In this document: positions 1-64,000 of the stretch, piece by piece
Position numbering within the stretch: position 1 is the first letter of the stretch
Layout of the letters: each line of letters opens with the position of its first letter
Source of the DNA: a virus
Strand: one strand, 5' to 3'
Length of the DNA stretch: 64,000 nt
Virus record (IMG/VR): IMGVR_UViG_3300042562_000747
Location: 1-64,000 of that record
Notes under the pieces: model-generated
Databases searched by the model: none
Seen by the model: the letters and a program-made list of their open reading frames with translations, nothing else
Told to the model about the DNA's origin: nothing
Position numbers and translations under genes: made by a program

Positions 1-619
1 CTGAACCAACCCACATTCTATGAAACCAATTACCCACACCATTCGGAGTAGATAATGCAATACAATCACCACCGGTAGCCAACGTTAATTGAGTACCAGT
101 CCATATCTCATCGATGTAATCAATAAATGCTGCTTCATCAAATACCAATAAAGATAAGGCTTCAGAACGACCAGAGTCAGGTTTTGAAGATACTGCTTTT
201 ACTTGTGAACCATTTTTTAATCTAAGGGAAAGTTTGTTATCTTCGGATTCTGCAACTCTTAACCATACAGGTAAAAGTTGATTCATCGTTCTAACTTTTA
301 ATACTAAGTTCTTTGCTACATCTTGTTTGTTCGCAATAATAAGAACGTTAAAATCCTCATTGAATATCATTTTCCATAGTGCATAACCTGCTACTAATGT
401 TGATATACCTAACTGACGAGATTTAAGAACAATGTTGTATCTATGTTCTTTAAAATCGGTTAGGGTATCTTCCTGAAATGGATATAATTCGAATGGTATC
501 TTTCCTCTAATTGGATGCTGAATTTTACAATACTTTTTCATAAAGTATACCGGGTCACCGGCACACTTTTGATATTGTTCCTTAATTACATCCTTTAGGG
601 ATTTTTGTGGGGTATTCAT
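1..619 (-). CDS. terL: Terminase large subunit, N-terminal ATPase part (runs off the left edge)
   Basis: I translated this from the minus strand: the ATG is at 619-617 and the frame is open to position 1, giving 206 residues. It shows the terminase ATPase signatures in order: Walker A-like KSRQLGIST (about residues 66-74), Walker B LLVFDEAAF (about 157-165), and the coupling motif ALSTPNG (about 190-196). T4 gp17 has the same deviant SRQLGKTT-type Walker A. The protein powers DNA packaging into proheads. The C-terminal nuclease domain lies outside the window. Its start overlaps the stop of the upstream membrane-protein gene (TAATG), so the two are probably co-translated. Identification as a terminase is firm. 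Confidence 0.95.
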   Translation of the reverse strand, partial: MNTPQKSLKDVIKEQYQKCAGDPVYFMKKYCKIQHPIRGKIPFELYPFQEDTLTDFKEHRYNIVLKSRQLGISTLVAGYALWKMIFNEDFNVLIIANKQDVAKNLVLKVRTMNQLLPVWLRVAESEDNKLSLRLKNGSQVKAVSSKPDSGRSEALSLLVFDEAAFIDYIDEIWTGTQLTLATGGDCIALSTPNGVGNWFHRMWVGS

Positions 620-1257
620 TATTTTTTCAATCTAATCTTCCAATATACACCACCACCAACATAAGGTGCTAAAGTGCCAGTTGTACCATCAATCGTTCTA
701 TTTGCAACACCAACTCCTAAATGATACATCTTATCCGATTTTGTATTGATTAAAAATCCCATACCTAAATGAGATATTAAATCTGCTTTATTAAATCCAC
801 CTTCTAAACCATAAAAGAATTTTGTTTTAGGTAATTCTTTTACAATTGTTGTTTCTTTAATAACTCTTTGTTTAACACTCGCATTAAAAGTTCTACCCAA
901 TATTTTGTTTTGAGTAATAGTATCAATTAAAGATACAATTCCTAAACTATCTGGTAATTGTAATGTATCTTTATAAATGTTCTTTGCAAAATAATTTTGT
1001 AATAAAGCTTGTGTATCTACGATTGTAGGGATTATTACTTCCTTAATTGTTTCATGATAGATATCTTCACCTTTTTTAGTTACTACTTTTGTTTTAACTA
1101 TTTCAAATGTATCAATTTCATGTTTAATAAGTTCATACTTTTTACCATCAACTTTTACGATTTCACCGGTTGTTTTTTTGTTTCCACCACATTGTTGGAA
1201 AACTACTACTGCAATTAATGCTACTATTGCAATATTCTTAATGTTCAAAAATTTCAT
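619..1257 (-). CDS. Membrane-anchored or lipoprotein-like protein of unknown function
   Basis: This 212-aa protein has a hydrophobic N-terminal segment (about residues 8-20) ending in FQQCGGN. That could be a signal anchor or a poor lipobox with Cys23. The middle is charged and Thr/Val rich. The C-terminal 70 residues alternate Gly and aromatic residues (YGLEGGF, GVGVANR, YVGGGVYW), like outer-membrane beta strands. It sits directly before terL. It has one of the few strong Shine-Dalgarno sequences in the window (1265-1271). Similar Bacteroidota-phage proteins are, from memory, annotated as DUF6808-like. A role at the host envelope, for example a spanin-like lysis protein, is a guess. Confidence 0.8.
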   Translation of the reverse strand: MKFLNIKNIAIVALIAVVVFQQCGGNKKTTGEIVKVDGKKYELIKHEIDTFEIVKTKVVTKKGEDIYHETIKEVIIPTIVDTQALLQNYFAKNIYKDTLQLPDSLGIVSLIDTITQNKILGRTFNASVKQRVIKETTIVKELPKTKFFYGLEGGFNKADLISHLGMGFLINTKSDKMYHLGVGVANRTIDGTTGTLAPYVGGGVYWKIRLKK

Positions 1258-1900
1258 TATATTTCTCCTTTATTATTTCCCAATCCTCATCTACTGCGGT
1301 TTGGAATGTTATTATTAATTCGTTTAGACCCGCTATATCTGAATCTAAATCTCTTTTTACTTTTTCAATATCACCATCGATACTCCACTTTTCAATACTA
1401 CCATCTTCGTTTACAATAGTAGGAACTGTGTCTGCATCTTTTCTAGCTTGTTCAAATTTTGCTAAATCATCTTTAATTGTTCCTAATGCTTTTGAGTTCA
1501 TTTTCCAATATTCATAGTTCTGATAGATACCTTCTAATTTAAGTTTAGCTTCTCTTTCTACTAAACAATTAATACAAAATCCACTTTGTTTAATAAATCT
1601 TAAGTTAACTCCTTTTGGATTTGATGTTTTGCATTCTTTAGATTTACAAGTAGTTAGTATATCTAAATACGCTCTTGCTTCATCATATTGGGTAACTGAA
1701 CTTTTAAATCCTTCATGTTGTTCCCATTCTTTTCCGTTTGCATCAAACCAAGTATCACCAACTTCTCTTTTTTCTTTTACCTTATCCCACCCAACTGTTG
1801 CGTTTCCACTTTCTCTACCATGCATCACATCCAATATCTTTTTTCTACTCGGATGCATCCATGTCTTCTTATCCTTATTACCTTTGCTCTTAATTAACAT
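1238..1900 (-). CDS. Cys-cluster (zinc-ribbon-like) protein of unknown function
   Basis: This 220-aa protein is strongly charged. Two Cys pairs in its centre, CKSKEC and CINC about 25 residues apart, could form a structural zinc site. The N-terminal part has WMHPSRKK and a Trp/Glu-rich stretch (GDTWFDANGKEWEQHEG). The C-terminal half is predicted helical, with Glu/Lys/Asp repeats. It lies between the giant multi-enzyme gene and the envelope-protein/terL pair, and its 3' end overlaps the next gene by 20 bases. A small-terminase or virion-assembly role is possible from position alone. I do not recognise the family. Confidence 0.8.
   Translation of the reverse strand: MLIKSKGNKDKKTWMHPSRKKILDVMHGRESGNATVGWDKVKEKREVGDTWFDANGKEWEQHEGFKSSVTQYDEARAYLDILTTCKSKECKTSNPKGVNLRFIKQSGFCINCLVEREAKLKLEGIYQNYEYWKMNSKALGTIKDDLAKFEQARKDADTVPTIVNEDGSIEKWSIDGDIEKVKRDLDSDIAGLNELIITFQTAVDEDWEIIKEKYNEIFEH
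1265..1271 (-). promoter_or_regulatory. Strong Shine-Dalgarno sequence
   Basis: The minus strand reads AAAGGAG seven bases before the ATG at 1257, inside the 3' end of the upstream gene. Most other genes here have only A/T-rich leaders, so this site stands out and fixes the start of the membrane-anchored protein. Confidence 0.7.
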
Positions 1901-1931
1901 AAATTGTAACTTTATATATAAGTATATATTT

Positions 1932-4900
1932 TTATCGGCTAAACTTAAAAATTCCTAAAATTTGGTTCAAAGGTGCGAATGCTCCCGTTAATTTATAAGC
2001 GTTTCCTTTGTAACTAAATACGATTCCTTCACTCGGTACAATTTTTTCAAACCCACCAATTGCATTTAATCTACTCAATTCTTTTTCTAATTTTTTTATT
2101 TGAGATATTGTTCCACCACTCATAATTTGATTAGCACTAGATTCTAATTCAGCTCTCATTGATTGTAATGCTTTATCTGGTTGTGCAGTTAATACTGAAC
2201 TCATAAATGATAAAACCTCTGCACCAACTCCTAAAAATATATCTTCAAACTTTCTAAGATTACCACTCATAATAGTAGTTTTAGCTCCTTTATCTATTCC
2301 TTCTGCCCATGCTCTTGCTTTATCATCTTTGATATCACCTACTCTCATACTTTTATCATCAAACGCCCATCTCTTAACTAAACCTGCCTTTTCTAATGCT
2401 GATATTTTCTTTTTTGAATTAACTATAAAGTTTTCCCACCACGCTTGATGATAATCTGCTACACCATCTTTATCTGTTAATCCAAATTCAGATTGTAGTT
2501 TTGAAATCATTCCTTTAAATTTACCTTTTTGAGAACTTAATTGTTTTGTTTTAGGTAATTTAACAATTGGAGGTCCTTGTATTGTGTATTTAGATTGAAC
2601 ATGTGCATTAATTTGCTTTAACATACCACCTAATATACTTTCTGCACCATCTACTTTACCAATTGGATTTCCTGCTTCATTGTATTCAACTGCATTATGG
2701 AAAACTAAAAGTGCTTGATTGTAAGGAATAACATTAACCGATGTAGGCCATATTACTTCTAAATTTACAAACACTTTACCTTCTTTAAATATTTTATCTT
2801 TTTGTGCCTGAGATAATCCTCTAATTGCATTTTCCAAATCTTTCATTGCGAAATTATATGCATCAGTTAATCCGCCTCTACCGCCAAACTTAGTTGCTAC
2901 ACCATTGATATCCATTGCATTTGCTCCAGCGTTTGCTAAGTGCCCTTTATTTCTAGCTGATATTAATCTACCACTCTTCCAACTTATTGCCAATGCTTGT
3001 CCGTCAGTCTTTTCTCTAACCACACCTAAGTTTCCATCTAATGCATTATTTACAATTGCTTTCAAATCACCAAATGATAAATTCATTCTAACATCAAATG
3101 GATGATTCATATGTCCATATGCACCACCTTCATTTATAATACCTTCTTCTACTTTTCTGAATGTTGTTGCTTGTCTACCATTGATTGTTGGCATTCCGTG
3201 CTGGTCTTTACTAATATCCTTTACAACTGTTTTTTTATTTTTAAATTTACCAGTTAAAACCACATCACCTTTATCTACATCTACATTGATATCTTCATCT
3301 ACTTCGGTAATTACTTCTGCAACGGTATTTGTATCACCATCTAATTTACCATCCTCTTTATCTCTATTGTAATCTTGTATAGCGTTATCCCAAACTTCTA
3401 ATGGAATTTTACCATCTTTCATTTGTTTAGCATAATGTAGTGTAAACCATTCAACATATTTATCATTATCACCATCCATTTCTTTTCCTGCAAATAGTGC
3501 GGCTTTACCAATTCCACCGATTGCAATTTCTGCAACCAAATGTTCTGCTAAATGTACTCCCAAATGTTTCATTAACATTCCAACCCCATGTCCTATTCCG
3601 CCACCTAATATTACACCCGCTGCACTCATTGCAATCGTTTTACCTAATGTTTTGAATGCATCTTTTTCTTTATCACTTATTGGTTTACCTTGAAATAAAT
3701 TTGAAATACCTTCACCTGCGTGCTTAAATGTATGTCCCAAATGTTCCATTTCCTTTTTTACGGATGGTACAATTGATTTTATTTTATTATTGATTGCTTC
3801 ACCGATACTACGTCTAACTGGTGAATTTGGTTTATGTTGGTTGCCTCTAAAGAATTTTTTCTCATTCTCAGACCATTTTGAAATATTATGTTTGATGGTT
3901 CTTGCTACAACTTCTGGATTTTGAATTGCCTTAGTTGCTACTTTACCCATACCAGCCGATTTTGCTGCGGTTGTTCCTTTGGTTGGTTGCATTCCACTTG
4001 CAGGTGTTTCTTTATTTGCATCTGAACCAGGTCCTGCTTCTTGTCCAGATTTGGTGGCCACACCATATTCATTTGCAAAATCATTTGCTGACTGAATTGC
4101 GGTATCAATATCCTGGTCAACAATCATTACTTTTAATGGAATTGGTGCTTCTGGATGTTTTATATTATATGATGTAATTGCTGCCCATCTATGGTGTCCA
4201 TCAATTACATATCCATCTTTACTTACATAAAGCGGCGCAGTTAGATTTGGATTTGTTGGGTCTGCTTCTAATCCCGCTTCCATTCCTAATACTTTATCAC
4301 CAACTAATTCTGTTTGAGTTGCTTTTAATGATTCTGCAGGTACTTCTGTATTTGTTACTTTAATACCCTTATCTTCCAACATTTTTGCATATAGTTTTTC
4401 ACCATTTATTTCTTCCGCATCCGGTTTTGCTTTACCTGCTTTTTTTTCTGCTTCTAAATCTTTTTCAGCTTGTGAACCAGGTTGTGGCTTACCTTTGAAT
4501 TGTGGCATTTTTTTACGAGGAATTCCTTTATTTCCATTACAATATAAGTTAGTACCTGGAACAGATATGTCGCAAAGATTATATGTGGGTTCTCTTTCTG
4601 AATCTACTTCTTTTTTAAAGTCTTCCATTTCTTCTGGTTTAACTTCATCTTTTGATTTTAAACCTCTACGTTCTAATACTTTTTGAGTTGCTTGTTTTTT
4701 ATCTTCATCAAAATGTTTTGCTAAACCTGTAATTTTTGTATTTACTTCTTCTCTAAATTTAGGTGAAATATCATCTAATGTAGGCTCTACTTTAATTGAT
4801 GTGCCTACCACATTTCCCTTATCATCAACCGGAGCCGTTTGATTCATCGGAGCTGGTTTCTTTTGTTGTGGTTGTGGTTGCTGTGGTTTTTCTTGAGCTT

Positions 4901-6089
4901 GTGCAGGATTAGTTAATGGTTTATCTAATGGTTTTTGTGTTTTGTTTGTACTATTTGTACCATTTTGATTATTTGCGCCAGGTGTTGGTTTTGCTCCAAC
5001 TTTATTATTTGCACCCGTCATTGGTCCGCCGGCATTTCTATTTGCGGGTGGTTGTGATTGTGCACCACTTTTACCAACTAATGCCATCGCTGCTCTATAC
5101 GATGGATGGTTTTTATCGTAATTTAGTGCTGAACGAACTTTTACTTTCTCACCAGTATCAGGATTATCTACTAATTGGTCTAATGTTTTTTCATCATACC
5201 CACTACCTGCTGCACTTGCTTCTTTTATTGGATTATGTGGTTGATACATACCTTTTTCTATATTATGTAAATCACGATAATATGTAAGTTTTTCTGCTAA
5301 ATGGTCTTTAGCTATTTCAGCTGCGATTTTAATATCAGACGTATGTTCTAATTCAATCTTAATACCTCGTTTTAGTTCTTGTTTTACGGTATCTAATACG
5401 TTTTTGTAATCGTAGTAATCCCCTGCCCATTTCTTTGCAATATCTACCAACGTTAAATCATCTGCTTTTCCACCTGGTATATTATTATCAGTATCTATAC
5501 CTTCATTTAATTTTGTAATTAATTTAGTATAAATTGCTTTATCAAATTTACCAAAAAACTTTTCAAATTCTTTTTGTTTTCTTTCACCACCCATTCTATT
5601 GTTACGGAACATATTTCTAACATCCGTTGCACCAAATGAATTAGAAGGTAACTGAGAGAATACATATGCGTTAACTGCATATCCTTTTAAGTTTTTATCG
5701 TTTGTATATGGTTTGAAATAATTACCACCTAATCTTGCATCATCTTTTTCACCAACTGCTACAATTAATGCAGTAGTTGTATCATCATATCCTCTCAATA
5801 TTTCTACCGGTTGATATGGTTGTTTTACTTTTACAAATTTTGAAGATGGTATTCCAAATAATTTAGTTGCAATTTCTTTCTTATCGTTGAATGATAATGG
5901 GGATTTATCACCATCTTGCACATCGGATGTTGCAATATATACATTTTTAGAACCAAATTTTGATACCAATGCATCATAAACTTTTTTATGACCTTTGTGA
6001 AATGGTTGGAAACGTCCACCATACACTACAATTTTGTCGGTTACCGCTTGTTTTAAAACAGCTTCGACAATAAAATTAGCTAATTCCAT
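1932..6089 (-). CDS. Giant multi-domain protein: NMN-adenylyltransferase-like + DUF5661-like + ParB-like + ligase-like nucleotidyltransferase
   Basis: The protein has 1385 residues. Residues 20-165 form a cytidylyltransferase/NMNAT-like domain with GGRFQPFHKGH (24-34) and a late TDVRNMFR motif. Residues 240-285 (GIKIELEHTSDIKIAAEIA) resemble DUF5661. A Pro/Gln/Asn-rich linker spans about 343-425. A ParB/sulfiredoxin-like core is seen at VIDGHHRWAA (628-637). A Gly-rich hydrophobic stretch follows at about 818-868. The last 390 residues carry the covalent nucleotidyltransferase motifs of ATP-dependent ligases: I, EKTDG with Lys1027; III, VNLEVIW (about 1108-1114); IV, EGIVF (1354-1358); V, YKLTG with Lys1366. 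Whether it acts in the cell or is packaged in the virion is unknown. It is the first of the three genes just upstream of terL. Confidence 0.85.
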   Translation of the reverse strand: MELANFIVEAVLKQAVTDKIVVYGGRFQPFHKGHKKVYDALVSKFGSKNVYIATSDVQDGDKSPLSFNDKKEIATKLFGIPSSKFVKVKQPYQPVEILRGYDDTTTALIVAVGEKDDARLGGNYFKPYTNDKNLKGYAVNAYVFSQLPSNSFGATDVRNMFRNNRMGGERKQKEFEKFFGKFDKAIYTKLITKLNEGIDTDNNIPGGKADDLTLVDIAKKWAGDYYDYKNVLDTVKQELKRGIKIELEHTSDIKIAAEIAKDHLAEKLTYYRDLHNIEKGMYQPHNPIKEASAAGSGYDEKTLDQLVDNPDTGEKVKVRSALNYDKNHPSYRAAMALVGKSGAQSQPPANRNAGGPMTGANNKVGAKPTPGANNQNGTNSTNKTQKPLDKPLTNPAQAQEKPQQPQPQQKKPAPMNQTAPVDDKGNVVGTSIKVEPTLDDISPKFREEVNTKITGLAKHFDEDKKQATQKVLERRGLKSKDEVKPEEMEDFKKEVDSEREPTYNLCDISVPGTNLYCNGNKGIPRKKMPQFKGKPQPGSQAEKDLEAEKKAGKAKPDAEEINGEKLYAKMLEDKGIKVTNTEVPAESLKATQTELVGDKVLGMEAGLEADPTNPNLTAPLYVSKDGYVIDGHHRWAAITSYNIKHPEAPIPLKVMIVDQDIDTAIQSANDFANEYGVATKSGQEAGPGSDANKETPASGMQPTKGTTAAKSAGMGKVATKAIQNPEVVARTIKHNISKWSENEKKFFRGNQHKPNSPVRRSIGEAINNKIKSIVPSVKKEMEHLGHTFKHAGEGISNLFQGKPISDKEKDAFKTLGKTIAMSAAGVILGGGIGHGVGMLMKHLGVHLAEHLVAEIAIGGIGKAALFAGKEMDGDNDKYVEWFTLHYAKQMKDGKIPLEVWDNAIQDYNRDKEDGKLDGDTNTVAEVITEVDEDINVDVDKGDVVLTGKFKNKKTVVKDISKDQHGMPTINGRQATTFRKVEEGIINEGGAYGHMNHPFDVRMNLSFGDLKAIVNNALDGNLGVVREKTDGQALAISWKSGRLISARNKGHLANAGANAMDINGVATKFGGRGGLTDAYNFAMKDLENAIRGLSQAQKDKIFKEGKVFVNLEVIWPTSVNVIPYNQALLVFHNAVEYNEAGNPIGKVDGAESILGGMLKQINAHVQSKYTIQGPPIVKLPKTKQLSSQKGKFKGMISKLQSEFGLTDKDGVADYHQAWWENFIVNSKKKISALEKAGLVKRWAFDDKSMRVGDIKDDKARAWAEGIDKGAKTTIMSGNLRKFEDIFLGVGAEVLSFMSSVLTAQPDKALQSMRAELESSANQIMSGGTISQIKKLEKELSRLNAIGGFEKIVPSEGIVFSYKGNAYKLTGAFAPLNQILGIFKFSR

Positions 6090-6092
6090 AAG

Positions 6093-6101
6093 TATAAATA
6101 T
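6093..6101 (-). promoter_or_regulatory. Putative leader/promoter motif ATATTTATA
   Basis: The sense (minus) strand reads TATATTTATAC three bases before the ATG at 6089. The same nonamer occurs just before several other genes that begin after a gap. Function is inferred only from recurrence. Confidence 0.35.
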
Positions 6102-6104
6102 ATA

Positions 6105-6224
6105 CTAAATATTGTTATAGATAAATGGGTCTCTCTTTCTTAGCTCTTTTATTTTCTTTTTAAACTCTCTCTTTAATTTCCAAGTTTTGTATAAACTTTT
6201 CAATTTTTTAAATAATGTTATCAT
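6105..6224 (-). CDS. Small basic 39-aa protein
   Basis: I found this by reading the gap between the giant gene and the GT10-like gene. ATG at 6224-6222 opens 39 codons ending in TAG at 6107-6105. The peptide begins MITLFKKLKSLYKTWKL, has a Lys/Arg-rich helix (REFKKKIKELRKRDPF) and ends FIYNNI. It overlaps the end of the upstream gene by 17 bases, in keeping with the packing around it, and would fill an otherwise empty 118-base gap. Short, highly basic peptides ending in DPFIY-type sequences are, from memory, common in T4-like marine phages. Function unknown. An untranslated spacer is the alternative. Confidence 0.55.
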   Translation of the reverse strand: MITLFKKLKSLYKTWKLKREFKKKIKELRKRDPFIYNNI

Positions 6225-7539
6225 TTTTATGTATTTTTAATTCTTTAAATATATCCGAGTACCTATAATTATTGTGTTTTATTTTTTCAATTAAGTATTT
6301 TTCAACTTGGTTGTTCTTACCAATATCAATCATTAGTTGATGATTATGTTTTAAAATATGAAAATTATCTTTTATTATATCATCTATTTCATATATGCTT
6401 AATTTGTTTAATCTATCTATTTCATTTATAATTACATCCATTCTAATATCATTGTCTTCAATTGTGTCGTATGTTTCATCTATTAAAAAATCAAATGTTT
6501 TAAACCCAATTTCTTTTAAATATTTTAACATATGTGGTCTACCAATAACAATAAATGGATGGTATTGAAATATTGGTTTCCATATTTTTTCTGATATAAA
6601 ATCATTATCAATATAAAATGAAGTTTCCGTTACCAAACTAATATAACTTTCTAAAAATAAATTTTCATTTTCATGATAATATCCATTTGTATTTGCAATA
6701 TCCTCTCTATCTGCAATTGATTTAGCCGGCAGTGCTTCAAATTTTTCTTTTAAATCCGAATGTTTTTTATAGAAATTAGATAATTCATTTGTTACTAATG
6801 TTTTATCAAATGATATAATAGAATCGTATTGTATTTTATTAAAAATTTCAGATAATAGTTTTACTCTATGTAAATCTAATCGCCTATTTAAACATAAAAA
6901 CTTAAATGGTTTTTGTAATTTATAATGTGTATTATATAAATCTTTATTAATATGTTTATTGAAAAAATGTTTTGAAGATGCGGTTAAATAAAATGAATAG
7001 TTAATTACCGATGGATATTCTGTTATATTAAATCTTTCTTTAAACGAAAGTAATTTTTGTTCTAAGTTATAATCATTTAAAATTAAAATTACATTTTCAA
7101 ATTTAATCCCCGCGTTTTTAATGCCTAAATACATTCCTTTTAATAACCAATCACCTACCCATCCTTCATGTGAATAATTTATAACAATTTTACCTTTGTT
7201 CTGATTTACTTTTTTTATTATATTAGATGGTATTAAATCAAAGAAATTACAAAAGTCATCCGTTGCTTCTATGTTTAAAGAATACATCAAATGCCCCCAT
7301 GGTTCTATCGGATATACCCAATTTTCAGATTCAATATTATCAGTAATTTCTAATTTAATATCTTTTATACCAAGATTACTAATCCAACTACTATGTTGAT
7401 TTCCAAATTTATTTTCTAATTCGAATGAATCAATTAGTCTATCTGTAACAAATATATGACTTAATATTTCTGGTTTTATACAATTTGGAATTGGTTTATT
7501 AAATTTCCACTTATCGTATAATAAAACAATATTATCCAT
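6208..7539 (-). CDS. Putative glycosyltransferase, GT10-like (paralogue 1 of 3)
   Basis: This 443-aa protein has a C-terminal block shared with two other cassette genes (14193-15464 and 15461-16951): a FLCLNRR basic segment (about residues 213-219), then SLVTETSF, ISEKIWKPI, HPFIVIGRP and a KEIGFKTFD tail. The ET...SEKIW pattern resembles the nucleotide-sugar-binding region of alpha-1,3-fucosyltransferases (GT10), where FENS...TEKLW occurs. The N-terminal half, presumably the acceptor side, differs from the paralogues. It follows the SGNH gene with an 8-base overlap. Transferase assignment is moderate; donor and acceptor are unknown. Confidence 0.65.
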   Translation of the reverse strand: MDNIVLLYDKWKFNKPIPNCIKPEILSHIFVTDRLIDSFELENKFGNQHSSWISNLGIKDIKLEITDNIESENWVYPIEPWGHLMYSLNIEATDDFCNFFDLIPSNIIKKVNQNKGKIVINYSHEGWVGDWLLKGMYLGIKNAGIKFENVILILNDYNLEQKLLSFKERFNITEYPSVINYSFYLTASSKHFFNKHINKDLYNTHYKLQKPFKFLCLNRRLDLHRVKLLSEIFNKIQYDSIISFDKTLVTNELSNFYKKHSDLKEKFEALPAKSIADREDIANTNGYYHENENLFLESYISLVTETSFYIDNDFISEKIWKPIFQYHPFIVIGRPHMLKYLKEIGFKTFDFLIDETYDTIEDNDIRMDVIINEIDRLNKLSIYEIDDIIKDNFHILKHNHQLMIDIGKNNQVEKYLIEKIKHNNYRYSDIFKELKIHKNDNII

Positions 7540-8434
7540 TAATTTCTTTTAAAATATAATCACTAATACTATTTGCAATTATTTTATGACACTCTAATGA
7601 AGCGTGGTCATCAGGTACTTTATTACCATTTATTCTTAAATCAGATGTACTAATCATCATTTGTGGGTCTGATTTCATTAAATCTGCTAATGAATTATAT
7701 TCTATTGCATTATTATACATTTTAATATAAATCTTATTAAAAAATTCATCTTCAATTAAAAATGGTACATATTCATTTTGCCAAGTTAAAATTCTACATT
7801 TTATACCTGCTGCTTCGTATTTTATAAATAATTCTTTAATTAGATTTAAATTTTGTTGTATAAAAAACTTTTCCATATCTTCCCAACTTGTAAAATTATC
7901 AGAATAGAATTTAAATAATTTTTCATATGTGTCAGATTGTATTTTTCCATCAAACATATTAATATTATTTTGATGTAAATTATGTCTATCTCTAACACCC
8001 GCTACATTTAATTCCATTTGCTCATCATTTATATAAACTTGATAGTTCCTAAATGGGTCAGTAAGTTGCAGTATTACATAACCAATTTCATCTGCGGAAT
8101 AATGTTGGTCTGCGAATTTTTTATAATGTTTTTTAGATAATGCGTTTGTATCTGTTTCATTTTCTAAATCTATTATATATTCTAACCATGTAATAGAACC
8201 ATCATCCGAACCACCATTATCTATTTTATTAACTTCCCATGTTCCTAATTTATCTGCAACCAATCTACTAAAACGATTTGCACTCATAAATTTATACATA
8301 GCTTGTGTAATTTTATGTGAATCCGTTGTATTATTTGCTACCGCATTTTTAATATCAATAAATGGTGTATAAAAATATAAACCACTTCCCCAAGTATGAG
8401 AACATCCAGTAAATGCAATTCCTTTATTAAGCAT
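7532..8434 (-). CDS. SGNH/GDSL-like hydrolase (paralogue 1 of 3)
   Basis: This 300-aa protein begins with a block-I motif, FTGCSHTWGSG (residues 8-18), in which the Ser would be the nucleophile; Cys replaces the usual Asp of GDS. NGGSDDGS could supply the block II/III Gly and Asn-like oxyanion residues. DDHASLECHK near the C terminus carries the Asp/His pair typical of block V. SGNH enzymes in sugar clusters commonly act as O-acetyl transferases or esterases. It is closely similar in plan to the gene at 8933-9826, from which it is separated by the small TPP-enzyme gene. An O-acyl modification of the phage glycan is inferred. Confidence 0.7.
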   Translation of the reverse strand: MLNKGIAFTGCSHTWGSGLYFYTPFIDIKNAVANNTTDSHKITQAMYKFMSANRFSRLVADKLGTWEVNKIDNGGSDDGSITWLEYIIDLENETDTNALSKKHYKKFADQHYSADEIGYVILQLTDPFRNYQVYINDEQMELNVAGVRDRHNLHQNNINMFDGKIQSDTYEKLFKFYSDNFTSWEDMEKFFIQQNLNLIKELFIKYEAAGIKCRILTWQNEYVPFLIEDEFFNKIYIKMYNNAIEYNSLADLMKSDPQMMISTSDLRINGNKVPDDHASLECHKIIANSISDYILKEING

Positions 8435-8972
8435 AATATAACTCCGGATATTCTACTAATATATGAATACCACCTTCATTTGTTGCATATTTGTAAGCTA
8501 ATTCAATATCTTCCGGTGATTTTAAATCGTGAAATTCTATATTTTTACATAAAGATTTAAATTCCTCAAAATAATTTCCTCTATGTTGGTGACCTGGATC
8601 AATTGGTTTATCACTCCCTTTACCTAATCTAATAATTAAGTTCGGTTTCCACTTTTCTTGACTCATTATTCCAATTTTATCAACGTGATTTATTAATTGG
8701 TTTGCTGCACAAATAATAAAATCCCAACGAGGATAGAATGTAATAACTCTTTTACCTGCCATTGCCAACCCTAAACTCATTCCCATTTGTGATTCTTCCA
8801 TTACAGGAACTTCAATCATTTTTTCTTTTGGAACAAATCCTAAAGTTGTACTCATAGGATTACCTTGATAAACTATTTGTTGACCAATAAAAACAGAATC
8901 TTCTAATTCTGCTAAATTTTTCATTGCTTCCGTTAGAGCATCTTTGTACGGGGTGTATTCTGGGTTTGCCAT
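8427..8972 (-). CDS. E1-beta/transketolase-type TPP pyrimidine-binding domain protein (minimal)
   Basis: This 181-aa protein matches the N-terminal domain of 2-oxoacid dehydrogenase E1 beta subunits. The start PYKDALTEAMKNLAE corresponds to the usual YREAL...A opening. VPVMEESQMGMSLGLAMAG (about 55-73) holds the conserved cofactor-activating Glu (probably Glu59). FYPRWDF...ANQLINHVDKIG follows as in E1 beta. The C-terminal transketolase_C domain is missing: 181 residues against about 325. The matching alpha half lies 8 kb away at 16951-17586. No E2 or E3 genes are seen, so I infer a non-oxidative acyl or aldehyde transfer on a sugar precursor rather than acyl-CoA formation. Confidence 0.85.
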   Translation of the reverse strand: MANPEYTPYKDALTEAMKNLAELEDSVFIGQQIVYQGNPMSTTLGFVPKEKMIEVPVMEESQMGMSLGLAMAGKRVITFYPRWDFIICAANQLINHVDKIGIMSQEKWKPNLIIRLGKGSDKPIDPGHQHRGNYFEEFKSLCKNIEFHDLKSPEDIELAYKYATNEGGIHILVEYPELYYA

Positions 8973-9826
8973 ATAACTTGTTTTTCTATTTCTTCTATTT
9001 TATTAATAATTGCTTCTGCCTGTATTTTATGTGCCTTCAATGATGTATGACCATTTATTACTTTTTTTCCAATAGTTGTAAAATACGGGTCATCTGAAAT
9101 ACTCATACCTATCGGTCTATCTTTTCTACTTTGTAAATCCCATATTGAACTAAATATATTTCCATTCACATTGTATTCTATAAATCTATCTTCTAAAAAT
9201 GAATTATTCTTAATGTATGGTATTAATTCGTTTTGCCAAGTGTGTATTAAACATTTTTTTACACCCATAGATTCATATTTTCTAAACTTTTCCTCTACCA
9301 TTTTTGCAAATTCATCTAAAAAAACGTGTGTATATTTTTTTATATCACCATCATATATTTCTTCTAAATATTTATCAAATTCACTATTTTTTATAGATTG
9401 TACCGAATTAATATTACATTTTCTTACTACACCGTTATAAGTAAATTCAGTTTCTGCTCTAAACATATCAGTAAGTTGAACTACTACATAATCAAAATCT
9501 TCTAATTCCATTCTAAACATTCTATGTGCTACCGGACTTGAATTTGCTGGTACATAATTTAGTTGCCATTGTGTATTTAATGTATCTAAGAAAATAAAAA
9601 TTTGATTGTTATCACCACCATTACTATCTCTACAATATTCAAATGTTTCAAAATGTGTAGCAACTTGTCTTGCAAATCTTTTTGATTTAATAAATTCTAC
9701 ATGAGCAGGCGTATAATCTTCTCTGTAATGCTGAGTTGCATTCCATTTAATATTAGGGAGGTGAGAGTAATATTGTAATCCCTCACCCCATGTAAAACTA
9801 TCACCTGCAAATAGAATTCCTTTCAT
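8933..9826 (-). CDS. SGNH/GDSL-like hydrolase (paralogue 2 of 3)
   Basis: This 297-aa protein has a canonical block I, FAGDSFTWGEG (residues 6-16, Ser nucleophile). DSNGGDNNQIF holds the Gly/Asn blocks, and NGHTSLKAHK near the C terminus carries the block V His. VQLTDMFRAE and IHTWQNELIPYI are nearly repeated in the paralogue at 7532-8434 (LQLTDPFRNY, LTWQNEYVPFL), showing a recent common origin. The start overlaps the stop of the upstream epimerase gene (TAATG), while its 3' end overlaps the E1-beta gene by 40 bases. Esterase or O-acyltransferase activity is inferred from the family. Confidence 0.75.
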   Translation of the reverse strand: MKGILFAGDSFTWGEGLQYYSHLPNIKWNATQHYREDYTPAHVEFIKSKRFARQVATHFETFEYCRDSNGGDNNQIFIFLDTLNTQWQLNYVPANSSPVAHRMFRMELEDFDYVVVQLTDMFRAETEFTYNGVVRKCNINSVQSIKNSEFDKYLEEIYDGDIKKYTHVFLDEFAKMVEEKFRKYESMGVKKCLIHTWQNELIPYIKNNSFLEDRFIEYNVNGNIFSSIWDLQSRKDRPIGMSISDDPYFTTIGKKVINGHTSLKAHKIQAEAIINKIEEIEKQVIWQTQNTPRTKML

Positions 9827-10803
9827 TAGTTTTGAAATTCTGATTTATTTTCTAAATACCATTCATACGCATTAGCTAATCCATCTTCTAACGATGTACT
9901 TGCTTGCCATCCTAAGTTATCAAAAATCTTAAATGAATCAATCTTACGAGTTGGAATCATTGATGGTTTACCTTTAATAAATTCAGTTGGTGCATCAAAG
10001 TTTGCAATTCTTTTCATTATTTCTAATACTTCTAATACGGAATACACTCTATTAGAACCTACATTATAAACTTGATAATCTTCTTTTTCTTTTTCCATTA
10101 CTATTTGCAATGCTTCTACGAAATCTTCGATATATAATAAATCTCTCAATTCACTACCATCACCCCATACAGGAATTGGATTCATTTGGTCTGCTACTTT
10201 TCTAATTGTTGCCGGAGTAACATGACACTTATTGAAATCGTATTTATCATGTGGACCAAATAAATTAGCTGGTCTGATAATTGTACATTTCATTTTAACC
10301 GGTAAATACTTTGCGTATAATTCACATTGAACTTCTGCATATCTTTTCATCCAACCCACAGGAAAGTAAACAGGATATGGTTCATCAAATAGGAAATCAG
10401 TCTCTACTACGGGCTTATCTCCTTTTGGTGGATAAACTGTATTAGATGATAAGAAGATGTAATGTTGAACCTTATTTCTCCAACTGGCATCAATTAAGAA
10501 ATTGTTCATTGCTACGTTTGGTGTAACATGTGCCAATGGGTCAACTACGGTGTCTACTGCGTTTGATGTACTTGCTGCTGCGTGATATACTACATCAATT
10601 CCTTTGGTTGCATCTAAACACCCTTCGTATGTTTTTAAATCAAAATGAACATACTCTACACCATCAATTGGTGTTCGTACTCCTCTTTTGTGTAAATTAA
10701 CTCTAATGTTTGTGTAACCTTCTTTGTGTAATCGGTTTGTTAAATTTTGACCTACTAAGCCAGAACCACCTGTTATCAGGATTTTTGAATCTTTGTTTAT
10801 CAT
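9826..10803 (-). CDS. NAD-dependent epimerase/reductase (extended SDR, GDP-fucose-synthase-like)
   Basis: This 325-aa protein has the Rossmann motif ITGGSGLVGQNL (about residues 9-20), HAAAST, a catalytic-Ser segment LSSNTVYPP, RPANLFGPHDKYD and WGDGSELRDLLYIEDF. The last resembles the WGxG(s/t)xxRDFxYV(D/E)D region of sugar epimerases and GDP-L-fucose synthases. At the YxxxK position the sequence reads YFPVGWMKRYAE, so Val rather than Tyr stands four residues before the Lys. Either catalysis differs or the Tyr is supplied from a shifted position. The gene lies 1 base after the oxygenase gene. Role: nucleotide-sugar conversion, substrate unknown. Confidence 0.85.
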   Translation of the reverse strand: MINKDSKILITGGSGLVGQNLTNRLHKEGYTNIRVNLHKRGVRTPIDGVEYVHFDLKTYEGCLDATKGIDVVYHAAASTSNAVDTVVDPLAHVTPNVAMNNFLIDASWRNKVQHYIFLSSNTVYPPKGDKPVVETDFLFDEPYPVYFPVGWMKRYAEVQCELYAKYLPVKMKCTIIRPANLFGPHDKYDFNKCHVTPATIRKVADQMNPIPVWGDGSELRDLLYIEDFVEALQIVMEKEKEDYQVYNVGSNRVYSVLEVLEIMKRIANFDAPTEFIKGKPSMIPTRKIDSFKIFDNLGWQASTSLEDGLANAYEWYLENKSEFQN

Positions 10804-10804
10804 A

Positions 10805-11461
10805 TTATTTTTTTGAGTTCATTATAAAACTTATTAATGCTTTTCTTTCAAAATTTGGATTTGTTATTGGGTTTACCTCATGTTCTAAATTTGCATTGGT
10901 AAAATCTAATACAACAAAGTTACCAAATTCCGGTGTAATTTCCAATTTATTTCCATCAAAATCTGTAATTATTAGTTCTCCCCCATCTCCTTTTTTCCAA
11001 TCTTTATTCAAATATAGTAATACTACACATATTCTAAATTTATCATCATCTTCACCATCTTTATGATTTTTAATAAAACAATCTTTATTATATAAAGTTA
11101 AATTAAAAGATGGGTTTCCAAATACATAATGATTTCTAGGATATAATTCTTGTAATTTTGAATAACAATATTTAGAAATTAATTCACAATCTGCATGTCC
11201 ATTGTATAAATGTTCAAACCAAATTTGTGCTAAGTCATTGTGTTTTTCAATAACCGATTGTTTATATTTGTTTTGACTTTCAAAATCATTAGATGGAACG
11301 ATTCTTACATTGTGTACTTCTTTTAACGAATATACAATTTGGTATTCAAATTCTTTATAATCTATAATTTTAGTTAAATATTGATTAAGTAATAATTCGT
11401 ATGATTTACCAAAAAATTCTAAACCTAAACCAGCATAATATCCTTTACCTGTATATAACAT
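10805..11461 (-). CDS. 2-oxoglutarate/Fe(II)-dependent oxygenase (prolyl-4-hydroxylase-like)
   Basis: This 218-aa protein has a C-terminal double-stranded beta-helix signature. Iron ligands are NHKDGED (His-x-Asp) and LEHEVNPI (distal His), and the 2-oxoglutarate-binding Arg lies in FERKALISF. Between them GDGGELIITDFDG and FGNFVVLDFTNAN are typical of P4H-type oxygenases. The N-terminal half begins with a hydrophobic-aromatic stretch (MLYTGKGYYAGLGLEFFG). It is one base away from a second oxygenase (11462-12184), which shares the core but little else. Target could be a sugar, protein side chain or small molecule; the sequence does not decide. Confidence 0.85.
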   Translation of the reverse strand: MLYTGKGYYAGLGLEFFGKSYELLLNQYLTKIIDYKEFEYQIVYSLKEVHNVRIVPSNDFESQNKYKQSVIEKHNDLAQIWFEHLYNGHADCELISKYCYSKLQELYPRNHYVFGNPSFNLTLYNKDCFIKNHKDGEDDDKFRICVVLLYLNKDWKKGDGGELIITDFDGNKLEITPEFGNFVVLDFTNANLEHEVNPITNPNFERKALISFIMNSKK

Positions 11462-12184
11462 TTATTTATTTTTTAGTACAACGAAATTTAAATATGCAAA
11501 CCTATTAAACTCATTCATTACTTTATGTACCGAATGTACTGGCATACTTTTTGTAAAATCTAATACACCATAGTTTCCTAATATTGGATATACAATATCA
11601 ATATGTTCTTCTTTATTTTTTAATACCAATTCACCACCATCACCTACATTATATTCACTTAATGGAGTTAAATATATTAAACAGGCACATAGCCTATCAT
11701 TTACATATCCATCATTATGCATTGTAATAAAATCACTATCAGTATACCAAGTTATTTGACCTACACTTTGTATATCGGTTGCAGTAATATTTAATTCATA
11801 ATGTTTATTTATAATACCCGCACATACTTTGTCCATTATAGGATAAAATACTTTATTAAAATAATCGTTTCCCAATCCAATTCTTTCTGCTAATTCACCA
11901 CACCTTTGATGCACCATTTTATTTTGTTGGTGAGCGTGGTATCGTATATCATTACTTCCATCAACAAACTCTTTTATTTCTTTAAAAGTTTCTTCATCAT
12001 AATATCCACTATCGGTGTGCTTTGGATGCGGATTCATAGAAGAATACAAATAAGTAACTAAATCTTTATTATCTTTATATTGTATTAATATATTATAAAA
12101 AGATTTAATTGTTTCAATTTCACTTTCATTTAAAAAATCCCATATTGTTCCTATTGCGTATTCGGTATTCTGAATCTGTAACAT
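11462..12184 (-). CDS. 2-oxoglutarate/Fe(II)-dependent oxygenase
   Basis: This 240-aa protein has iron-binding MHNDGYVND (His-x-Asp), a distal His in PVHSVHKV, and the co-substrate Arg in FNRFAYLNF. VGDGGELVL and YGVLDFTKS match the oxygenase at 10805-11461 (GDGGELII, VVLDFTNA), so the two probably arose by duplication and diverged. The start overlaps the stop of the upstream coiled-coil gene (TAATG). Hydroxylation of a cassette product or virion protein is possible; no direct evidence of substrate. Confidence 0.85.
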   Translation of the reverse strand: MLQIQNTEYAIGTIWDFLNESEIETIKSFYNILIQYKDNKDLVTYLYSSMNPHPKHTDSGYYDEETFKEIKEFVDGSNDIRYHAHQQNKMVHQRCGELAERIGLGNDYFNKVFYPIMDKVCAGIINKHYELNITATDIQSVGQITWYTDSDFITMHNDGYVNDRLCACLIYLTPLSEYNVGDGGELVLKNKEEHIDIVYPILGNYGVLDFTKSMPVHSVHKVMNEFNRFAYLNFVVLKNK

Positions 12185-12582
12185 TATATTAGGTTTTTTG
12201 GTTTTTTATTTAATAAATTTGATTCCTCTATTGCCATTTCTTCTGCCAAATCAAATCTTATTTTATTTAATCTTGTTCTATCAATATCTAATTGTTTTTC
12301 AATTGAAATAAATTCGTTTTTTAATCTTTCAATTTCTAAATTTTTAGCATCTTTTATTTCTTTATTTAATTTTGCTAATTCCTTTCCCACATTTGCTCTT
12401 GCTTCATTTATCCTATTTCTTTCTATTGCTATATTTTCTTTTTCATGTTCAATATCTTTCCATTCATAGTATATTTTACTACGCTCCAACATAATCTTTT
12501 CTCTTTCATCTGCGATTATTTGCTTTTGCTTTTCTAAATATTCCATTTCTTTATTTATTTCTTTTTCAGATATCACTCGCAT
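12184..12582 (-). CDS. Coiled-coil protein (short paralogue)
   Basis: This 132-aa protein is almost entirely predicted alpha-helical coiled coil, rich in Glu, Lys, Ile and Arg. Its first 50 residues (MRVISEKEINKEMEYLEKQK...ERSKIYYEW) align with those of the next gene upstream (MKVISQTELDKEQLYLEKQK...ERSRLYYEW), and its end (DRTRLNKIRFDLAEEMAIEE) repeats a motif found there several times. It looks like a shortened duplicate. No enzyme motif is seen. A scaffold or oligomerisation partner for cassette enzymes is a guess. Confidence 0.75.
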   Translation of the reverse strand: MRVISEKEINKEMEYLEKQKQIIADEREKIMLERSKIYYEWKDIEHEKENIAIERNRINEARANVGKELAKLNKEIKDAKNLEIERLKNEFISIEKQLDIDRTRLNKIRFDLAEEMAIEESNLLNKKPKNLI

Positions 12583-12597
12583 ACTATAATTATTAAC

Positions 12598-13281
12598 TTA
12601 TATAATTTGTTTTGATTTTTTATAAATATTTAATTTAGCAGTTCCTATTGCAATCTCCTCAGCTATTTCGGCTCTAATTTTATCTAATCGATTTCTATCC
12701 TCAGTTAGTTGTGATTCCAATTCATTTTCCTTTTGTTTTCTAATAAAAATTATATGATTTTCTAATTCCAGTTCCAATTCTGTTTTTATTATAGAATGTG
12801 CAGTATTAATATCATTGTATATTTCATTTCGAATTGTATCTAATCGTTTTCTATCTTTTACTAATTGTTTTTCTAATTCTGATTCTTGTTCTTTTATAAT
12901 TTTTTTATGTTTATCTGTAATTTCTTTTTCTAATTTTTTTGTTATCGTTTCAAATCGTTTCCTGTCATTTGCTAATTGTATGTCAAATTCTTTTTCTTGT
13001 TTTTTTCTTTGTTCACCAATTTCATTTGCCCAAAAATCTTCTTTTGCTTTTTTATTTAATTCATGTCTTTTATTCATTTCATCAATTAAAATAACATTAG
13101 ATTCATTTAGATTTTCTCTTATTTTTTTATATTCTTCATCCAATTCCTGCAAATCTCGCCATTCATAGTATAACCTACTACGTTCAATCATTAATCTCTC
13201 ACGTTCTTCTGAAATTATTTGCTTTTGTTTTTCTAAATATAATTGTTCTTTATCTAGTTCTGTTTGAGATATAACTTTCAT
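12598..13281 (-). CDS. Coiled-coil protein with internal repeats (long paralogue)
   Basis: This 227-aa helical protein contains three or four copies of a 30-40 residue unit of the form ELExQLxxDRxRLDxIRxEI: LANDRKRFETI, LVKDRKRLDTIRNEI and LTEDRNRLDKIRAEI. The N-terminal block is shared with the 132-aa neighbour, supporting the chosen start at 13281, although it overlaps the epimerase gene by 32 bases. The repeats explain the length difference between the two paralogues. No known family; structural or tethering function inferred. Confidence 0.75.
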   Translation of the reverse strand: MKVISQTELDKEQLYLEKQKQIISEERERLMIERSRLYYEWRDLQELDEEYKKIRENLNESNVILIDEMNKRHELNKKAKEDFWANEIGEQRKKQEKEFDIQLANDRKRFETITKKLEKEITDKHKKIIKEQESELEKQLVKDRKRLDTIRNEIYNDINTAHSIIKTELELELENHIIFIRKQKENELESQLTEDRNRLDKIRAEIAEEIAIGTAKLNIYKKSKQII

Positions 13282-14188
13282 ATGTCAATTTTAAAGCTTC
13301 ATTGAATCCCAATACTGGCAATAATCCTATTTCTTTTTGTAGTGTTGTGTCCATTTGTCTACGAAGGTCACCATTTGGTTTTGTAGTGTCCCATTTTATA
13401 TCTATATTTTTACCACTAATTTTAATAAGTTGTTCAATCATTGATTTGATTGTAATTTCTTCACCTGCACCAAAGTTAATTGTAGTATGTATTTGTTTTT
13501 CATATAAAGATAAAATTGCATTTGCTACATCACCTGCATAAACAAAATCTCTAATTGGTGTTCCATCCCCCCATGCTTCAATTTCATTTTCTGCTTCAAA
13601 TACTTTTTTACATTGAGTTGCAATTACTGTTCCTGTTCCATCAAAGTTATCATACTCACCAAAAATGTTTGCTGGTCTTATGATTGCCCAATTTGTATAA
13701 TTGTATTGAACTTTGTATGCTTCTAATAAAACCTCACCCATTCTCTTACTCCAACTTGGAAACCAATCTGCGTCTGATGGTAATGTTTTCCATACACTAT
13801 CTTCTACAAATGTTTCTGCGGGTGCATATACACCAACTGAACTAACAAATACTAACCAAATATTATTTTTTGAACATTGATTAATAATTTCAGTATTAAT
13901 TTTAAATGATGGATATAAAAAATCCACCGGACTTTCCTTTGCTCTAATAGGAGAACCTTTAACACCAAAACAATTGAATACTGCATCAGGAGTTTCATAA
14001 AAGAAAAGATTTTTAACATTATCTTCTATTGTTAAATCCATTTCATAAAATGTAAATTTTTCAGATATTGGTAAATTTGGTGATTGTCTCATATCAACAC
14101 CAATTACTTCATATCCTGCTACTAAACATTTTTTAACTAAATGTATTCCAACTAATCCACTACAACCTGTTACTAAAACTTTTTTCAT
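13250..14188 (-). CDS. NAD-dependent epimerase/dehydratase (extended SDR)
   Basis: This 312-aa protein has the Rossmann motif VTGCSGLVGIHLVKK (about residues 5-19), Asp36 of VIGVDMR as an NAD-selecting acidic residue, FVSSVGVYAP with the catalytic-Ser region, RPANIFGEYDNFD, and WGDGTPIRDFVYAGDV. The YxxxK site reads DWFPSWSKRMGE: the Lys is present but Pro stands where Tyr is expected, echoing the change seen in the 9826-10803 epimerase. The product probably works on a nucleotide sugar. The upstream leader is A-rich without a Shine-Dalgarno sequence. Confidence 0.85.
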   Translation of the reverse strand: MKKVLVTGCSGLVGIHLVKKCLVAGYEVIGVDMRQSPNLPISEKFTFYEMDLTIEDNVKNLFFYETPDAVFNCFGVKGSPIRAKESPVDFLYPSFKINTEIINQCSKNNIWLVFVSSVGVYAPAETFVEDSVWKTLPSDADWFPSWSKRMGEVLLEAYKVQYNYTNWAIIRPANIFGEYDNFDGTGTVIATQCKKVFEAENEIEAWGDGTPIRDFVYAGDVANAILSLYEKQIHTTINFGAGEEITIKSMIEQLIKISGKNIDIKWDTTKPNGDLRRQMDTTLQKEIGLLPVLGFNEALKLTYESYISNRTR

Positions 14189-14192
14189 ATTT

Positions 14193-15464
14193 TTATTTTA
14201 TTAATTTTGAATATACGTTATATAATTCCTCATCTTTTTGAAATGATAATAATAGTTTTTGATTTGCTTCTATTTTATCCATATCAAACGGTGGTAATTC
14301 ACCATTATCATCTATATACTTTAATAGTTTTCTAATTTCCTCAAATGTTTTTACTAATCGTAACCAAGGAAATTCTTCATTATTTAAGTAATCATAATTT
14401 ATAAATGGTGGAACATAGAATCCCATATCTTCTAATATTGTATTAGTATATCTTGGACCAATTACTATAAATGGATGACAATTTGCAATAGGTCTAATTA
14501 CTTTTTCTGAAATCATTATATCTCTTTCAAAAAATTTAGTTTCAGTAACAATAGATAATAAAGATTCTGCATATAAAAATGAATCGTTGTTCCAATTATG
14601 TAAAAGATTTTCTACATATCCAGGATCTGTTTTTTTAATATCTACCGAAATTTCACCTGGCTTTGGATTAGCTATATAATCATTTCTATATTCTTGTAAT
14701 TCGTTTATTCCCATTGTATTATATCCCAATACATGTTCATCTGGAAATTCTAAAAATGAAATATAATTATTATCTATTATATTTTCTTTTTTACAAAAAT
14801 TATAAAACCAAAATCTATGGTCTCTTTTTGCATTTCTATTAAACGATAATATTGTTTTTAATTTAGGAGTAGTTTCGTATTGTTCTCGTTTACATACACT
14901 AAAAATACTATCATTCATTTTAAAATTATTATCCAAATCATATGTTAAGAATGGAAAGAAAATATGATTACCTTTTGCAAAATCATTTATATTATAACAG
15001 GGTGTTATTGTGTAAATGTTTTCAGAATGTTTGGATGTATTAATCCAATTATAGAATTTTTTATAATGACCTGATTCGTGAAAACTGATAAATAATATTT
15101 TAATACCCTTTTCTAAAATAGTAGTATAATGTGGTAAATATTCTTCCAAATCTTCCATATGTACTTTTGGAGTAACTAAATAAAAATTTTCATCTGCCCC
15201 ATCTAATATTGGTTGGTCAGAAAATACTATTTTTAAATCTTTATGTTCAAATGTTTTTGCATATTTTTTAGTTCCCCAATGACTTCTTAAAAATATTTCA
15301 TTATAACTAGATTGTATTTCACTATCCCTAAGAATATCTAAAATACCAATATAATTGTTTGTAACAGTTCTATCTTCTGGTATTTTGTAATTAAATACAC
15401 CATTCGGTAACGGGAGATAATCATCACCCGTCCAATTTTCCATATAAAAATTTATCAATTTCAT
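14193..15464 (-). CDS. Putative glycosyltransferase, GT10-like (paralogue 2 of 3)
   Basis: This 423-aa protein shares with the other two paralogues the C-terminal block SIVTETKFFERD, ISEKVIRPIANCHPFIVIGP, and LEDMGFYVPPF. Upstream is a basic FNRNAKRDHRFW segment, matched by FNRSVFKDHRFW in the neighbouring paralogue. The N-terminal opening (MKLINFYMENWTG) is unrelated. The start overlaps the next gene by 4 bases (ATGA), so this and 15461-16951 are probably translated in series. The donor sugar cannot be deduced. Confidence 0.65.
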   Translation of the reverse strand: MKLINFYMENWTGDDYLPLPNGVFNYKIPEDRTVTNNYIGILDILRDSEIQSSYNEIFLRSHWGTKKYAKTFEHKDLKIVFSDQPILDGADENFYLVTPKVHMEDLEEYLPHYTTILEKGIKILFISFHESGHYKKFYNWINTSKHSENIYTITPCYNINDFAKGNHIFFPFLTYDLDNNFKMNDSIFSVCKREQYETTPKLKTILSFNRNAKRDHRFWFYNFCKKENIIDNNYISFLEFPDEHVLGYNTMGINELQEYRNDYIANPKPGEISVDIKKTDPGYVENLLHNWNNDSFLYAESLLSIVTETKFFERDIMISEKVIRPIANCHPFIVIGPRYTNTILEDMGFYVPPFINYDYLNNEEFPWLRLVKTFEEIRKLLKYIDDNGELPPFDMDKIEANQKLLLSFQKDEELYNVYSKLIK

Positions 15465-16951
15465 TTGCTAAAAATAGATGAATATAATTTTTTTACCGAT
15501 TGTTCACCCGAATAAGTTTTACATAGATTTGAATTATGTATAACTTCTTCTTTTGAATCCATAAATATCTTGTGTAATTTTTTCTTATCGTTTAGTTCCG
15601 TAGTTAGTTTAACCACTGCTTTCATTCTATCACCATGATCAAAAATCTTATCATAACTTTCATCAAAATATTTATCAAATGTTTTGAATCCTTTTTCTTT
15701 TAACATTTCTAAATACAATGGGCCGGCTAATGCTATAAATGGATGAAAATATCGTAATGCCTTTACTCCTTTTTCAGAAACTTGACATGCGGTGAATGAT
15801 GACTCAGTTAATAGTGTCATATATGTTCTTAAAAACGAAGGGTCAAATGATGGATTTACCCAATCTATCCAACCATAGTGAACTCTACGTCCATTTGCAT
15901 AATATGTACTATCTTCAAATGTATCAATGTTATCAATTTTAACAACACCAATATCTTTTATTTTTTGCATCCATCCCATATTATCATTAAATTCTTTTAA
16001 TTTAGTGAATGCCGGAAACCCTCTATAACCATCTGTTCCCCAATCTATTTCTCTATCATATGGAAATATCATAGAATATAAACAATCTTTTAATACATCA
16101 TTTTTTTCTAATTGTGATAAATACCAAAATCTATGGTCTTTAAATACTGAACGATTAAACATTAAAAAATTCTTTTCTCTCTCACCTTCAAAATTCAATA
16201 CATCACCATCATACGGATTATTTGAATATGCACTACACGCCGTTGAAAATAAATAATCAACAAAATAACAATTCATTTTTATTGTAATGTTATTTTTCAT
16301 ACAATACAATTCATGTTGTAAATTTACATTTGAATCTGCATTTGAGTAATGAATATTATCTGGACTTATACCAAATTCTTTACATGAGTTATATAATTTT
16401 TCAAAAAAAGATTCGTAGTGAACACCACCTTCGTGAAATGTAGAAATTATTAATTTTAAATCACCTAATTGAATTGCCCTTAATATTTCAGGATTTAAAT
16501 TTAATAAATGTTTACCGGATGCTTTGTATTCAACAATATCTTTAACTGTTATAGATGGTGATTGAAATAAAAAATCTTCGTTTCCAAATAAATTAATTGG
16601 ATAATAATTTCGTTCCCCACTTTTTATTCTATTGAATGGTAATACATTTAATTCATATGCATTATTTTCATATTCAAATGTATATGTATTTTCATCTAAT
16701 TTAGTAAAACTTTCTAAAATATTTTCTCTAATAGTTCTTGTATAAAAAATATTAAAAAGAATATCTTTATGTTCTGATGATAGATTGATTACGTTATGAT
16801 GGTCAGTAAATCCTCTACCAAAAAATTCTGATGTAGATATACCTCGTAATTCTATTTGTTGTAATGTACTATGATAAGCGGCTTCGGTTAACCCGTTTGG
16901 AAATATAACACCATCTTTTTCATATTCGTATATAAAGTTGATTTTTTCCAT
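15461..16951 (-). CDS. Putative glycosyltransferase, GT10-like (paralogue 3 of 3)
   Basis: This 496-aa protein uses the ATG at 16951, which overlaps the TAA of the upstream E1-alpha gene (TAATG); an in-frame ATG five codons earlier is also possible. It has HEGGVHYESFF in the middle, FNRSVFKDHRFWYL, then TLLTESSF, VSEKGVKALRYFHPFIALAGP and KEKGFKTFDKYFDESYD, as in the 6208-7539 paralogue (KEIGFKTFD...DETYD). An earlier HEGWVGDWL in that paralogue matches HEGGVHYES here. It is the longest of the three, with an added N-terminal domain of about 150 residues. Confidence 0.65.
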   Translation of the reverse strand: MEKINFIYEYEKDGVIFPNGLTEAAYHSTLQQIELRGISTSEFFGRGFTDHHNVINLSSEHKDILFNIFYTRTIRENILESFTKLDENTYTFEYENNAYELNVLPFNRIKSGERNYYPINLFGNEDFLFQSPSITVKDIVEYKASGKHLLNLNPEILRAIQLGDLKLIISTFHEGGVHYESFFEKLYNSCKEFGISPDNIHYSNADSNVNLQHELYCMKNNITIKMNCYFVDYLFSTACSAYSNNPYDGDVLNFEGEREKNFLMFNRSVFKDHRFWYLSQLEKNDVLKDCLYSMIFPYDREIDWGTDGYRGFPAFTKLKEFNDNMGWMQKIKDIGVVKIDNIDTFEDSTYYANGRRVHYGWIDWVNPSFDPSFLRTYMTLLTESSFTACQVSEKGVKALRYFHPFIALAGPLYLEMLKEKGFKTFDKYFDESYDKIFDHGDRMKAVVKLTTELNDKKKLHKIFMDSKEEVIHNSNLCKTYSGEQSVKKLYSSIFSK

Positions 16952-17586
16952 TAAAATATTACCCATTTACCTGTACCATAATGTGGCCATTGTTTTTCGT
17001 ATGAATACCAAATAACTTTTTCCGATGGTACTTCTCTTTTTTTACCATTCCAAGTTGCTTCGGTTGGTGTGTTTGTTGATACTCCATTATCTTCAACTAC
17101 AAATATAATTGGTAAATCATATCTAACTGCGTATTTGTGCATTTCATAAAACCCACCGGTCTCAAATGCCATATCACCTATGAAACAAAATACTTTATCA
17201 TCTTTACCATCTCTTTTATTTGCCATTGCTACACCCGTTGCTATCGGTATGATTGCACCAACAATTGCACTTGCATAGAATCTTTGTTCTTCACTAACGA
17301 TAGTAATACTTCTACCATCTAATATTTCGTTTTCTAACCAAACAGGACACACACCTTTGATTAGTGCGTGGTAATGTGAACGCCAGGTTGAGAATACCCA
17401 ATCTGTATCTTTTATTCTTTTACCAATTTCAATTAATTGTTCTTCGTTACCACCACTTAAATGCACCGGTCCTTTTATTTTACCTGCTTCCCAATGGTCT
17501 GCAATCATTCTTTCGTATGCAATTAATTCATCCTTTGTAAATCTTGCATCTGATACAATAGGGTATTTTTCTAAATTTTCTATCAT
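16951..17586 (-). CDS. E1-alpha-type TPP-binding domain protein (minimal)
   Basis: This 211-aa protein matches 2-oxoacid dehydrogenase E1 alpha subunits. HLSGGNEEQLIEIG (about 42-55) parallels the usual HLSxGQEA segment, and VFSTWRSHYHALIKG (about 64-78) holds the phosphate-contacting His region. GDMAFETGGFYE opens the TPP motif (GD at 137-138, Asn167 in VVEDNG, spacing as in GDGx(25-30)N, with Met replacing the third Gly). It ends soon after, about 120 residues shorter than typical E1 alpha. I chose the ATG at 17586 because it forms an ATGA overlap with rfbC; an earlier in-frame ATG at 17625 would overlap by 43 bases. Confidence 0.85.
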   Translation of the reverse strand: MIENLEKYPIVSDARFTKDELIAYERMIADHWEAGKIKGPVHLSGGNEEQLIEIGKRIKDTDWVFSTWRSHYHALIKGVCPVWLENEILDGRSITIVSEEQRFYASAIVGAIIPIATGVAMANKRDGKDDKVFCFIGDMAFETGGFYEMHKYAVRYDLPIIFVVEDNGVSTNTPTEATWNGKKREVPSEKVIWYSYEKQWPHYGTGKWVIF

Positions 17587-18119
17587 CTGTCTCTTTTTTG
17601 TAATATAGGGTTTGTTGTTGGCCATTCCATTTGATATTCCGGGTCATTCCATTTAACTACACCTTGCTCATCTGCATCCACATAACCATCTTTATAGAAT
17701 AAGTTATAGTGAAACATACAATCAGTTAATGCATAGTGTCCGTTTGCAAAACCAGGTGGAACTAATACTTGATTTCTATCTTTCTCAGTTATCATAAAAG
17801 ATTCCCACTCTCCAAAGGTAGGACTATTTTTTCGCATATCCAAAACAATTAGATAAATATCTCCAACTGCTGCTTGTACTAATTTCCAAGTTTTATTATC
17901 GTAATGTAATCCTCTTAATACACCTTTATATGATTTTGAGAATCTACCATGCACTTCGTTTCCTTCACCTATTTTTTGCATAACAGGATGTTGTCCAGAA
18001 TGAAAGGTTGTAAATATTTCGCCTCTATATTCTCTATAAATTGATGGAGTATAGGTCGGTACTTCATAACCAAATTTTTTTGATGGAGTTATTTTAAAAT
18101 CATCCCACTTATTACTCAT
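17583..18119 (-). CDS. rfbC: dTDP-4-dehydrorhamnose 3,5-epimerase-like protein (RmlC)
   Basis: This 178-aa protein has the normal RmlC length of about 180. VLRGLHYD holds the catalytic His. KLVQAAVGDIYLIVLDMR, SPTFGEWESF, VPPGFANGHYAL and the final VVKWNDPEY follow the family order (KLV..GE..DV.VDLR, SPTfG.w, P.GFAHGF, .I.WNDP). It epimerises C3 and C5 of a 4-keto-6-deoxy nucleotide sugar. No RmlA, RmlB or RmlD-type genes are clearly recognised beside it; the 4-keto substrate may come from the host or from one of the SDR enzymes. The stop overlaps the E1-alpha start. Confidence 0.88.
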   Translation of the reverse strand: MSNKWDDFKITPSKKFGYEVPTYTPSIYREYRGEIFTTFHSGQHPVMQKIGEGNEVHGRFSKSYKGVLRGLHYDNKTWKLVQAAVGDIYLIVLDMRKNSPTFGEWESFMITEKDRNQVLVPPGFANGHYALTDCMFHYNLFYKDGYVDADEQGVVKWNDPEYQMEWPTTNPILQKRDR

Positions 18120-18125
18120 ATAACT

Positions 18126-19676
18126 TTATTTTTCTACATTTAAATATTGAATAATTTCATTTTCCAATTCATCGGTAACAACTCCTTCTTCTAACGCTCT
18201 TTTTTCATAATCTTTTTTATATAAATTATTTTCATCACCCCTTACTTTTTTGATTTCAATTTCATAATCCATTTTGGTTGCTCTAACTCTTTCAAACCAA
18301 TCTTCTAATTCAGGAAAAGTTTCTACAAAGTTTTTATTACGTCTAACATCATATTGTTGATAGAACGATTTGAAATCTCTTTGTCTACTTCTTAAATCTG
18401 ATGCAAATCTATGTCCTTGTGATACTTCTCTTAAATATTCACATAGTCTATATATTTGATTTGCTAACCCCCATAGGTCAGTGTCATTGTAATATGAAGG
18501 TTTACTCTTAATAAAGTTTTCAACCCAATATTGGATATGTTCTGCTCTTTCTAAACGTATTTCTTCGGGTAATGTACTAACTGATTGAAATGATGGGAAA
18601 CGTAAAATATTAAGAGTCATTAATACTGATGTTTTATCAATATATTTTTCTCTTAACTTATTCATTTCATCTAAGAAATCTGTTATACTAAAAATACATA
18701 ATGCATTAATTGTCATCATTACATTAAATGTTCTTAAATTACCATCTCTAATCATTCTCTCTGCATTTTCTCGCCATACTTCCCACTTCAAACCATCTCT
18801 AATATATTCAGCATGCTTACCAACACTTTCGTTTGATGTATAAATGTCAATTGATTTAAAGTTATGAGTTGCTTTAATTAATTTATCTACCAACTCTTTC
18901 TTTTGACCTAAGTTTGAGTTAACTGCGAAGTGAACATCACAATTAGGATTGTTTTCCCACCAATCCATTAACTTCCAAAAATCTTTACTCATTGTAGGTT
19001 CACCACCGGTCACTCTTAATTCTCTTAATGAATGTTGTAACTCACCTTCCCACCATTTCCAAAATGCTTCAACGTATGGATTATCTTTATTATCTTTACC
19101 ATATATCATTGCATCATCTCCAGCGTGGTGAAATGCACCTGCACCATCGGTATTAAGATTTTGATAAGCACCATTTGTTTTAATATCCATTTGCCAAGTT
19201 GTACTAAACGATGCATTACAATATGAACAAGCAAAGTTACAATTAGCATCAAAACTAATTTCTAATGTTTTTAAATCAACATCTTTGGTATATCCTAATT
19301 CATTTTTTGCTTCTATTAATTCTTCATCCGTATAGATTACTGATTTGTAAACTCTATCACTTACTTTATCCGGTCCTAAATCTTCAATCTTCCAACAATA
19401 CTCACATTCATTCGGTCTAATACCTTCCATCATTTCTTTACGAACTAATTTCTTATAATGTGTATTATGTAATGCTTTATATGATTTAGATAATTCTTCT
19501 AATGGTATTTTATGTGCCGGTGGATGGTGACATGATGTGGTTTGTCCCATATTTAACCATATAGTAGCATTGTACCACTTTGCTCCACAAAAAGAATTAG
19601 AGAGTGAGTTTATTGCCCTATCTCTATATTCTTGAAATGTTTCATCACCTTTTTTTGCATATACAAATTCTGCCAT
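18126..19676 (-). CDS. Radical SAM protein with extra N-terminal Cys cluster (paralogue 1 of 2)
   Basis: This 516-aa protein has the radical SAM motif CNFACSYC (CX3CX2C) at about residues 148-155, followed by RVTGGEPTMSKDFW (GGE motif, SAM binding) at about 221-234. Before the core lie Cys/His-rich segments: FCGAKW (about 29-34), TSCHHPPAHK (about 48-57) and ECEYCWKIED (about 91-100). Together these could bind an auxiliary Fe-S cluster. The layout resembles proteins annotated as twitch-domain radical SAM proteins in phages, but here the extra Cys residues precede the core. The reaction on a sugar, peptide or fibre residue is unknown. Confidence 0.88.
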   Translation of the reverse strand: MAEFVYAKKGDETFQEYRDRAINSLSNSFCGAKWYNATIWLNMGQTTSCHHPPAHKIPLEELSKSYKALHNTHYKKLVRKEMMEGIRPNECEYCWKIEDLGPDKVSDRVYKSVIYTDEELIEAKNELGYTKDVDLKTLEISFDANCNFACSYCNASFSTTWQMDIKTNGAYQNLNTDGAGAFHHAGDDAMIYGKDNKDNPYVEAFWKWWEGELQHSLRELRVTGGEPTMSKDFWKLMDWWENNPNCDVHFAVNSNLGQKKELVDKLIKATHNFKSIDIYTSNESVGKHAEYIRDGLKWEVWRENAERMIRDGNLRTFNVMMTINALCIFSITDFLDEMNKLREKYIDKTSVLMTLNILRFPSFQSVSTLPEEIRLERAEHIQYWVENFIKSKPSYYNDTDLWGLANQIYRLCEYLREVSQGHRFASDLRSRQRDFKSFYQQYDVRRNKNFVETFPELEDWFERVRATKMDYEIEIKKVRGDENNLYKKDYEKRALEEGVVTDELENEIIQYLNVEK

Positions 19677-19677
19677 A

Positions 19678-20646
19678 TTAAAATGTTTGTGCGTATCCTA
19701 ACGGAAATCCATTTCTAAATTCAGATGCCATTCTAGGAATCAATACCTGATAGGTTTTCATTAATTCTATAATACCATCATCTAATGTGTATTTTGGTTT
19801 CCAACCGGTTGCTTCTATTTTTGCATTAGATACAATATAATCTCTTTTATCCGGGTCTTCGTAGTAATCATTATATGATATTGCAAAGTCTGGAATATAT
19901 TTTTGAATAGTTTCTAATAATTCTTGTTTAGTTAAATTTGCGTTACTTAATCCAACATTATAAACATTATGTCTCATTTTATCATAATTATTTAATGCCC
20001 ATAAGAATACATTTGCCACATCTTGAATATGAATAAAGTTTCTCTTAAAATGTTTTTCAAATACGGTTATGTATTTATCTGTCATTGCTTTGTATACAAA
20101 TTCATTAACTAATAAATCAGTTCTCATTCTTGGTGATGTACCAAACACAGTTGCTAATCTAAAAATTATTGCTGAACTACATTCTAATAGTAATTTTTCT
20201 GCTGCACATTTACTTTCACCATAAACTGAAATAGGATTTAAAGGTGATTCTTCGGTACATTCTGTTTGTCCTTCACCGATACCATATCCACTATTTGTAT
20301 TTGGATATAATATAATTTGTTCATCAGTAATTGTATCTAATATAGTTTCTATTTGAGTAAAGTTTACTTCCCATGCTAACTTAGGGTCTTTAGCACAAGC
20401 AGGAAAACCTACAATTGCGGCTAATGGAATAATAACATCATGTATTCCTACTTCATGTCTTAATAATCTTTCATTACGAACATCACCATATATAAAATTA
20501 TATTTTTTATTTGTTGTAAATTGTAATGGAGAAATTTGATTGAATGATAAGTTATCTATGACAGTAACACTATGTCCTGCGTTTAACATCTTTTCGGTAA
20601 TTACTGAACCTAAATAACCTGCACCACCTGTAATTAATATTTTCAT
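19678..20646 (-). CDS. NAD-dependent nucleotide-sugar epimerase (extended SDR)
   Basis: This 322-aa protein has ITGGAGYLGSVITEKM (about residues 4-19), VIDNLSF with the NAD-selecting Asp, YGDVRN, PLAAIVG, and a standard catalytic site: NTNSGYG for the Ser/Thr position and VYGESKCAAEK with a proper YxxxK. HIQDVANVF and VYNVG complete the UDP-glucose 4-epimerase/dehydratase pattern. Unlike the two other SDR genes in the cassette it keeps the catalytic Tyr. The start overlaps the LamG gene stop (TAATG). Confidence 0.88.
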   Translation of the reverse strand: MKILITGGAGYLGSVITEKMLNAGHSVTVIDNLSFNQISPLQFTTNKKYNFIYGDVRNERLLRHEVGIHDVIIPLAAIVGFPACAKDPKLAWEVNFTQIETILDTITDEQIILYPNTNSGYGIGEGQTECTEESPLNPISVYGESKCAAEKLLLECSSAIIFRLATVFGTSPRMRTDLLVNEFVYKAMTDKYITVFEKHFKRNFIHIQDVANVFLWALNNYDKMRHNVYNVGLSNANLTKQELLETIQKYIPDFAISYNDYYEDPDKRDYIVSNAKIEATGWKPKYTLDDGIIELMKTYQVLIPRMASEFRNGFPLGYAQTF

Positions 20647-21356
20647 TATATTAGAGTTTGTTTTATATTTGTAATATCTGCCGTTTCTAATGAGTTTCCT
20701 GCTAATAATTTATTTAATTTAATTTGAATTGTTTTATTCATAAATTCTTCAATATATGCAAAATTACCATTACCACTTTTATCCCACACTTTAAATCTAT
20801 TTACTTTTGTAAAATCTAAATTAGTAACTATACCTTCATTGTTTGAAACTATAAATTCAGATATTATACCATTAAAATAATATCTTTCATTAGTATCTTT
20901 TAAAAATGGATTCATTACACCAATCCATAGTGGTACATGTGCATAATCGCAAGTTTTATATTTACATTTAACCATTCGTTTTTCACCATTTACTGAAACC
21001 AAAAACATACTGATTCCTTCTACATTTTGAATTTGATAAATAACTTTATATTCTTTATCATATTCAAAATCAAATTCTTCAATATGCATATCATCCGAAA
21101 AATTACCACTTTCAGGATTTGCAGTAAATAATACACATTTTAATTTATTATTATCAATATAAACCCCACTATTTACTATTCCAGGTTTTGCAAAAATATA
21201 TTGTTTTTTTCCATTATTTTGTGCAATAAATGTACAATTTATAATTACAGAATCGTTAAACACCGTTCCCAATAAATTAGGTCGTTTGGATGTATTGTGT
21301 TTAGATTCGTTCCATACACTGCAACAAAAAGTATCTTTAAATTCAAATAGTTCCAT
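20646..21356 (-). CDS. LamG/concanavalin-like beta-sandwich protein
   Basis: This 236-aa protein is mostly beta, with LamG-type features: IINCTFIAQNNGKKQYIFAK (probe strand pairs), YDKEYKVIYQI, MFLVSVNGEKRM, PLWIGVMN, RYYFNGIISEFIVSN, and WDKSGNGN near the end. These match the LamG domain inserted in the three GT7-like proteins (YYFKGDIAKVMMWD, LSDNGNHG). A carbohydrate- or acceptor-binding accessory protein is inferred. It is tightly coupled to the flanking radical SAM and epimerase genes by TAATG overlaps on both sides. Confidence 0.7.
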   Translation of the reverse strand: MELFEFKDTFCCSVWNESKHNTSKRPNLLGTVFNDSVIINCTFIAQNNGKKQYIFAKPGIVNSGVYIDNNKLKCVLFTANPESGNFSDDMHIEEFDFEYDKEYKVIYQIQNVEGISMFLVSVNGEKRMVKCKYKTCDYAHVPLWIGVMNPFLKDTNERYYFNGIISEFIVSNNEGIVTNLDFTKVNRFKVWDKSGNGNFAYIEEFMNKTIQIKLNKLLAGNSLETADITNIKQTLI

Positions 21357-22747
21357 TATTTCATTTCTTTACATTTGTTATAAAAATCAGCCAATTCAGG
21401 GAATGTTTTTTCAAAATTAGTTCCCCTTCTTTTATCATGCTCACTAAAAAATTTATAAAAATCTTTTCTATGTGCCATTCTATCTTCATCATCGATTGAT
21501 ATAAAATAATCATAAATTCGTCTAATCTTAACGATTTCAACATCACTAAACCCATAACAATTTACATCATCCCTTAATAATTCATAAAATTCAACTAATT
21601 GTGCTTGTTTAAATATTTCGTCCGACCATTCTTTATCTAATATTCTAATAGATTGATGGTTTGGATATCTTAAATATGAACTATCTAATAATAATGGTTG
21701 TTTATAATATCTTAATGCGTTTGTGTGTTTTGCTTTTAGTGAATATACATCATCAATTAATTTACGATACGATGGTACTGATAATGCGTTGTATGTACTC
21801 ATTATATCTACTGTCAGTCTTGGGATATACTGGCATAAATCATCTATTCTATCCATCAATTGATTATATACTAAACCATTTCTAACGTACTCAGCCTGTG
21901 TACCATATCCATCACAACTTGTGTAAATAATTAATTCTTTAACTAATCCTCGATCGGATATAATTTTAAATTTTTCTCTGAATTTTTTATATAACGAATC
22001 GGGTACACCTAAATTTGAATTGATACTTAAACATAAATTCTTATTTGGATTTGGAGAATCAATGATATAATCTAATACTTTCATAGTATCTTTATGCATC
22101 ATAGGTTCACCACCTGTGATTCTAAATGTATATAAATCTTGATACAACTCCGGCCACCATTTCCAAAATGCTTCTACATATGGATTAAATTCACTTTGTG
22201 GGATTGGTATTCTACCACTACTTACAAAATGTTCTAATCCATTAAAATTATCAGATGTTGGGTATCCACCATGTTGTTCAATTTCTTCCATCCATTTTGT
22301 TGAGAATGGTGGTGCACAATATGAACATTTAAAATTACAAGCATTACTGAATGAAACTTCTACATACGAAGGATTTATATTATCTCTCCAATTACTTTGT
22401 TTAATCTTTTCTAAATGTGGAAATGCCCATGGTTCAGACGATTTAAATGTTCTATCACTAAATTGATTTGAACTATCCTCTACACCCCAACAATAATCAC
22501 ATTCTGCCGGCTTCCCACCTTCTAACATTTCTCTTCTTTTTTGTTTTTTGAAGCGTGTATTATGAAGTGCGGAAGGGTCTCTATTTAATTCAGTTGTTGA
22601 TACCTGATGTGTCATCGGATGGTGACAACTATGATTATGTCCAATATGTAAATGCATTGTTACTTGCATCCATTTTGCTAAACAGAATCCTACTCCTACC
22701 GCATTTAATTGTTCTCTTACACTTTCAAATTTTTCGTAACTAGCCAT
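21356..22747 (-). CDS. Radical SAM protein with extra N-terminal Cys cluster (paralogue 2 of 2)
   Basis: This 463-aa protein has the core motif CNFKCSYC at about residues 132-139 and FRITGGEPMMHKD at about 201-213. The N-terminal Cys/His segments match the paralogue at 18126-19676 one for one: GFCLAKW, HSCHHPMTHQ and ECDYCWGVED. DYFISIDDEDRMAHRKDFYKFF and DKRRGTNFEKTFPEL at the end match DLRSRQRDFKSFY and VRRNKNFVETFPEL there. So the two are full-length paralogues, probably acting on related positions of one product. The substrate is unknown. Confidence 0.88.
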   Translation of the reverse strand: MASYEKFESVREQLNAVGVGFCLAKWMQVTMHLHIGHNHSCHHPMTHQVSTTELNRDPSALHNTRFKKQKRREMLEGGKPAECDYCWGVEDSSNQFSDRTFKSSEPWAFPHLEKIKQSNWRDNINPSYVEVSFSNACNFKCSYCAPPFSTKWMEEIEQHGGYPTSDNFNGLEHFVSSGRIPIPQSEFNPYVEAFWKWWPELYQDLYTFRITGGEPMMHKDTMKVLDYIIDSPNPNKNLCLSINSNLGVPDSLYKKFREKFKIISDRGLVKELIIYTSCDGYGTQAEYVRNGLVYNQLMDRIDDLCQYIPRLTVDIMSTYNALSVPSYRKLIDDVYSLKAKHTNALRYYKQPLLLDSSYLRYPNHQSIRILDKEWSDEIFKQAQLVEFYELLRDDVNCYGFSDVEIVKIRRIYDYFISIDDEDRMAHRKDFYKFFSEHDKRRGTNFEKTFPELADFYNKCKEMK

Positions 22748-24189
22748 TATGCTTTACAATTTATTATTACAGAATTATTACCTATTTCATCTACTGATAT
22801 GAGTTCGTATTCTAAACTATTCATACCATCGTTTTTCCAATTATACTTACCTTGTTGCATTTCTAATATATATCTTCTTTCATTTCTTGCAGTTGTTTCA
22901 CCCTTTGCCCATTTATCTACACCACCAACTGTTATTAGACCTTCGGTTTGGTGTGGTAAACATTCAAACTTACCATCTCTACGGAAAGGTAAGATAGTAT
23001 TATTAACTTTCAAAGTATTTTCTTCTTTTATTTCAACATCATTTATTTCGCCATGATTTCCGTTATCACTTAAATCGTTTAATACATTTCCATTTATTGA
23101 ATTAAAATCATAATGTGCCACCATATCATTCGGAAATTCCATTATTTCATTTTCTGATAAACATCTATCCCACATCATAACTTTTGCAATATCACCTTTA
23201 AACCATCTATTAACCTCATCTACTCCTACCGATGGTGTTGTTCCAATATAGTATGGTTCTGTTCCATATCTTTTTAAATACCCACTATATTCTAATGGTG
23301 ATGTTGCACCTGTTCCAAATCTTGCATCACTTTTTTTACCATTGATGTGAAGTGAAATTAATTTATTATCATCATCAACTGTCAATGTTACCCAACTCCA
23401 TTGTTGTTCGTATCTCTTTGCCCATAGGTATAAAAATTCTCTTTCATTATTCCATAACATAGAAGTAAATGCTCTACTATTATTATACGATATACCCCAA
23501 TCATGTCCCGGTCTGCGAAGGATTGGATATTCACAAAATCTTCTATCTGCATCTCCAATTAAATAAATAGGAACTTTCTCCTCTTGTTGATGTGCTCTTA
23601 CTAATATTGAAACCGTATGTGAACGTGAGCATAAATTTCTAATTGAACGAGATGGTTCTATTTTAACATATGATTTTAATCCATCAAAATATCCATACTT
23701 TTGGTTGGTTATATCCGGTAAATAATGTTGTTCTGCATTACCGGTCAATACACATCTCCAAAAAAGGTCATCATCTTCCATACCCCAATCCCAATAATCG
23801 TTTGAGTAACCATTTGTTGCTCCAACTTGTTCTTTTGTAAACAATACTGCACCACCAAAATACTCCTCATATTTAAGGTTATAATCTGTTTGAGATATTC
23901 TTACTGCTAAATGCTTAGGGTTCTCAGGATTGAACGTATAATCACAAGAACTATCCTCTGGTACCATATCTATATCATGCCATACAATATAATCACATCC
24001 ATCATCAAATGCGTGTTTCGCTGCAATGTTTTTCATCTTACCTCTATTGAATAACTTATCATCACATTGATGCGCAAAATATATTTTATGTTCAATACCT
24101 TGTTCTTCTAAGAATTTATGAACTCTAGGTGAAAACTCTTTTAAATGAGCTTCTCTATTTCTATATGGTACACATACTCCTAACTTCAT
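22747..24189 (-). CDS. GT7-like galactosyltransferase with LamG inserted in the catalytic domain (1 of 3)
   Basis: This 480-aa protein starts like beta-1,4-galactosyltransferases: VPYRNREAHL (about 7-16), FNRGKMKNIA (47-56), WHDIDMVP with the DxD-type metal site (Asp72/Asp74), YFGGAV (110-115), and NGYSNDYWDWGMEDDD (126-141). A LamG beta-sandwich follows at about 168-395 (AHYDFNSINGNVLNDLSDNG near its end). After it the GT7 C terminus resumes: RRDGKFECLPH (His413, the position of the Mn ligand His in animal enzymes), ARNERRYIL, NDGMNSLEYEL. GT7 is known mainly from animals. The ATGA overlap with 24186-25598 suggests serial translation. Confidence 0.88.
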   Translation of the reverse strand: MKLGVCVPYRNREAHLKEFSPRVHKFLEEQGIEHKIYFAHQCDDKLFNRGKMKNIAAKHAFDDGCDYIVWHDIDMVPEDSSCDYTFNPENPKHLAVRISQTDYNLKYEEYFGGAVLFTKEQVGATNGYSNDYWDWGMEDDDLFWRCVLTGNAEQHYLPDITNQKYGYFDGLKSYVKIEPSRSIRNLCSRSHTVSILVRAHQQEEKVPIYLIGDADRRFCEYPILRRPGHDWGISYNNSRAFTSMLWNNEREFLYLWAKRYEQQWSWVTLTVDDDNKLISLHINGKKSDARFGTGATSPLEYSGYLKRYGTEPYYIGTTPSVGVDEVNRWFKGDIAKVMMWDRCLSENEIMEFPNDMVAHYDFNSINGNVLNDLSDNGNHGEINDVEIKEENTLKVNNTILPFRRDGKFECLPHQTEGLITVGGVDKWAKGETTARNERRYILEMQQGKYNWKNDGMNSLEYELISVDEIGNNSVIINCKA

Positions 24190-25598
24190 AGTTTAACTGA
24201 AATTTTTATTGCTTTTTCTGAAAGTTTGTTACTTTCTATTTCTTTATATATGCAGGTGTTTAATCCATCTATTGATAAATCTACTATATTACCTTTCATT
24301 TCGTTGTAAAATCTTTCTTGATTTTTTCTTGTTTCTGAATGTACCCAATTATTCCCAATTGTTGAATTTGAACTATGTTTTAATGTTTTAAATTTTCCTT
24401 CTCGTCTAATTGGAACTATAATTTCTGTTTCAAATTTATCTACCAATATGTTATCTTCACAATTGTAAATAAATCCATTATTTTTATTGCCACTTAAATC
24501 TTGTATAATATCACCTTTAAAATTTTTAAAATCATAATAACATTTTAAGTATTTTGATTTATCATATTTTCTATAATCATTAATTATAGATTTGTATAAT
24601 GAATTTTCATATACTTCTTTTATGTTATCTAATTCTAATACAATATTCCAAATAGCAAACTCAGCAATTAATCCTTTAAAATAAAATTGTTTAGCATCTA
24701 ATGTTGGATTACCTACCCCAATATAAAAATAATCATTATCATATTCATATATTTGTTCTTTTAATTCTTTGGTATCGATTAGTTCACCATTCATATAAAA
24801 AGAAAATATATCATCTTCTTTTGTAATTACTAAGTGTGACCATACTTCACCAATGATATCACTTTGAATAGATGTTGAAATATCATCTTTAGTCCAAATC
24901 TCACCTTTGTATCGTTTGAATGATGTGTATGATATACCTGTGTTTCTACCTGGTATTGAAGTAATCTGATATTCATCAAACTGCTCTTTTAATGAAGTTT
25001 TACTATCTTCTGGTTTTACTTTAATTGATATTGTAAAATCACCATTAAAAATAGATGCTAGATTTTTGTAAGGAATTTTAATGTAAGATTCTTTACCATC
25101 AAATTTAAAATAATTTATTAAATAGTTTTTATCAGGTATACCTACTGAAATTTTATCCAATGGTATGTTTCTCTGAATACATCTATATAATAAATCATCA
25201 TCTTCAAATCCCCATCCCCAATACTCATTAGAATATCCATTTACTAATTTGTAATCATGCACATTAAATAACGTAACACCACCAAAGTAATCAATGAATG
25301 GTATATCTTTATTAATTTTAGATACTAAATGAATTGGTGTATCCGGATAAGAATAATCTACTCCCTTTAAAGGTAACATATCTACATCGTGTAATGCAAA
25401 ATAATCAAACCCTTCTTTAATTGCAATCCTAGCTCCTACGTTTAAAAGTTTACCTCTATTAAAAGGCTTATCATCACTCTGTTCAATGACAAAGATTTTA
25501 TAATCGTAATCCTTTAAATACTCTTGCATATAAGGAACGAATACTTCTAAATGAGATTTTCTGTCTCTATATGGAACTATTATTGCTAATTTTTTCAT
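24186..25598 (-). CDS. GT7-like galactosyltransferase with LamG inserted in the catalytic domain (2 of 3)
   Basis: This 470-aa protein is the best match of the three to the GT7 signature: VPYRDRKSHL, FNRGKLLNVGARIA (46-59), LHDVDMLP (Asp71/Asp73), DYFGGVTLF (103-111), NGYSNEYWGWGFEDDD (120-135). The LamG insertion spans about 165-385 (YFKFDGKESYIKIP at the start, DLSGNKNNGFIYN near the end). The GT7 end then follows: RREGKFKTLKH (His408 as likely metal ligand), QERFYNEM, SIDGLNTCIYKEI. All acidic catalytic residues appear intact. It would use a UDP-sugar and Mn2+ on an unknown acceptor. Confidence 0.9.
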   Translation of the reverse strand: MKKLAIIVPYRDRKSHLEVFVPYMQEYLKDYDYKIFVIEQSDDKPFNRGKLLNVGARIAIKEGFDYFALHDVDMLPLKGVDYSYPDTPIHLVSKINKDIPFIDYFGGVTLFNVHDYKLVNGYSNEYWGWGFEDDDLLYRCIQRNIPLDKISVGIPDKNYLINYFKFDGKESYIKIPYKNLASIFNGDFTISIKVKPEDSKTSLKEQFDEYQITSIPGRNTGISYTSFKRYKGEIWTKDDISTSIQSDIIGEVWSHLVITKEDDIFSFYMNGELIDTKELKEQIYEYDNDYFYIGVGNPTLDAKQFYFKGLIAEFAIWNIVLELDNIKEVYENSLYKSIINDYRKYDKSKYLKCYYDFKNFKGDIIQDLSGNKNNGFIYNCEDNILVDKFETEIIVPIRREGKFKTLKHSSNSTIGNNWVHSETRKNQERFYNEMKGNIVDLSIDGLNTCIYKEIESNKLSEKAIKISVKL

Positions 25599-25819
25599 TA
25601 AGCTTCTCTTTCGGACTCTTTATCTGGTCTTGTAGATGTTCCAACTGCTTTGGTTTTAGCAATATTGTAAAACTCATTCAAATACCATTCTAATCTTGTA
25701 GACCATCCTTTGGTATCTAAATCGTATAACCAATCACTAATGTCTTGTGTAGAGTGTGCAATACTTTCTAATGCTTTTACACCTCTTTCTTCGGTTGTTA
25801 ATTCTTTTTTCTCTGCCAT
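25598..25819 (-). CDS. Small protein of unknown function (73 aa)
   Basis: This 73-aa acidic protein is predicted mostly helical (ERGVKALESIAHSTQDISDW, TRLEWYLNEFYNIAKTKAVG) with a charged tail ending ESEREA. It lies between a GT7-like gene (TAATG-type overlap at 25598) and the 101-aa small gene, so it is almost certainly translated. The leader is A-rich. No recognised domain. Confidence 0.65.
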   Translation of the reverse strand: MAEKKELTTEERGVKALESIAHSTQDISDWLYDLDTKGWSTRLEWYLNEFYNIAKTKAVGTSTRPDKESEREA

Positions 25820-25831
25820 TTTATTTGTTTT

Positions 25832-26137
25832 TTAATAATTTAATAATTTAGTTATAACTTCTGCAAATGCTTTATTTTCATGTCCATCTTCCCAAACTTT
25901 ATCTTTAATTTGTTTTAATTTTTCTCTTTCTATTACAAATTTATCATATTGAATTACATAATCAAATGTATTAGAACCATCTTTATGATACATCTTCATT
26001 AATCCCTCAATATTTAAAATCAATTTAGGTAGAAAAAATCCAAAGTCTCCTTTTGTTTCTTTCATCACTTCTAATTCCTGTGCAATTGCTTCTAATTTTT
26101 TTACAAATGCCTCATTTTTTAATAACTTGTTTATCAT
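25832..26137 (-). CDS. Small helical protein of unknown function (101 aa)
   Basis: I chose the ATG at 26137 because it makes an ATGA overlap with the stop of the upstream GT7-like gene; a start six codons earlier (26155) would overlap by 22 bases. The protein begins MINKLLKNEAFVKKLEAIAQ, is helical and mixed-charge, and has a FFLPKLILNIEGLMKMYHK amphipathic stretch. No known family. Position in the cassette suggests an accessory role. Confidence 0.65.
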   Translation of the reverse strand: MINKLLKNEAFVKKLEAIAQELEVMKETKGDFGFFLPKLILNIEGLMKMYHKDGSNTFDYVIQYDKFVIEREKLKQIKDKVWEDGHENKAFAEVITKLLNY

Positions 26138-27615
26138 AAAATTATTTTTAACCATTCGGTTTGTTTATCAAATGTTTCTTGTTTAATTAATTTAAATTTT
26201 AAATTATTTAATCCTATCTTAGTAGTAGAAAACTTTTCAGTTAATATATCATTAAAAAATATTAATCCATTTTCAATAATATCAGGATCAAATGATTTAA
26301 ATCGATTAACAATATCGGTATCATTCTCATGTGGTAATGATTGAAAGTTTGCTTCAATTCTTTTTGGTAATTTTATTTTAGAAGTTTTTATTATTTCATC
26401 GTTTAAAAGATATTCTGAATAATTACTACCATGTGTGTTATACAATGTAGAATGATTGTGATGCTTACTACCATCCATTACAAAGTTTTTATAAAAATTA
26501 TTAAACTGATATTTTAACGTTGGTTCAAATTGTGTTTGTAACTTTCTATTATTAATCAATCCATTTAAATATAAATTTTTGATTTCCGAATCACTTAGTG
26601 TATAATCAAACATATAAAGATTAGCCAATTTACCTCTAAACATATTTTTACCATGTGAACCACATCCAATATAAATTTTATCTTTTGTATAATCCCACAA
26701 TGGTAATTCAAATTGTGTTAGTGTATCTACTTTTTTATTTTCTTCAAACGTATCTACAATCAATCTTAATTTATTTGAATCAAAATCAACATTACATACA
26801 ATATGATGCCATTGATTTGGTTTTAATTTTCTATAATTAAAATAATATTTATTATCTTTTCCCCAAAAATTAAATCGTAATGTGTTGTCTGGTTGAATTG
26901 AAATACCACTATTGAATCCAGGAAATGAAACTACATATTGTTCCTCTTTAACAAAATCATCAAAGTTAATCCAAGCTGATATTGTAAATGAATCGGTTGT
27001 AATTCCTTTTAAGAATTTATTTGGTAATACTTCCATTTGAGTTTCACCATCAAATTTTAAATACGATACTTTTTCTTTTTTAATTGAATCTGTAATTCTT
27101 AGTCTATCTATTTCATATTCAGTATCTACTCTTGGGTAAATGTATTCTGAATCTAATTTAACACCGGCTTTTTCCATTCTAAATAATAAATCTAAATCAG
27201 CATATCCCCATCCATAATATTCATTTGAATATCCATTTACTAAAATAAAATCTTCTTTTGGAATTATTAATACACCACCTAAATATTGTAAATAAGGTAA
27301 CGTATTTTCATGTACTTGCACTCGCGTTGCTAAATGTGTTGGATATTGTTTATAAGAATAATCGGCCTTATCGGATGATGGTAACATATCAACATCGTGA
27401 AAACAAAAATAATCATATTCATCTTTTAGTAAATGAAATGCCGAATTACATAACTTACCATAATTAAAGGGTTTATCATCCGATTGTTCAATTACAAATA
27501 TTTTATAATCAATATTTTTATCTTTTAAAAACGATTGTATATGTGGCAAGAAAATATCGAGATGTTCTCTCCTATCTCTATATGGTACTACAATTGCTAA
27601 TTTATGATTACTCAT
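26134..27615 (-). CDS. GT7-like transferase with LamG insertion, divergent acidic motif (3 of 3)
   Basis: I place the start at the ATG at 27615 (MSNHKLAIVVPYRDRREHL); a longer reading would need TTG at 27630. GT7 motifs: VPYRDRREHL, FNYGKLCNSA (50-59), FHDVDMLP (Asp74/Asp76), YLGGVL, NGYSNEYYGWGYADLD (127-142). In the last, the usual WGxEDDD has become WGYADLD, losing the conserved Glu and one Asp. The LamG insertion lies at about 185-405 (YLKFDGETQMEVLP, MFRGKLANLYMFD). The GT7 end has RIEANFQSLPH (His429) and IGLNNLKFKL. It may have altered donor or acceptor use, or reduced activity. Confidence 0.85.
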   Translation of the reverse strand: MSNHKLAIVVPYRDRREHLDIFLPHIQSFLKDKNIDYKIFVIEQSDDKPFNYGKLCNSAFHLLKDEYDYFCFHDVDMLPSSDKADYSYKQYPTHLATRVQVHENTLPYLQYLGGVLIIPKEDFILVNGYSNEYYGWGYADLDLLFRMEKAGVKLDSEYIYPRVDTEYEIDRLRITDSIKKEKVSYLKFDGETQMEVLPNKFLKGITTDSFTISAWINFDDFVKEEQYVVSFPGFNSGISIQPDNTLRFNFWGKDNKYYFNYRKLKPNQWHHIVCNVDFDSNKLRLIVDTFEENKKVDTLTQFELPLWDYTKDKIYIGCGSHGKNMFRGKLANLYMFDYTLSDSEIKNLYLNGLINNRKLQTQFEPTLKYQFNNFYKNFVMDGSKHHNHSTLYNTHGSNYSEYLLNDEIIKTSKIKLPKRIEANFQSLPHENDTDIVNRFKSFDPDIIENGLIFFNDILTEKFSTTKIGLNNLKFKLIKQETFDKQTEWLKIIL

Positions 27616-27650
27616 ATCTAAATGTAACAAATTTTATTTATAAAACCAAA

Positions 27651-28490
27651 TTAAACTGACTGAATTATTTTGAAGATTATCCGCCATAAACTATAACCCA
27701 ATACACCCGCATCTTCAATCATAAATCTCTCATCATAAATATCAATTTTAAAATTATTTGATTTTAATGCATCATACATTATTTGATATTCTTTTGAATA
27801 GGCGTAATCTTTTTTGATATCTGCCACTGCTTTAATTCGTTCTACACAAGTTGAATCCCATTTAAAATGATGAACTTGTACATTGTATTCATTTGTTGGT
27901 GCTATTAATGGATGATTCCAACCTTGCCATTTCCAAGTTGTTTGTCCATCTATTATTGCATAGTGTTGACCTGGTGTAATTTCTACCCATCCTTTCATTA
28001 TACACATTTTATTTGGACATGCATTACTCAATGGATAACGAAAGCATCCTGCTAATGGAAATTGTTCAAATATATTTATATCTTCTTTTAATTCTGGAAA
28101 TTCACCATCCCTACCAATTCTGTCAACAAATCCACCTCTAACCATTACCCATCCATTCGATTCACATTCATCTATAATTGTATTTAAATCTTTTGAATAT
28201 ACATGAAACTCGTCATCATCTGATACTATCCACCAATCATCAGGATACATCATTTTTATTTCATTATACAATTTAGTTACATATTCCCAATTGAATTTTT
28301 CTTTATAAACTCTCTTTACTATTTTTGCCGTTGGAAATTGTGAAACAATATCATTTACTGCTTCGTATAAACTTTTTCCTTCCCATTCATATACCACCAC
28401 ATACATTTCATCTACTAAATCTTTATAGTGATTTAGCATATGTTTTAATGTTGATGTTCTACTACCTGTAACTGTAACTAATCTTTTCAT
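27651..28490 (-). CDS. Putative GT-A fold glycosyltransferase
   Basis: This 279-aa protein begins RLVTVTGSRTSTLKHMLNHY, as in GT2/GT92-type enzymes that start with a substrate-scanning beta-alpha unit. A metal-binding acidic motif WWIVSDDDEFHVY lies at about residues 86-98. GGFVDRIG, HHFKWDSTCVERI and a Trp-rich GQTTWKWQGWNHP follow, resembling GT2-like and DUF4422/GT92-type phage proteins. The end is hydrophobic (GYSLWRIIFKIIQSV), possibly membrane-associating. Its ATG overlaps the stop of the methyltransferase gene. Transferase function likely; specificity unknown. Confidence 0.7.
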   Translation of the reverse strand: MKRLVTVTGSRTSTLKHMLNHYKDLVDEMYVVVYEWEGKSLYEAVNDIVSQFPTAKIVKRVYKEKFNWEYVTKLYNEIKMMYPDDWWIVSDDDEFHVYSKDLNTIIDECESNGWVMVRGGFVDRIGRDGEFPELKEDINIFEQFPLAGCFRYPLSNACPNKMCIMKGWVEITPGQHYAIIDGQTTWKWQGWNHPLIAPTNEYNVQVHHFKWDSTCVERIKAVADIKKDYAYSKEYQIMYDALKSNNFKIDIYDERFMIEDAGVLGYSLWRIIFKIIQSV

Positions 28491-29245
28491 TATTTTTTTC
28501 TTACTAATGTTAATCCTGTTGATGCCGGTTTGTTTTTTTGAATACCAAAGTTAAATAAATCAAACACTTGCCATTTATCTGTATCTATTTCTTTTGCCAA
28601 TTGTATAGGTCCTTTCCAATCATCAAAATCACCCCTATCTTTAACCTCATTTGTCACTATGTATTTATCTGCATAATTAGGGTCAGTATCGTGAATTGAT
28701 ATAATACCATTTTCACTCATTAACTGAGAATATAAGTCAAAATCTTCTTTTACATTTTCATAACTATGTCCTGCATCAATATGCAAATAATCAATCTTAA
28801 TATCATTTAATATAAAGAAATTATGAAACGCATTTGCAGTTGTATCGTTTATAATTCTTGGTGAAAACAATCTTCTAAAAAATGATTCTTCTTTTAACCA
28901 ATTCACATTACCACCAATACCATTTGCTGCATCTACAATATATGTAGTACCAATATCACCCCAACTTTTATCATTATTACCTTCAAATATATTTTGAGAA
29001 TGCAAATCCATTTTAGCCTGCGTCATAATTCTAGGTATAAATCCGCCACCACTACCTAAACATACACATACTTTTGCTCTCATATATTGAATCAACGAAT
29101 AAATAATTAATCCATCACCCAAATGGTCATCCGTTGCACCATGTGACCAACGATATGGAACATTAATTAAAACCTGGTCTCCATACTCATCTATTTCTTG
29201 ATTATTAGAAATAAATTCTTTTATGTAATCTTTATTTGTTATCAT
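28490..29245 (-). CDS. Class I SAM-dependent methyltransferase (Methyltransf_24-like)
   Basis: This 251-aa protein has the SAM-binding glycine loop VCVCLGSGGGFIPRIM (about residues 55-70), YLHIDAGHSYENVKEDFDLY (motif with the cofactor Asp and metal-coordinating Asp/His region), and GIISIHDTDPNYAD. This order matches Methyltransf_24/cephalosporin-hydroxylase (CmcI)-type enzymes, which often methylate sugar or polyketide hydroxyls. In this cassette O-methylation of a sugar is the likely role. The 5' end overlaps the next gene by 14 bases. Confidence 0.8.
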   Translation of the reverse strand: MITNKDYIKEFISNNQEIDEYGDQVLINVPYRWSHGATDDHLGDGLIIYSLIQYMRAKVCVCLGSGGGFIPRIMTQAKMDLHSQNIFEGNNDKSWGDIGTTYIVDAANGIGGNVNWLKEESFFRRLFSPRIINDTTANAFHNFFILNDIKIDYLHIDAGHSYENVKEDFDLYSQLMSENGIISIHDTDPNYADKYIVTNEVKDRGDFDDWKGPIQLAKEIDTDKWQVFDLFNFGIQKNKPASTGLTLVRKK

Positions 29246-30020
29246 TTAATAATTTATTTTTATGATATAACTGAACATTTTTTAATGTATCTTCGTTTAT
29301 TTTATAAAATGTGTTTGGCATTAATATTGGTTTTATTTTATCAATATACCAATGATAATATACAATTGAATTAAAATGTAAATCGTATTTTGAAATATAA
29401 GCTGAGTATAAATTATCTGAATCTTTGTTTAGATAGTTTTCTAACATTCCATCTAATTTAGAATCATTATTAGTTAAAAAATATTCTTTTATTTTATTTA
29501 CTTCTAATTCAAAATTTATTTCCTTTAACCCATAGTGTTTGAATATATCCTGTTGAAAAAAGAAATTAAATGAAATATTTTTTTGTTTTATAAAATTTGC
29601 TAACTCATTTATATCATTTAATGTTTTTTTAATATATTCAAATTTGTTTAAAATTGGTTTATTTAAATCAAAATAATCATCTTGTAATTCTTTTGTTATC
29701 ATTTTAGTTTTATCCATTGATAACATATTTCTAAAAAAATAAGTAAATTGAATTCCACAATATATTAAATCTGCATCTATTCCTTTTTGTAATAATTCTT
29801 CAATTTTAGTTTTTATTCTGTCTATTATATAATGATTTCCGGCCGAAGGTCTTCCTAAATAATAAAATTTATATTCTATATTATTTTCTCGATATTCATC
29901 TTCTAAAAAATGAAACCAATTACCATTATCCATATTAATAATTTGTTCTGGTGTTTTGGTTTTTTTTAATTCATTTGTATAATAACTAAATGAATCCCCC
30001 GCTACTATTATATGTTTCAT
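29232..30020 (-). CDS. SGNH-like hydrolase (paralogue 3 of 3, divergent)
   Basis: This 262-aa protein opens with block I, IIVAGDSFSYYTNEL (GDS with Ser as nucleophile, about residues 4-18), and has YYLGRPSAGNHYIIDRI, a possible Gly/Asn block. A clear DxxH block V is not seen near the C terminus; HFNSIVYYHWYIDKI and LYHKN are the only His-bearing candidates. It is much more diverged than the pair at 7532-8434 and 8933-9826. The start overlaps the upstream GT-B gene (ATGA). Function inferred from fold only. Confidence 0.6.
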   Translation of the reverse strand: MKHIIVAGDSFSYYTNELKKTKTPEQIINMDNGNWFHFLEDEYRENNIEYKFYYLGRPSAGNHYIIDRIKTKIEELLQKGIDADLIYCGIQFTYFFRNMLSMDKTKMITKELQDDYFDLNKPILNKFEYIKKTLNDINELANFIKQKNISFNFFFQQDIFKHYGLKEINFELEVNKIKEYFLTNNDSKLDGMLENYLNKDSDNLYSAYISKYDLHFNSIVYYHWYIDKIKPILMPNTFYKINEDTLKNVQLYHKNKLLNDNK

Positions 30021-31030
30021 TTATTTAAAATATTTGTAATTTCATATATCCATTCCTCTTTACTACTATATTGTTGTAATGCTTCTTTTAATTTAAAAAA
30101 GTTATATTGTCTTTCTAATTCAAAATCATTACACATTATTTCATACATCTTATTAAATTCCTCTTTTGTATTTGCTCTATATTTGTAATCTATTTTAGGT
30201 AACCAAAACTTATTTAGAATTGGAAGCTTACCATAATCAATTGCGTTAAATATAGAATAACCAAATGGTTCGTTTACATAACATCCGTGAAATACCGTAA
30301 AGTCTAAGTTAAAGAAATTTCTGTGGTTTTCCAAATTATATGGGTAGAATCTTACTTTTTTTAAATCTAAGTTTAATCCTTCTTTTAAATTTTCATATCC
30401 CATCCAATCGGTAATAGCATATCCTTTATGTTTATCTAAGAAATGAAAACACTTTCTTGTCTCACTTCTTGCCGCATATCCTATCTTATCCGTATTCCAT
30501 CTATATTCTATATTATGATTAAACTCATAGTAATTTGATATCTGAATTGTTTTTTCTTTAAAATCTGTTTGTACTAATCCATTATTACAACCAATCCAAA
30601 CTATTTGTTTACATTTTTCTAATACATCCTGTTCCCATTGTAAATCCATTGTAGTAGGTAAATAAACTCTATCTAATCCTAAATCTATATTGGTGTTTAT
30701 AATTTCTTTTATATAAGCGTGACAAAATATTGTATGGAATTTATGTTTGTATTCCCACAATTCATCTCTACGATAATAGTTGTTGTGTAAAAAATGTATT
30801 CTTCTACAATTTCTTAAAAGTGGTGGTATTAATAGTGGTGTTTCTTTTGAAAATACAAATTGACAAGGAATAGATGTGGGGTTAAATCCATTTGGTTTTC
30901 TACCATCAATTAATAATATTATTGGGTATTTTAAATATGGTACAACATTCTCTAAAAAATTATTTACCCATATATCACTACCACCCATCGGAACATTACC
31001 TGCTCCAGTCGTAACTAATAAATCAAACAT
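30017..31030 (-). CDS. GT-B fold glycosyltransferase (GT4-like)
   Basis: This 337-aa protein has an N-terminal loop VTTGAGNVPMGGSDIWVNNF typical of GT4 acceptor domains, a central KIGYAARSETRKCFHFL segment with the basic residues that hold donor phosphates, and NEPFGYSIFNAIDYGKLPIL near the C terminus. The last is the EPFGxxxxEAxxxGxPV motif (EX7E-like, second acidic residue replaced by Asn/Asp). It is the first gene of the cassette after the tail-fibre chaperone-like gene. A T4-late-like CTATAAATA lies just upstream of the start. Confidence 0.78.
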   Translation of the reverse strand: MFDLLVTTGAGNVPMGGSDIWVNNFLENVVPYLKYPIILLIDGRKPNGFNPTSIPCQFVFSKETPLLIPPLLRNCRRIHFLHNNYYRRDELWEYKHKFHTIFCHAYIKEIINTNIDLGLDRVYLPTTMDLQWEQDVLEKCKQIVWIGCNNGLVQTDFKEKTIQISNYYEFNHNIEYRWNTDKIGYAARSETRKCFHFLDKHKGYAITDWMGYENLKEGLNLDLKKVRFYPYNLENHRNFFNLDFTVFHGCYVNEPFGYSIFNAIDYGKLPILNKFWLPKIDYKYRANTKEEFNKMYEIMCNDFELERQYNFFKLKEALQQYSSKEEWIYEITNILNK

Positions 31031-31037
31031 AACTTAT

Positions 31038-31298
31038 TTATTTATAGGGTGTTTCACCTAATATTTCTACATCCCATAATGCTTTCACATCACTTAAATT
31101 AGTAATTGAACCTGAATCAATATTCGTTGCATCTCTTAGTGCTTGTTTTTTTGCACCAATTTCTGCTGCTAATGTTGTATTTCCTACTTCTAATGCTCTC
31201 ATAAATTGTACATCCAAATCTTTAAAAATAATTTCTCTCTTTGTTCTAATTTGGGTTTTATGTACATCTAATGCTCTATTTACATTTATATTTAACAT
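31038..31298 (-). CDS. Tail-fibre assembly chaperone-like protein
   Basis: This 86-aa protein contains FKDLDVQFMRALEVGNTTLAAEIGAKKQALRD, resembling the charged helical region of phage tail assembly proteins that read xxKRxxxFxxLDxxFMRALExGD...KKQxLRD. It begins MLNINVNRALDVHKTQIRTKR and ends GETPYK. It sits directly after the tail-fibre gene and another small gene, the normal place for a fibre-specific chaperone. Assignment rests on these patterns and position. Confidence 0.6.
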   Translation of the reverse strand: MLNINVNRALDVHKTQIRTKREIIFKDLDVQFMRALEVGNTTLAAEIGAKKQALRDATNIDSGSITNLSDVKALWDVEILGETPYK

Positions 31299-31303
31299 AT
31301 TAT

Positions 31304-31591
31304 TTAATTTGTAACCCAGTCAATAAAACCGGAAGCTTTAAGTGATTTTAAAATTTTTTCATTAGTACCATACCCATCTGGATTAGAAAAGTCCGGAGCA
31401 TATGCATCATGAAACATACTATCATATTCTATACTTTCTACTATTAAAAATGGATACGCGTTTGGTGTCACCTCTCTTGCATCCTGTACGGCATCTAATT
31501 TATTATCAGATTTAGTGGTTATAAGACTTGTACATAATTCTGATATTGTGTCTGGATGCGTGTTTGGAAATATTGTTATATATGTTTTCAT
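31304..31591 (-). CDS. Small protein downstream of the tail fibre, unknown function
   Basis: This 95-aa protein begins MKTYITIFPNTHPDTISELC, has a Tyr/Asp-rich middle (YDSMFHDAYAPDFSNPDGYG) and ends SGFIDWVTN. It lies 25 bases after the fibre gene and 5 bases before the chaperone-like gene. No known motif. A minor fibre, tip or assembly factor is possible. Confidence 0.6.
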   Translation of the reverse strand: MKTYITIFPNTHPDTISELCTSLITTKSDNKLDAVQDAREVTPNAYPFLIVESIEYDSMFHDAYAPDFSNPDGYGTNEKILKSLKASGFIDWVTN

Positions 31592-31616
31592 TGTATTTTA
31601 ATTTAAATTACTATTA

Positions 31617-34600
31617 TTATTGAATTATCATTATTGATACAAACCTATTATCCGGTGTTTCGACACCTAAATCCATAGTAAATCCTGTGTGGAATATATT
31701 ACTTATACCTGCCTGTTGAAATTGTGTGGGGCCGTCATTGGTTCTATTTCCTATAAATACACTATATGTACCACCACCGGAGTATGCACCATATGAATCC
31801 ATAATTGCTTCTGCAAATGTTACTTGAAATTTACCATAACTAATTCTAGTTATACTTTCAATATTATATGCGTAAGGCCACCAAGAATCTTCGTATACAC
31901 TAAATCCGGTATTAGTATTTGGTTGAAACCATCCATATGCTCTAGTTAAATTAAATGACCGTGCATATCCACCAAAGAAAAATGAAGTAATAAAATTACC
32001 ACCAGCTGCTCTATTTGCAAATGAATATTGTGCACTTCGGATATATTGTTTTTGTTTACCACTATGCCAATCATTTTTATCAGTTGCATTTAATACAACC
32101 AAAGTACCACCCATTATACCGGTAACTTCCGTATTTCCCTGGTCACCCAAATATTGTGGTGGAGAAGCACCATACAATGCAGGGTCATTATACATATACC
32201 AACCTGATGGCCTGATTTGTAAGTATCTATTTGTATCTTGTACAACCTGAAATCCTTGTTGGTTTATATTTGTTTTAGGCACATTGGAAATATATTGCAC
32301 ATTTGTTGCCGGCCAATATGCGTTAATTGTCAAATTTGCACCATAAGGAATATTATAAACTATATATTGTATTGTAAATCTAACAGCAACACCTGCGGTT
32401 AATAATTGGTTAGAGAAATATGCACCTGTTCCATCTCTGTCATATTGATTACCATATGTTCCAGGTGCAAAATACGGACGACCTGCAGGTGGAGTTGCAT
32501 TAACATCTGCACCTTCTACCGGGCCTTCGATATATTCTCTACCTTCATCGTTTATTAAAGAATTACCCGCCATATCATATATGTATGCTCTTAATCCTTG
32601 ATAACCACCACCAGTTCCACTACTTCCCAACCCAACATGCTTTGGAAACCAAGTTGTAAATTCATAGAATCCTGTAATAGTTGGTGTAAATACAACTTGT
32701 TGTGACCATTGTAATGAATATGTATTAGTTCCCGCATTGTACGTTACTGCAGTATTACCACCAGATGCTGCACCATTATTATAGTAACTTGTTTGTGCAG
32801 CTTGTGCCGGTACTACAATGTTTCCACTATCACTACCCGCTGAAGGACTTGGTAATGTTGCACTTGAATCTATTGTTACTTTATTTTGACCGGCTGAATC
32901 TTTTAATTCAATAAATCCAGTACTATATAAATAAGTTTGTGAATTTGATGAACGTAAATATCCATTACCAATTTCCCATCCTCCAATATTTCCAGATATA
33001 GTTGTTATATTTCCATTTACGGTTAGGGTATTATTTGCTGCATTAAAATTTAATTTGTTACTTAATGAAAAATAACCACCATCATTTATATAGAATCCAG
33101 TATCTGCATTATACCAATTTCCTGCTCCTGAATATATTGCTTTGTTTAATCCACTAATTGTTAATGCACTAGTACCACCAACCTTTACTGTATTTGAAAA
33201 ATACCCATCGGCTCCTGCTATAATAGGAGATACGATACTTTGTCCTGAAATTAATGTTCCCCCGCTATAAGAACCATTTGCTATATTATCTGCAATTGTT
33301 TTTGCATTTGTGTATGCTGTATTTGCTGATAAATATGCTGAATGCGAAGCGTTACTATATGCTCCTGCTGCCATTATAAATGCACTTGATGATGCATTTG
33401 TGTATGCACCACCTGCTATTGTAAATGCGGAGGCGGATGCATTTGTGTATGCACCACCTGCCATTGTAAATGCGGAGGCGGATGCATTTGATTGTGCTGT
33501 ATTTGCAGAATTAGTTGCCATTGTAAAAGCAGAGGCAGATGTTGCTGCATCACCACCGGTAACGTTAATAATACCATTTATAGTTAATACACCATTTGCC
33601 CAAGTTAAAGCATTGGTTCCAGGTCCACTTAAATAAAAGTTACCATTGTTAGCCATATAGGTTTTCCAATCAGTTCCATTGTAATATCCTAAATAAGATG
33701 AGCCTAAATATAACCCCGATGTACTACCTACCAAAACAACAGGTGGTCTATTTATTAAACCAGTTGTAGAGGTAAATATATTTGGTGCTAAAGAATTACT
33801 AACATTATTTGCTGCATTTGAACCCGAAGTTACTGCGTTTGCAGCTGCCGTTGCAACACTACTTGTTGTTGCAGCATTTCCACCTTGAATATTAATTACA
33901 CCTTGAACTTGTAATGTTCCTAATGAACTATTCCAAGCTAAAAAATTATTGTTTGAACCAGTAAGATAGAAATCACCCTGATTATCCATATATGTTTTCC
34001 AACTACTTCCACTATAAAATCCTAAATAAGTTGAACCTAAATATAATCCATTTATTGTGGATGATGTTGTTGGTGTTTTATTTAATTTACCATTTTCATC
34101 TGTAAAAATAAATTTCTCTAAATATGCGGATGCTGAATAAACTGTAAAAGATGAATTAGATACTGAACTACTAATATTTGATAAGGATGCACTTAATGAT
34201 GAGGATAAAGTTGATAATGATGTACTTACTGATGAACTTAAATTAACTACACTTCCACTTACTACATTGATAGAACTACTCAATGAACCACTTACTAAAT
34301 TTATAGATGTGCTCACCGAACCACTTAATGTAGATACCGATGCACTTGTAAATAATGATGCCGTAAATGTTGATTGAGAAATACTACTACTTAAAGATGC
34401 ACTTGTTGCGGCAATACTGCTACTTACACTTTGTGATGTTGATGAAATACTACTACTAACTGATTGTGATAATGCAGTTAATGCCGCGTTTGATGATGAT
34501 GCTGAACCACTAATCAACGCCTGTGTTAAACTATTGCCCCCATTAAATGTTGCACTTTGTGTTACTGCAACTGGAACATAATTATTGTTTATATCATAAA

Positions 34601-35813
34601 ATTCAAACTTAAAATTAAAAATATCATTACCTAATATAGTTGGCATTGATGTAATAAAACTAATTTCGTTTGGGGAGAATGCGGTATCTTGTGAAAGGTT
34701 TAACGATATATTTCCAACATGCCATTGGTTTGTTCCAGATGATTGTGATAAGTATAAACTTGCAGTTGGTTCATCCTTTGGTATTTTAAATGCAGTTATA
34801 GTTGTTTCAAAGTTTTTAGTTGGAATTGAACCACTAAATGTTGTAATTGGAATTTCACCATTTTGAGTACCACTTATATACGCTACTAAATTTGTTGCAC
34901 TTGAACCTGTATAAAATACATCTAATTGTAATTCATATGTATTTGAACTAAGTAAATTTAATGATGATGTAAAACTGAATTTACCACTACCACTTAATTG
35001 TAAACCATTTTCAACATTGGTTGTATCTAATACGGCGTACAATGAACTTGTATTCCAAACTTTACTTAAAGTATCAGGACCAAATGTTCCTGCATTTCCA
35101 ACTACACTCCCACTTAATTCATATGTAGTTAAAAGATTTTTAGCTTCTATTGAAATATCTTGTATTAAATCATAATCCGATATATCACCTTCGGATGTTC
35201 TATATACTTTAACTCTAGCTACATCTCCGGCGAATGTATCTAATTGATTTACAGTTATACTTGCAAATGATTGTGTTACTAACGATGCTACTTTACTACC
35301 ACTTACAATTGAATATAATGGTTGTAATAATTCTGTAATTGTAACTACCGGTCTTTTTTTAAATCTTACTCTTGTAGTGTTGGATAATGCTGGATTAATA
35401 TTAACTCTACCCTGCCACTTTACATTATATTTGTTTTGCCAATCAATTGGAACATTTACATTTTTAGTATTAAGTTCACCTAAAATTGTAATTGTTGCCG
35501 GTCCAAATGCGGTTTCGGTTGGATAAACATATACTGCTACTACTTTAGAATTACCTTCATAGTATTCGTTTGGACTACCATCTGAAAATTCATGATAAAC
35601 AATATTGCCAGCTGCATCTCTAATTTGAATTTTTATTTCTGAATTCGCTTCTAATAAATCAGAACCTGCTATTAGGAATGCGTTTTTACCTCCTGAAAAA
35701 GAATCGGAGAGTTCACTTATATTAAAGTATTCTGAATTTATTGAAGTATCTGTAATTAGTGTCTGTACTAATTCTAATTTTTCTTCGGGTGCAACTTTTA
35801 TATCAACGGCCAT
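31617..35813 (-). CDS. Large tail fibre protein
   Basis: This protein has 1398 residues. Residues 1-430 are beta-rich with IQIRDAAGNIVYHEF and Ig-like segments and probably anchor to the baseplate. Residues about 437-561 are a Ser-rich repeat (SLSSSI, SVSSSI, SGSLSSSI) likely to form a trimeric shaft. Two fibre modules follow at about 578-645 and 692-757 (GLYLGSTYLGFY...KTYMDNQGDFYLTG; GLYLGSSYLGYY...KTYMANNGNFYLSG), then four or so 15-residue repeats (763-822), a third module with YYNNGAASGG, and a C-terminal receptor-tip region with many Tyr, Gly and Trp. It precedes the chaperone-like genes and the glycan cassette. Confidence 0.88.
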   Translation of the reverse strand: MAVDIKVAPEEKLELVQTLITDTSINSEYFNISELSDSFSGGKNAFLIAGSDLLEANSEIKIQIRDAAGNIVYHEFSDGSPNEYYEGNSKVVAVYVYPTETAFGPATITILGELNTKNVNVPIDWQNKYNVKWQGRVNINPALSNTTRVRFKKRPVVTITELLQPLYSIVSGSKVASLVTQSFASITVNQLDTFAGDVARVKVYRTSEGDISDYDLIQDISIEAKNLLTTYELSGSVVGNAGTFGPDTLSKVWNTSSLYAVLDTTNVENGLQLSGSGKFSFTSSLNLLSSNTYELQLDVFYTGSSATNLVAYISGTQNGEIPITTFSGSIPTKNFETTITAFKIPKDEPTASLYLSQSSGTNQWHVGNISLNLSQDTAFSPNEISFITSMPTILGNDIFNFKFEFYDINNNYVPVAVTQSATFNGGNSLTQALISGSASSSNAALTALSQSVSSSISSTSQSVSSSIAATSASLSSSISQSTFTASLFTSASVSTLSGSVSTSINLVSGSLSSSINVVSGSVVNLSSSVSTSLSTLSSSLSASLSNISSSVSNSSFTVYSASAYLEKFIFTDENGKLNKTPTTSSTINGLYLGSTYLGFYSGSSWKTYMDNQGDFYLTGSNNNFLAWNSSLGTLQVQGVINIQGGNAATTSSVATAAANAVTSGSNAANNVSNSLAPNIFTSTTGLINRPPVVLVGSTSGLYLGSSYLGYYNGTDWKTYMANNGNFYLSGPGTNALTWANGVLTINGIINVTGGDAATSASAFTMATNSANTAQSNASASAFTMAGGAYTNASASAFTIAGGAYTNASSSAFIMAAGAYSNASHSAYLSANTAYTNAKTIADNIANGSYSGGTLISGQSIVSPIIAGADGYFSNTVKVGGTSALTISGLNKAIYSGAGNWYNADTGFYINDGGYFSLSNKLNFNAANNTLTVNGNITTISGNIGGWEIGNGYLRSSNSQTYLYSTGFIELKDSAGQNKVTIDSSATLPSPSAGSDSGNIVVPAQAAQTSYYNNGAASGGNTAVTYNAGTNTYSLQWSQQVVFTPTITGFYEFTTWFPKHVGLGSSGTGGGYQGLRAYIYDMAGNSLINDEGREYIEGPVEGADVNATPPAGRPYFAPGTYGNQYDRDGTGAYFSNQLLTAGVAVRFTIQYIVYNIPYGANLTINAYWPATNVQYISNVPKTNINQQGFQVVQDTNRYLQIRPSGWYMYNDPALYGASPPQYLGDQGNTEVTGIMGGTLVVLNATDKNDWHSGKQKQYIRSAQYSFANRAAGGNFITSFFFGGYARSFNLTRAYGWFQPNTNTGFSVYEDSWWPYAYNIESITRISYGKFQVTFAEAIMDSYGAYSGGGTYSVFIGNRTNDGPTQFQQAGISNIFHTGFTMDLGVETPDNRFVSIMIIQ
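33346..33525 (-). repeat. 45-bp tandem coding repeats in the tail fibre
   Basis: Four 45-base units encode NASASAFTMAGGAYT-type 15-mers. The copies at 33391-33435 and 33436-33480 differ at only one base, while flanking copies are degenerate. The period keeps frame, so units could be gained or lost to change fibre length. Confidence 0.85.
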
Positions 35814-35830
35814 TTATAGAATGTATTTCT

Positions 35831-35839
35831 TATAAATAT
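35831..35839 (-). promoter_or_regulatory. Putative leader/promoter motif ATATTTATA
   Basis: The minus strand reads AATATTTATAAG 17 bases before the tail-fibre ATG. Same nonamer as at the other listed sites. Confidence 0.35.
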
Positions 35840-35844
35840 TCCAT

Positions 35845-36486
35845 TTATTTATTATTATATATAAATGAAGTTAAAATAGCAAATCGTTTAAAGTTATCAT
35901 CTAACACTTCGGTTACTTCGTGTTTTGGATTTGCGGTTGTAAAATCTAATACTGCCAATGCACCAAACTCTGGTTTTACTACAACATTACCATTTATAAC
36001 TAATTCACCACCATACCCATCCTTATAATCTTCATTTAAATAAAGTAAAATATTACATATTTTATTTTTACTAATACCATCTTGATGTTGATTTATATAA
36101 CATTGTTTATTATACATAGTATAAGATAAATGACAATTTTCTAAATCGTATAAATCAGCAGGATAACATTCTTGTATTAAACTTCTAAAAACTTCATCTT
36201 TAATAAATTCTACTTCATCTCTATCTAAAAATTTATATAAATTATGATTAGAATACCAGAATTGCCATTTCTTTAATGGTGCATATTCTTTTTTTAATTC
36301 CTCTAATACTTCAAAATCGGTATCATGTGTGTAACCCGTTTCACCACAAGACGTATGTGTTGCATCTCTAAATTCTATATCTTTTATTTTACTAAAAATT
36401 TGTTTTAGTTTTTCAGTTATAGTAGGATTTATTGTTGTTGTATAATATCCTTTACTTGTTAATTGATTGTGTATTTTTTCATTCAT
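35845..36486 (-). CDS. 2-oxoglutarate/Fe(II)-dependent oxygenase
   Basis: This 213-aa protein has iron ligands NQHQDGISKN (His-x-Asp) and PKHEVTEV (His), with the 2OG-binding Arg in FKRFAIL. YGGELVINGN and ALAVLDFTTANP match the oxygenase at 10805-11461 (GGELII, VVLDFTNANLEHEV), so it belongs to the same P4H-like group. It lies between the Mre11-Rad50 fusion and the fibre, which hints at hydroxylation of a fibre residue, but position is the only evidence. Start follows an AATAAATAT-containing leader. Confidence 0.85.
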   Translation of the reverse strand: MNEKIHNQLTSKGYYTTTINPTITEKLKQIFSKIKDIEFRDATHTSCGETGYTHDTDFEVLEELKKEYAPLKKWQFWYSNHNLYKFLDRDEVEFIKDEVFRSLIQECYPADLYDLENCHLSYTMYNKQCYINQHQDGISKNKICNILLYLNEDYKDGYGGELVINGNVVVKPEFGALAVLDFTTANPKHEVTEVLDDNFKRFAILTSFIYNNK

Positions 36487-36489
36487 AGA

Positions 36490-36498
36490 AATAAATAT
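36490..36498 (-). promoter_or_regulatory. Putative leader/promoter motif ATATTTATT
   Basis: The minus strand reads AGATATTTATTTCT three bases before the oxygenase ATG at 36486. One base differs from the ATATTTATA seen elsewhere. Confidence 0.3.
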
Positions 36499-39400
36499 CT
36501 ATTTATATTGAATTTGAGAAAATCCATCTACTTTTTTAATCTCAACCAATGTATCTACAATATCTCGCATTGCATCCAAGTGAGAAATGATATTAATGAA
36601 ATCGAATTGTGTTTTAAGGTAATCAAACATCATAAATATAGATTGTAAATTGTCACTATCTAATGTACCAAATCCTTCATCAATAACTAAAAAGTTTGGA
36701 CGAGGTAAATTACATACATTAATAAGTGCAACTCTAATTGCTAATCCACTTACGAATTTTTCCATACCACTACACATCTCTAATGGCCAATGTTGGTCCT
36801 CATAAACAATCCTAGCGTTCACATTCTTGCCACTCATATCAAATACGATACCAAACTCTACAATTTGCTGTAAGATGTTATTAACCTCACCTTCTATCAC
36901 CGGTAAAGCCTTTGCAATCAATTCATATGAAACACCATCTCTCTTAACTGCATCTAAGTAGTATTCGTAGATTTGGAACTTTTCTTCTAAATCTTTTGCT
37001 TCTGTCATCTTATCGGTAACTGATGTAATATAAGATTGTGTTTGAACTATCTGTCCATTCATATCTAATAATCGTGCAGCTATCTCTCTTAGGTCTTTAC
37101 TAACTCCCGCTAACTCTTGTTTCTTAATATCAATTTGTTCCTCTAATGAATCATTGTTTTGAATAGTAGTTTCGTTAGCGTGGTATCTTTCAATATCTAA
37201 TTCTACTGCTGTTAATTGTGCTTCATACAATTCTTTTTGAGTAATCAATCCACTTAATTCTAAGTATGTAGTTTTATGAAGGGCTTTACCTTTTTCCAAT
37301 TTAGATTTGTAATCTTCAAATTGAGAATATTGTTCATCAATACCTTCCCAAGAATCTAAAGTTTGTTGAATACCAGTTGCATCAATTGTTGCTTGTTTAA
37401 GTGCTTCTTTCAATTGAGGTAATAACTCTTTTACTCTCATTGCATCTTTTACAAAAGTATTATCACAACAAAACTTACAATTAGGGTCATATTCATGATT
37501 ATCCAAATGTTTTATCGTTTCTTCTGCGGAACTTAGGTGTACTTTTGCAATATCATAAATTTTCGTAGCTTCAATTAAATCCTTTTGTTGTTGTTGATAG
37601 TTGGAATATACAACATCTATATCAATACCATTAAATTGTTTTTTACTATCAATTGCAATTGTCAACTCAGCCATTACATCCATTATCTTACCAATACTTA
37701 AAGATTTGGTTTGTATAGTTGCATCGGAGCCTGTGATTTGGGATTGTAAAGTTGATTGTTTACTTTCTAATTCAGTAATATCTAAGTTACCATCAATAGG
37801 AACTAATTGAGCTGATAGATTAGTTATTTCTTCATTCAAATCATCTTGTCTATCTTCGTAACCTTCTTTCTCAATTTCAAATTCCTCATACTCATCCTTT
37901 AAGGTTTCTAATTTATTTTCAGCAATTGCTAATTCAGATGTAAAATCAGTTCTCTTAAAGTTTCTTAATAAGACCTGAACTTCTTTAATATCTTCACTTG
38001 CTAAATCATATAACTTATCAAATACATTAATACCCATAAACTGAGCTAATAAATCCTTTCTTTCTGATTGTGATTTATCAATGAATAAAGAATTGTTTCC
38101 TTGTAAAGATAATGCAGTTAATACAAAATCCTCATACTTTCCTAAATAAGATTCAATTACTTTATCCGTTCCTCTACGTTCATCACCATTTAAGTTTACA
38201 ATTTCGCCACCCTCTATTTTCCAAAAGTTTACATCACATTTAACCGCATCACCTTTCTTTGTAGTTTTAGCAGTTCTCTCAATAAAAAATCTCTCATCAT
38301 TAATATCAAACTCTAACTTACAACTAAATGATGTTTTACGATTGTTTAGAATGTTAGCTGCCTTAAATGCTCTACTACTTTTATCAAATATACAAAATGA
38401 AAGAGCATCAAATAAAGAGGACTTACCACTAGCGTTTGGAGCGAACACCCCCATTAACCCTTTCATATTCTCAAAGTTAACGATATTATCCTCACCATAA
38501 GAGAACATATTATCAAACTCAAAACGAATTGGTTTCCAAGCTATGTTCTTAACTAAATCATCATCGTTTAATCGTTTGTTTAGTTTATTGTTCAAATCCT
38601 CAATCTTACCTAATGTTTCATTATCCAACATATAGTTTCTACCTAAGTAATCTTTAATAAGACCGGCTTGGTATTGAGGGTCATTCACATTACCTACGTT
38701 TAATTTACCATCTTTGGTACCCGTCCTTAAACGAGCCAAAGTGTCGGTACGAGTAATAGTGAACTCATCTACTTTATATTTCTTTTTAATCTCCGTAGTA
38801 ACTCTCTTAATATCTGCTGCATCGGTTTTAGATACGAACACTCTAAGACGAGGTTTCATTGGCATATCGGTTACATCTGGCACAACACCATTCTCAACGT
38901 GCAAAGTATAATAACCATAATCATTCTGAACATCTACATATTCAACTGATAAATCATCAACATTCCAAATAGCATAACCATGCTTGTCTAATGCTTCACC
39001 ATGATTCTGTTGTATTAAAGAACCTGGATAAACTACTTTACATCCTTCAGGAGAAATCATAGTTTGTCTTCTATGTATATCCCCTAATAAAGCTAAATCA
39101 TATCCATCAAACATTTCTGATGTAAAATGACGAGAGGAAATTGTATAACCAACATCCGTAGTTGCATCTAATACCGGTCCATGAAACAATGCAATATTTT
39201 TAGTATCTGATGTTAATGGTTTAAATATCCAATTCTCTTTATCATCAAAAATGGAGAATGTATCAAATCTTACACCCCCATAGGTATAACTTTGAGTATT
39301 TCTTAAATAAGTTAAATTAGGTAAATCTAATGCTTCTACAATTGGAGTTAATACATCCAATCTACCAGCATTGTTTAAGTTACAATCGTGGTTTCCAGCG

Positions 39401-39645
39401 ATTAATATGGTAGGACATAATTCACAGCACTTCTTAAGAAAATAATTTATTTCGTTAAGAAGCTCCGGTGACATTTCTAATTTTGCGTGTGCTAAGTCTC
39501 CCGCTAAATAAATAAGAGAGTCATCGACTCCCTTAGATTTAATATCATTAAATAATCTGTCAAATACCTCTCTATATTCCTGGTGTCTTTTTAGATTTCT
39601 AATGTGAATGTCTGCAATGTGATAAATCCTTTTTAATTTATTCAT
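36499..39645 (-). CDS. Single-chain Mre11-Rad50 (gp47-gp46, SbcD-SbcC) nuclease/ATPase fusion
   Basis: In this 1048-aa protein residues 1-250 are a complete metallophosphoesterase: HIADIH (Asp12/His14), AGDLAH (48-53), AGNHD (83-87), FHGP, LLGDIHRR, YPGSLIQQNHGE. Residues 370-1048 are an SMC-type ATPase: FAPNASGKSS Walker A (401-410), a coiled coil of about 290 residues with the zinc hook NCKFCC (Cys723/Cys726) at its tip, signature segment CSGMEKFVSGLAIR (about 958-971), and Walker B VIDEGFGTLD. T4 and most bacteria encode these as two proteins. Role: processing DNA ends for recombination-dependent replication. Confidence 0.95.
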   Translation of the reverse strand: MNKLKRIYHIADIHIRNLKRHQEYREVFDRLFNDIKSKGVDDSLIYLAGDLAHAKLEMSPELLNEINYFLKKCCELCPTILIAGNHDCNLNNAGRLDVLTPIVEALDLPNLTYLRNTQSYTYGGVRFDTFSIFDDKENWIFKPLTSDTKNIALFHGPVLDATTDVGYTISSRHFTSEMFDGYDLALLGDIHRRQTMISPEGCKVVYPGSLIQQNHGEALDKHGYAIWNVDDLSVEYVDVQNDYGYYTLHVENGVVPDVTDMPMKPRLRVFVSKTDAADIKRVTTEIKKKYKVDEFTITRTDTLARLRTGTKDGKLNVGNVNDPQYQAGLIKDYLGRNYMLDNETLGKIEDLNNKLNKRLNDDDLVKNIAWKPIRFEFDNMFSYGEDNIVNFENMKGLMGVFAPNASGKSSLFDALSFCIFDKSSRAFKAANILNNRKTSFSCKLEFDINDERFFIERTAKTTKKGDAVKCDVNFWKIEGGEIVNLNGDERRGTDKVIESYLGKYEDFVLTALSLQGNNSLFIDKSQSERKDLLAQFMGINVFDKLYDLASEDIKEVQVLLRNFKRTDFTSELAIAENKLETLKDEYEEFEIEKEGYEDRQDDLNEEITNLSAQLVPIDGNLDITELESKQSTLQSQITGSDATIQTKSLSIGKIMDVMAELTIAIDSKKQFNGIDIDVVYSNYQQQQKDLIEATKIYDIAKVHLSSAEETIKHLDNHEYDPNCKFCCDNTFVKDAMRVKELLPQLKEALKQATIDATGIQQTLDSWEGIDEQYSQFEDYKSKLEKGKALHKTTYLELSGLITQKELYEAQLTAVELDIERYHANETTIQNNDSLEEQIDIKKQELAGVSKDLREIAARLLDMNGQIVQTQSYITSVTDKMTEAKDLEEKFQIYEYYLDAVKRDGVSYELIAKALPVIEGEVNNILQQIVEFGIVFDMSGKNVNARIVYEDQHWPLEMCSGMEKFVSGLAIRVALINVCNLPRPNFLVIDEGFGTLDSDNLQSIFMMFDYLKTQFDFINIISHLDAMRDIVDTLVEIKKVDGFSQIQYK

Positions 39646-39666
39646 TTATATTTTATTTGATAAATT

Positions 39667-40668
39667 CTATTTTAATATACTACTACTGAAATTAGATAGT
39701 TTTTCTCTTAATACTGTTTCCCAACTTAAAGTTACGGAATTTTTCTGATATTTCAAAATATTTTGGAAGGTATTTTCACCGGCATCTTTACTATCTAACT
39801 TAATGTTCCTCACCGACTTTACATATGGTTTTATTTTATTATATAATACCATTGCATCCTCTTGTGCATCACTATCCAAACAAATGTAGATATCAGGATT
39901 GGTATTTTTAATAGCCCCCATTAATGTTTTTTGTACAAATTTACCTAATAACGGGATAGAATTTCTTTTTAAAGCAATTGCATCAAATACACCTTCACAT
40001 AAAGTAATAGGTTGTTTCCAATCAATTTGATTAAAAAATACTATAACATCCTTAGATACAGGTGGATTTTTATATTTTTGTTTCTCTTCTGCAAAGATAC
40101 TTCTTGCTATAAAATAATTTAATTGATTTCTACTATCATATGAAGGAACGATAATTCTACCACCATATAATCCTGTTGGACAAAATCCTATGTTATATTT
40201 AATGATATGTTTTTTAGTAATACCTCTTTGTTTAAGATATGATATTGCATTTCTTTCTAATGGATTTGTAATACTATTTGATAATTCTAATGCAGATTTA
40301 AATTCAGATGGTAAAAATAATTGTGATGTGTTTTCATCATCTTCTTCTGCAATTTCTGCTGTTATTTTATCTAACAATTCTTTTATAGAACCACCCCAAT
40401 CATCTTTTAATTTTTTTCTAACTTCTTCACTCATTCCACATCTACCAATCAAATCACTTAAGTCAAAATCACTCATTCCAATTCTCTTACCTAAGTACAT
40501 AAGATTACCACCTGCATTACAAGTCCAACAATGAAACTTAAAAGTCTTATCATTTATTTGTAGTTTAGGTTTGTGGTGATGACAGAAAGGACAATGGTAT
40601 GCATACTCATTTTTCTTTAGAGGTTTGCTTGGTCCTATGTATTTATCAAAAAGTTGTATTATCTCCAT
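39667..40668 (-). CDS. DNA primase (zinc ribbon + TOPRIM, gp61/DnaG-type)
   Basis: This 333-aa protein has an N-terminal zinc ribbon HCPFC...HCWTC (Cys26, Cys29, Cys47, Cys50) for template recognition. GGRIIVPSYD with FIARS is typical of the primase core. The TOPRIM motifs are CEGVFDAIAL (Glu225) and YICLDSDA (Asp265/Asp267), which bind catalytic metal. Length and order match T4 gp61-like primases. The partner helicase gp41 is not in this window. The start codon lies in a short inverted repeat (40665-40683). Confidence 0.93.
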   Translation of the reverse strand: MEIIQLFDKYIGPSKPLKKNEYAYHCPFCHHHKPKLQINDKTFKFHCWTCNAGGNLMYLGKRIGMSDFDLSDLIGRCGMSEEVRKKLKDDWGGSIKELLDKITAEIAEEDDENTSQLFLPSEFKSALELSNSITNPLERNAISYLKQRGITKKHIIKYNIGFCPTGLYGGRIIVPSYDSRNQLNYFIARSIFAEEKQKYKNPPVSKDVIVFFNQIDWKQPITLCEGVFDAIALKRNSIPLLGKFVQKTLMGAIKNTNPDIYICLDSDAQEDAMVLYNKIKPYVKSVRNIKLDSKDAGENTFQNILKYQKNSVTLSWETVLREKLSNFSSSILK

Positions 40669-40683
40669 ATACCAAAGATATGG
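40665..40683 (-). promoter_or_regulatory. Inverted repeat over the primase start codon
   Basis: CCATAT and ATATGG form a perfect 6-base inverted repeat with a 7-base loop that contains the leader; the primase ATG (40668-40666) lies inside one arm. In mRNA this could mask the start codon. Low stem stability makes it tentative. Confidence 0.3.
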
Positions 40684-40704
40684 AAAATAGTCCGAATTAC
40701 CAAA

Positions 40705-41109
40705 TTATTCTGAGAACCATTCTTCTGGTATCAGCTTATCGGCATACTTAAATCCATACTTGTCACACCAATCGGAGTAAGTTGTTTTGGATTTTTTGTT
40801 AATTTTGTTCTTTGAATTGGTAAATACAAAACGAATATCTATGGTAGGATTTTGTTCTTTAACTAATAGATGTTTCTTTCTATCGGCTAATACAAACCTA
40901 CCTTTCGTTTCTACCCTAATGTTATTGGGTAATTTAAAATCCGGACTATATGTGTGAGGTGAGGAAGGTATAATATAATTAACCTTTTCAGTTTCGTATT
41001 CTACTTTAATTCCTTTACTCTCTATTTGTTGGGAAACGGTATCTTCTAATCCACTCTTATAACCATTCTTCTTTGCTACCCAACCCTTTTTTGTAACTTT
41101 TTTTGTCAT
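40705..41109 (-). CDS. Endonuclease I-like Holliday junction resolvase
   Basis: This 134-aa protein has the T7 endonuclease I active-site pattern: YKSGLEDTVS (Glu22), YSPDFKL (Asp57), VETKGRF (Glu67, Lys69). In T7 these are Glu20, Asp55, Glu65 and Lys67, so the spacing is identical. Length is close to the family's usual 140-150. It resolves branched DNA before packaging and, as part of the group with primase and the Mre11-Rad50 fusion, serves replication and recombination. It has a basic N terminus (MTKKVTKKGWVAKKNG). Confidence 0.92.
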   Translation of the reverse strand: MTKKVTKKGWVAKKNGYKSGLEDTVSQQIESKGIKVEYETEKVNYIIPSSPHTYSPDFKLPNNIRVETKGRFVLADRKKHLLVKEQNPTIDIRFVFTNSKNKINKKSKTTYSDWCDKYGFKYADKLIPEEWFSE

Positions 41110-41111
41110 TA

Positions 41112-41324
41112 TTATTTTCTAGGTGTAACCGCTTCATAGTTTTTCTTAGGAGTATATGGTGCGGTTACATTACCATTTAAATTTTTTTTCTCTAAAGCCT
41201 TTTCACTTAAATCAAATTCAGATATACCACCTAATTGTTGCTTTGGAGTAAATCCCGATGTTTTAGCATTACTATCAACTTTTGCTGCGATGCCACTTTT
41301 ATTGTATGTGTCTATTATTGCCAT
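41112..41324 (-). CDS. Small disordered protein (70 aa), probably virion-associated
   Basis: This 70-aa protein is low in hydrophobic residues and rich in Asn, Lys, Thr and Gly (SNAKTSGFTPKQQLGGISEF, VTAPYTPKKNYEAVTPRK). It starts after an ATATTTATA leader and is followed after 2 bases by the resolvase gene. No recognised domain; position at the end of the structural block suggests a minor structural protein. Confidence 0.65.
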   Translation of the reverse strand: MAIIDTYNKSGIAAKVDSNAKTSGFTPKQQLGGISEFDLSEKALEKKNLNGNVTAPYTPKKNYEAVTPRK

Positions 41325-41338
41325 TGTGTTTTGTTTTA

Positions 41339-41347
41339 TATAAATAT
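41339..41347 (-). promoter_or_regulatory. Putative leader/promoter motif ATATTTATA
   Basis: The minus strand reads GTATATTTATATAAAAC 14 bases before the ATG at 41324. One of the recurring sites. Confidence 0.35.
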
Positions 41348-41350
41348 ACG

Positions 41351-42454
41351 TTAAGTATCAAATCGAATCAAAAAGTTTACAGGAAGGTCTGGAGTTGATT
41401 TAATAGGGGTTGCTAATTTAGCTACTGCTACCATATCCATATTATCATCATATAAACCAATAGTTGTAATGTAAGGTGCAATAAAAGAACCAGTAGGGTC
41501 CATTGATGAACTATATTCGTATGCATTAAAAGAAGGTAATTGATAATTATCACTATATGTAGTTTTTTTAATTCCTTCGAATGTAGTTGATATAGAACCT
41601 GTTATAACATTAGTTGCAATCGTAGCGGTTGGATTAGTTGATACATTAAATTCATCCTCGCCAACAATCAACAATACTTCGTTTTCATAAATAGTAGTAG
41701 TTGATTTGTATGAACCGCTAAACGTACTTAATGAATTGTATCTTACTCCACCTAATTGTGTTAATTTTGTTATAACAATTAAACCATGTGAATAAAATAC
41801 ATTACCAATAGTAGGTACATCAAATGTTTTCTTTTTAAATACACCTAAAAAACTAATAGTACCCGCTTCTACATCTATTGTTAATAAATAAAAAGCAGCT
41901 TCATCATCTACAAATAATGTATTAGTTTCAATATCTAACGATAATATTGTACTTTGAATTTCATTATTATTTGCATCGTAAAATATAAATTCACCCGTTT
42001 CAATATTGATTAATTTAAAATTATATGAACTATAATTTGATATTAAATTACCATGACCATCATCAAAAATAGTTTCATTTAATTCGTTATCATAAATGTT
42101 TATTGAAAATGGTTTTATTTGTTCGCCATATTTTATTTGCGGTATTGCTATAACTCTTGCTCTATCTACTAATAATCTTTGTTTAGCATTATCTATTGTA
42201 GTTGTAGTTGGTTTTATATCACCATAAGATGTAAATGGATTATTAGGGTCTCTATAATACATTGTATATAGTTGATGATATAATCCCTTTTCATTTAATT
42301 CAGTAGATGTTAATAAATCAGCACTTGCCGTATAATTTTCTCCACTCAAAGTTGTTACATAATCAATTGAAGTTGAATCACTGGTAACATCCCAATTTTT
42401 ATAAGCCTTAAAAGGTCTTAAATTAATATCTGATTTAGGTATTTGTTTTAACAT
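41351..42454 (-). CDS. Phage structural protein, beta-rich (paralogue A)
   Basis: This 367-aa protein is rich in Thr, Ser and Asn. A C-terminal module (about residues 325-367) reads TTIGLYDDNMDMVAVAKLATP...LIRFDT. The neighbouring gene 42559-43773 ends TTVGLYNDSNELIAVAKTSQP...LKVKLDF, so the two share this module. Similar C-terminal motifs occur, from memory, in T4-like cyanophage virion proteins. The N-terminal part begins MLKQIPKSDINLRPFKAYK. A tail or baseplate location is inferred from context. Confidence 0.75.
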   Translation of the reverse strand: MLKQIPKSDINLRPFKAYKNWDVTSDSTSIDYVTTLSGENYTASADLLTSTELNEKGLYHQLYTMYYRDPNNPFTSYGDIKPTTTTIDNAKQRLLVDRARVIAIPQIKYGEQIKPFSINIYDNELNETIFDDGHGNLISNYSSYNFKLINIETGEFIFYDANNNEIQSTILSLDIETNTLFVDDEAAFYLLTIDVEAGTISFLGVFKKKTFDVPTIGNVFYSHGLIVITKLTQLGGVRYNSLSTFSGSYKSTTTIYENEVLLIVGEDEFNVSTNPTATIATNVITGSISTTFEGIKKTTYSDNYQLPSFNAYEYSSSMDPTGSFIAPYITTIGLYDDNMDMVAVAKLATPIKSTPDLPVNFLIRFDT

Positions 42455-42460
42455 ATCTTA

Positions 42461-42469
42461 TATAAATAT
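42461..42469 (-). promoter_or_regulatory. Putative leader/promoter motif ATATTTATA
   Basis: The minus strand reads GATATTTATATAAG six bases before the ATG at 42454, directly after a terminator-like hairpin (42475-42506). That pairing supports a new transcription unit starting here. Confidence 0.4.
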
Positions 42470-42474
42470 CTTAT

Positions 42475-42506
42475 TAAACAAAAACCCAACTTTTTAGGGT
42501 TGGGTT
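42475..42506 (-). terminator. Rho-independent terminator
   Basis: On the minus strand AACCCAAC and GTTGGGTT pair perfectly across an 8-base loop (CCTAAAAA), followed by TTTGTTTAAT. It lies 53 bases after the stop of the 42559-43773 gene and just before the ATATTTATA motif of the next gene. Confidence 0.75.
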
Positions 42507-42516
42507 CTTAATTATG

Positions 42517-42549
42517 TGTTTGGTTTTTGTCCTACGATACTCCCAAACA
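42517..42549 (-). terminator. Second hairpin after the structural gene (no U tract)
   Basis: TGTTTGG (42517-42523) pairs with CCAAACA (42543-42549) over a 19-base loop, ten bases after the stop of the 42559-43773 gene. It may protect the mRNA end or act with the terminator that follows. Confidence 0.35.
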
Positions 42550-42558
42550 AATATTTTA

Positions 42559-43773
42559 TTAGAAATCTAACTTAACCTTTAATAGTAATTCTTTACTAAA
42601 AGATTTAGCGATTGGTTGAGATGTTTTAGCTACTGCTATTAATTCATTTGAATCATTATATAAACCAACCGTAGTAGGATATACATAAGGTTCTGCTTTG
42701 AAAGTAGGATTGGCCATTGAACCCGTTGCATCTACAAATGTAGGGTTATTAGAAAAATTAAATTCTCTATTGTTAACTCTTACAAAGTAGTGTGCCGTTG
42801 ATACGTTTTCAATTCTTCTTGCTTCAAAATTTGCACCACCACTAATTGCATTAAAAAACTTATGTGAATCATATGAATCCACTCCTGTTCCAGATGGAGT
42901 AATGGTTTGTGCACCCAATGTAGCCGCCAATGCGGTTGGGTTGAATACTAAAATACCATAATCAGGATAGAATTTACCAAATCCTTGTTGATTAGATGCG
43001 GTGTATGTGTTTATAACCGAATCAATATTTTGTCCTAAATTTAATGTACCACTTACAATGTTGTACTCATTTGTACCTGCATTAGTAGTATTGAATTTTT
43101 CATTACTATTATCTATGAAAGTAAATGAACCACTAGTTCCCTTTAAAGTAATCTGCCAGTTTCCAGCATCCATTCTTTCTCTATAATTAGAACGAGCTAC
43201 ATTAATTACATATATTTCATCAGTTGCGTAACCATCCGGTGTACTAGATGAATAAAAATAAAAACTAGTTTCCGCCGTATCAGTTAATAAAGCTCTATAT
43301 TGAAAATAAGTTGCTTTAGTTGCAAATGTAGTATTTGGATTATTTGTGTATGTTGCAGAACCACTACCATATTTATGTCCGTATGCTACTGAAAATTCAA
43401 TAGAACTTGTAGCTGCCGATGCATATACATTATGATAGTAATTAGCCGTTGCTGAACCACTCATACCCGCAATAGATGTAGAAGAACCGGTAAAAAAAGT
43501 ATTTAAACTTCCACTATCATCACTCCATAATCCAGTTGTTACGATTTCATTTTTAGCAGTTACAATATCAGTTGTATTGAATTTTTTGTATACTGAGTTT
43601 GTTGTTACTCCAGTTTCTGCTACTAATTGCTCACCTGTTGTAAGATAAGTATTAATAATAGTAGCCAATTGATTTGTATCAATAACCCCATTAGCTGATT
43701 GCTTTTGTTGGTTAAGATATGTTGCTAAATCATTGGTTAATTGTGTTCCGGTATTTGTACCTAAAGTTGCCAT
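42559..43773 (-). CDS. Phage structural protein, beta-rich (paralogue B)
   Basis: This 404-aa protein begins MATLGTNTGTQLTNDLATYL and is Thr/Ser/Asn-rich in the middle, with VYASAATSSIEFSVAYGHKYGSGSATYT. Its C-terminal module (TTVGLYNDSNELIAVAKTSQPIAKSF) is shared with the gene at 41351-42454. Predicted mostly beta. The DNA downstream holds two hairpins, one a clear terminator, so this gene ends a transcription unit. A virion structural role is likely. Confidence 0.75.
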   Translation of the reverse strand: MATLGTNTGTQLTNDLATYLNQQKQSANGVIDTNQLATIINTYLTTGEQLVAETGVTTNSVYKKFNTTDIVTAKNEIVTTGLWSDDSGSLNTFFTGSSTSIAGMSGSATANYYHNVYASAATSSIEFSVAYGHKYGSGSATYTNNPNTTFATKATYFQYRALLTDTAETSFYFYSSSTPDGYATDEIYVINVARSNYRERMDAGNWQITLKGTSGSFTFIDNSNEKFNTTNAGTNEYNIVSGTLNLGQNIDSVINTYTASNQQGFGKFYPDYGILVFNPTALAATLGAQTITPSGTGVDSYDSHKFFNAISGGANFEARRIENVSTAHYFVRVNNREFNFSNNPTFVDATGSMANPTFKAEPYVYPTTVGLYNDSNELIAVAKTSQPIAKSFSKELLLKVKLDF

Positions 43774-43790
43774 ATTCTTTTATTATATTT

Positions 43791-44414
43791 TTATGCTATT
43801 GTATAAGTAACTGTTACAGGTATAGTTACACTACCACCAGTTTCGTTACCAAATATAGTCAATGTTGTTGTTAATGTTGAAGTCAATGAACTATTAGGAA
43901 TAAATGTAAATGTTAATCCTTTTACAACTTCTGCAGTTGCAGTTACACTATTACTGAAAGTATTTGTTGTTGTAGTTACATTTGTTAAACCTGCTCCTAC
44001 AATACTACCCGCATTTTTATTACCTAAAACCGCCGTATACCCACCATTCATATTTCCTGCTGGAGATGTTGAAGGATTAATTGGATATTGTCCTCCGGTT
44101 GTTTTAGCTGCAATACCAGTAACATTTAAAGATACTTGTGGTATTCTTGTTGTGTTTTTTGGTAAAGTTACTAATTTATATTTCAACGCCTGAGTTTCAT
44201 CAGGAGATGCTTCTAATACCGGTGTTTTCAAAATTGCATTATCATAATATGCAGAACCTTTTGGATGTGCTGCATCATATAATAGGTAATCAATTTCATC
44301 ATCACCCAATGCAAATTGACTAATTGCTAAAGGTTGTCCAGCTGCTAATTTCTCTCTACCTTTTTTGGTAAGGATAGCATCTACTGTAATTGTTGTGTTA
44401 TCTAAGTATGCCAT
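43791..44414 (-). CDS. Phage structural protein (tail-associated)
   Basis: This 207-aa protein has an N-terminal module ILTKKGREKLAAGQPLAISQ followed by FALGDDEIDYLLYD, a combination seen in many T4-like cyanophage and marine-phage structural proteins. The second half is a Thr/Val-rich beta domain (LTFTFIPNSSLTSTLTTTLT). It sits between the 1728-aa protein and paralogue B. Probably a virion protein; exact place unknown. Confidence 0.75.
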   Translation of the reverse strand: MAYLDNTTITVDAILTKKGREKLAAGQPLAISQFALGDDEIDYLLYDAAHPKGSAYYDNAILKTPVLEASPDETQALKYKLVTLPKNTTRIPQVSLNVTGIAAKTTGGQYPINPSTSPAGNMNGGYTAVLGNKNAGSIVGAGLTNVTTTTNTFSNSVTATAEVVKGLTFTFIPNSSLTSTLTTTLTIFGNETGGSVTIPVTVTYTIA

Positions 44415-44433
44415 AGTTTGTTTATTATTCTTT

Positions 44434-44442
44434 TATAAATAT
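44434..44442 (-). promoter_or_regulatory. Putative leader/promoter motif ATATTTATA
   Basis: The minus strand reads TATATATTTATAAAAG 19 bases before the ATG at 44414, the longest spacing in the set. Confidence 0.35.
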
Positions 44443-44469
44443 ATAAAATATTTTTTTGTTACATTATTT

Positions 44470-47400
44470 TTAATCTACTTCTAAGATTGGTTCGTTATTA
44501 CTTCTACCTTGTGCCGTTACTCTTAATGTAGTTGGGTTAGTTACAAATGATTCAACCGCTTCTTTACCATCAATTGTAGTGTTTATTGTTTGCTTAGAAC
44601 CTCTATAAAACAAATTCTGAGTTCCGGTATGTTTCTCTCCTTTATAAATATAATGAGATGGTAAATATCCACTAGCGGTTTGTATTGCAATAATATTTCC
44701 ACCAATTGTTAATCCTACACTTGTATTAAAATCTTGTACTATTAGTTCTTGTGAATATGATGAGGTTACAACATTAGCTTCACTACCACTTACACCATTT
44801 TGATTTAATTGTGTAAGAATAGTATTTTGTTTTGTTACTATAAATGCTCTTACACCCTTTGATTTAAATGTGCCATTTTCTTCATAATGATATTTACCAT
44901 ATCCATTATTAAAATAAGTATTATATCCATAATTAATATAGTTATCATCCATTCCGATAATTTGACCAGCGTTTATTAAATCAAGTTCAGTTGTTATTGT
45001 TGCTTCATTTCTTCTATAATCAATCTCAGCTTCATATGTAATGTATTGACCGGTTGCTATATCTAATATAATATTATCAATATTTGCATCATATGTATCA
45101 TACTCACCTTTAAAATTATAAACATTTGATGCCGTTAAAAATACATCATATCCTAAATTTATACCACTAATATTTTCTAAAGAACCAGATAAACTTAAAT
45201 CCGTATTTAACACATCAAACGTACTACTTACTTCTGTTATTGTAGTATCAGTAATTGTTCCTTCATGTTGTTCATTAATTGCCGTTGGTTTATTTCTTTT
45301 AACTTTACTTCTTTCTAAAAAGTGCGGTGCTATTAATAATCCTTCTGTTACCTTTGCTCTTGCCGGCAGCATTTCTTTAAGATTAACAAAGAATGATTTA
45401 TCAAAGAATTTAATTAATTTAATAAAATCATAAATGTTTCTATTAGATACTCTTTCAAAATAATATTCTCTAAGTGTATCTAATTTTTTATATGTGTTTT
45501 TATAATCATCTGAAGGGTCACCAATATAATCATCCAAACTTCCACCACCTAATGATTTTGCAATATCTAAATCTAAATCTTTATTAGGTGAGAAAAATAT
45601 ACCAACTCTATTTGAATCCATTTTAGCGGTATCAAATGCTTTTTTAGTTGCTCTTTTAACAGGAGATAAATCAACACCAACACTTCCGGTTATTTTTTCA
45701 CCTGCTAATGTGTATTGTGATTCAAATCTAATTTTATCATTTGATAATCTATTAGCACCTGTATTTGGTAGAGTAATTGTTACATCTTTATCAATGTATT
45801 TGTAGTTCCAATGTTGTGAAGAACTACTATTATATTGTGATGCGGTATCAAATCCACTTGCACTTACATCGTTCATATAAGTTGCAATAGGTGCTACGTT
45901 TTTAATTTTAGAAATTTCAGAACCAGATGGATATAAAGAGTGTGGATTTTCAAAATCTAATCTTAATAATAAATCTTCGGTAGAACTTTTCATTGTATTT
46001 CCTACAATAACCTCACTACCTAATACATGTATATCAAATATAGAAGAACTTAATGCAGTTTTCCATATTCTAACTTCATCCATTTCTCCATTAAAATTAC
46101 CAAATACAATTTGAGAACCACTATTCCATGCCAATGTACCACTACCTGTTACACTACCTTGTTTTACTATTCTATCTTTTTCTGCATTTCCATAATAAGC
46201 CGTATATGCACCATTTTGATTATTTACTAATATAGAATGAAAATTACCATCAAAGAATGAATATGCAGATGATGATAAAATTGTTGTTCCATTCACTTTT
46301 AATTGTAAACTACCAATTTGATTAGTTGTGTTTGCTCCACCACTTATAAATAATTTAAATCCACTGCCACTTACTAAATCTACCGATGATGAATATGTTG
46401 GTTTAACTCTAAATTCAATTGCTTGCGGTGCTCCACTCCAACTAGACGTTAAATATGAACCGGTATTAAATACTAAGGTAGAACTTAATGTTTCATATGT
46501 AAAAGTAGAAGGTGCCGCATCATCTGCAACAGGTCCACCAAATTCCAGTATGGTTAACATTGATTGTGGAATACCATATGAACTCATCAATGCTTTTATA
46601 CCACGTTTAGAACCTTTATGTTTTAATAAATAAGGTAAATTATTTGCAATTCTTCTCCAAATAGTTTTTGTATATTGTTCAGGTGTAATTGTATATCCAT
46701 CGGCATCATTTAATACACTTTTACCATCTACAATACCAACACCGTCACCATTATAACCAAACAAATATCCCCATAAGTTTTTATTTGAATTTAAATTTTT
46801 AGCATTCCAACTAAATGATTCTAAATAGTTATAAAGTAATTCATCATTAATACCATATGAATTAGTTTCGGTAATCATCCTTTGGTCTGTCATACCTTTA
46901 ATATAACTCCAAAGAATATCAAAGTGGTTACCCACCATATCTAAGAACAATAAGTAATCTGAATTGTTTTCATCTTCACTTATAAATTGTGGAATATTAT
47001 TTTTTAAAGCATTAAGGTTCATATTATCATAAACCGATGCAGAATCCATAGTACCTAAATACCAATTAGTAAGTGTTGTATTTGGATTAGTAATATAAGT
47101 TGTACCATCATTACTAAATGCAGTTTCTCCACTTTCTAAATTAAATCTACCACCAGGAAATGATTGATATGAAGCACTATCTGCAGTGAATACCAATGAA
47201 CTACTTACTAAGTTATTTTCCCAACCATCAAACCCACTAACTAATGTAGATAATTTTTCAGAATATTTTGTTACATCCTGTATTACATTAATACTTTGTG
47301 TTTGTTCGTTATATAGTACATCAGTTAAATAACCAATTCTATCCTCATAGTATTCTGCTAATTCTTTTTTATATTTAAAGTTTGCTAATCTTTCAACTGC

Positions 47401-49656
47401 ACTACTATATTTTATAAAGTTAGAAAAATTAGAATAATCTATATTAATTCTATCTGTTTCTACAAAATTTTGTGAAAGTAATTTATCTACAATTTGTTGA
47501 GATGATTCACTACCACTTAATATTAAATCATCGTATGATTCGTATATTGTAGATTGACCCTTTACATAATCAACTTCTATATTAAAGTTTGGTGCTCTTA
47601 ATGGTAATGCATTTGTTTCCGGTTTACTACTTACTACTACTCTTTGGATAATAGGCAAAGACATTAAACGAGATACCCATAATGTATCATTCTTGTTTAT
47701 ATTAGCAGGTAATGCTTCATATAATTTTAATACAATACTTTTACTTATTTCACCATCTGGAATACTATTACCTACACTATCTTTTTTGAATTTGGTAAAT
47801 GTACTGTAATCTATATCCCAATTAGAAACTAATATTTCTTTGTCATCAATATCAAATGAAGCTAAGTGAGATAAATATTTTTGTTCGTTTCCTAATGATA
47901 AGTTTAAATTAACGGCAATTGCATCAAACAAACTAGTTTTTAAATCTTGGGTAGAAACATATATTTGTTCATCTTCAAAATTAATAGTAATTCTTTCTAT
48001 TTCACCTTTAACATTTCCATTATACGGAATAATTAATAAATCTAATGGTGAATTAATTATTTTTCTATTTTTTAAATCTTTATAGTTTAAACTAATAAAA
48101 TCTTTATTAGAAAACTTTCCTAACGCAGTATTAGCATCTTCTTTAGAATGATATACTAATACAGTAGTTGCTAAATTGGACTCAAATGTTACTTTAAAAT
48201 TAACATCACCAAATGTATATGAGGGTATGTATACATCGGTAGGATAATCAATTTTATCAATTATCGGTGTATCAAATATTTTAGATAAGGTAACAATAAC
48301 ATATTCCACATTTCCATCGCCATATAAATTGGAACTTGGAACTAATGCTATTTTAAATGCACCCTCATTATTTAAAAAATCTTTCTTTAAATCTAAATCT
48401 ATTTTTGTACGAAGTAAACCTGTCGCACTTACTGCTACATTATATTGTTTATACGGTGTAGTTACTTTAACAAAATCTGTATTTTTTAAATCAAAATCAA
48501 TTGTAATTAATTTAGAATCGGTTGTAGATGCATATATTGATTCTAAAATACTTTGTTGTATTGTATTAGTAGTTAATTTTAATACTGGATAATCTGCATT
48601 ATCTGGTTCTACTTCTACTAAGATTAAAATGTTTTTATTAAAAACCGATGCATCAATATTAAATACCGTATCATTTACAACATTGAAATCACCTAAATTT
48701 AAATCAGAATTTTCACTAAATTTGTCAGTATATTGCCATCTAATACTTTTAAATAAAAATTTATCAAATCCACTAAGTTCTATTTTAACAGGACCCGCTA
48801 CCCCATTGGAATTTGCAAACCTTACTTCATTTTGTATTTTTGTATTAACTACTCCATTTGGTACATCGCTTGAGGTAACTTTAATATTTACTTCATTATT
48901 TAATATATCGTTTTTGTAATTTGAGATAAATTGAATAGCTTGTGTAATTGTATTTGTTACTACTTTTACCGCAACTTTATCTAAATCAAATTGTAAATCG
49001 GTGGTCAATGGTAATTCATAATCCGTACTACCTTGATAAACATTATCACCATTAAATTGTTGTATTTTAATACCAGGAATATTTACACTTTCTGTTTTTT
49101 CTACTAAACGTGTATTAATACCACCACTATTCCAGCCATCATAATACCCCATCCCCCCAAATCCTGAATTTCCACCCATCCCCCCAAACATAGAACTGCC
49201 GGCATTAAATCCAAAATTACCACCATAATCAGTTACCCATTCACTTGTACGAATATATTTTGGAATTACGGTCTTTACTAGTGCAGAATAATTTTTTGAT
49301 TTAAAATTATCATTTACAATTGGTTTAATTAAAAGTGTATCGTTAATTGTATTTGAATCAATTAAAACAGTAGCACCTTCTTGATATACATTATTTTGTA
49401 TATTGAATGTAATTTGATTTTTAAATTCACTTATATTGGATAAGTTTAATTTTATATCACTTCCGGGGGTTGATTTAGGCACAGGCACCGGCATTCCAAC
49501 ATCACCACCAAATCCACCACCACCACCAAATCCACCACCACCGAACGCACCTCCACCTGAAAGGCTACCATCATTCAATAACTCTCCCATTGGATTATAT
49601 AAATAATCCCAGTTATCCACCGGCTTCATATATTGTCTATTGTGTCGTATTGCCAT
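44470..49656 (-). CDS. Very large baseplate/tail protein with gpI/gp7-like core and LamG domain
   Basis: In this 1728-aa protein residues 30-55 and 150-180 are Gly-rich with Phe and Met (GGGAFGGGGFGGGGGFGG), perhaps a flexible adhesin-like tether. Residues about 919-1050 contain YLLFLDMVGNHFDILWSYIK, then TIWRRIANNLPYLLKHKGSK, RGIKALMSSYGIP and ILEFGGP, as in P2 gpI/T4-type baseplate wedge proteins. A LamG domain lies at about 1055-1212 (LTSSWSGAPQAIEFRVKPTY, FNGEMDEVRIWKTALS). The end is beta-rich. It follows gp25, gp6 and their partners, the place of T4 gp7. The LamG may touch host glycans. Confidence 0.8.
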   Translation of the reverse strand: MAIRHNRQYMKPVDNWDYLYNPMGELLNDGSLSGGGAFGGGGFGGGGGFGGDVGMPVPVPKSTPGSDIKLNLSNISEFKNQITFNIQNNVYQEGATVLIDSNTINDTLLIKPIVNDNFKSKNYSALVKTVIPKYIRTSEWVTDYGGNFGFNAGSSMFGGMGGNSGFGGMGYYDGWNSGGINTRLVEKTESVNIPGIKIQQFNGDNVYQGSTDYELPLTTDLQFDLDKVAVKVVTNTITQAIQFISNYKNDILNNEVNIKVTSSDVPNGVVNTKIQNEVRFANSNGVAGPVKIELSGFDKFLFKSIRWQYTDKFSENSDLNLGDFNVVNDTVFNIDASVFNKNILILVEVEPDNADYPVLKLTTNTIQQSILESIYASTTDSKLITIDFDLKNTDFVKVTTPYKQYNVAVSATGLLRTKIDLDLKKDFLNNEGAFKIALVPSSNLYGDGNVEYVIVTLSKIFDTPIIDKIDYPTDVYIPSYTFGDVNFKVTFESNLATTVLVYHSKEDANTALGKFSNKDFISLNYKDLKNRKIINSPLDLLIIPYNGNVKGEIERITINFEDEQIYVSTQDLKTSLFDAIAVNLNLSLGNEQKYLSHLASFDIDDKEILVSNWDIDYSTFTKFKKDSVGNSIPDGEISKSIVLKLYEALPANINKNDTLWVSRLMSLPIIQRVVVSSKPETNALPLRAPNFNIEVDYVKGQSTIYESYDDLILSGSESSQQIVDKLLSQNFVETDRINIDYSNFSNFIKYSSAVERLANFKYKKELAEYYEDRIGYLTDVLYNEQTQSINVIQDVTKYSEKLSTLVSGFDGWENNLVSSSLVFTADSASYQSFPGGRFNLESGETAFSNDGTTYITNPNTTLTNWYLGTMDSASVYDNMNLNALKNNIPQFISEDENNSDYLLFLDMVGNHFDILWSYIKGMTDQRMITETNSYGINDELLYNYLESFSWNAKNLNSNKNLWGYLFGYNGDGVGIVDGKSVLNDADGYTITPEQYTKTIWRRIANNLPYLLKHKGSKRGIKALMSSYGIPQSMLTILEFGGPVADDAAPSTFTYETLSSTLVFNTGSYLTSSWSGAPQAIEFRVKPTYSSSVDLVSGSGFKLFISGGANTTNQIGSLQLKVNGTTILSSSAYSFFDGNFHSILVNNQNGAYTAYYGNAEKDRIVKQGSVTGSGTLAWNSGSQIVFGNFNGEMDEVRIWKTALSSSIFDIHVLGSEVIVGNTMKSSTEDLLLRLDFENPHSLYPSGSEISKIKNVAPIATYMNDVSASGFDTASQYNSSSSQHWNYKYIDKDVTITLPNTGANRLSNDKIRFESQYTLAGEKITGSVGVDLSPVKRATKKAFDTAKMDSNRVGIFFSPNKDLDLDIAKSLGGGSLDDYIGDPSDDYKNTYKKLDTLREYYFERVSNRNIYDFIKLIKFFDKSFFVNLKEMLPARAKVTEGLLIAPHFLERSKVKRNKPTAINEQHEGTITDTTITEVSSTFDVLNTDLSLSGSLENISGINLGYDVFLTASNVYNFKGEYDTYDANIDNIILDIATGQYITYEAEIDYRRNEATITTELDLINAGQIIGMDDNYINYGYNTYFNNGYGKYHYEENGTFKSKGVRAFIVTKQNTILTQLNQNGVSGSEANVVTSSYSQELIVQDFNTSVGLTIGGNIIAIQTASGYLPSHYIYKGEKHTGTQNLFYRGSKQTINTTIDGKEAVESFVTNPTTLRVTAQGRSNNEPILEVD

Positions 49657-49660
49657 TATC

Positions 49661-49669
49661 TATAAATAT
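49661..49669 (-). promoter_or_regulatory. Putative leader/promoter motif ATATTTATA
   Basis: The minus strand reads GGATATTTATAG four bases before the ATG of the 1728-aa gene at 49656. Confidence 0.35.
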
Positions 49670-49696
49670 CCTATTATTACTTTTATATTATTAATA

Positions 49697-50944
49697 TTAC
49701 TTTGGTCTTATTTTACCAAAAATCCCACGGTTTAGTGTAGTTGATGCATCAGCAAACGTACCACGCCCAAATAACCCACCAATACGTCTAGTTCTATTAT
49801 TACCAGACTTAACCGGTTTCACCGTATCAGGGACAGGTTTTTCCACCGGTTGTATATCCGGTTCAACTCCTGCTTTTATAGAACCATCATCTTTTATCGG
49901 TGTATTTGGTGTAATTGTAATTGTTTTATCTAATCCTTTTAATTTATCGTTTTGTGTTAGATTAGAAGTAGCGGTAACCGTAGTTGTTATTAATGATTGC
50001 AATAATTGATTATCTACTTTGGTGTTTATTACATCTTTTATATCTTGTGGATAATCTACGAATGTAATATTTTTCATATTGTAATCAATAGAATCACTTA
50101 ATCTATTTGTTAATAATTGTCCTACTTGTTGTACATTATAAAACTCATCTAAATCAATTGGTTGCGATGACAATTGTCCATAATTAGAATTACCCAAAAT
50201 ATATTCTTTACCTTCAAATTGGTTATATAAACTTTTTTTAAAATCTGTAAATATTTTTTCTTTAAATGCTTTATATTGTGAATCGTTTCCAAACTTAAAA
50301 TCACGCTTAACTACATTTAACCAATTTTTACCATATTCTTTTATTAAATAGTTATCTATTAAATCACTTATTTGTAATTGTATTGAATCTATTTGTTTTT
50401 GTATTAAATCTAAATTTTCTCTTAATTCCAATGCATTGTCAATAAATGAATTGTATCTAGCTGTTATTTTATTATTTTGAACAACATCCGTAGTTATTAA
50501 TGGTTGAATACGAATCTCCGTTCTACTTGGTGAAATTTCATGTATCCAAACTCTTTGTTTTTTATCATCCAATCCAATATAGTTTTTAACAAAATTAAAT
50601 ACTACATTAAATTCACCATTACCATATCCCGCATCATTCACCAATTTTTCAACATCAATATCAAATACTTTTTCTTGAGTTAATGGGTCTATATCACTCT
50701 TAAGATATTTTGTTAAATTATCTTTATGAATATATCTAACCGTCACACCATTTGTTTGTTGTAATAAGTTATTAGCTAAATCATATAATCTAAATTCAAT
50801 AACATCATTTTTTGACATTCCAAAATCAGTTACATTTTTAGCTATTGTTTTAAATACATTCAAATCTTTAGAACTAACTAATTGCGCAGTTGAATCTAAA
50901 TTAAGATTAATGTTTTCAATATTTTTAAAATCTTTTATTGACAT
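49697..50944 (-). CDS. Baseplate-region structural protein, unknown family
   Basis: This 415-aa protein begins MSIKDFKNIENINLNLDSTA. A beta domain (about 40-150; EFRLYDLANNLLQQ, VRYIHKDNLTKYLK, RVWIHEISPSRTEIRIQPL) is followed by a helical coiled region (ALELRENLDLIQKQIDSIQL) and a Lys/Thr/Pro-rich end (PDTVKPVKSGNNRTRRIGGL). Located between the coiled-coil protein and the 1728-aa baseplate protein. The SPSRTEIRI segment resembles a recurrent phage motif, but I cannot name the family. Confidence 0.75.
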   Translation of the reverse strand: MSIKDFKNIENINLNLDSTAQLVSSKDLNVFKTIAKNVTDFGMSKNDVIEFRLYDLANNLLQQTNGVTVRYIHKDNLTKYLKSDIDPLTQEKVFDIDVEKLVNDAGYGNGEFNVVFNFVKNYIGLDDKKQRVWIHEISPSRTEIRIQPLITTDVVQNNKITARYNSFIDNALELRENLDLIQKQIDSIQLQISDLIDNYLIKEYGKNWLNVVKRDFKFGNDSQYKAFKEKIFTDFKKSLYNQFEGKEYILGNSNYGQLSSQPIDLDEFYNVQQVGQLLTNRLSDSIDYNMKNITFVDYPQDIKDVINTKVDNQLLQSLITTTVTATSNLTQNDKLKGLDKTITITPNTPIKDDGSIKAGVEPDIQPVEKPVPDTVKPVKSGNNRTRRIGGLFGRGTFADASTTLNRGIFGKIRPK

Positions 50945-50947
50945 ATA

Positions 50948-52012
50948 TTAATATTTATGTGTTCTAAATGTGAATTTTTTATCTTCACTTTTACCATTAG
51001 CATCCACATCTTTAACTGTAATTTTTAAAGTCCAATCAGTTCTAGATGGTCCTTTGGAACTCCACCAGTGTTCTCTGTAAGTACCTCCATTCCCTGTAGT
51101 CCAAGCTGAATTAGGGTTTTCTGTTGAAAATCGTTTTGTTTCGTTTGCTTTTAATGTAATTGGCAATGTAAATCCAAAATCAAATGGAAGTTGTTTATAA
51201 CCGGCGGCGCATTCTACCATTACAGTTACATCCTTTGGTCCAACTACTATATCAAAATAAGCACTCCAAGCAGTTTTTAAATTACCACCGGCGGGTATAA
51301 ATTTATTAGCAACTCCATTAGGTCCACCATTAAAATCATTTATAAAATCAAATCCATCTAATTTTCGTTTTGTAGGGTCACCACCATCGAATACAATAGT
51401 AGATAATTCACCAGTTGCAATACCACCTGCTGCTACCGCCTGTGCTTTTGCACTTAGTTGTTGTGCTGCTACTTGTAAACTTGCATTTGCTTGCGCTAAT
51501 AAATTATTTAATGTATCTATTTGTTTAATTAATGCTGTTTTTTGTGCAACTAATCCCGTATTCTCTGCTTCTAATGAAGTTCTTTCTGTTGCTTCATTTA
51601 TTGCCTTAGTTAATGATGTTGTTAAATTAGATTTTAAATCTAATGTAGTTTGTTGTATTGAACCTAATTTATTATTTAATCCTGCGTTTTGTACTCTTAA
51701 ATTATCATTATCAAGATATAAAGAACTACTATCTGCCATTAGCGCCTGAACCCTTGCTTTTAAAGAATCAACATCTGCAGTTAACATATTTACTTGAATT
51801 TGTAAATCTGCACTATGTGATAATTCAGTATCATATATTGGTTTAGGAACTAAATCTAATCTTATTTCAGGCAATGGTTTTATAAGTTCCGTTACTTGTA
51901 AATTAACTGATTTAGACAATTCATTACTATTGTATTGGTCTAAATATAATTTAGTAGTAATCGTTTCTTCCGTACTATTAGTTGTATCTATATATTTTTT
52001 AGTTAATGCCAT
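50948..52012 (-). CDS. Coiled-coil baseplate-region protein with C-terminal beta domain
   Basis: In this 354-aa protein residues 70-195 are a long coiled coil (QVNMLTADVDSLKARVQALM, AQANASLQVAAQQLSAKAQA). A C-terminal beta domain of about 150 residues has FDIVVGPKDVTVMVECAAG and WWSSKGPSRTDWTLKITVKD, which looks Ig-like. The start overlaps the DNRLRE-type gene stop (TAATG). Probably a trimeric rod or short fibre attached to the baseplate. Confidence 0.75.
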   Translation of the reverse strand: MALTKKYIDTTNSTEETITTKLYLDQYNSNELSKSVNLQVTELIKPLPEIRLDLVPKPIYDTELSHSADLQIQVNMLTADVDSLKARVQALMADSSSLYLDNDNLRVQNAGLNNKLGSIQQTTLDLKSNLTTSLTKAINEATERTSLEAENTGLVAQKTALIKQIDTLNNLLAQANASLQVAAQQLSAKAQAVAAGGIATGELSTIVFDGGDPTKRKLDGFDFINDFNGGPNGVANKFIPAGGNLKTAWSAYFDIVVGPKDVTVMVECAAGYKQLPFDFGFTLPITLKANETKRFSTENPNSAWTTGNGGTYREHWWSSKGPSRTDWTLKITVKDVDANGKSEDKKFTFRTHKY

Positions 52013-53124
52013 TATTTGTAAATATCAAATGTACCGATTTCAAAAATTTCTTCATTATCACTAGTAATTGATTTTACTAATAATGTATAATTTCTACCAA
52101 CTGGCCAATTCTGAAAATTTAATTTTACTAAACTATTAAATTGACCTTTTATAACTTTACTTGCATCGGAATATCCTATAATAGTTTCTTTTGTTAAAGT
52201 ATCAATTACACTATAATATGCCGTTGATGGTAAATAATATTTTACTTGATATACAAAGGCAGTATTAAATTGTTTTATTGGATATAATTCTCTTGCATCA
52301 ATTTTAAGTGTTACCTTTTGTCCTTCTTGATATGATGTTTTTAAATTTGGTGAATAGCATCTATACGAAACATCATAACTACTGCTATTAATAAAATCAG
52401 TAATGTTTGTCAAACTTCCACTAACTACATCCGTTTCTAAATAAGTAATAACTAATTTAGGTTGATAAATTGTATTAGTTTCTTTTGAAAACATTTTAAT
52501 ACTACCATAATCAACTAAATCAGTTTCTTTATCAGTTGGAAACTTAAGTATAATACCATTATTTGTTATACTGCCACTATTCCATTTTTTAACAAATTCA
52601 GTAACATCTAAATTAATATCTTCTAAGGTGTACTGGAACGATTGTGAGGATACCGATGAGGTAAACCACGTACCACCAAGCCCACTCTGAGAACCGGTTG
52701 TAAAGGGGTTAAAACTAGCTCCTTGCCCCTCTACATATGTATTGTTCCAAATAGTAGAAGTGTCATCTCCATTTTTATAATACCAGGTTGCACCATTTGT
52801 AGTAATGTTATCAAAACGAGTACCAGTACCATTTTCCCAACTTTGAGAAATTGGATATGCCTCTACATTAAATCTCGCGGCAATTTCGTCTGCTTTAGTT
52901 ATTTTTAATTGCAATGATGCAGTAAATGAACCACTTGGTATTGTACGATTTGCTATACTCTTAGATATTTCAGTAGTATCAAACTGAATTAATACTCTAC
53001 TCGTATCAGGTGTGCCACCATAATACACTTTAGAAATTTCTAACATTTCATCTATACCAGTATTTTGGTAAGGTTGTTGTAAGTATATAGTTGCATCTTG
53101 TGATGCGGTATAAAATAATATCAT
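52012..53124 (-). CDS. DNRLRE/CBM-like beta-domain structural protein
   Basis: This 370-aa protein begins ILFYTASQDATIYLQQPYQN, then SRVLIQFDTTEI and AYPISQSWENGTG, with VTEFVKKWNSGSI and GIILKFPTDKE following. This is the pattern of DNRLRE domains (DATI...N.G....L.V......RSLIRFDL...L.....W.EG..TW), which bind glycans or form adhesion modules in many Bacteroidota proteins. A C-terminal Ig-like part follows. It sits between gp6 and the coiled-coil protein, so a baseplate location is inferred. Confidence 0.75.
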   Translation of the reverse strand: MILFYTASQDATIYLQQPYQNTGIDEMLEISKVYYGGTPDTSRVLIQFDTTEISKSIANRTIPSGSFTASLQLKITKADEIAARFNVEAYPISQSWENGTGTRFDNITTNGATWYYKNGDDTSTIWNNTYVEGQGASFNPFTTGSQSGLGGTWFTSSVSSQSFQYTLEDINLDVTEFVKKWNSGSITNNGIILKFPTDKETDLVDYGSIKMFSKETNTIYQPKLVITYLETDVVSGSLTNITDFINSSSYDVSYRCYSPNLKTSYQEGQKVTLKIDARELYPIKQFNTAFVYQVKYYLPSTAYYSVIDTLTKETIIGYSDASKVIKGQFNSLVKLNFQNWPVGRNYTLLVKSITSDNEEIFEIGTFDIYK

Positions 53125-55139
53125 TATAATGCTCTCCCTTTAATATCTTTCCCTGGATATTTTAATTCAAATATAGAAGGGTCTAATGATGGATAAACAA
53201 TTTTGTTTTTAGTTGCTTCTACTATATTATAAGAATATTGTGAATATATAGTTCCACTCGCATCTACTAAATTTACAACCTCAACTTTAGGAACAGATGA
53301 AACACCCGATACATTTGCTATTTCTAATTCTAATTCACTTATATTAATTGGTTGTGAAATTTTCCATTTTGTAATATCAAAATAATTAGCAATTGCTTGT
53401 GTACATTTTAATACCACTTCTCTTTTATTATAATTTGAAAATACAGTTATATCAAAGTTAACCCCAATATTAACTACATACCCATCTATAATATTTATAG
53501 CATCTGTCATTAATCTAAATTCTTCTAAATATATTTTTAAGTTTTGTTTAATAGTAGAATTTAATACACTTAATTTACCATATGTATTATATCCCAATAA
53601 ATACAAATTAATTGCAAATGGATTGCTTTCTACTGCAAATGTTTGTTTTGTTTTTAAAAATACATCCAATGCATCTATAATCTCAGTATCAGATGATTTT
53701 TGTAAATTTTTAACTAATCCAATAAAATCTTTTTTAACTGATGGATTTCTTAGTAATTGTTGCGCTGCTCCCGTATCTATATTTCCATCTTGTTCAACAT
53801 ATGCTTTTGCAATACTACCAAAAATTGGGTCCATTGCTAATGCTCTAACTTCATAATCCTTTTTAGTTACTGCTCTATTTTGTGCTCCAAAATTTGCAAT
53901 TGCATTTTCTCTTATTTCTTCTAATGTTTCATTTCCTCTACCACCACTTGCGGGTTCTAAATTTTCAACACCCAATGAATTTTTACTTTGTTGATATGTT
54001 GGTAAATCTATATCAGCTATAGCAATTATATCTTCATTAAATGGTGTATAATTTATTTGTGTCAAATCGCCACTTGGTACATTTGCTACTAAACCACCAC
54101 CCGCTAAATAAGTAACTGTCAATATTGTATTTGCCGGTGCTATACCATATGTGTTTGTTTTTAAAAAATTAGATGGGTCAAATGATTCACCCATTCTATT
54201 AATTGAATTCTTTAATCCTAATCCTACGTTTTTAGTATTTGGTATTAATAATTCATCTGGTGTAGATGCGTTTCCACTACCAAATCTTAATTCAACATTT
54301 TGTTCATCCAGTAATCTAGTGACAAACCTTCTAGCTGTTTTTTGTAACTTTAAAAGATACTTAGGTGATTCCGGTCCATGAGAAAGTTTTGGTTCTGCAT
54401 ATTCTGAATTTGGTGATTTTATATAAACCAATTCTTGTGCTAAATAAGGAACTTCATAATAGATATTTTCATTTTCATCAATTACTTTTTCTATTTTAAT
54501 AAAATTTGTACTATTAATTTTAACCGTTGGGTTTGGTTTAAATTCACCCAAATCAAATTTTTGTGTATATCTAGTTGCACTTACTGCCGTTACTGTTTTT
54601 GTTACCAAATATAACAATACATTACCAGTTGTACTTTCCGTTTGAAATATTGTAATTTCTCTATTATGTGCGTCGGCAAAGTCAACCATATCCGTTGTTA
54701 TAAATTGTAAAGTTGGAGATGATTTAGAATTAACAACCATACCTTCATTTATTTTTAAATAGTATCTTTCATCTGGTTCACCATTTATTGCAGGTAAGGT
54801 TTGGTATAATGTTAATGTAGTAGCAGCCGGTGAGGAAATTTTTGGTTTATATCCTAAATTTTGCGCCAATTGATAAATATTATTTTTATTACCAGCTAAA
54901 TTAATAAAAGATTCTTTTAATTGTGCATCGGTATAATAAGAAAGTACATCACCTACATATGAAGCTTGTTCAATAAACATCATACCAGGTGATGCTTCAC
55001 TAAAATCATTGTATGTACTACTAAAATATGTTTTAGTAAATTCTATTAATGCTTGTCTTAAAGAACTAAAATCTCTATTGGTATATTTTATATCCTTTTT
55101 ATTAGTTGACCAGCTTTTATCTATTGGATTAAGAGCCAT
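53124..55139 (-). CDS. Baseplate wedge protein (T4 gp6-like, baseplate_J)
   Basis: This 671-aa protein has near its start KYTNRDFSSLRQALIEFTKT, FSEASPGMMFIEQASYVGDV and LSYYTDAQLKESFINLA. This is the signature N-terminal core of T4 gp6-like wedge proteins. Downstream, NETLEEIRENAIANFGAQNR, AVTKKDYEVRALAMDPIFGS and an ending with YSYNIVEATKNKIVYP match the baseplate_J core. T4 gp6 is 660 residues. It forms the iris ring linking wedges around the hub. Lies directly after the gp25 gene, as in T4-like genomes. Confidence 0.95.
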   Translation of the reverse strand: MALNPIDKSWSTNKKDIKYTNRDFSSLRQALIEFTKTYFSSTYNDFSEASPGMMFIEQASYVGDVLSYYTDAQLKESFINLAGNKNNIYQLAQNLGYKPKISSPAATTLTLYQTLPAINGEPDERYYLKINEGMVVNSKSSPTLQFITTDMVDFADAHNREITIFQTESTTGNVLLYLVTKTVTAVSATRYTQKFDLGEFKPNPTVKINSTNFIKIEKVIDENENIYYEVPYLAQELVYIKSPNSEYAEPKLSHGPESPKYLLKLQKTARRFVTRLLDEQNVELRFGSGNASTPDELLIPNTKNVGLGLKNSINRMGESFDPSNFLKTNTYGIAPANTILTVTYLAGGGLVANVPSGDLTQINYTPFNEDIIAIADIDLPTYQQSKNSLGVENLEPASGGRGNETLEEIRENAIANFGAQNRAVTKKDYEVRALAMDPIFGSIAKAYVEQDGNIDTGAAQQLLRNPSVKKDFIGLVKNLQKSSDTEIIDALDVFLKTKQTFAVESNPFAINLYLLGYNTYGKLSVLNSTIKQNLKIYLEEFRLMTDAINIIDGYVVNIGVNFDITVFSNYNKREVVLKCTQAIANYFDITKWKISQPINISELELEIANVSGVSSVPKVEVVNLVDASGTIYSQYSYNIVEATKNKIVYPSLDPSIFELKYPGKDIKGRAL

Positions 55140-55140
55140 A

Positions 55141-55563
55141 TTATATTACTATGTTTAATTGTTCTAATGTTGTTGAATTTGAATATTTCAAACTATATTT
55201 CAATTCTAAATCTATTCTATTCATATCTTTTAATGAATCAGATATATCATATACAATACTTTCAATATTAACATATGGCATCCATCTATTAATTGCTTCA
55301 GTAATTCTTGTTTCTAATATAGTATCTAAATCAGATGTAATTGGTTCAAATAAAACTTTTCTTAAATCAGCCCCAAAATCAGGCTCCATTAATCTTTCAC
55401 CTTTGTTAGTTAGTATTAAAGATTTAATATTAGTTTTAATTTGTTCTTTAGTTGTATAAGACACATTAAAATAACCATTATCACCTTTGGTGAGTGGTAA
55501 TGTAATACCTACACTTTTATCTTGTTCATCAATTACAAATTTCTTTTCTAATACTATTGCCAC
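55141..55563 (-). CDS. Baseplate wedge protein gp25
   Basis: This 140-aa protein is close to T4 gp25 (132 residues). IKTNIKSLILTNKGERLMEP and FGADLRKVLFEPI are the family hallmarks, including the conserved GERxMxPxFGxxL. ILETRITEAINRWMPYVNIE follows. gp25 joins wedge proteins to the sheath start and primes contraction. The gene begins 12 bases after the 151-aa structural gene. Confidence 0.95.
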   Translation of the reverse strand: MAIVLEKKFVIDEQDKSVGITLPLTKGDNGYFNVSYTTKEQIKTNIKSLILTNKGERLMEPDFGADLRKVLFEPITSDLDTILETRITEAINRWMPYVNIESIVYDISDSLKDMNRIDLELKYSLKYSNSTTLEQLNIVI

Positions 55564-55575
55564 TTAGGTTACCCC

Positions 55576-56031
55576 TTATTTGAATTTTTTTACTAATTGT
55601 GAATAATCTCTTGTCATTGCTTTCATAACCGCATTAGCCGCTTCTGGATTCCTTCTTGCTGCCATTGCCATCTTATGTTCTAATGGAATTCCACCTTCTT
55701 CTTGTCCTTGCATATAAGAACTATACTCCGATTGAATTCCACCAACAGGTGCTTCGGGTTGTGCGTATTCTTTAAAATTATCTCCATATCCTAAATCAGC
55801 CGGTGATATCATAGGTCTTGCGGCCTGTGGTCTTTGCCCGTATTGGATTGTGCCGTAGCTACCATCATCTTTTGATTTAAATTCGTAACTTTCGTTCACT
55901 TGTTTCTTTGGTGTTTCAATTTGTTCGTTTAACACTTCGTGAACAGCATTTCGTATTTCTTCTTTAAGAGTTTTTTTAATATCCTCTCTTAAAACTTTTA
56001 CTATTGCTTTGATTAATTGTGTTTGGTCCAT
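55576..56031 (-). CDS. Small baseplate-region protein of unknown function
   Basis: This 151-aa protein has a helical, charged N terminus (VLREDIKKTLKEEIRNAVHE), a disordered middle rich in Gln, Tyr and Pro (GTIQYGQRPQAARPMISPAD, GGIQSEYSSYMQGQEEGGIP) and a helical C terminus (MAMAARRNPEAANAVMKAMT). It lies between the hydrolase and gp25. It may be a linker or assembly protein; no family recognised. Confidence 0.7.
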   Translation of the reverse strand: MDQTQLIKAIVKVLREDIKKTLKEEIRNAVHEVLNEQIETPKKQVNESYEFKSKDDGSYGTIQYGQRPQAARPMISPADLGYGDNFKEYAQPEAPVGGIQSEYSSYMQGQEEGGIPLEHKMAMAARRNPEAANAVMKAMTRDYSQLVKKFK

Positions 56032-56061
56032 AAAATTGTTTTTTCTATATATAATTATTTG

Positions 56062-57426
56062 TTATTTCTTTTTTGGGATAATAAATCCATTAATTGATGC
56101 TAATCTTGGGTTCTTTAAAAATACACCCACCCCATCTCTATTAAATCCACCACCGGTTGTGTTTCCTTCAATTGATGTAATCCTACCTTGTGAATTTGGT
56201 TTAGGGTCAGTTACTATACCAATATGATGTGGATGTCCTACTCCATTTGCATAAATAATAGCTGCACCAATTACCGGAGTTGATGACCATAATCCGTTTT
56301 TAATTGCCCATGCTTTCCATGCTGCACATCCCGCTGAGTTTGGTGATTTAGCGCCTGCTTGCTTAAACCAATAACTAACGGCAGCCGCACACCAAAACGC
56401 AGGCCCATTAATCCCAGTTCCATTTAAATATGTAGTAACATACCCACCATAGTTAGATTTGGGTGGAGTTTCCATTACAGGAATAGAAGCCGCTGCTTTT
56501 GCATATGCTACAATTCTTTTACCCACATCATCATCCTTAGTAGATTGTTGTATATTATTTAATGCGGCAGGGTCTACTCCTTTTGATACATTCATTCCGG
56601 TGGCCAACTTTTCAACCGCTAATGATTTCATTTCTCTAGCGGTTTGTACTGTCCTTGTCGCAGGTCCACTATAATCTGCCTCTTGGTCTTCTAATGCTAT
56701 ACCAGGTTTTTTTGTTTCTTCTTTTGCCGCTGCATCTGAATATTTTTCTATAACTGCATCTGCTTGTTTTATTTCTTCTTTTGCACCCTCTTCTTCTTCT
56801 TTTGTTAATTTAAAATCTGCATTATTAAATTCAAATAATGGCGCAGCTTTTATAGAGTTAGATTGTCCAGGTTCTACTATATACACACTCCAATTAATAA
56901 TAGCAGGCCCAACTGGCATAGGAGGAATGTATTGTGATAATGTATAACAAACCCCTTGAATTGTTTGTAAATGTATTTTAGCTAACATAATAAAGTTATC
57001 TAAAAAAATATCAACCTCTTTTATGGGTGGCGTATATCCACTACCAAATTTACCAGGAGTAGTAACTAAGTTATCGGTTACTGATAAATTTAATATTGTA
57101 CCAATTGCAGGTATAATCGGTGTGTTTGTTTTTTGTAATGTTGCACCCGTCCAATATCCAACTACTGCTAATCCTAATAATGTTAAATATGAATTATAAA
57201 ACGCTGGTGTTTTTGCAACCAAAGCAATATTACCGGCGTTTATAATTAATTGTTGCATTAATTCTGTATTGCCTTTCAATACGGGATTGCCGGTTGTAGC
57301 ATCTTTACCACGCTTCATTGCCTCATCATATTTTCTAGTAAAGAAAATGGCAAATTCGTCAGAAGTTTTCCAACTTGCTGCTTTCATTTTATCACCCACT
57401 TCATCTTTAAATTGAGACCAAGACAT
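56062..57426 (-). CDS. CHAP-like peptidoglycan hydrolase at the baseplate hub
   Basis: This 454-aa protein begins MSWSQFKDEVGDKMKAASWK, followed by helical structural segments (about 1-280). The C-terminal 130 residues form a CHAP/NlpC-like domain: FWCAAAVSYWFKQAG with catalytic Cys, PHHIGIV with His, EGNTTGGG with the polar third residue, and a final ASINGFIIP. The Ala/Gly-rich SAGCAAWKAWAIKNG is typical. It overlaps the gp5-like gene (TAATG), in place of the T4 gp5 lysozyme. Probable role: local peptidoglycan cleavage during DNA entry. Confidence 0.85.
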   Translation of the reverse strand: MSWSQFKDEVGDKMKAASWKTSDEFAIFFTRKYDEAMKRGKDATTGNPVLKGNTELMQQLIINAGNIALVAKTPAFYNSYLTLLGLAVVGYWTGATLQKTNTPIIPAIGTILNLSVTDNLVTTPGKFGSGYTPPIKEVDIFLDNFIMLAKIHLQTIQGVCYTLSQYIPPMPVGPAIINWSVYIVEPGQSNSIKAAPLFEFNNADFKLTKEEEEGAKEEIKQADAVIEKYSDAAAKEETKKPGIALEDQEADYSGPATRTVQTAREMKSLAVEKLATGMNVSKGVDPAALNNIQQSTKDDDVGKRIVAYAKAAASIPVMETPPKSNYGGYVTTYLNGTGINGPAFWCAAAVSYWFKQAGAKSPNSAGCAAWKAWAIKNGLWSSTPVIGAAIIYANGVGHPHHIGIVTDPKPNSQGRITSIEGNTTGGGFNRDGVGVFLKNPRLASINGFIIPKKK

Positions 57427-58724
57427 TATATTAAATAATTAGTTTTAGATAACGCTGTTTTTAAATTATTCTTAACTTGATTAAATGGAGATTTATCAAT
57501 AGGCCCTGGAGCCGAAGGACCAGATGGAGTTGCAATCGTCATTGCATTTATTGCATCTATTAATTGTGTTAATAAATCAACCAATGTATTACCTAATATC
57601 ATTTGTTGTGTTGCACCATCCTTACCTGCATATATTTTTCCATTCTCAACTGTTAATACAATATTCTTACTACCTTTTGTTTGTAATTGTACATTACCAT
57701 TTTGAGAAATAAGATTAAATCCTTTTTCCGTATCTATGGTAACAATATCATCTGTAAAAATACTAAATGTTTTTTTACTAAACAAAAATGTTTCAGCTGT
57801 TTTTGATGAAAAAATTAATCTACCACTATTAACAACTAATTGATTTCCTTTTAAATCATCCGATGATGGATATTTAGCAATTGCTTCTTTATTAACTTTT
57901 ATAGTGGTGGAATCATATAATGTACTATATTCACCTGATGTAATTTGAATTGAAGTACCATCTTTATTAATATCTTCAATCGTTGTTCCAAATACTTTAT
58001 TATTTTGTTGTGAATCTGCATTTTCTCCATTACGAATTAATATAGCTGGATATTGTTTACCATCTATCTTATCACTATGAATATAACCACTAAATCTAAT
58101 ACTATTACCAAATTTACCCTGAATAATAGTATCGCCTTCGTTTGGTTTTAATTGGTGTAATTTAATGTTCCTTTTATAGTATTTTCCTTGAAACCCTTTA
58201 TTTGTTTTTGATTTGGTATTTGTTGGTACATCACTATTTGCTATACCTGTTTGTGATACTTCTTTATAATTTTCAACGCCACCACCTGTTGATGATTCAT
58301 CTGTTTTTTTAATGGATGCATTTAATATATTAATATTAGTATTAAATCCAGTTGTGTTTTGAAATGAAATTGGTGTATAAAAATTTTTACCATTTATTGT
58401 TTGAATATAAACTGTTTCATTTTTTACAGGTAATGTAAAATTATATCTATTTAATGGAAATGCAATAGGTAAACCCTCTTCTTTAGTTTCACTACTATCT
58501 GGCAATCTATATTTTATAGCACCATAATATACACCATCTTTTTCTTCATAATCAGAATTGTTTTCTATTTCTTCAAATAATTTATCGGAATCATTTGTTT
58601 TCTCAACTAAATCATCAATTTCGGTAAATACAAAATTGACAATACCAAGTAACGAAGCATCTGCTTTTGAAGATTGCCCCGCTGCTACTCTACCTCCGGT
58701 GGTAGATTGTCCAAATTGTGCCAT
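57426..58724 (-). CDS. Baseplate hub/spike protein (gp5-like OB-fold)
   Basis: This 432-aa protein has an OB-fold-like N-terminal half (YGAIKYRLPDSSETKEEGLP, IAFPLNRYNFTLPVKNETVY, YIQTINGKNFYTPISF). A FGNSIRFSGYIHSDKID segment follows, and then VFGTTIEDINKDGTSIQITS and a repetitive beta section (NGNVQLQTKGSKNIVLTVEN) that would form the trimeric needle. The helical C terminus reads LVDLLTQLIDAINAMTIATP. This matches gp5/gpV-like spike proteins without the lysozyme domain, which here is encoded by the next gene. Identification is from pattern and position. Confidence 0.8.
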   Translation of the reverse strand: MAQFGQSTTGGRVAAGQSSKADASLLGIVNFVFTEIDDLVEKTNDSDKLFEEIENNSDYEEKDGVYYGAIKYRLPDSSETKEEGLPIAFPLNRYNFTLPVKNETVYIQTINGKNFYTPISFQNTTGFNTNINILNASIKKTDESSTGGGVENYKEVSQTGIANSDVPTNTKSKTNKGFQGKYYKRNIKLHQLKPNEGDTIIQGKFGNSIRFSGYIHSDKIDGKQYPAILIRNGENADSQQNNKVFGTTIEDINKDGTSIQITSGEYSTLYDSTTIKVNKEAIAKYPSSDDLKGNQLVVNSGRLIFSSKTAETFLFSKKTFSIFTDDIVTIDTEKGFNLISQNGNVQLQTKGSKNIVLTVENGKIYAGKDGATQQMILGNTLVDLLTQLIDAINAMTIATPSGPSAPGPIDKSPFNQVKNNLKTALSKTNYLI

Positions 58725-58725
58725 T

Positions 58726-59145
58726 TTATTTTCCTAATGTTTCTTTTAATAAATCAATTTCGTATTCTAAATCTTCAATCTTATCATCTGTACTTTGTGT
58801 AATTTCTTTAGCTACTACATCCATTTCTTCTAATAATGCTTTTTTATCATCTTCACTTAACCAACCTTCATCACCTGCTTTTTTAGTGTTTGCTAATACT
58901 AACTTTTGTGCTATATTTGCAATCTTAATTAAATGGTCATCATTACTAATACTTGCTTCAATTAGTTGTGTAATTATTGGTCCTATTGTAATTACATCTG
59001 ATGCTTTGGTTACCAATTTTCGCATTTCTTGAATTAAATCCGAAATGTTTTTCTTTTTACTTTGTTGATTTTCATAAATATCACCCAACAAATCACTAAA
59101 TGTTTTTCCTTTAAATAAAGGAAAATTCATGTCTACGCTTGCCAT
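58726..59145 (-). CDS. Helical baseplate-region protein
   Basis: This 139-aa protein is predicted mostly helical: LFKGKTFSDLLGDIYENQQS, KKKNISDLIQEMRKLVTKAS, a SNDDHLIKIANIAQKLVLAN hydrophobic helix, then ALLEEMDVVAKEITQ and a coiled-coil end (DDKIEDLEYEIDLLKETLG). It heads the structural operon, after the carbamoyltransferase and with an ATATTTATA motif upstream. No family recognised. Confidence 0.75.
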   Translation of the reverse strand: MASVDMNFPLFKGKTFSDLLGDIYENQQSKKKNISDLIQEMRKLVTKASDVITIGPIITQLIEASISNDDHLIKIANIAQKLVLANTKKAGDEGWLSEDDKKALLEEMDVVAKEITQSTDDKIEDLEYEIDLLKETLGK

Positions 59146-59155
59146 AAATCTTTTT

Positions 59156-59164
59156 TATAAATAT
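59156..59164 (-). promoter_or_regulatory. Putative leader/promoter motif ATATTTATA
   Basis: The minus strand reads CAATATTTATAAAAAAG ten bases before the ATG of the first baseplate gene (59145). Confidence 0.4.
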
Positions 59165-59179
59165 TGTGTATTTAAAAAC

Positions 59180-60874
59180 TTACTTACTAATCAAATAATT
59201 ACCTAATACTAAGTAATCCATTTCACAACTATAAAATGTTTTAATAGCAGTTACTGGGTCTAATACCATAGTTTGACCTCTAAGATTGAATGAGGTATTG
59301 AGTAAGATAGGATAACCACTTAACTTTTCAAATTTCTTAAGTAGTGTAAAAATATGTGGATTGAAAGTAGAACGAACTGTTTGAACTCTCGCGGTTTCAT
59401 CAGCATGAGTAATTGATGGTAAACCTGCAATAAATTTATCCTTAACTTTAAATACTTGATTCATATAAGGAACTTCTTGTCCTAACATCTCAAAGTATTT
59501 ATTTGCATCATCGGATGTAACCATTGGTGCGAAAGGTCTAAATCCTTCTCTTTTTTTAATTACTCTATTTACCTTTGGTTTAATATCTTTGATTGTTGGA
59601 TTTGCTAATATAGAACGATGTCCTAATGCTCTTTGTCCAAATTCACTACCATCTTGAAACCATCCTATAATTGCACCATCATTAATTAAACCAGCCACTT
59701 TTTCTATTAATGGATTATAGTTTTCAAATCTTTTTACTTTATCATGTGGAACTAAATCTGCGATTGCAGATATAAAATCCGCTGCTCCATACGAAGGTCC
59801 TAAAAATGGATTTGAATTATCCACTCTTTTATAATTTGATGTTTTGTAATAAACGTATAAAGCACATCCAATAGCAGAACCTGCATCAGATGGGGCTGGT
59901 GGTACATATACATTCTTATAAGGAGTTTCTATTGTTATCTTACCATTTGCTAATCCATTATATGCACACCCACCACTTAAACATAAATTGTCTTGTGGGT
60001 AATGTTTATAAAAGTTATTTAACATTTGGAAAAATAATCTTTCGTAATGTGCTTGTAATGAAAATGCAATATCCATATAAACAGGTTCTAACTCACTTTC
60101 GGGAACTCTCGGTGCTACATTAAATAGTTCTGCTAGTTTAGAAGTAAACATACCTTTCTCTGAATAATGATATGAGAAATATTTCATATCTAATTCTAAT
60201 GTATTACCATTTAATTTAGCAATCTTTTCAAATTGTTCTCTATATAAATCTTTTTGATTACCATATGCCACTAATCCCATTACTTTGTATTCACCACTAT
60301 TTGGTTTAAATCCTAAGAATGCGGTAATACTTGCATATAATAATCCTAATGAATGTGGGAAATAAGTTCTCTCTAATGGTTGTATATATCTACTTTTTAA
60401 CCCTAATCCTAATATTGCTGTTTCGTTTTCGCCAACACCATCTACGGAGAATAGATGTGCATTTTCAAATGGTGATGTATAGAATGAATATGCTAAATGT
60501 GATATGTGATGTTCTACATATTCTATTGAACCTTTATATCCTAATTGTGTACGAATAATATTTTCAATGTTATTATTCTTTCTCCAAAATATAAGTTTCT
60601 TAGTTAATCCAATTGTTTTAGGGAAATACCTAAACCATTGTTCTTTAAATCTTTCGTATTTTTTCTTAGGGTCTTCGTACCAAACAATTTTATCTATTTG
60701 GTTAATCTTTAATTTGTTTTGTTTTAGAATCCAATTAATTGAATTGATAGGAAATCTTTGGTCGTGCTTTATACCTGTAAATCTTTCTTCTTCTTGTGCC
60801 GATACAACTTTGCCATCTACAATCAATGCAGCTGCTGAGTCGTGGTAAAATGCTGATATTCCTAATATTCTCAT
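59180..60874 (-). CDS. Carbamoyltransferase (NodU/CmcH family)
   Basis: This 564-aa protein starts at the ATG at 60874, which overlaps the sigma gene stop as ATGA; an in-frame ATG seven codons upstream exists, but MRILGISAFYHDSAAALI is the typical family start. Also seen: EEERFTGIKHD, HHISHLAYSF, VDGVGENET, CLSGGCAYNGLANGKI, GWFQDGSEFGQRALGHRSIL and NTSFNLRG. These enzymes carbamoylate hydroxyls of sugars or antibiotics using carbamoyl phosphate and ATP. Related phage genes occur in T4-like genomes. It may modify the cassette's glycan; substrate unknown. Confidence 0.92.
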   Translation of the reverse strand: MRILGISAFYHDSAAALIVDGKVVSAQEEERFTGIKHDQRFPINSINWILKQNKLKINQIDKIVWYEDPKKKYERFKEQWFRYFPKTIGLTKKLIFWRKNNNIENIIRTQLGYKGSIEYVEHHISHLAYSFYTSPFENAHLFSVDGVGENETAILGLGLKSRYIQPLERTYFPHSLGLLYASITAFLGFKPNSGEYKVMGLVAYGNQKDLYREQFEKIAKLNGNTLELDMKYFSYHYSEKGMFTSKLAELFNVAPRVPESELEPVYMDIAFSLQAHYERLFFQMLNNFYKHYPQDNLCLSGGCAYNGLANGKITIETPYKNVYVPPAPSDAGSAIGCALYVYYKTSNYKRVDNSNPFLGPSYGAADFISAIADLVPHDKVKRFENYNPLIEKVAGLINDGAIIGWFQDGSEFGQRALGHRSILANPTIKDIKPKVNRVIKKREGFRPFAPMVTSDDANKYFEMLGQEVPYMNQVFKVKDKFIAGLPSITHADETARVQTVRSTFNPHIFTLLKKFEKLSGYPILLNTSFNLRGQTMVLDPVTAIKTFYSCEMDYLVLGNYLISK

Positions 60875-61599
60875 CTTGTAATTGTTCGTTTCCAAAACGG
60901 GTCTTTTGATTCTTGTGTTATATCACCTTCATCTAAGAATTGATAGTATAACTTCATTTGGGTTTCTTTCATCTTTGAAACAACCTTAGTTATATAGTGT
61001 GTTTTATAACCAGTCATTTCTCTCACCAATAAGTATAGTGATTTTTTATTAAATGATTCTATAAATTCTGCTCGTCTAAATAATTCTAATACAGCATCTG
61101 CAATCTGAATATCTCTTTTTTTAGAAAATTCTTTATTAAGATTTAAATCCCAATATTGTAACATTCTATCATTAAAAGTTTTAAATTCTTCGTTGTGTGA
61201 TGTTTGTTTAAAATCGTTTTCTAAATCCCAACTAACCGGCATTGCACTTAATTGTGATGTTGCTTTGAAACGTTTGTAGTTAGAATTGTTATTTAAGATA
61301 AGATAGTTACGAGCTGCAATTGTAAAGTAACTAAATGCTTTACCTTTACCTTCTTCAAATTTATGTATCTTCTCTAATAAGAAAGAAACTACTTCATGTT
61401 TGATATCTTCTTTATCATCATCAAAGTAAGTAAATCCCCAAGTGTTTAATACGTTTTCCGATAACTTATAAAATGAATAATGGATGTGTTCGGTATATAA
61501 TTTATTTCGTTCTCTATTATCATCCGATTTGTTATATGCGATAATAGCTGCTTCTGTCATTTCTGTAAAGTATCTAGTATCTTTTTTCTTTCTACCCAT
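60871..61599 (-). CDS. Late sigma factor (T4 gp55-like)
   Basis: This 242-aa protein opens with a basic start (MGRKKKDTRYF), then NERNKLYTEHIHYSFYK-like helices. A sigma region 2-type segment follows: EDIKHEVVSFLLEKIHKFEE, GKGKAFSYFTIAARNYLILN. This fits gp55-type late sigma factors, which read KGxxxFxYFTTIIxNxxI. The rest is helical, with FNKKSLYLLVREMTGYKTHY resembling a short region 4/helix-turn-helix. It would recruit host RNA polymerase to late promoters, perhaps the AT-rich motifs in this window. The start codon overlaps the upstream small gene by 8 bases. Confidence 0.83.
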   Translation of the reverse strand: MGRKKKDTRYFTEMTEAAIIAYNKSDDNRERNKLYTEHIHYSFYKLSENVLNTWGFTYFDDDKEDIKHEVVSFLLEKIHKFEEGKGKAFSYFTIAARNYLILNNNSNYKRFKATSQLSAMPVSWDLENDFKQTSHNEEFKTFNDRMLQYWDLNLNKEFSKKRDIQIADAVLELFRRAEFIESFNKKSLYLLVREMTGYKTHYITKVVSKMKETQMKLYYQFLDEGDITQESKDPFWKRTITR

Positions 61600-61852
61600 T
61601 ATTGTTTCCGTTTAATATTTTTTGGTTATTAGAAATAAGATTCTTTAAGTCTTGAAAGGTAGAGCCAACCTCATCATCCGATTCGAATGCTCCGGTTGAA
61701 TCAATTTCTTTCATAGCATTTAAAATTTGAATATAAGATTCTGTGTTAGCTGCGATTGCATCTTCGTATCTTTCTAATTTATTTAAAAGATTGTATATTC
61801 CATAACCTGCTGCGGATAAGAATATAGTTAAAATTATTATTATTAATTCCAT
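61592..61852 (-). CDS. Small membrane-anchored protein
   Basis: This 86-aa protein starts with a single membrane segment (MELIIIILTIFLSAAGYGIYNLL), followed by a charged region LERYEDAIAANTESYIQILN and an acidic ESDDEVGS motif. The YxQILxAMKEIDSxGxFExDDEVGS-type sequence recurs, from memory, in small cyanophage proteins of unknown role. It lies between the peptide deformylase and sigma genes, overlapping the latter by 8 bases. Confidence 0.75.
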   Translation of the reverse strand: MELIIIILTIFLSAAGYGIYNLLNKLERYEDAIAANTESYIQILNAMKEIDSTGAFESDDEVGSTFQDLKNLISNNQKILNGNNNG

Positions 61853-61853
61853 A

Positions 61854-62471
61854 TTATGCTACCTCCCATCCTTGTTCTAAGTAAGTTGATAAATTCTTTT
61901 TCTTAACTGAAAGTGTTTCATTATCTTTCTTTAGGATAAATCTTTCGTTTCTACCTAATTTAGCAAATGTAGTTAATCTAACCGTTTCAGTATATTGTCT
62001 ATCTCTAATTGTCAATCCATTCAAATGGTCAATTTCATGTTGAACACAAACTGATTCTAATAAATCTACATCTCCAAATAATGCATTTATATCTTCGTGC
62101 TTTCTTTCTTTTGTAGAAAAATCTAATACATCAGGAAAGTTATCTGCTTTTACTTTAACACCATAAGAACGAACTGTCTTAATTGGTTTTTTCATTGTTT
62201 TAGGTAAAGATAAACATCCTTCAAAGTACATTATCTTTTCTTCGGTTTCTTCTACGATTGTAGGATTAACCAATACCAAAGGTTCTTCTCTAACATTGAT
62301 TACACAAATTCGTTTATTTAATCCTATTTGATTTGCACTCATACCTAACCCCTGGTGTTCGGTTACTGCGGTTAATAATGCAGCTGTTGCTAAATCTTGT
62401 TCTTCTTTTGTAAATGTTGTAGTAGGAATTGACTTTCTTAGAGCCGATGTGTCTGTTACTATTTTTATCAT
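61854..62471 (-). CDS. def: Peptide deformylase
   Basis: This 205-aa protein has all three active-site motifs: GLGMSANQIG (about 41-50; the family form is GxGLAAxQ), EGCLSLP with the metal-ligand Cys86, and QHEIDHLNG (144-152; His145, Glu146, His149). It removes formyl groups from nascent proteins. Deformylases are known in marine phages. A length of about 205 includes a C-terminal extension (FILKKDNETLSVKKKNLSTY). It lies beside a Fe-S carrier and membrane gene in a host-takeover group. Confidence 0.95.
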   Translation of the reverse strand: MIKIVTDTSALRKSIPTTTFTKEEQDLATAALLTAVTEHQGLGMSANQIGLNKRICVINVREEPLVLVNPTIVEETEEKIMYFEGCLSLPKTMKKPIKTVRSYGVKVKADNFPDVLDFSTKERKHEDINALFGDVDLLESVCVQHEIDHLNGLTIRDRQYTETVRLTTFAKLGRNERFILKKDNETLSVKKKNLSTYLEQGWEVA

Positions 62472-62534
62472 ATGTAATTGTTTATAACTCTAATATACAT
62501 TAAATAATTATACTTTCCAAATAATAATACGAAT

Positions 62535-62867
62535 TTATAATGCAAATGATTCACCACATCCGCAAGTTCGGGATGCGTTTGGATTCTCCCACGCAAACCC
62601 TTTACCATTCAATCCATCTGAATAAGTAAGTTGCGTACCAAATAAGTATAAAACTGATTTCTTATCTATTACTACTTTTAAACCACCATCGGCTTCTACT
62701 ACTTCATCCATATCGGTTATTGTAGTATCAAAGTCCATTGTGTATGATAAACCACTACACCCACCCCCTTTTACACCTACTCTTAAATTATGTGTATCTG
62801 GTGTCATTCCACTTTCCATCATTAGATTAACGACGTGAGTTAAGGCTTTTTCTGATATTGTTACCAT
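62535..62867 (-). CDS. A-type Fe-S carrier (IscA/ErpA/HesB-like)
   Basis: This 110-aa protein is the usual family length. It has VGVKGGGCSGLSYTMDF (first Cys) and the C-terminal TCGCGESFAL (CxC), the three Cys residues that hold a transferable cluster. KSVLYLFGTQLTYSDGLNGK is also typical. Such carriers could supply clusters to the two radical SAM proteins in this genome, but that link is an inference. HesB-type genes occur in several T4-like phages. Confidence 0.93.
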   Translation of the reverse strand: MVTISEKALTHVVNLMMESGMTPDTHNLRVGVKGGGCSGLSYTMDFDTTITDMDEVVEADGGLKVVIDKKSVLYLFGTQLTYSDGLNGKGFAWENPNASRTCGCGESFAL

Positions 62868-62875
62868 ACTAATAA

Positions 62876-63532
62876 TTATATCTTTTCAAAATATCCACCA
62901 ACATCAAATTTTGATTTCATATTAATTGAACCTGCTTCGTTTGGTACAAATTTAACAGGGTCTACTAATCTAAAATCAACCGATACTCTACTTTGGCTAC
63001 TATCATTGTTTTTATTACCATGATATAAGTTTGCGCCACTAAATACTAAAATTTCACCATAGTTTACTTTATATGGTTGGTAATCACCTTTATCTGCTTT
63101 ACTTTCCATCCAAATAGTGTTTTGTTCGTTGGTATTTACAAAGGGCATCCAAAAATTTACTTCCGATGTTCCATGATTGTAAGTGCTATCTTTATGCCAT
63201 TCACCTACACCTAAATTACCTTCTGCTAATTGAACTCTAAATGTTGGAATATTCTGATAAATAATTTCATCATAACCAAACCTTTCTTTAAGTTCTTTAA
63301 CTAATTCTAAATAAGTTGGTAAGAATTGTGTTTTATATTTGTCGTAATATCTTTTATGCCAAATTGTAGATTGGTCCTTTTCTCTAACTAATAAATCATA
63401 GTGTTCTAATATATGTAAATCTTCTAATGGAATAGTATTCCCTTCCCATACTTCTAACATTTCTGAAACTATTTGTCTAAATGGATACTTTGTGGTATCG
63501 TAACTAATTTTGTAAGGTGTTTGTAAGTACAT
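62876..63532 (-). CDS. 2-oxoglutarate/Fe(II)-dependent oxygenase (phytanoyl-CoA-hydroxylase-like)
   Basis: This 218-aa protein has iron ligands GEWHKDSTYNH (His-x-Asp) and NLYHGNKNND (His), with the 2OG-binding Arg in QSRVSVDFRLVDP. INWx-like EVNFWMPFVNTNE and YGEILVFSGANLYHG match PhyH/StrG-type oxygenases, a different branch from the three P4H-like ones in the window. It sits with a truncated glycosyltransferase, so a sugar or small-molecule hydroxylation is possible. Confidence 0.82.
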   Translation of the reverse strand: MYLQTPYKISYDTTKYPFRQIVSEMLEVWEGNTIPLEDLHILEHYDLLVREKDQSTIWHKRYYDKYKTQFLPTYLELVKELKERFGYDEIIYQNIPTFRVQLAEGNLGVGEWHKDSTYNHGTSEVNFWMPFVNTNEQNTIWMESKADKGDYQPYKVNYGEILVFSGANLYHGNKNNDSSQSRVSVDFRLVDPVKFVPNEAGSINMKSKFDVGGYFEKI

Positions 63533-63534
63533 AA

Positions 63535-64000
63535 CTAAAATAAATTATATTGTTGTTTTAATCGTAAATCGTTTTCTCTTATTGCATGGATTTCACTATC
63601 TGCATCTAAAATATTATTTGTTACCGATAATTCACCATCTATTCTATATCCTACCAATTTGTAATTTTGTTTTCTTCTATTTCTAGCTTTTACAAATAAC
63701 CAATCATCTTGTCCCCATACTTTCATTTCTTCGGGTATTGGAGTGTAGTTTTCTTTATGAACAAATATTGCACAACCCCATCCACCGTGTCTATGTTCAA
63801 TCGGTTGTAATCCAAAACTTAAACTAGGATATGTATTGTATGGGATTTCATCTAATCCTATTAATCCAATTTCAGGTGTAATAAAATCATATAAGGTGTT
63901 CAATATCTGCCAATCCATCCAAATGTCATCATTTAGGATTAAAAGTTTATCATACTTTGCCATTTTTGCTCCTTTATTCCAAGGTGCAGTAACATATGTA
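63535..64000 (-). CDS. Glycosyltransferase (GT-A fold), truncated at the right edge
   Basis: The reading frame stays open from 63535 through the right edge: upstream of the ATG at 63963 the codons read TYVTAPWNKGAK. Continuous with MAKYDKLLILNDDIWMD, this forms a GT2-like N-K-G...A...D..LxLNDD pattern with the metal-binding DD. HGGWGCAIFVHKENY and WGQDDWLFVKARN follow, like acceptor-side motifs. An AAAGGAG Shine-Dalgarno-like sequence five bases before the ATG at 63963 could mean a start there, but then half the fold would be missing. I favour a gene cut by the window end. Confidence 0.7.
   Translation of the reverse strand, partial: TYVTAPWNKGAKMAKYDKLLILNDDIWMDWQILNTLYDFITPEIGLIGLDEIPYNTYPSLSFGLQPIEHRHGGWGCAIFVHKENYTPIPEEMKVWGQDDWLFVKARNRRKQNYKLVGYRIDGELSVTNNILDADSEIHAIRENDLRLKQQYNLF
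63969..63975 (-). promoter_or_regulatory. Shine-Dalgarno-like sequence inside the truncated glycosyltransferase frame
   Basis: The minus strand reads AAAGGAG five bases before the ATG at 63963. It also encodes Lys-Gly in the longer frame, so it may be a chance match or an internal start. Confidence 0.3.

Follow-up and report, generated by a model that had tools for sequence, protein, structure and literature searches.

A candidate head-targeted polyprotein of T4-type phages that joins an NMNAT-like domain, variable cargo and a predicted RNA-ligase-fold domain

Why would a phage encode, in one chain, an NMNAT-like nucleotidyltransferase, a ParB-like domain and what appears to be a nucleic-acid ligase? 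The question is raised by a single gene in the window, the 64,000-nucleotide stretch of viral DNA that was analysed. The 1385-aa open reading frame reported in the initial annotation is there on the minus strand, from an ATG start and with no internal stop, and so is every motif quoted from it (GGRFQPFHKGH, GIKIELEHTSD, VIDGHHRWAA, EKTDG, VNLEVIW, EGIVF and YKLTG). We think it probable, at odds of about two to one (0.65), that a T4-type phage targets this protein to its head as a polyprotein, which is cut at maturation and delivers RNA-repair or nucleotide enzymes. Its parts are as follows, an arrow marking each putative cut.

1932..6089, minus strand: the whole polyprotein ORF, 1385 aa
6063..6089, minus strand: residues 1-9, MELANFIVE↓A, a capsid-targeting-like N-terminal peptide that ends at an [IL]xE↓A site
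5502..6062, minus strand: residues 10-196, NMNAT/cytidylyltransferase-like domain (GRFQPFHKGH; GATDVR), ending at LNE↓G
5220..5501, minus strand: residues 197-290, DUF5661-containing piece, ending at IKE↓A
3798..5219, minus strand: residues 291-764, linker and ParB-like piece, ending at IGE↓A
4056..4448, minus strand: the ParB-like domain itself (VIDGHHRW), matched by phrog_2859
3129..3797, minus strand: residues 765-987, Gly-rich hydrophobic segment and short conserved beta motif, ending at INE↓GG
3156..3299, minus strand: the short conserved motif, GKFKNKKxxVKxI...GMPTINGRxATTFR, common to the middle regions of many relatives
1935..3128, minus strand: residues 988-1385, predicted RNA-ligase-fold domain (alignment and model), with K1027, D1029, R1046, E1111, E1354 and K1366 invariant

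The family belongs mostly to uncultured phages: more than 500 IMG/VR contigs carry it, as do 3 of 50,697 deposited phage records, and no further relatives of the LR756508 copy turned up in a search. Microcystis phage Mel-JY01 is a carrier that has been cultured. Among 52 non-redundant full-length homologues—which fall into just 5–8 clusters at 62–70% identity and so are not independent—both ends are constant, the NMNAT-like domain at one and a C-terminal domain of ~400 aa at the other, and the middle varies from about 30 to 1400 aa. Conservation is higher in the C-terminal domain (~60%) than in the NMNAT-like one (~45–50%). The constant ends, the interchangeable cargo between them and the head-protease sites that separate the pieces went unremarked in the initial annotation.

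The NMNAT-like assignment holds up well. Pfam finds CTP_transf_like at residues 22-99 (24.1 bits; cut-off 21), PHROGs finds the cytidyltransferase phrog_395 at residues 18-194 (2e-8), and a profile of the domain matches NMNATs in the PDB at 2.7e-7 to 9e-7. H31-x-G33-H34, T155 and R158 are invariant across 34 sequences of the domain, and the HxGH and SxTxxR-like motifs, together with the profile match, are those of NMNATs of the NadM type. Several substrates are used among members of the nucleotidyltransferase superfamily to which NMNAT belongs.

Both cargo domains proposed for the middle have support too, the ParB-like one more tentatively. DUF5661 scores above its Pfam cut-off at residues 238-279 (30.5 bits versus 27), and phrog_2859 spans the ParB-like stretch, 548-678, at 1e-16, although Pfam's ParB model has no match in the window protein despite the VIDGHHRW motif. 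In relatives, 3 of the 50 middle regions match a different family, phrog_2159 ('ParB-like partition protein'). Elsewhere the cargo includes CCA-adding tRNA nucleotidyltransferase, HD, RegB-like RNase and GNAT domains; the CCA and HD cargo is limited to a few members and is absent from the window. In one of these (L044), the HD domain (509-586) lies between sites at 454 and 618, and the CCA-adding enzyme (640-885) between those at 618 and 973. The Gly-rich stretch had been read as a sign of membrane or virion contact. It lies in the variable middle, is therefore not evidence for such contact across the family, and a membrane role is not supported.

Sequence searches by themselves do not place the C-terminal domain. 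Residues 980-1385 match no Pfam or PHROGs model above threshold; Pfam's RNA_ligase (PF09414) does not match the window's domain, and reaches only 14.8–17.5 bits, below its cut-off of 27, at motif I of three divergent members. A profile search of the PDB gave just unrelated weak matches, and in an hhalign comparison with T4 Rnl2, EKTDG aligned with EKIHG at a score within the range of shuffled profiles. The motifs are nonetheless not a matter of chance, because in an alignment of 41 homologues, with identities as low as 25%, 33 columns are invariant, and E-K-x-D-G, R-N, N-x-E, E-G and K-x-T-G are among them. The lysine of motif I is Lys1027 (residue 48 in the fragment that was modelled), and motifs III (E1111), IV (E1354-G1355) and V (K1366) follow in order; motif V is K-x-T, with one Lys where two (K-x-K) are usual. 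An AF2 model built from 28 close sequences had a pLDDT of 77 and placed ligases on top, with E-values of at least 0.15 and TM-scores of 0.14–0.17. Adding divergent relatives raised the pLDDT to 88 (87.6; pTM 0.86), and the PDB fold matches of the resulting model are RNA or nucleic-acid ligases at every rank from 1 to 19, each individually weak (E 0.02 or worse, low TM-scores). Matches in BFVD include dozens of viral RNA ligases. Residues 990-1385 thus match the ligase fold, as the initial annotation had proposed, and the model indicates that the domain adopts the nucleotidyltransferase fold of ligases. The model also suggests a fold link to the S-PM2 protein of DUF6267; here the Pfam profile (PF19782) does not match, and hhalign aligns motifs IV–V at a score of 21.6, against a shuffled mean of 16.6 and maximum of 23.0. 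The ligase-like domain occurs alone as well; it then has LNE↓N and ILE↓GG sites of its own, and the neighbouring gene carries the nucleotidyltransferase. (Another C-terminal ORF that seemed to stand alone, in L114, was rejected because the contig is frameshifted.)

What argues for processing is the placement of the sites. The T4 prohead protease gp21 recognizes L/I-X-E, and a 10-residue targeting peptide has been described (PMC9026906). The pattern we used, [I/L]-x-E↓[G/A/S], is a short motif, and it occurs at the domain borders of the polyprotein. An [IL]xE↓GG site directly precedes the C-terminal domain in 52 of 52 distinct homologues and in 8 of 8 clusters at <70% identity; at this border VME↓GG or LLM↓GG is found in two divergent members, and one member is without GG. 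Sites abound in the N-terminal region (34 observed, 5.1 expected), are depleted from the NMNAT core (1 versus 9.9), and are modestly enriched in the middle (111 versus 78); 22 fall within C-terminal domains. A site occurs in the first 25 aa of 27/52 homologues and of 55/524 flanking ORFs (p=7e-12), and the polyprotein is the only ORF of the window with an [IL]xE-type site in its first 10 residues. The major capsid protein propeptide of the same phages has the same sites, the last of which, around residue 60, reads LDE↓A or similar. A gp21 family is encoded by 20 of 22 carriers and gp23 by 18 of 22, and gp21 lies 6.6–11.3 kb downstream of the polyprotein gene on the same strand in all 16 of 16 cases. 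Neither was found in the window's own record, which is incomplete and ends 1.9 kb past the polyprotein gene, on the side where relatives have gp21 and gp23. With L/I-x-E sites both at an N-terminal propeptide and at the borders of its pieces, the polyprotein reads as a likely gp21 substrate.

If so, the N-terminal peptide would steer the chain into the prohead, where a gp21-type protease would cut after Glu at the [I/L]-x-E sites and free separate enzymes: an NMNAT-like adenylyltransferase from the N-terminal end, an enzyme of the RNA-ligase fold from the C-terminal end and, from between them, the cargo, which here means the ParB-like and DUF5661 pieces. Packaged alongside the genome, these would enter the next host. 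There the ligase and nucleotidyltransferase set would most likely mend RNA (tRNA) ends that host nucleases have damaged; alternatively, it might act on nucleotide or NAD pools. A packaged enzyme was one of the roles offered, beside end repair and NAD-linked capping, in the initial annotation, which is partly supported overall, and it is now the best supported of them. A more specific version, quite unlikely as it stands, starts from the same polyprotein, cut by the head protease and injected. Its ligase-fold domain would be an RNA ligase that depends on NAD+, with the GGxxGHxxHPF block that is unique to it acting as an NMN-binding region, and the partner NMNAT would re-adenylate the released NMN to NAD+. 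Such a self-recharging RNA-sealing pair would account for the two domains always being fused or adjacent.

Perhaps, instead, the protein is never cut. It might act whole in the infected cell as a late-expressed, unpackaged RNA or DNA end-processing factor, its [IL]xE motifs coincidental features of linkers or structure; the Glu before GG could be structural, and the fused relative in S-PM2 has no clear targeting peptide. We regard this as unlikely given sites that cluster at borders and the N-terminus and avoid the NMNAT core, the identical motif in the capsid propeptide, the position of the gene in the head module, and the detection in virions of distantly related cyanophage nucleotidyltransferases (PMC3037559, PMC10665884).

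Suppose that the protein is packaged. Its business might then be to restore NAD+, with the NMNAT rebuilding it against host defences that deplete NAD, and with a ligase-fold domain that is secondary or part of the same pathway. The NMNAT-type profile match fits, and phage pathways of NAD+ reconstitution exist (PMC12774641; PMC7824862). It is the C-terminal domain that is better conserved, however, with all of its ligase catalytic residues kept, and the cargo includes tRNA-processing enzymes, which makes this very doubtful. Or the protein might belong with the 'polyvalent proteins', injected multi-effectors whose parts act jointly or are freed by a built-in peptidase. Several disparate domains recognized by Pfam and PHROGs, one of them ParB-like, do share the chain, and there is a parallel with the packaging of DdrB/DarA of P1 (PMC5512222). 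Yet Pfam and PHROGs find no embedded peptidase in the window protein or in 50 middle regions of relatives, and bookend domains and sites for an external protease are not described in that study; this reading seems most improbable.

Should the preferred reading—a polyprotein targeted to the head and cut there—be right, T4-type phages can fill a single head with several enzymes by a modular route. Whatever domain sits between the constant ends, with [I/L]-x-E on either side, would be taken into the head and released, and cargo could be predicted, testably, simply by reading the protease sites. Hundreds of uncultured phage contigs would be marked as encoding RNA-repair or nucleotide enzymes that are injected, and a ligase fold would be suggested for the cyanophage core family DUF6267. 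The family may also be relevant to the way in which phages, just minutes into an infection, withstand defences that cut tRNA or deplete NAD.

Several known systems come close. With archaeal-type NMNATs and NadM-Nudix proteins the N-terminal domain shares the GRFQPFHxGH and SGTxVR motifs (PDB profile matches of 3e-7 to 9e-7), but it is fused to a ligase-fold domain and lacks Nudix. With T4 Rnl1 and Rnl2 and archaeal Rnl3 (Pab1020) the C-terminal domain shares motifs I, III, IV and V in order and, by prediction, the fold; it differs in a helical insertion of about 200 aa between motifs III and IV, the N-terminal GGxxGHxxHPF block, the single Lys of motif V, and sequence similarity below thresholds. 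The cyanophage core pair DUF6267 (T4-GC71) and cytidyltransferase (T4-GC190), fused in S-PM2, likewise sets a ligase-fold-like domain (K-x-D-G, E-G-x-V) beside or onto an NMNAT-like one, but at about 12% identity, without cargo and, where fused, in reversed order; the GC190 protein has been detected in virions of S-SM1, and the S-PM2 protein, unlike the polyprotein, shows no clear targeting peptide. Polyvalent proteins (Iyer et al. 2017, PMC5512222) are similarly multidomain, with variable effector-like cargo, a ParB-like domain and proposed injection. Many of them release their domains by an embedded peptidase, whereas the present family has constant NMNAT and ligase-fold ends, has no such peptidase and presumably relies on the head protease, instead. 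Comparable, too, are the internal or core proteins of T4 (Alt, IPI-III), whose capsid targeting sequence is cut by gp21. An N-terminal targeting-like peptide, L/I-x-E sites and phage-encoded gp21 and gp23 are common to both; the T4 proteins are single effectors, whereas the family strings several enzyme domains along one chain, with sites in between.

The protein at issue and its predicted head-protease sites ([IL]xE[GASN]) are laid out as follows:

1932..6089, minus strand: polyprotein ORF, an uninterrupted reading frame of 1385 aa
3156..3299, minus strand: GKFKNKKxxVKxIGKDxxGMPTINGKxAxTFR, a motif recurrent in many relatives' middle regions
Site at residue 9: N-terminal peptide
Site at residue 196: end of the NMNAT domain
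Site at residue 290: past DUF5661
Site at residue 764: junction of middle pieces
Site at residue 987: directly ahead of the C-terminal domain

All motifs quoted in the initial annotation are present in this translation, and Pfam matches above cut-off bear out its NMNAT-like (CTP_transf_like, residues 22–99) and DUF5661-like (DUF5661, residues 238–279) assignments. PHROGs adds phrog_395 (cytidyltransferase) and, in the ParB-like stretch, phrog_2859. An N-terminal profile of 34 sequences, with GRFQPFHxGH and (S/A)xTxVR conserved, matches solved NMNATs (2qjt, 2.7e-7; MJ0541, 8.5e-7). Judged by sequence, this domain is an NMNAT/cytidylyltransferase-family enzyme, and its substrate is likely to be NMN.

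Residues 980–1385 match nothing in Pfam or PHROGs. The ligase/capping motifs I, III, IV and V proposed for this region do occur in order, invariant in homologues down to 25% identity: the alignment has 33 invariant columns, including E-K-x-D-G (Lys1027), R-N, N-x-E (Glu1111), E-G (Glu1354) and K-x-T-G (Lys1366). In three divergent members, Pfam RNA_ligase matches motif I below cut-off. The initial AF2 model was mediocre; with divergent relatives added it reached pLDDT 87.6 and pTM 0.86. In a fold search of the PDB, each of the 19 top-ranked structures is a ligase acting on RNA or nucleic acid—T4 Rnl1, Pab1020, fungal tRNA ligase, T4 Rnl2 and Naegleria among them—with E from 0.02, probability up to 0.60 and low global TM. 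A viral structure library returned the family itself, a cytidyltransferase-like protein of cyanophage S-PM2 (1.3e-4) and many RNA ligases; profile–profile comparison with T4 Rnl2 was not significant against shuffled columns. Very probably, then, the domain has a ligase fold with intact motifs; its enzymatic activity is putative. Motif V has a single Lys and extra helices are inserted between III and IV, features by which we regard the domain as a distinct branch.

The S-PM2 protein fuses an NMNAT-like domain to DUF6267 (E 1.6e-111; PF19782; L327:43485-45260), which has motifs KWDGAP, EGFV and VKIVD; given the fold link, the cyanophage core family DUF6267 (T4-GC71) is possibly an unrecognized ligase-like family, although by sequence its profile alignment with the C-terminal domain scored 21.6, within the shuffled range (mean 16.6, maximum 23.0). 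In P-HM1 the two domains are encoded by adjacent genes, T4-GC71 and, for the NMNAT-like one, T4-GC190. Purified virions of S-SM1 were found to contain T4-GC190 (PMC3037559), and those of S-CREM2 a cytidylyltransferase, possibly a contaminant (PMC10665884); neither report names DUF6267 itself. In the S-PM2 record (LN828717), 'possible cytitidyltransferase' labels a 91-aa ORF without the motif (L327:47014-47289) and the true 591-aa protein is called hypothetical, an annotation slip.

Of the 50,697 phage records on deposit, tblastn finds the C-terminal domain in only 3; another 4 share the DUF5661 stretch alone. IMG/VR holds 110 relatives with the whole protein as query and at least 529 with the C-terminal alignment. 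Among 52 non-redundant complete proteins (619–1999 aa), our set for architecture and site counts, both ends are constant (~200 residues at the N-terminus, ~400 at the C-terminus), the C-terminal one better conserved (about 60% versus about 45–50%), and the middle spans 27–1403 aa. One 462-kb phage encodes the C-terminal domain as a gene of its own (421 aa), with the nucleotidyltransferase in the adjoining gene; 400-kb contigs from the rumen have the C-terminal domain either fused or by itself. Being fused or adjacent, the two end domains argue for a joint function. Two such contigs (L323, L324; 400–410 kb), with the NMNAT and ligase-fold pair or the latter alone, lie within rumen Erysipelotrichaceae/Firmicutes MAGs and are probably huge phages binned there.

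T4 gp21, the prohead protease, cleaves after the Glu of L/I-x-E; to direct a protein into the head, some ten residues at its N-terminus are enough (PMC9026906). The last border, [IL]xE|GG, is present in 52/52 proteins and all 8 clusters at <70% identity, with an extra site a few residues upstream in 28/52; in copies that diverge further it survives in L318, L319, L324 and L325 but not in L321 (LLM), L323 (VME) or L271. Sites observed versus expected number 34 and 5.1 in the N-terminal region, 1 and 9.9 in the NMNAT core, 111 and 78 in the middle and 22 and 44.5 in the C-terminal domain, and a site falls within the first 25 residues of 27/52 members versus 55/524 flanking ORFs (p=7e-12), counts and p alike being inflated by shared ancestry (8 clusters).

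Of 22 phage contigs carrying the gene, 20 encode gp21 and 18 a T4-type major capsid protein, whose propeptides bear the same motif at 9–11, ~35, ~52 and ~60, as expected for gp23 maturation. Wherever both genes were mapped (16/16), gp21 lies 6.6–11.3 kb downstream on the same strand. The window's record stops short of that region; contig G017, whose protein is 100% identical, has both capsid protein and gp21.

DUF5661 occurs in 16 of 50 middle regions and PolyA_pol/tRNA nucleotidyltransferase, within the polyprotein ORF itself, in 3; HD, GNAT and a RegB-like endoribonuclease also occur. In one homologue (L044), sites 454, 618 and 973 flank an HD domain (509–586) and a CCA-adding enzyme (640–885). 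L325 joins a CCA-adding domain, and L319 an HD domain, to NMNAT and ligase-fold domains; cargo of this kind favours a role in repairing RNA (tRNA), which agrees with the repair sets described for jumbo phages (PMC7824862), though it is in a minority and absent from the window. The GKFKNKK motif also stands at the L325 N-terminus and between the NMNAT and ligase-fold domains of L321. On contig G008, a separate 1139-aa ORF with a PolyA_pol domain (79496-79849) is perhaps a second cargo protein.

Elsewhere in the window, a conserved ~220-aa gene follows the polyprotein (1238..1900, minus; L114:9232-9945), beginning MHPSRKK or MHPTRRK and without a PHROG match. A 1048-aa ORF (36499..39645, minus), SbcD-like (2–302) and SbcC-like (349–1047) by PHROGs, apparently fuses counterparts of T4 gp47 and gp46. 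Translations read by eye give a dense block (6208..20000, minus) of sugar-epimerase-, transketolase-, dTDP-sugar-epimerase-, glycosyltransferase-, 2OG-oxygenase- and radical-SAM-like ORFs; with a Nol-like carbamoyltransferase (59180..60895), these are likely surface-sugar modification genes.

The best explanation, to which we give a probability of about 0.65, is that the polyprotein is targeted to the head and cut by the protease into enzymes; packaging, cleavage and substrates are putative. On this explanation the polyprotein would work in the manner of T4 internal proteins and of polyvalent proteins. In the literature searched, we found no case that combines enzyme ends that stay constant with a cargo that varies and borders cut by an external protease.

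Follow-up and report, generated by a model that had tools for sequence, protein, structure and literature searches.

A two-domain E1-type enzyme pair in phage sugar cassettes, a candidate carboligase for branched GDP-heptoses

Branching of ketosugars by E1-type enzyme pairs is already known from actinobacterial antibiotics, and branching of a surface glycan is known from YerE. The E1-type pairs, termed alphaKADH2, include AviB1/AviB2 (avilamycin), Pau11/Pau12, which correspond to Plm8/Plm9 (paulomycin), EvdU5/EvdS3, and KbDH-alpha/beta (kibdelomycin). AviB1/B2, Pau11/12, and Plm8/9 put the C2 unit of pyruvate on C4 of ketosugars, and in vitro KbDH-alpha/beta joins pyruvate to sugar analogues with a ketone group (PMC4425429, PMC4802897, PMC12247030). 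YerE, of yersiniose A, belongs to the decarboxylase superfamily and is a one-chain flavoprotein that depends on TPP (PMC12247030, PMC4753412). A 2025 review states that there is no structure of a ketone-accepting alphaKADH2 and that viral orthologues might hold surprises (PMC12247030). For the GDP-heptose modification of Campylobacter jejuni, a review describes Cj1427 as the C4-dehydrogenase of GDP-D-glycero-D-manno-heptose and reports that a GDP-4-keto-heptose, GDP-D-glycero-4-keto-lyxo-heptose, can be prepared enzymatically from Cj1427 and 2-oxoglutarate; the enzyme set listed in its abstract contains neither a TPP enzyme nor a branching step (PMC10680097).

The window, which is the whole 64,000-nucleotide stretch of viral DNA analysed here, carries a sugar cassette (Table 1) in which the initial annotation had described an E1-beta-like and an E1-alpha-like protein, each short for its family. 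Both lie where it had placed them, and both are well under the 315-341 and 327 positions of the NCBIfam E1 models. Beta matched Pfam PF02779 (Transket_pyr) above the gathering cut-off (E = 1.7e-6) and the NCBIfam PDH E1-beta model (E = 2.3e-10), while alpha matched PF00676 (E1_dh; E = 5.3e-20) and TIGR03182 (PDH_E1_alph_y; E = 2.3e-27). No NCBIfam E1 equivalog or subfamily cut-off was reached (95.7 versus 393.85 bits and 39.9 versus 321). Since phrog_34187, a profile of 405 positions, was matched by alpha at positions 5-198 (E = 3.7e-52) and by beta at positions 237-401 (E = 2.7e-23), the two proteins are the halves of one known family. The alpha reading frame could open 13 codons earlier, at 17625; however, many relatives have a stop codon inside that stretch and the ATG at 17586 overlaps the stop of the RmlC gene, indicating that 211 aa is the correct length. 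The 211 and 181 aa lengths are nearly constant across about 100 loci. Judged by sequence comparison, the resemblance to the E1 family is far above chance, and beta and alpha are genuine E1-type PYR and PP domains.

Table 1. Genes of the sugar cassette, in window coordinates
Feature	Position	Strand	Basis and remarks
beta, E1-beta-like subunit, PYR domain only, 181 aa	8427..8972	(-)	Pfam, NCBIfam, PHROG matches
GDS-motif protein (GDSFTWGEGL), no Pfam family	8933..9826	(-)	adjoins beta
SDR resembling GDP-fucose synthase and GDP-heptose C4-reductases; candidate ketoreductase or epimerase	9826..10803	(-)	sequence matches
two 2OG-Fe(II) oxygenase-like proteins	10805..12184	(-)	variable accessory genes
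second SDR, resembling the one at 9826..10803; candidate ketoreductase or epimerase	13250..14188	(-)	
two large proteins (423 and 501 aa), no Pfam match	14193..16966	(-)	between alpha and SDR
alpha, E1-alpha-like subunit, PP domain only, 211 aa	16951..17586	(-)	Pfam, NCBIfam, PHROG matches
RmlC-type epimerase	17583..18119	(-)	Pfam; closest experimental structures: GDP-4-keto-heptose 3- and 3,5-epimerases of Campylobacter; overlaps alpha start
Cj1427-type C4-dehydrogenase of GDP-D-glycero-D-manno-heptose	19678..20646	(-)	PDB 6vo6, E 3.9e-115

The neighbouring dehydrogenase (in other phages a dehydratase), epimerase, and reductase-like genes match the C. jejuni enzymes (Cj1427, Cj1430, Cj1428, and the 4,6-dehydratase 7us5); we take 6vo6 and 6vo8 to be structures of Cj1427. 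Our guess is that the two large proteins are probably glycosyltransferases.

The GDM...EDNG stretch of alpha, which had been read as the TPP motif of E1-alpha, aligned as a Mg-TPP motif. Across 15 diverse members, alpha G137, D138, R69, and H42 and the beta catalytic Glu59 and active-site His130 were invariant, and alpha N167 was nearly so (at least 90%), being replaced by Asp in the S-SM2 protein. The joint alpha/beta alignment included several rows that were naturally fused or fused by read-through. These residues are kept in phages, bacteria, and archaea alike, and alpha also retains the PDH-type HLxxG motif. The alignments support an intact TPP machinery in the alpha/beta pair, which would bind TPP. 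With pyruvate dehydrogenase E1 (1ni4, 1w85) the pair shares the fold, the catalytic Glu, and the TPP/Mg residues but has no C-terminal third of alpha (aligned to six full-length E1 alphas) and no C-terminal domain of beta (Transketolase_C, PF02780, above cut-off in 0 of 16 records); E1 itself has both and works with E2/E3. All short alphas lack the C-terminal block carrying the His of reductive acylation, a role taken from the title of 1ols, and the short alpha is also missing some of the loop region that E1-alpha has on its TPP side, so that details of the pocket may differ from E1. The initial annotation had found no E2, and PF00198 was likewise absent from all 16 long phage records (that of the window and 15 others), which may be fragments. 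We disfavour an intact pyruvate dehydrogenase E1, as full-length chains, scores above the NCBIfam cut-offs, and an E2 in the same record (16 records) were all missing.

Alpha and beta are separated in the window by about 8.0 kb and nine ORFs, as the initial annotation had remarked, and this gap has no meaning of its own since relatives lie 8 kb apart, adjacent, or fused. A search of other phage cassettes, which it had proposed, gave 71 distinct loci; the homologues are not solitary and their catalytic Glu is invariant. Alpha was present on every sufficiently long beta contig, the exceptions being fragments that end near beta, and single-chain alpha-beta fusions occur in the cyanophages S-SM2 and P-TIM68 as well as in one Prochlorococcus and one Nanoarchaeota genome. 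The partnership of alpha and beta is thereby supported. Both halves of the window pair match the family of phrog_34187, to which SSM2_198 of S-SM2 and the P-TIM68 'transketolase central region-containing protein' belong; these, unlike the window pair, are one fused chain, are 30-44% identical to it, and have Zn-alcohol dehydrogenase and HldE-like/HAD genes as neighbours. An adjacent alpha-beta pair, read through its TAA stops, gave an AlphaFold model (pLDDT 91.4, pTM 0.88) with a confidently predicted PP:PYR interface; the initial annotation had proposed co-folding to look for a TPP site at the interface. In this model, the predicted beta superposed on E1-beta (Z = 23.3) and the predicted alpha on E1-alpha (Z = 18.9).

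Although borne by phages, as first described, the pair is not specific to them. Short members were found in phages, SAR11, SAR116, Acidimicrobiales, Omnitrophota, Desulfobacterales, and archaea, and the short alphas formed one clade with a support of 1.000 in a tree against six full-length E1 alphas. A plasmid collection queried with the SAR11 alpha gave zero short members at E 1e-22. We found no published link between E1 and heptose for phages or SAR11.

The gene context points to a 4-ketosugar. A maker of GDP-4-keto-heptose stands beside the pair in 65 of the 71 distinct phage loci, being a Cj1427-type 4-dehydrogenase in 58 and a heptose 4,6-dehydratase (7us5-like, 6.3e-110) in 7, with the two never together. 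An RmlC-type epimerase of the 4-keto-heptose kind is also present in 65 of the 71. Because the maker is swapped while alpha, beta, and RmlC remain, we argue that the feature of importance is the 4-ketone. In its smallest form the module consists of dehydrogenase, RmlC, alpha, and beta with neither SDR near (10 loci, e.g., L010).

These results suggest, with a probability of about 0.6, that the pair is a stripped-down alphaKADH2-type carboligase that puts a pyruvate-derived C2 unit on the 4-ketone of a GDP-heptose destined for a surface glycan. In the proposed route, the C4-dehydrogenase or, in other phages, the GDP-heptose 4,6-dehydratase would generate GDP-4-keto-heptose, whose C3/C5 stereochemistry would be set by the RmlC-type epimerase. 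Alpha (PP) and beta (PYR), as halves of one TPP-dependent E1-type enzyme reduced to its two catalytic domains, would most likely decarboxylate pyruvate and transfer the acetyl unit to the C4 ketone of the likely acceptor, GDP-4-keto-heptose, rather than to a lipoyl E2. The product would be a nine-carbon GDP-heptose bearing a 4-C-acetyl branch. One of the two SDRs might then reduce the acetyl to a hydroxyethyl group, and the branched heptose would enter a surface glycan. The initial annotation had compared such branching to that by YerE. The neighbours do appear to produce a nucleotide sugar with a 4-keto group, which is the electrophile required for branching, and the proposed chemistry resembles that of YerE (pyruvate-derived C2 onto a nucleotide-sugar 4-ketone for LPS); however, YerE is a single chain whereas the window has two, with E1_dh and Transket_pyr as best domains, and the fitting comparison is with the alphaKADH2 pairs. 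By their published descriptions, these share with the phage pair the E1-type alpha/beta make-up, no role for E2, and a place in a nucleotide-sugar cluster that includes an enzyme making a 4-ketosugar. They add, or are proposed to add, pyruvate C2 to a sugar ketone, which for the phage pair we infer. The reported chains are longer (Pau11 325 aa, Pau12 345 aa, versus 211 + 181 aa) and belong to deoxyhexoses or pentoses in actinobacterial antibiotic clusters, whereas the phage-type pair, which occurs in phages and in cell-surface clusters, accompanies GDP-heptose enzymes.

Several observations, besides the missing loop region of alpha, count against C4 branching. Most phages carry two C4-reductase-like SDRs, which would compete for the 4-ketone. 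In cells the pair often adjoins a heptose kinase (GHMP), an early-pathway gene, so an earlier step would also fit. A second clade of the pair adjoins radical SAM or Zn-dehydrogenase genes together with HldE-like genes, instead of Cj1427. Finally, a natural fusion is predicted to fold with a transketolase-like, not a DXPS-like, domain arrangement, so that the predicted interface varies with the construct.

A C-C ligase that acts on a nucleotide ketosugar with another donor (a longer acyl, or a glycolaldehyde/hydroxyacetyl unit), or with C3 instead of C4 as its site, is possible but unlikely. Known enzymes differ in just these respects: sugars are branched at C3 or C4, addition of hydroxyacetyl has been proposed for split transketolases, and ErwE prefers longer oxoacids (PMC12247030). 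In contrast, alpha is nearest to a pyruvate-type E1 model (TIGR03182) and has the PDH-type motif, and the cassette enzymes are expected to yield a 4-ketone, not a 3-ketone.

The main rival, a minimal transketolase or hydroxypyruvate-using ligase that would feed the heptose pathway with a ketose phosphate such as sedoheptulose-7-phosphate, we regard as rather improbable. Cellular relatives cluster with the GHMP heptose kinase, nucleotidyltransferase/HAD, and sometimes SIS isomerase genes, the second clade has its HldE-like neighbours, the proteins of S-SM2 and P-TIM68 carry the annotation 'transketolase central region', and a predicted natural fusion superposes on transketolase. A profile of the pair, however, favoured PDH E1 by many orders (7.5e-21 for E1-alpha and about 3e-15 for E1/2-oxoacid-dehydrogenase beta, versus only 4e-5 to 6e-4 for PDB transketolases), and PF00456 (Transketolase_N) gave no alpha match at E 0.001. 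Phages also retain the pair without heptose-activation genes: among the 16 long records, all with the pair, there was no SIS isomerase (Pfam SIS_2), one GHMP kinase, and 1-2 NTP-transferases, and only 15 of 115 phage loci had any such homologue nearby. Moreover, the SAR11 locus L127 encodes a separate split transketolase at a distance of 1-2 kb, and in 7 of 12 cellular genomes a strong transketolase match lies away from the pair. The genes annotated 'phosphoheptose isomerase' and 'nucleotidyltransferase' beside the S-SM2 pair (SSM2_207, 210, 211) were HAD-type phosphatases and a cupin by Pfam, and we therefore dropped the argument for sedoheptulose-7-phosphate supply drawn from them; the SIS_2 count above does not depend on these annotations.

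A DXPS-like ligase, joining pyruvate and an aldose phosphate to a 1-deoxyketose phosphate, is highly improbable: the whole two-domain model does superpose on DXPS (8a45; Z = 21.1, 348 residues, 3.0 A) and the profile gave weak DXPS matches (about 1e-9), but this likeness is confined to the common PP/PYR core (for PF13292, to a 65-residue PP stretch), the DXPS C-terminal domain is missing, and the phage neighbours would work on nucleotide sugars rather than sugar phosphates. Least credible is that the pair is a relic without catalytic activity, or an altered E1 that plugs into the host pyruvate dehydrogenase complex; the large deletions relative to E1 would fit this, but the conserved catalytic residues, the loss of E2-facing parts, the lack of an encoded E2, and the continued linkage to sugar enzymes argue against it.

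We see about an even chance that the two-domain, E2-free E1 of phages, SAR11, and other surface-glycan clusters makes nine-carbon, C4-branched GDP-heptoses from GDP-4-keto-heptose and pyruvate, as a smaller, so far unrecognised form of alphaKADH2 carboligase that is also viral. If so, the branching chemistry of E1 pairs would extend to viruses and marine bacteria, a kind of branched sugar absent from the listed heptose pathways would be predicted, and the pair would be a very small natural ketone-accepting carboligase.

The record containing the window is 83,317 bases long and is classed as viral by IMG/VR. Both minus-strand open reading frames in which the initial annotation had recognised E1-beta and E1-alpha signatures were present, and domain matches confirm them. 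Many relatives carry a stop codon upstream of 17586, within the stretch added by an alternative longer alpha start at 17625, so the latter is not the start used by the family. A single 405-position PHROG profile (phrog_34187) spans the alpha and beta halves, and in two cultured cyanophages, S-SM2 and P-TIM68, alpha and beta form one chain; the pair is therefore a real phage family that had already been seen. Alpha was found on every beta contig of sufficient length, the alpha-less beta contigs being fragments that end near beta. Among relatives the two genes overlap or lie a few bases, ~1 kb or up to ~8 kb apart, their order or strand may be swapped, and fusions exist. The separation of ~8 kb to which attention had been drawn is thus real, but it reflects only gene flux in the cassette.

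Alignment of fifteen diverse members revealed that beta E59 and H130 are kept, as are alpha H42, R69, G137 and D138, with N167 nearly always present (window numbering). In E1-beta, the residues aligned with beta E59 and H130 are the catalytic Glu and the active-site His, respectively; the roles of conserved residues in both proteins are taken from E1 enzymes. The short alphas share a C-terminal Y.Y....PH motif in which P201-H202 is invariant. Compared by alignment with full-length E1 alphas, they lack the whole C-terminal third, while profiles detected no E1-beta C-terminal domain and none of 16 long records had an E2 gene. The lost third includes an E1-alpha loop whose His, according to the title of PDB 1ols, takes part in reductively acylating the lipoyl group of E2. 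The enzyme has thus been stripped of its E2-facing parts, with the TPP-facing parts retained. The pair is well conserved and a real enzyme pair, and we consider it very probable (about 0.9) that the two subunits make up a functional TPP enzyme.

In a related locus (L014) alpha and beta are adjacent and in frame with TAA codons between them; translating TAA as Gly joined them through a 7-residue linker into one chain, which AlphaFold2 modelled with pLDDT 91.4 and pTM 0.88. With both domains together this model superposes on DXPS, whose TPP site forms within one chain, over 348 residues (3.0 Å, Z 21.1), and singly the domains reach Z 23.3 on E1-beta and Z 18.9 on E1-alpha. The model of a natural Prochlorococcus fusion shows instead a transketolase-like intrachain arrangement (~350 residues, 3.3-4.3 Å, Z ~20). 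Judging from the models, the two arrangements would correspond to the two distinct contacts that alpha and beta should make in an alpha2beta2 core.

Sequence-profile ranking placed PDH E1 first, then DXPS, and transketolase last. This E1-like sequence disfavours the alternative that the pair is a transketolase making sedoheptulose-7-P, as suggested by cellular clusters where a heptose kinase, a nucleotidyltransferase and sometimes an isomerase adjoin the pair. Such activation genes are scarce in the long phage records, which keep the pair nonetheless (SIS isomerase 0/16, GHMP kinase 1/16, NTP-transferase 1-2/16), and in the SAR11 locus L127 a split transketolase distinct from the pair lies 1-2 kb away from it, which also argues against this alternative. 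In that surface-sugar cluster the split transketolase (7250-8996) adjoins a short-chain dehydrogenase, lies upstream of the pair by ~1 kb, and is a second TPP enzyme within one cluster. Since split transketolases have been proposed as sugar-branching enzymes in miharamycin (PMC12247030), L127 may carry two branching enzymes.

Features of the window
Feature	Coordinates	Strand	Remarks
GDS-like-motif protein	7532-8434	-	GCSHTWGSGL at protein start; no Pfam family
Beta	8427-8972	-	transketolase/E1 pyrimidine-binding domain (Pfam, NCBIfam profiles)
GDS-like-motif protein	8933-9826	-	GDSFTWGEGL at protein start; no Pfam family
Two adjacent similar coiled-coil proteins	12184-13281	-	132 and 227 aa; inside sugar cassette
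Alpha	16951-17586	-	E1_dh match; GDM...EDNG Mg-TPP motif
Radical SAM protein	18126-19676	-	516 aa; His/Cys-rich N-terminal stretch; same cassette
SDR, Cj1427-type	19678-20646	-	PDB 6vo6 match, 3.9e-115
Radical SAM protein	21356-22747	-	463 aa; His/Cys-rich N-terminal stretch; same cassette
Three related proteins	22747-27630	-	first protein only (Pfam): Glyco_transf_7N/7C (galactosyltransferase-type) and Laminin_G_3 in one chain
GDS-like-motif protein	29232-30020	-	GDSFSYY at protein start; no Pfam family
Full carbamoyltransferase	59180-60895	-	PF02543 and PF16861
Phage peptide deformylase adjoining Fe-S cluster biosynthesis protein	61854-62867	-	PF01521 (Fe-S protein)

The structure matched by the SDR is that of Cj1427, the Campylobacter jejuni GDP-heptose C4-dehydrogenase. 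PMC10680097 describes C4 oxidation of GDP-D-glycero-D-manno-heptose by Cj1427, with 2-oxoglutarate. The RmlC-like protein overlapping alpha is nearest to Campylobacter GDP-4-keto-heptose 3- and 3,5-epimerases, and two further window SDRs resemble GDP-fucose synthase and heptose C4-reductases. Of the 71 distinct phage loci that encode both subunits, RmlC occurs in 65, a Cj1427-like gene in 58 and a heptose 4,6-dehydratase-like gene in 7 (L017 protein against 7us5, 6.3e-110), the last two never together; in the 6 loci with neither 4-ketone maker, the sequence mostly stops just upstream of alpha. At their smallest, the modules consist of dehydrogenase-RmlC-alpha-beta and have neither SDR close by. 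Alpha, beta and the epimerase thus stay the same with either of two different routes to GDP-4-keto-heptose, and this convergence points to the 4-ketone as substrate. A separate phage group (L017, L019, L022, L024, L028, L029) has the GDP-heptose 4,6-dehydratase gene between alpha and beta, and encodes in the vicinity a MannoseP_isomer/NTP-transferase protein and one that is HAD-like.

The short family also occurs in SAR11, SAR116, Acidimicrobiales, Omnitrophota, Desulfobacterales, Nanoarchaeota and Prochlorococcus genomes, but sporadically, as in one SAR11 family (3/52 genomes, one of them full-length type) and in the phylum of the SAR116 member (2/398). A small tree separated short alphas from six full-length E1 alphas (support 1.000) and grouped phage with SAR11 sequences (0.979). 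Clade 1 (window, SAR11 and kin) has GDP-heptose gene neighbours; clade 2 (S-SM2, archaea, Desulfobacterales, a megaphage) has radical SAM/SPASM, directly beside the pair, or Zn-dehydrogenase neighbours, and an HldE-like kinase/nucleotidyltransferase beside several pairs. The window cassette has two radical SAM genes. Full-length E1-like pairs lie in a SAR11 sugar cluster (L151, 4917-6948; HldE-like protein present, no neighbouring E2) and in Azospirillum sugar clusters (L154, L158) alongside DegT, HAD-IIIA and glycosyltransferases; the L158 pair (13935-15948, plasmid) also has no neighbouring E2. The L151 and L158 pairs may be full-size relatives of the short one.

Copies of the GDS-like-motif proteins surround beta in most related phages, and the three in the window are possibly SGNH-type esterases working on the glycan. 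The carbamoyltransferase, also near the pair in locus L010, may decorate the same glycan. The coiled-coil genes show gain and loss among relatives. By Pfam, the GenBank 'phosphoheptose isomerase' proteins of S-SM2 (L116, 22980-25287) resemble HAD-type phosphatases and a protein labelled 'nucleotidyltransferase' is a cupin, so these labels are likely misannotations.

This analysis observed the genes with their conserved residues, their pairing, what they have lost and their linkage; TPP binding, donor, acceptor and product are inferred. Among precedents, the paulomycin cluster was confirmed via pau11 disruption (PMC4425429), Plm8/9 accept varied deoxysugars (PMC4802897), and KbDH-alpha/beta coupled pyruvate in vitro to cyclic ketone sugar analogues (PMC12247030). 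By analogy, pyruvate would form a hydroxyethylidene-TPP intermediate on the phage enzyme, the hydroxyethylidene unit would be added to C4 of GDP-4-keto-heptose, and the product would be an acetyl-branched tertiary alcohol. We regard this specific C2-branching reaction, which would give form to the branched sugar envisaged initially, as more probable than not. The pair is a new and minimal version of the sugar-branching E1 enzymes, a kind already known, and it predicts branched heptoses, a prediction that can be tested.

What the first reader, a model, noticed from the sequence alone, without database searches (positions are those of the whole stretch)
22747..27615. GT7 galactosyltransferase fold interrupted by a LamG domain, in three tandem-like copies
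Seen in sequence: in all three genes the GT7 motifs (VPYR[DN]R, FN[RY]GK, HD[IV]DM[LV]P, Y[FL]GG[AV], NGYSN[DE]Y) stop after the acidic motif. About 220 residues of LamG-like beta sandwich follow, and then the GT7 C terminus resumes (H of LKH/LPH; DGLN or DGMN). In animal B4GALT1 the metal ligands are Asp254, Met344 and His347 (MIRH), and the loop after them closes on the donor. The insertion falls between the acidic motif and that His. Inference: LamG presents the acceptor glycan over the active site.
Basis: partly seen in the sequence, partly recalled or inferred. Interest (0 to 1): 0.82.

Follow-up and report, generated by a model that had tools for sequence, protein, structure and literature searches.

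The report
Phage galactosyltransferase split by lectin-like domain
Large environmental phages carry two or three side-by-side sugar-transferring enzymes related to animal beta-1,4-galactosyltransferase, each with a lectin-like (LamG) domain inserted into the middle of its catalytic domain; this conserved but undescribed enzyme design probably sets which molecule gets decorated with sugar during infection.

Summary
Each of the three genes encodes GT7 residues ~1-157, a LamG domain of ~235 residues, then the real GT7 C terminus. An HMM built only from LamG-free GT7 tails hits all three proteins after LamG (E 1.7e-12, 2.5e-10, 2.7e-6; best of 303 shuffled or reversed controls 1.8).

The design is widespread. 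In 406 GT7 ORFs the gap before the C-terminal block is either 0-19 residues or 200-320 residues, and every long gap holds LamG. A tree needs one insertion (SH-aLRT 95), then triplication. The genes sit in a fixed module: (fibre)-GT-methyltransferase-GT2-GT7L x2-3-radical SAM-free LamG.

Copies 1 and 2 keep the catalytic residues. Copy 3 is sliding toward a pseudoenzyme in relatives, losing the post-LamG His together with DxD/D318. No such architecture was found in GenBank phages, PDB, BFVD, PHROGs or open literature.

That LamG presents the acceptor is plausible but untested; protein docking is the main rival. Verdict: new variant of a known enzyme kind.

The parts
22747..24189 (-). copy 1: GT7 split by LamG (P0001, 480 aa), catalytic residues intact
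   Evidence: Pfam GT7N/GT7C/Laminin_G_3; AF2 pLDDT 93.5, pTM 0.87; DxD, W314, E317, D318, D319, H347 invariant in 87 of 87 relatives
23719..24189 (-). copy 1 GT7 N part (residues 1-157): VPYRNR, FNRG, HDIDM, WDWGMEDDDL
   Evidence: 150 columns on B4GALT1, rmsd 1.2-1.4 A
23008..23712 (-). copy 1 inserted LamG domain (residues about 160-394)
   Evidence: Pfam Laminin_G_3 1.1e-10; Foldseek to pentraxins, PAPP-A, 4dqa
22750..22989 (-). copy 1 GT7 C part (residues 401-480), strand RRDGKFECLPH with the His (H413 = bovine H347) and NDGMNSL
   Evidence: compact-GT7 tail HMM 1.7e-12
24186..25598 (-). copy 2: GT7 split by LamG (P0002, 470 aa), catalytic residues intact; stop overlaps the copy 1 start
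   Evidence: tail HMM 398-469 at 2.5e-10
24423..25121 (-). copy 2 inserted LamG (residues about 160-392)
   Evidence: Laminin_G_3 1e-17
24189..24416 (-). copy 2 GT7 C part (residues 395-470)
26134..27615 (-). copy 3: GT7 split by LamG (P0003, 493 aa), altered active site (FNYG, GWGYADLDL); pseudoenzyme-tending clade
   Evidence: AF2 pLDDT 93.7, pTM 0.87; tail HMM 413-491 at 2.7e-6
26386..27078 (-). copy 3 inserted LamG (residues about 180-410)
   Evidence: Laminin_G_3 3.5e-21
26137..26379 (-). copy 3 GT7 C part (residues 413-493)
25832..26155 (-). 107-aa ORF between copies 3 and 2, no family
21356..22747 (-). twitch-domain radical SAM protein; next gene after copy 1 in 76 of 80 relatives
   Evidence: NCBIfam NF033640 4.1e-97
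20646..21356 (-). free-standing LamG protein homologous to the inserted LamG
   Evidence: 73 of 76 such ORFs hit by the inserted-LamG HMM; hhalign probability 99.7, E 1.2e-25
27651..28490 (-). GT2-like gene, directly before the GT7-LamG array in 72 of 80 relatives
28490..29245 (-). methyltransferase (Methyltransf_24) of the same module
   Evidence: 3.5e-10; present upstream in 72 of 79
30017..31030 (-). 337-aa protein conserved in the module, possibly a glycosyltransferase (no family hit)
31617..35813 (-). 1398-aa fibre-like protein with a Ser/Thr-rich stretch (42% at residues 401-600); candidate target
   Evidence: composition; homologue upstream in 24 of 79 loci; fibre assignment from sequence character and position, no family hit

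Best explanation
These are cytosolic phage glycosyltransferases of the GT7 (beta-1,4-galactosyltransferase) family in which one LamG domain was inserted once, in a common ancestor, into the turn that precedes the strand carrying the metal-site His. The array was then triplicated. Shown: the split-domain architecture, its single origin, its conservation, and the fixed gene module. Inferred: copies 1 and 2 transfer a sugar (Gal or a related hexose) from a UDP donor by the usual inverting GT7 chemistry. The inserted LamG acts as a substrate-recognition module that holds the acceptor (a growing glycan or the protein that bears it) next to the active site. Copy 3 is becoming a non-catalytic partner. 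The module builds a glycan on a virion protein, most likely the fibre encoded just upstream, rather than on the host envelope.
For: Post-LamG segment = GT7 C terminus: reciprocal HMM tests with shuffled and reversed controls. Gap length is bimodal, 0-19 or 200-320 residues, and LamG is the only insert in 406 ORFs. One insertion on the tree, SH-aLRT 95, with three paralogue clades. Confident models of copies 1 and 3, N part on B4GALT1 at 1.2-1.8 A. DxD, W314, E317, D318 and H347 invariant in copy 1 (87/87) and at least 84/86 in copy 2. LamG diverges faster than the GT part in every copy (51 vs 74%, 32 vs 58%, 30 vs 55% mean identity), as expected of a specificity module on a fixed catalyst. Entry and exit points of the insert are coupled (152-394), and two of the four strongest couplings pair GT with the C part (97-407, 42-464). 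A free-standing homologue of the same LamG is in the module. No membrane-anchor segment in the three enzymes and no polytopic membrane protein among window minus-strand ORFs. Fibre homologue upstream in 24 of 79 loci. Lectin domains that tune glycosyltransferases are established in other families (PMC9296478, PMC4432651).
Against: No direct evidence for LamG ligand, donor, acceptor or activity. LamG domains often bind proteins, not sugars. Coevolution enrichment between GT and C part is weak overall (1.1-1.2 fold). The fibre link is by proximity only, and the flank limit left many loci uninformative. Published work on analogous clusters in pelagimyophages reads them as host O-chain modification (PMC7029224). 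Host enzymes could supply membrane steps.
Confidence: 0.5

Rival explanations
1. LamG is a protein-protein docking domain: it tethers the GT7 enzymes to the fibre protein, to each other, or to the radical SAM and free LamG proteins of the module, without contacting the acceptor sugar.
For: Fixed module with a free LamG homologue; one contig with an in-frame GT7-LamG/radical-SAM fusion; insertion at the far end of the strand from the metal site; pentraxin and PAPP-A like LamG folds can bind proteins (fold match, function own knowledge).
Against: A docking domain is more commonly added at a terminus; the single unvarying insertion site next to the catalytic strand suggests coupling to the active site. 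Neither point is a test.
Confidence: 0.27
2. The module alters the host envelope glycan during infection (O-chain modification, exclusion of other phages), as proposed for glycosyltransferases in the host recognition clusters of pelagimyophages.
For: Published reading of similar clusters with fibres, glycosyltransferases and radical SAM genes (PMC7029224); deoxysugar and epimerase genes and a NodU/Nol-like carbamoyltransferase nearby.
Against: No flippase, polymerase, ligase or other polytopic membrane protein seen in the window; the three enzymes have no membrane segment.
Confidence: 0.2
3. LamG is a passive, tolerated insert (a mobile domain that landed in a surface turn) with no role in the reaction.
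For: LamG evolves faster than the GT part; ConA-like folds have adjacent termini and insert easily (own knowledge); LamG-free phage and bacterial GT7s exist in the same family.
Against: Never lost in any sampled member of the clade; specific conserved motifs in copy 1 LamG (NNSR, GD..R.F.EYP, R.GtG..SP); retained even where copy 3 lost its catalytic residues.
Confidence: 0.08
4. Copy 3 acts as a non-catalytic specificity subunit for copies 1 and 2, while copies 1 and 2 make different linkages.
For: Copy 3 relatives lose E317/D318/D319, W314, DxD and H347 yet keep LamG and gene position; the window's copy 3 keeps the fold in a confident model.
Against: 36-40 sampled copy 3 genes against about 80 or more of copies 1 and 2: many phages have only two copies, so it is dispensable; the window's own copy 3 keeps DxD, D318 and His.
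Confidence: 0.15

Closest known systems
B4GALT1 / B4GALT7 (CAZy GT7; PDB 6fwu, 1fr8, 4irq, 4lw6)
   Same: N part 33-39% identical over about 150 residues, rmsd mostly 1.2-1.8 A; DxD, WGWGxEDDD, C-terminal His and DGLN block; Tyr289 kept in copies 1 and 2
   Different: A LamG of about 235 residues sits between the base helix and the His strand; Met344 replaced by Cys/Thr/Ser; no membrane anchor; cytosolic phage protein
LamG-free GT7 of bacteria and viruses (Parachlamydiaceae, Pelagibacteraceae, Azospirillum, phage contigs such as L149)
   Same: Same two GT7 blocks; up to 46-47% identity to copy 1 in the N part
   Different: Blocks contiguous (gap 0-19 residues); lie on the other side of a supported branch
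Glycosyltransferases with appended lectin domains: GalNAc-Ts (GT27), MGAT4A (GT54)
   Same: Catalytic GT-A domain plus carbohydrate-binding domain that tunes substrate choice (PMC4432651, PMC9296478)
   Different: Their lectin domain follows the catalytic domain; here it is inserted inside it, and it is LamG rather than ricin-type or the MGAT4A lectin
Hypervariable regions HV1-HV3 of the GT-A fold (PMC7185993)
   Same: Large acceptor-related variation grafted on a conserved core
   Different: The described HVs lie between beta3/alphaC, beta6/beta7 and after beta8; this insert lies between the xED helix (alphaF) and beta8, by my reading of that text
Pelagimyophage host recognition cluster (PMC7029224)
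   Same: Fibres, glycosyltransferases and radical SAM genes together in T4-like phages
   Different: That paper stresses GT8; the words LamG and galactosyl do not occur in it

Membership tests
GT7 (Pfam PF13733 + PF02709) | N-terminal and C-terminal family profiles above curated cut-off | tested here: met
   all three copies (67-89 bits N, 54-67 bits C)
GT7 (Pfam PF13733 + PF02709) | DxD, W314, E317-D318-D319 of the acidic motif | tested here: met
   Copies 1 and 2. Copy 3 of the window keeps DxD, W314 and D318 but has A317 and L319; several relatives lose more or all of them
GT7 (Pfam PF13733 + PF02709) | C-terminal His (H347) and DGLN block following the acidic helix | tested here: met
   Present after LamG; tail HMM; His 87/87, 84/86, 26/40 in copies 1-3
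GT7 (Pfam PF13733 + PF02709) | Contiguous catalytic domain (usual, not strictly defining) | tested here: not met
   Interrupted by 200-320 residues in every LamG member; this is the variant feature
GT7 (Pfam PF13733 + PF02709) | His brought to the DVD site in three dimensions | not testable with these tools
   Models confident but coordinates not exposed; homology only
B4GALT1-type beta-1,4-galactosyltransferase activity | Met344 as third metal ligand | tested here: not met
   Cys/Thr/Ser at that column
B4GALT1-type beta-1,4-galactosyltransferase activity | UDP-Gal donor, beta-1,4 linkage to GlcNAc/Glc | not testable with these tools
   Tyr289 kept in copies 1 and 2 is compatible with Gal preference (own knowledge), no more
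LamG / Laminin_G_3 (PF13385) | Profile above cut-off and jelly-roll fold | tested here: met
   42, 65 and 76 bits against 27.6; Foldseek hits to pentraxins, PAPP-A, 4dqa
LamG / Laminin_G_3 (PF13385) | Carbohydrate binding | not testable with these tools
   Not a universal property of LamG
Phage host recognition cluster | Fibre gene adjacent to glycosyltransferases | tested here: inconclusive
   Fibre homologue in 24 of 79 loci, another large ORF upstream in further loci; flank limit

The most novel reading that the evidence does not exclude
LamG, anchored on the strand that ends in the metal-site His, gates catalysis: ligand binding in LamG moves that strand and the loop after it, so transfer occurs only on the recognised acceptor. 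The pseudo-GT7 copy 3 pairs with copies 1 and 2 as a specificity subunit, a phage counterpart of alpha-lactalbumin in lactose synthase.
Probability: 0.1. Interest if true: 0.8.

Novelty: new variant of a known kind. Interest (0 to 1): 0.56.

Why it matters
A whole beta-sandwich domain inserted between the catalytic base and the metal ligand of a GT-A enzyme, at one site, kept through triplication and spread over hundreds of environmental phage contigs, is a natural experiment in how acceptor choice is wired into a glycosyltransferase. It gives enzymologists a new scaffold for acceptor-directed sugar transfer, and it marks an undescribed phage glycan module next to a fibre gene that may affect adsorption in uncultured phages.

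Tried and rejected
Single-sequence phmmer to PDB did not see the resumed C terminus (score -0.5); a family-level HMM was needed. Foldseek could not test rejoining, because alignments stop at the insert. Other domains inserted at the same site: none in 406 ORFs. Repeated independent insertions: one change suffices. Assembly artefact: the same architecture and order in about 80 contigs. Relatives in GenBank phages: none by tblastn with all three copies or with a LamG-free phage GT7; the same program finds Azospirillum GT7 in plasmids, so the search works. Literature: no paper joins GT7 with LamG in phages. Mean-field coevolution gave only weak domain-pair enrichment. The FNYG variant of copy 3 alone was not taken as inactivation, since compact GT7s of Pelagibacteraceae also carry it.

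Full report
What is there. The window is part of an 83,317-base IMG/VR virus record of a large contractile-tailed phage. A baseplate wedge protein at 53127-55139 is about 40% identical to those of Flavobacterium phage immuto and Microcystis phage Mel-JY01. On the minus strand, three genes (26134-27615, 24186-25598, 22747-24189) encode proteins of 493, 470 and 480 aa. Each gives Glyco_transf_7N, Glyco_transf_7C cut at profile position 62-64 of 78, and Laminin_G_3, all above curated cut-offs. The best PDB relative of copy 1 is B4GALT1 (6fwu, 4.7e-30, residues 2-151).

Does GT7 resume after LamG? Yes by sequence. I collected LamG-free GT7s from bacterial genomes and viral contigs. The phage post-LamG profile hits 40 of 58 LamG-free GT7s at E<0.01, always starting 0-10 residues after the acidic block, with 0 of 342 shuffled or reversed controls. 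Conversely, a profile of LamG-free tails only hits copy 1 at 401-473 (1.7e-12), copy 2 at 398-469 (2.5e-10) and copy 3 at 413-491 (2.7e-6); the best control is 1.8. Example: Parachlamydiaceae GT7 reads EDDDLRVRCFMHGLTIES-RAGTFLSLSH...DGLDSLHF without interruption; copy 2 reads EDDDLLYRCIQRNIPLDK-[LamG]-RREGKFKTLKH...DGLNTCIY. In bovine numbering the insert replaces about residues 335-338, between the helix carrying E317-D318 and the strand ending in H347 (assignment by hand, consistent with the columns).

Structure. AlphaFold2 gives pLDDT 93.5 and pTM 0.87 for copy 1, 93.7 and 0.87 for copy 3. After LamG the secondary structure is strand, loop with two short strands, helix, two strands, the order expected of the GT7 C terminus (own knowledge of B4GALT1). 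The N part superposes on B4GALT1 over 150 columns at 1.2-1.4 A (copy 3: 154 columns, 1.7-1.8 A). LamG matches pentraxins, PAPP-A and 4dqa. Coordinates were not exposed, so the His-DVD distance is not measured.

Distribution and origin. A scan of IMG/VR found 492 relatives; the best 80 loci hold 193 full-length proteins of this design and no complete GT7 without LamG. Among 406 GT7 ORFs from three searches (some contigs counted twice) the gap is 0-19 residues without LamG or 200-320 with LamG, nothing else. On a tree of the GT7 core (LamG columns left out) LamG presence needs one change (SH-aLRT 95), and copies 1, 2 and 3 fall in separate clades (100, 95, 99; quick method, no bootstrap). So one insertion, then triplication before the spread. 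A few LamG members sit in bacterial MAGs, several with the phage module around them. The sampling takes best matches to conserved patterns, so frequencies are not estimates.

Active sites. In 87 copy 1 relatives DxD, W314, E317, D318, D319 and H347 are invariant; in 86 copy 2 relatives nearly so. In 40 copy 3 relatives D318/DxD and H347 are kept together in 26 and lost together in 13, with 1 discordant (Fisher p 1e-9, but the sequences are related, so this is not an independent count). The joint loss is what one expects if the post-LamG His belongs to the same active site. Copy 3 is therefore a clade drifting to a pseudoenzyme; the window's own copy 3 is intermediate (GWGYADLDL, DxD and His kept). 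Met344 is not conserved (Cys in 79 of 87 copy 1s).

Module. Order in relatives: (fibre) - GT_30017 - methyltransferase - GT2 - GT7L copy 3 - copy 2 - copy 1 - twitch radical SAM (next gene in 76 of 80) - free LamG. The free LamG is homologous to the inserted one (73 of 76 at E<0.01; hhalign 99.7%, 1.2e-25). One contig has an in-frame GT7-LamG/radical SAM fusion. Epimerases, a dTDP-sugar isomerase, TPP-enzyme pieces and a 2OG oxygenase follow. No polytopic membrane protein was seen in the window and none of the three enzymes has a membrane segment by simple hydropathy. A fibre homologue lies upstream in 24 of 79 loci; the window's fibre-like protein has a 200-residue stretch with 42% Ser+Thr.

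How it probably works. Shown: architecture, single origin, catalytic conservation, module. Inferred from established GT7 chemistry: copies 1 and 2 transfer a hexose from a UDP donor with D318 as base and DxD plus His as metal site. Inferred: LamG recognises the acceptor. Supporting hints are its faster divergence than the GT part (51 vs 74, 32 vs 58, 30 vs 55% identity), conserved copy-specific motifs, and precedents of lectin-tuned glycosyltransferases (PMC9296478, PMC4432651). The target is inferred from proximity: a virion protein, most likely the fibre. The published reading of analogous clusters, host O-chain modification (PMC7029224), is a live rival.

Novelty. No member in GenBank phages, no match covering both domains among the Foldseek hits listed from PDB or BFVD, no PHROG for the whole protein, no paper found. 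By the description of the GT-A fold in PMC7185993 the insert is in none of the three known hypervariable regions. It is a new variant of a known enzyme family, not a new kind.

Noticed in passing
window 36499-39645 (-): One 1048-aa ORF matches SbcD-like (residues 2-302) and SbcC-like (349-1047) families: a fused T4 gp47/gp46-type nuclease.
   Followed up: no
window 59180-60895 (-): Nol/NodU-like carbamoyltransferase (phrog_1601, 1.7e-121), another sugar-modifying gene near the tail genes.
   Followed up: no
window 16951-17625 and 8427-8972 (-): Split TPP-enzyme pieces (E1 dehydrogenase-like and transketolase pyrimidine-binding) inside a sugar cluster with RmlC and epimerases; possibly a branched or unusual sugar.
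   Followed up: no
window 18126-19676 (-): A second twitch radical SAM gene; some relatives carry five or more in a row (L292-L294); compare a T4-like marine genome with 12 radical SAM genes in PMC5332604.
   Followed up: partly
L078:4175-6916: Natural in-frame fusion of GT7-LamG copy 1 with the twitch radical SAM protein, with the last part of the GT7 C terminus missing.
   Followed up: partly
window 44470-49656 (-): 1728-aa protein with a weak LamG match at residues 1074-1204, below the Pfam cut-off.
   Followed up: no
L084, L085, L087, L089: GT7-LamG genes, with other genes of the phage module, on contigs binned into bacterial MAGs (Pelagibacterales, Gammaproteobacteria, Flavobacteriales): probably phage contigs in the bins.
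   Followed up: partly
L088:4842-6428: A single GT7-LamG gene in a different setting (65,957-base MAG contig, next to a GT2 protein, an ABC transporter, a kinase-LRR protein and an SNF2 protein): possibly a bacterial copy outside the phage module.
   Followed up: partly
window 1932-6089 (-): 1385-aa protein with an N-terminal cytidylyltransferase-like domain and DUF5661.
   Followed up: no
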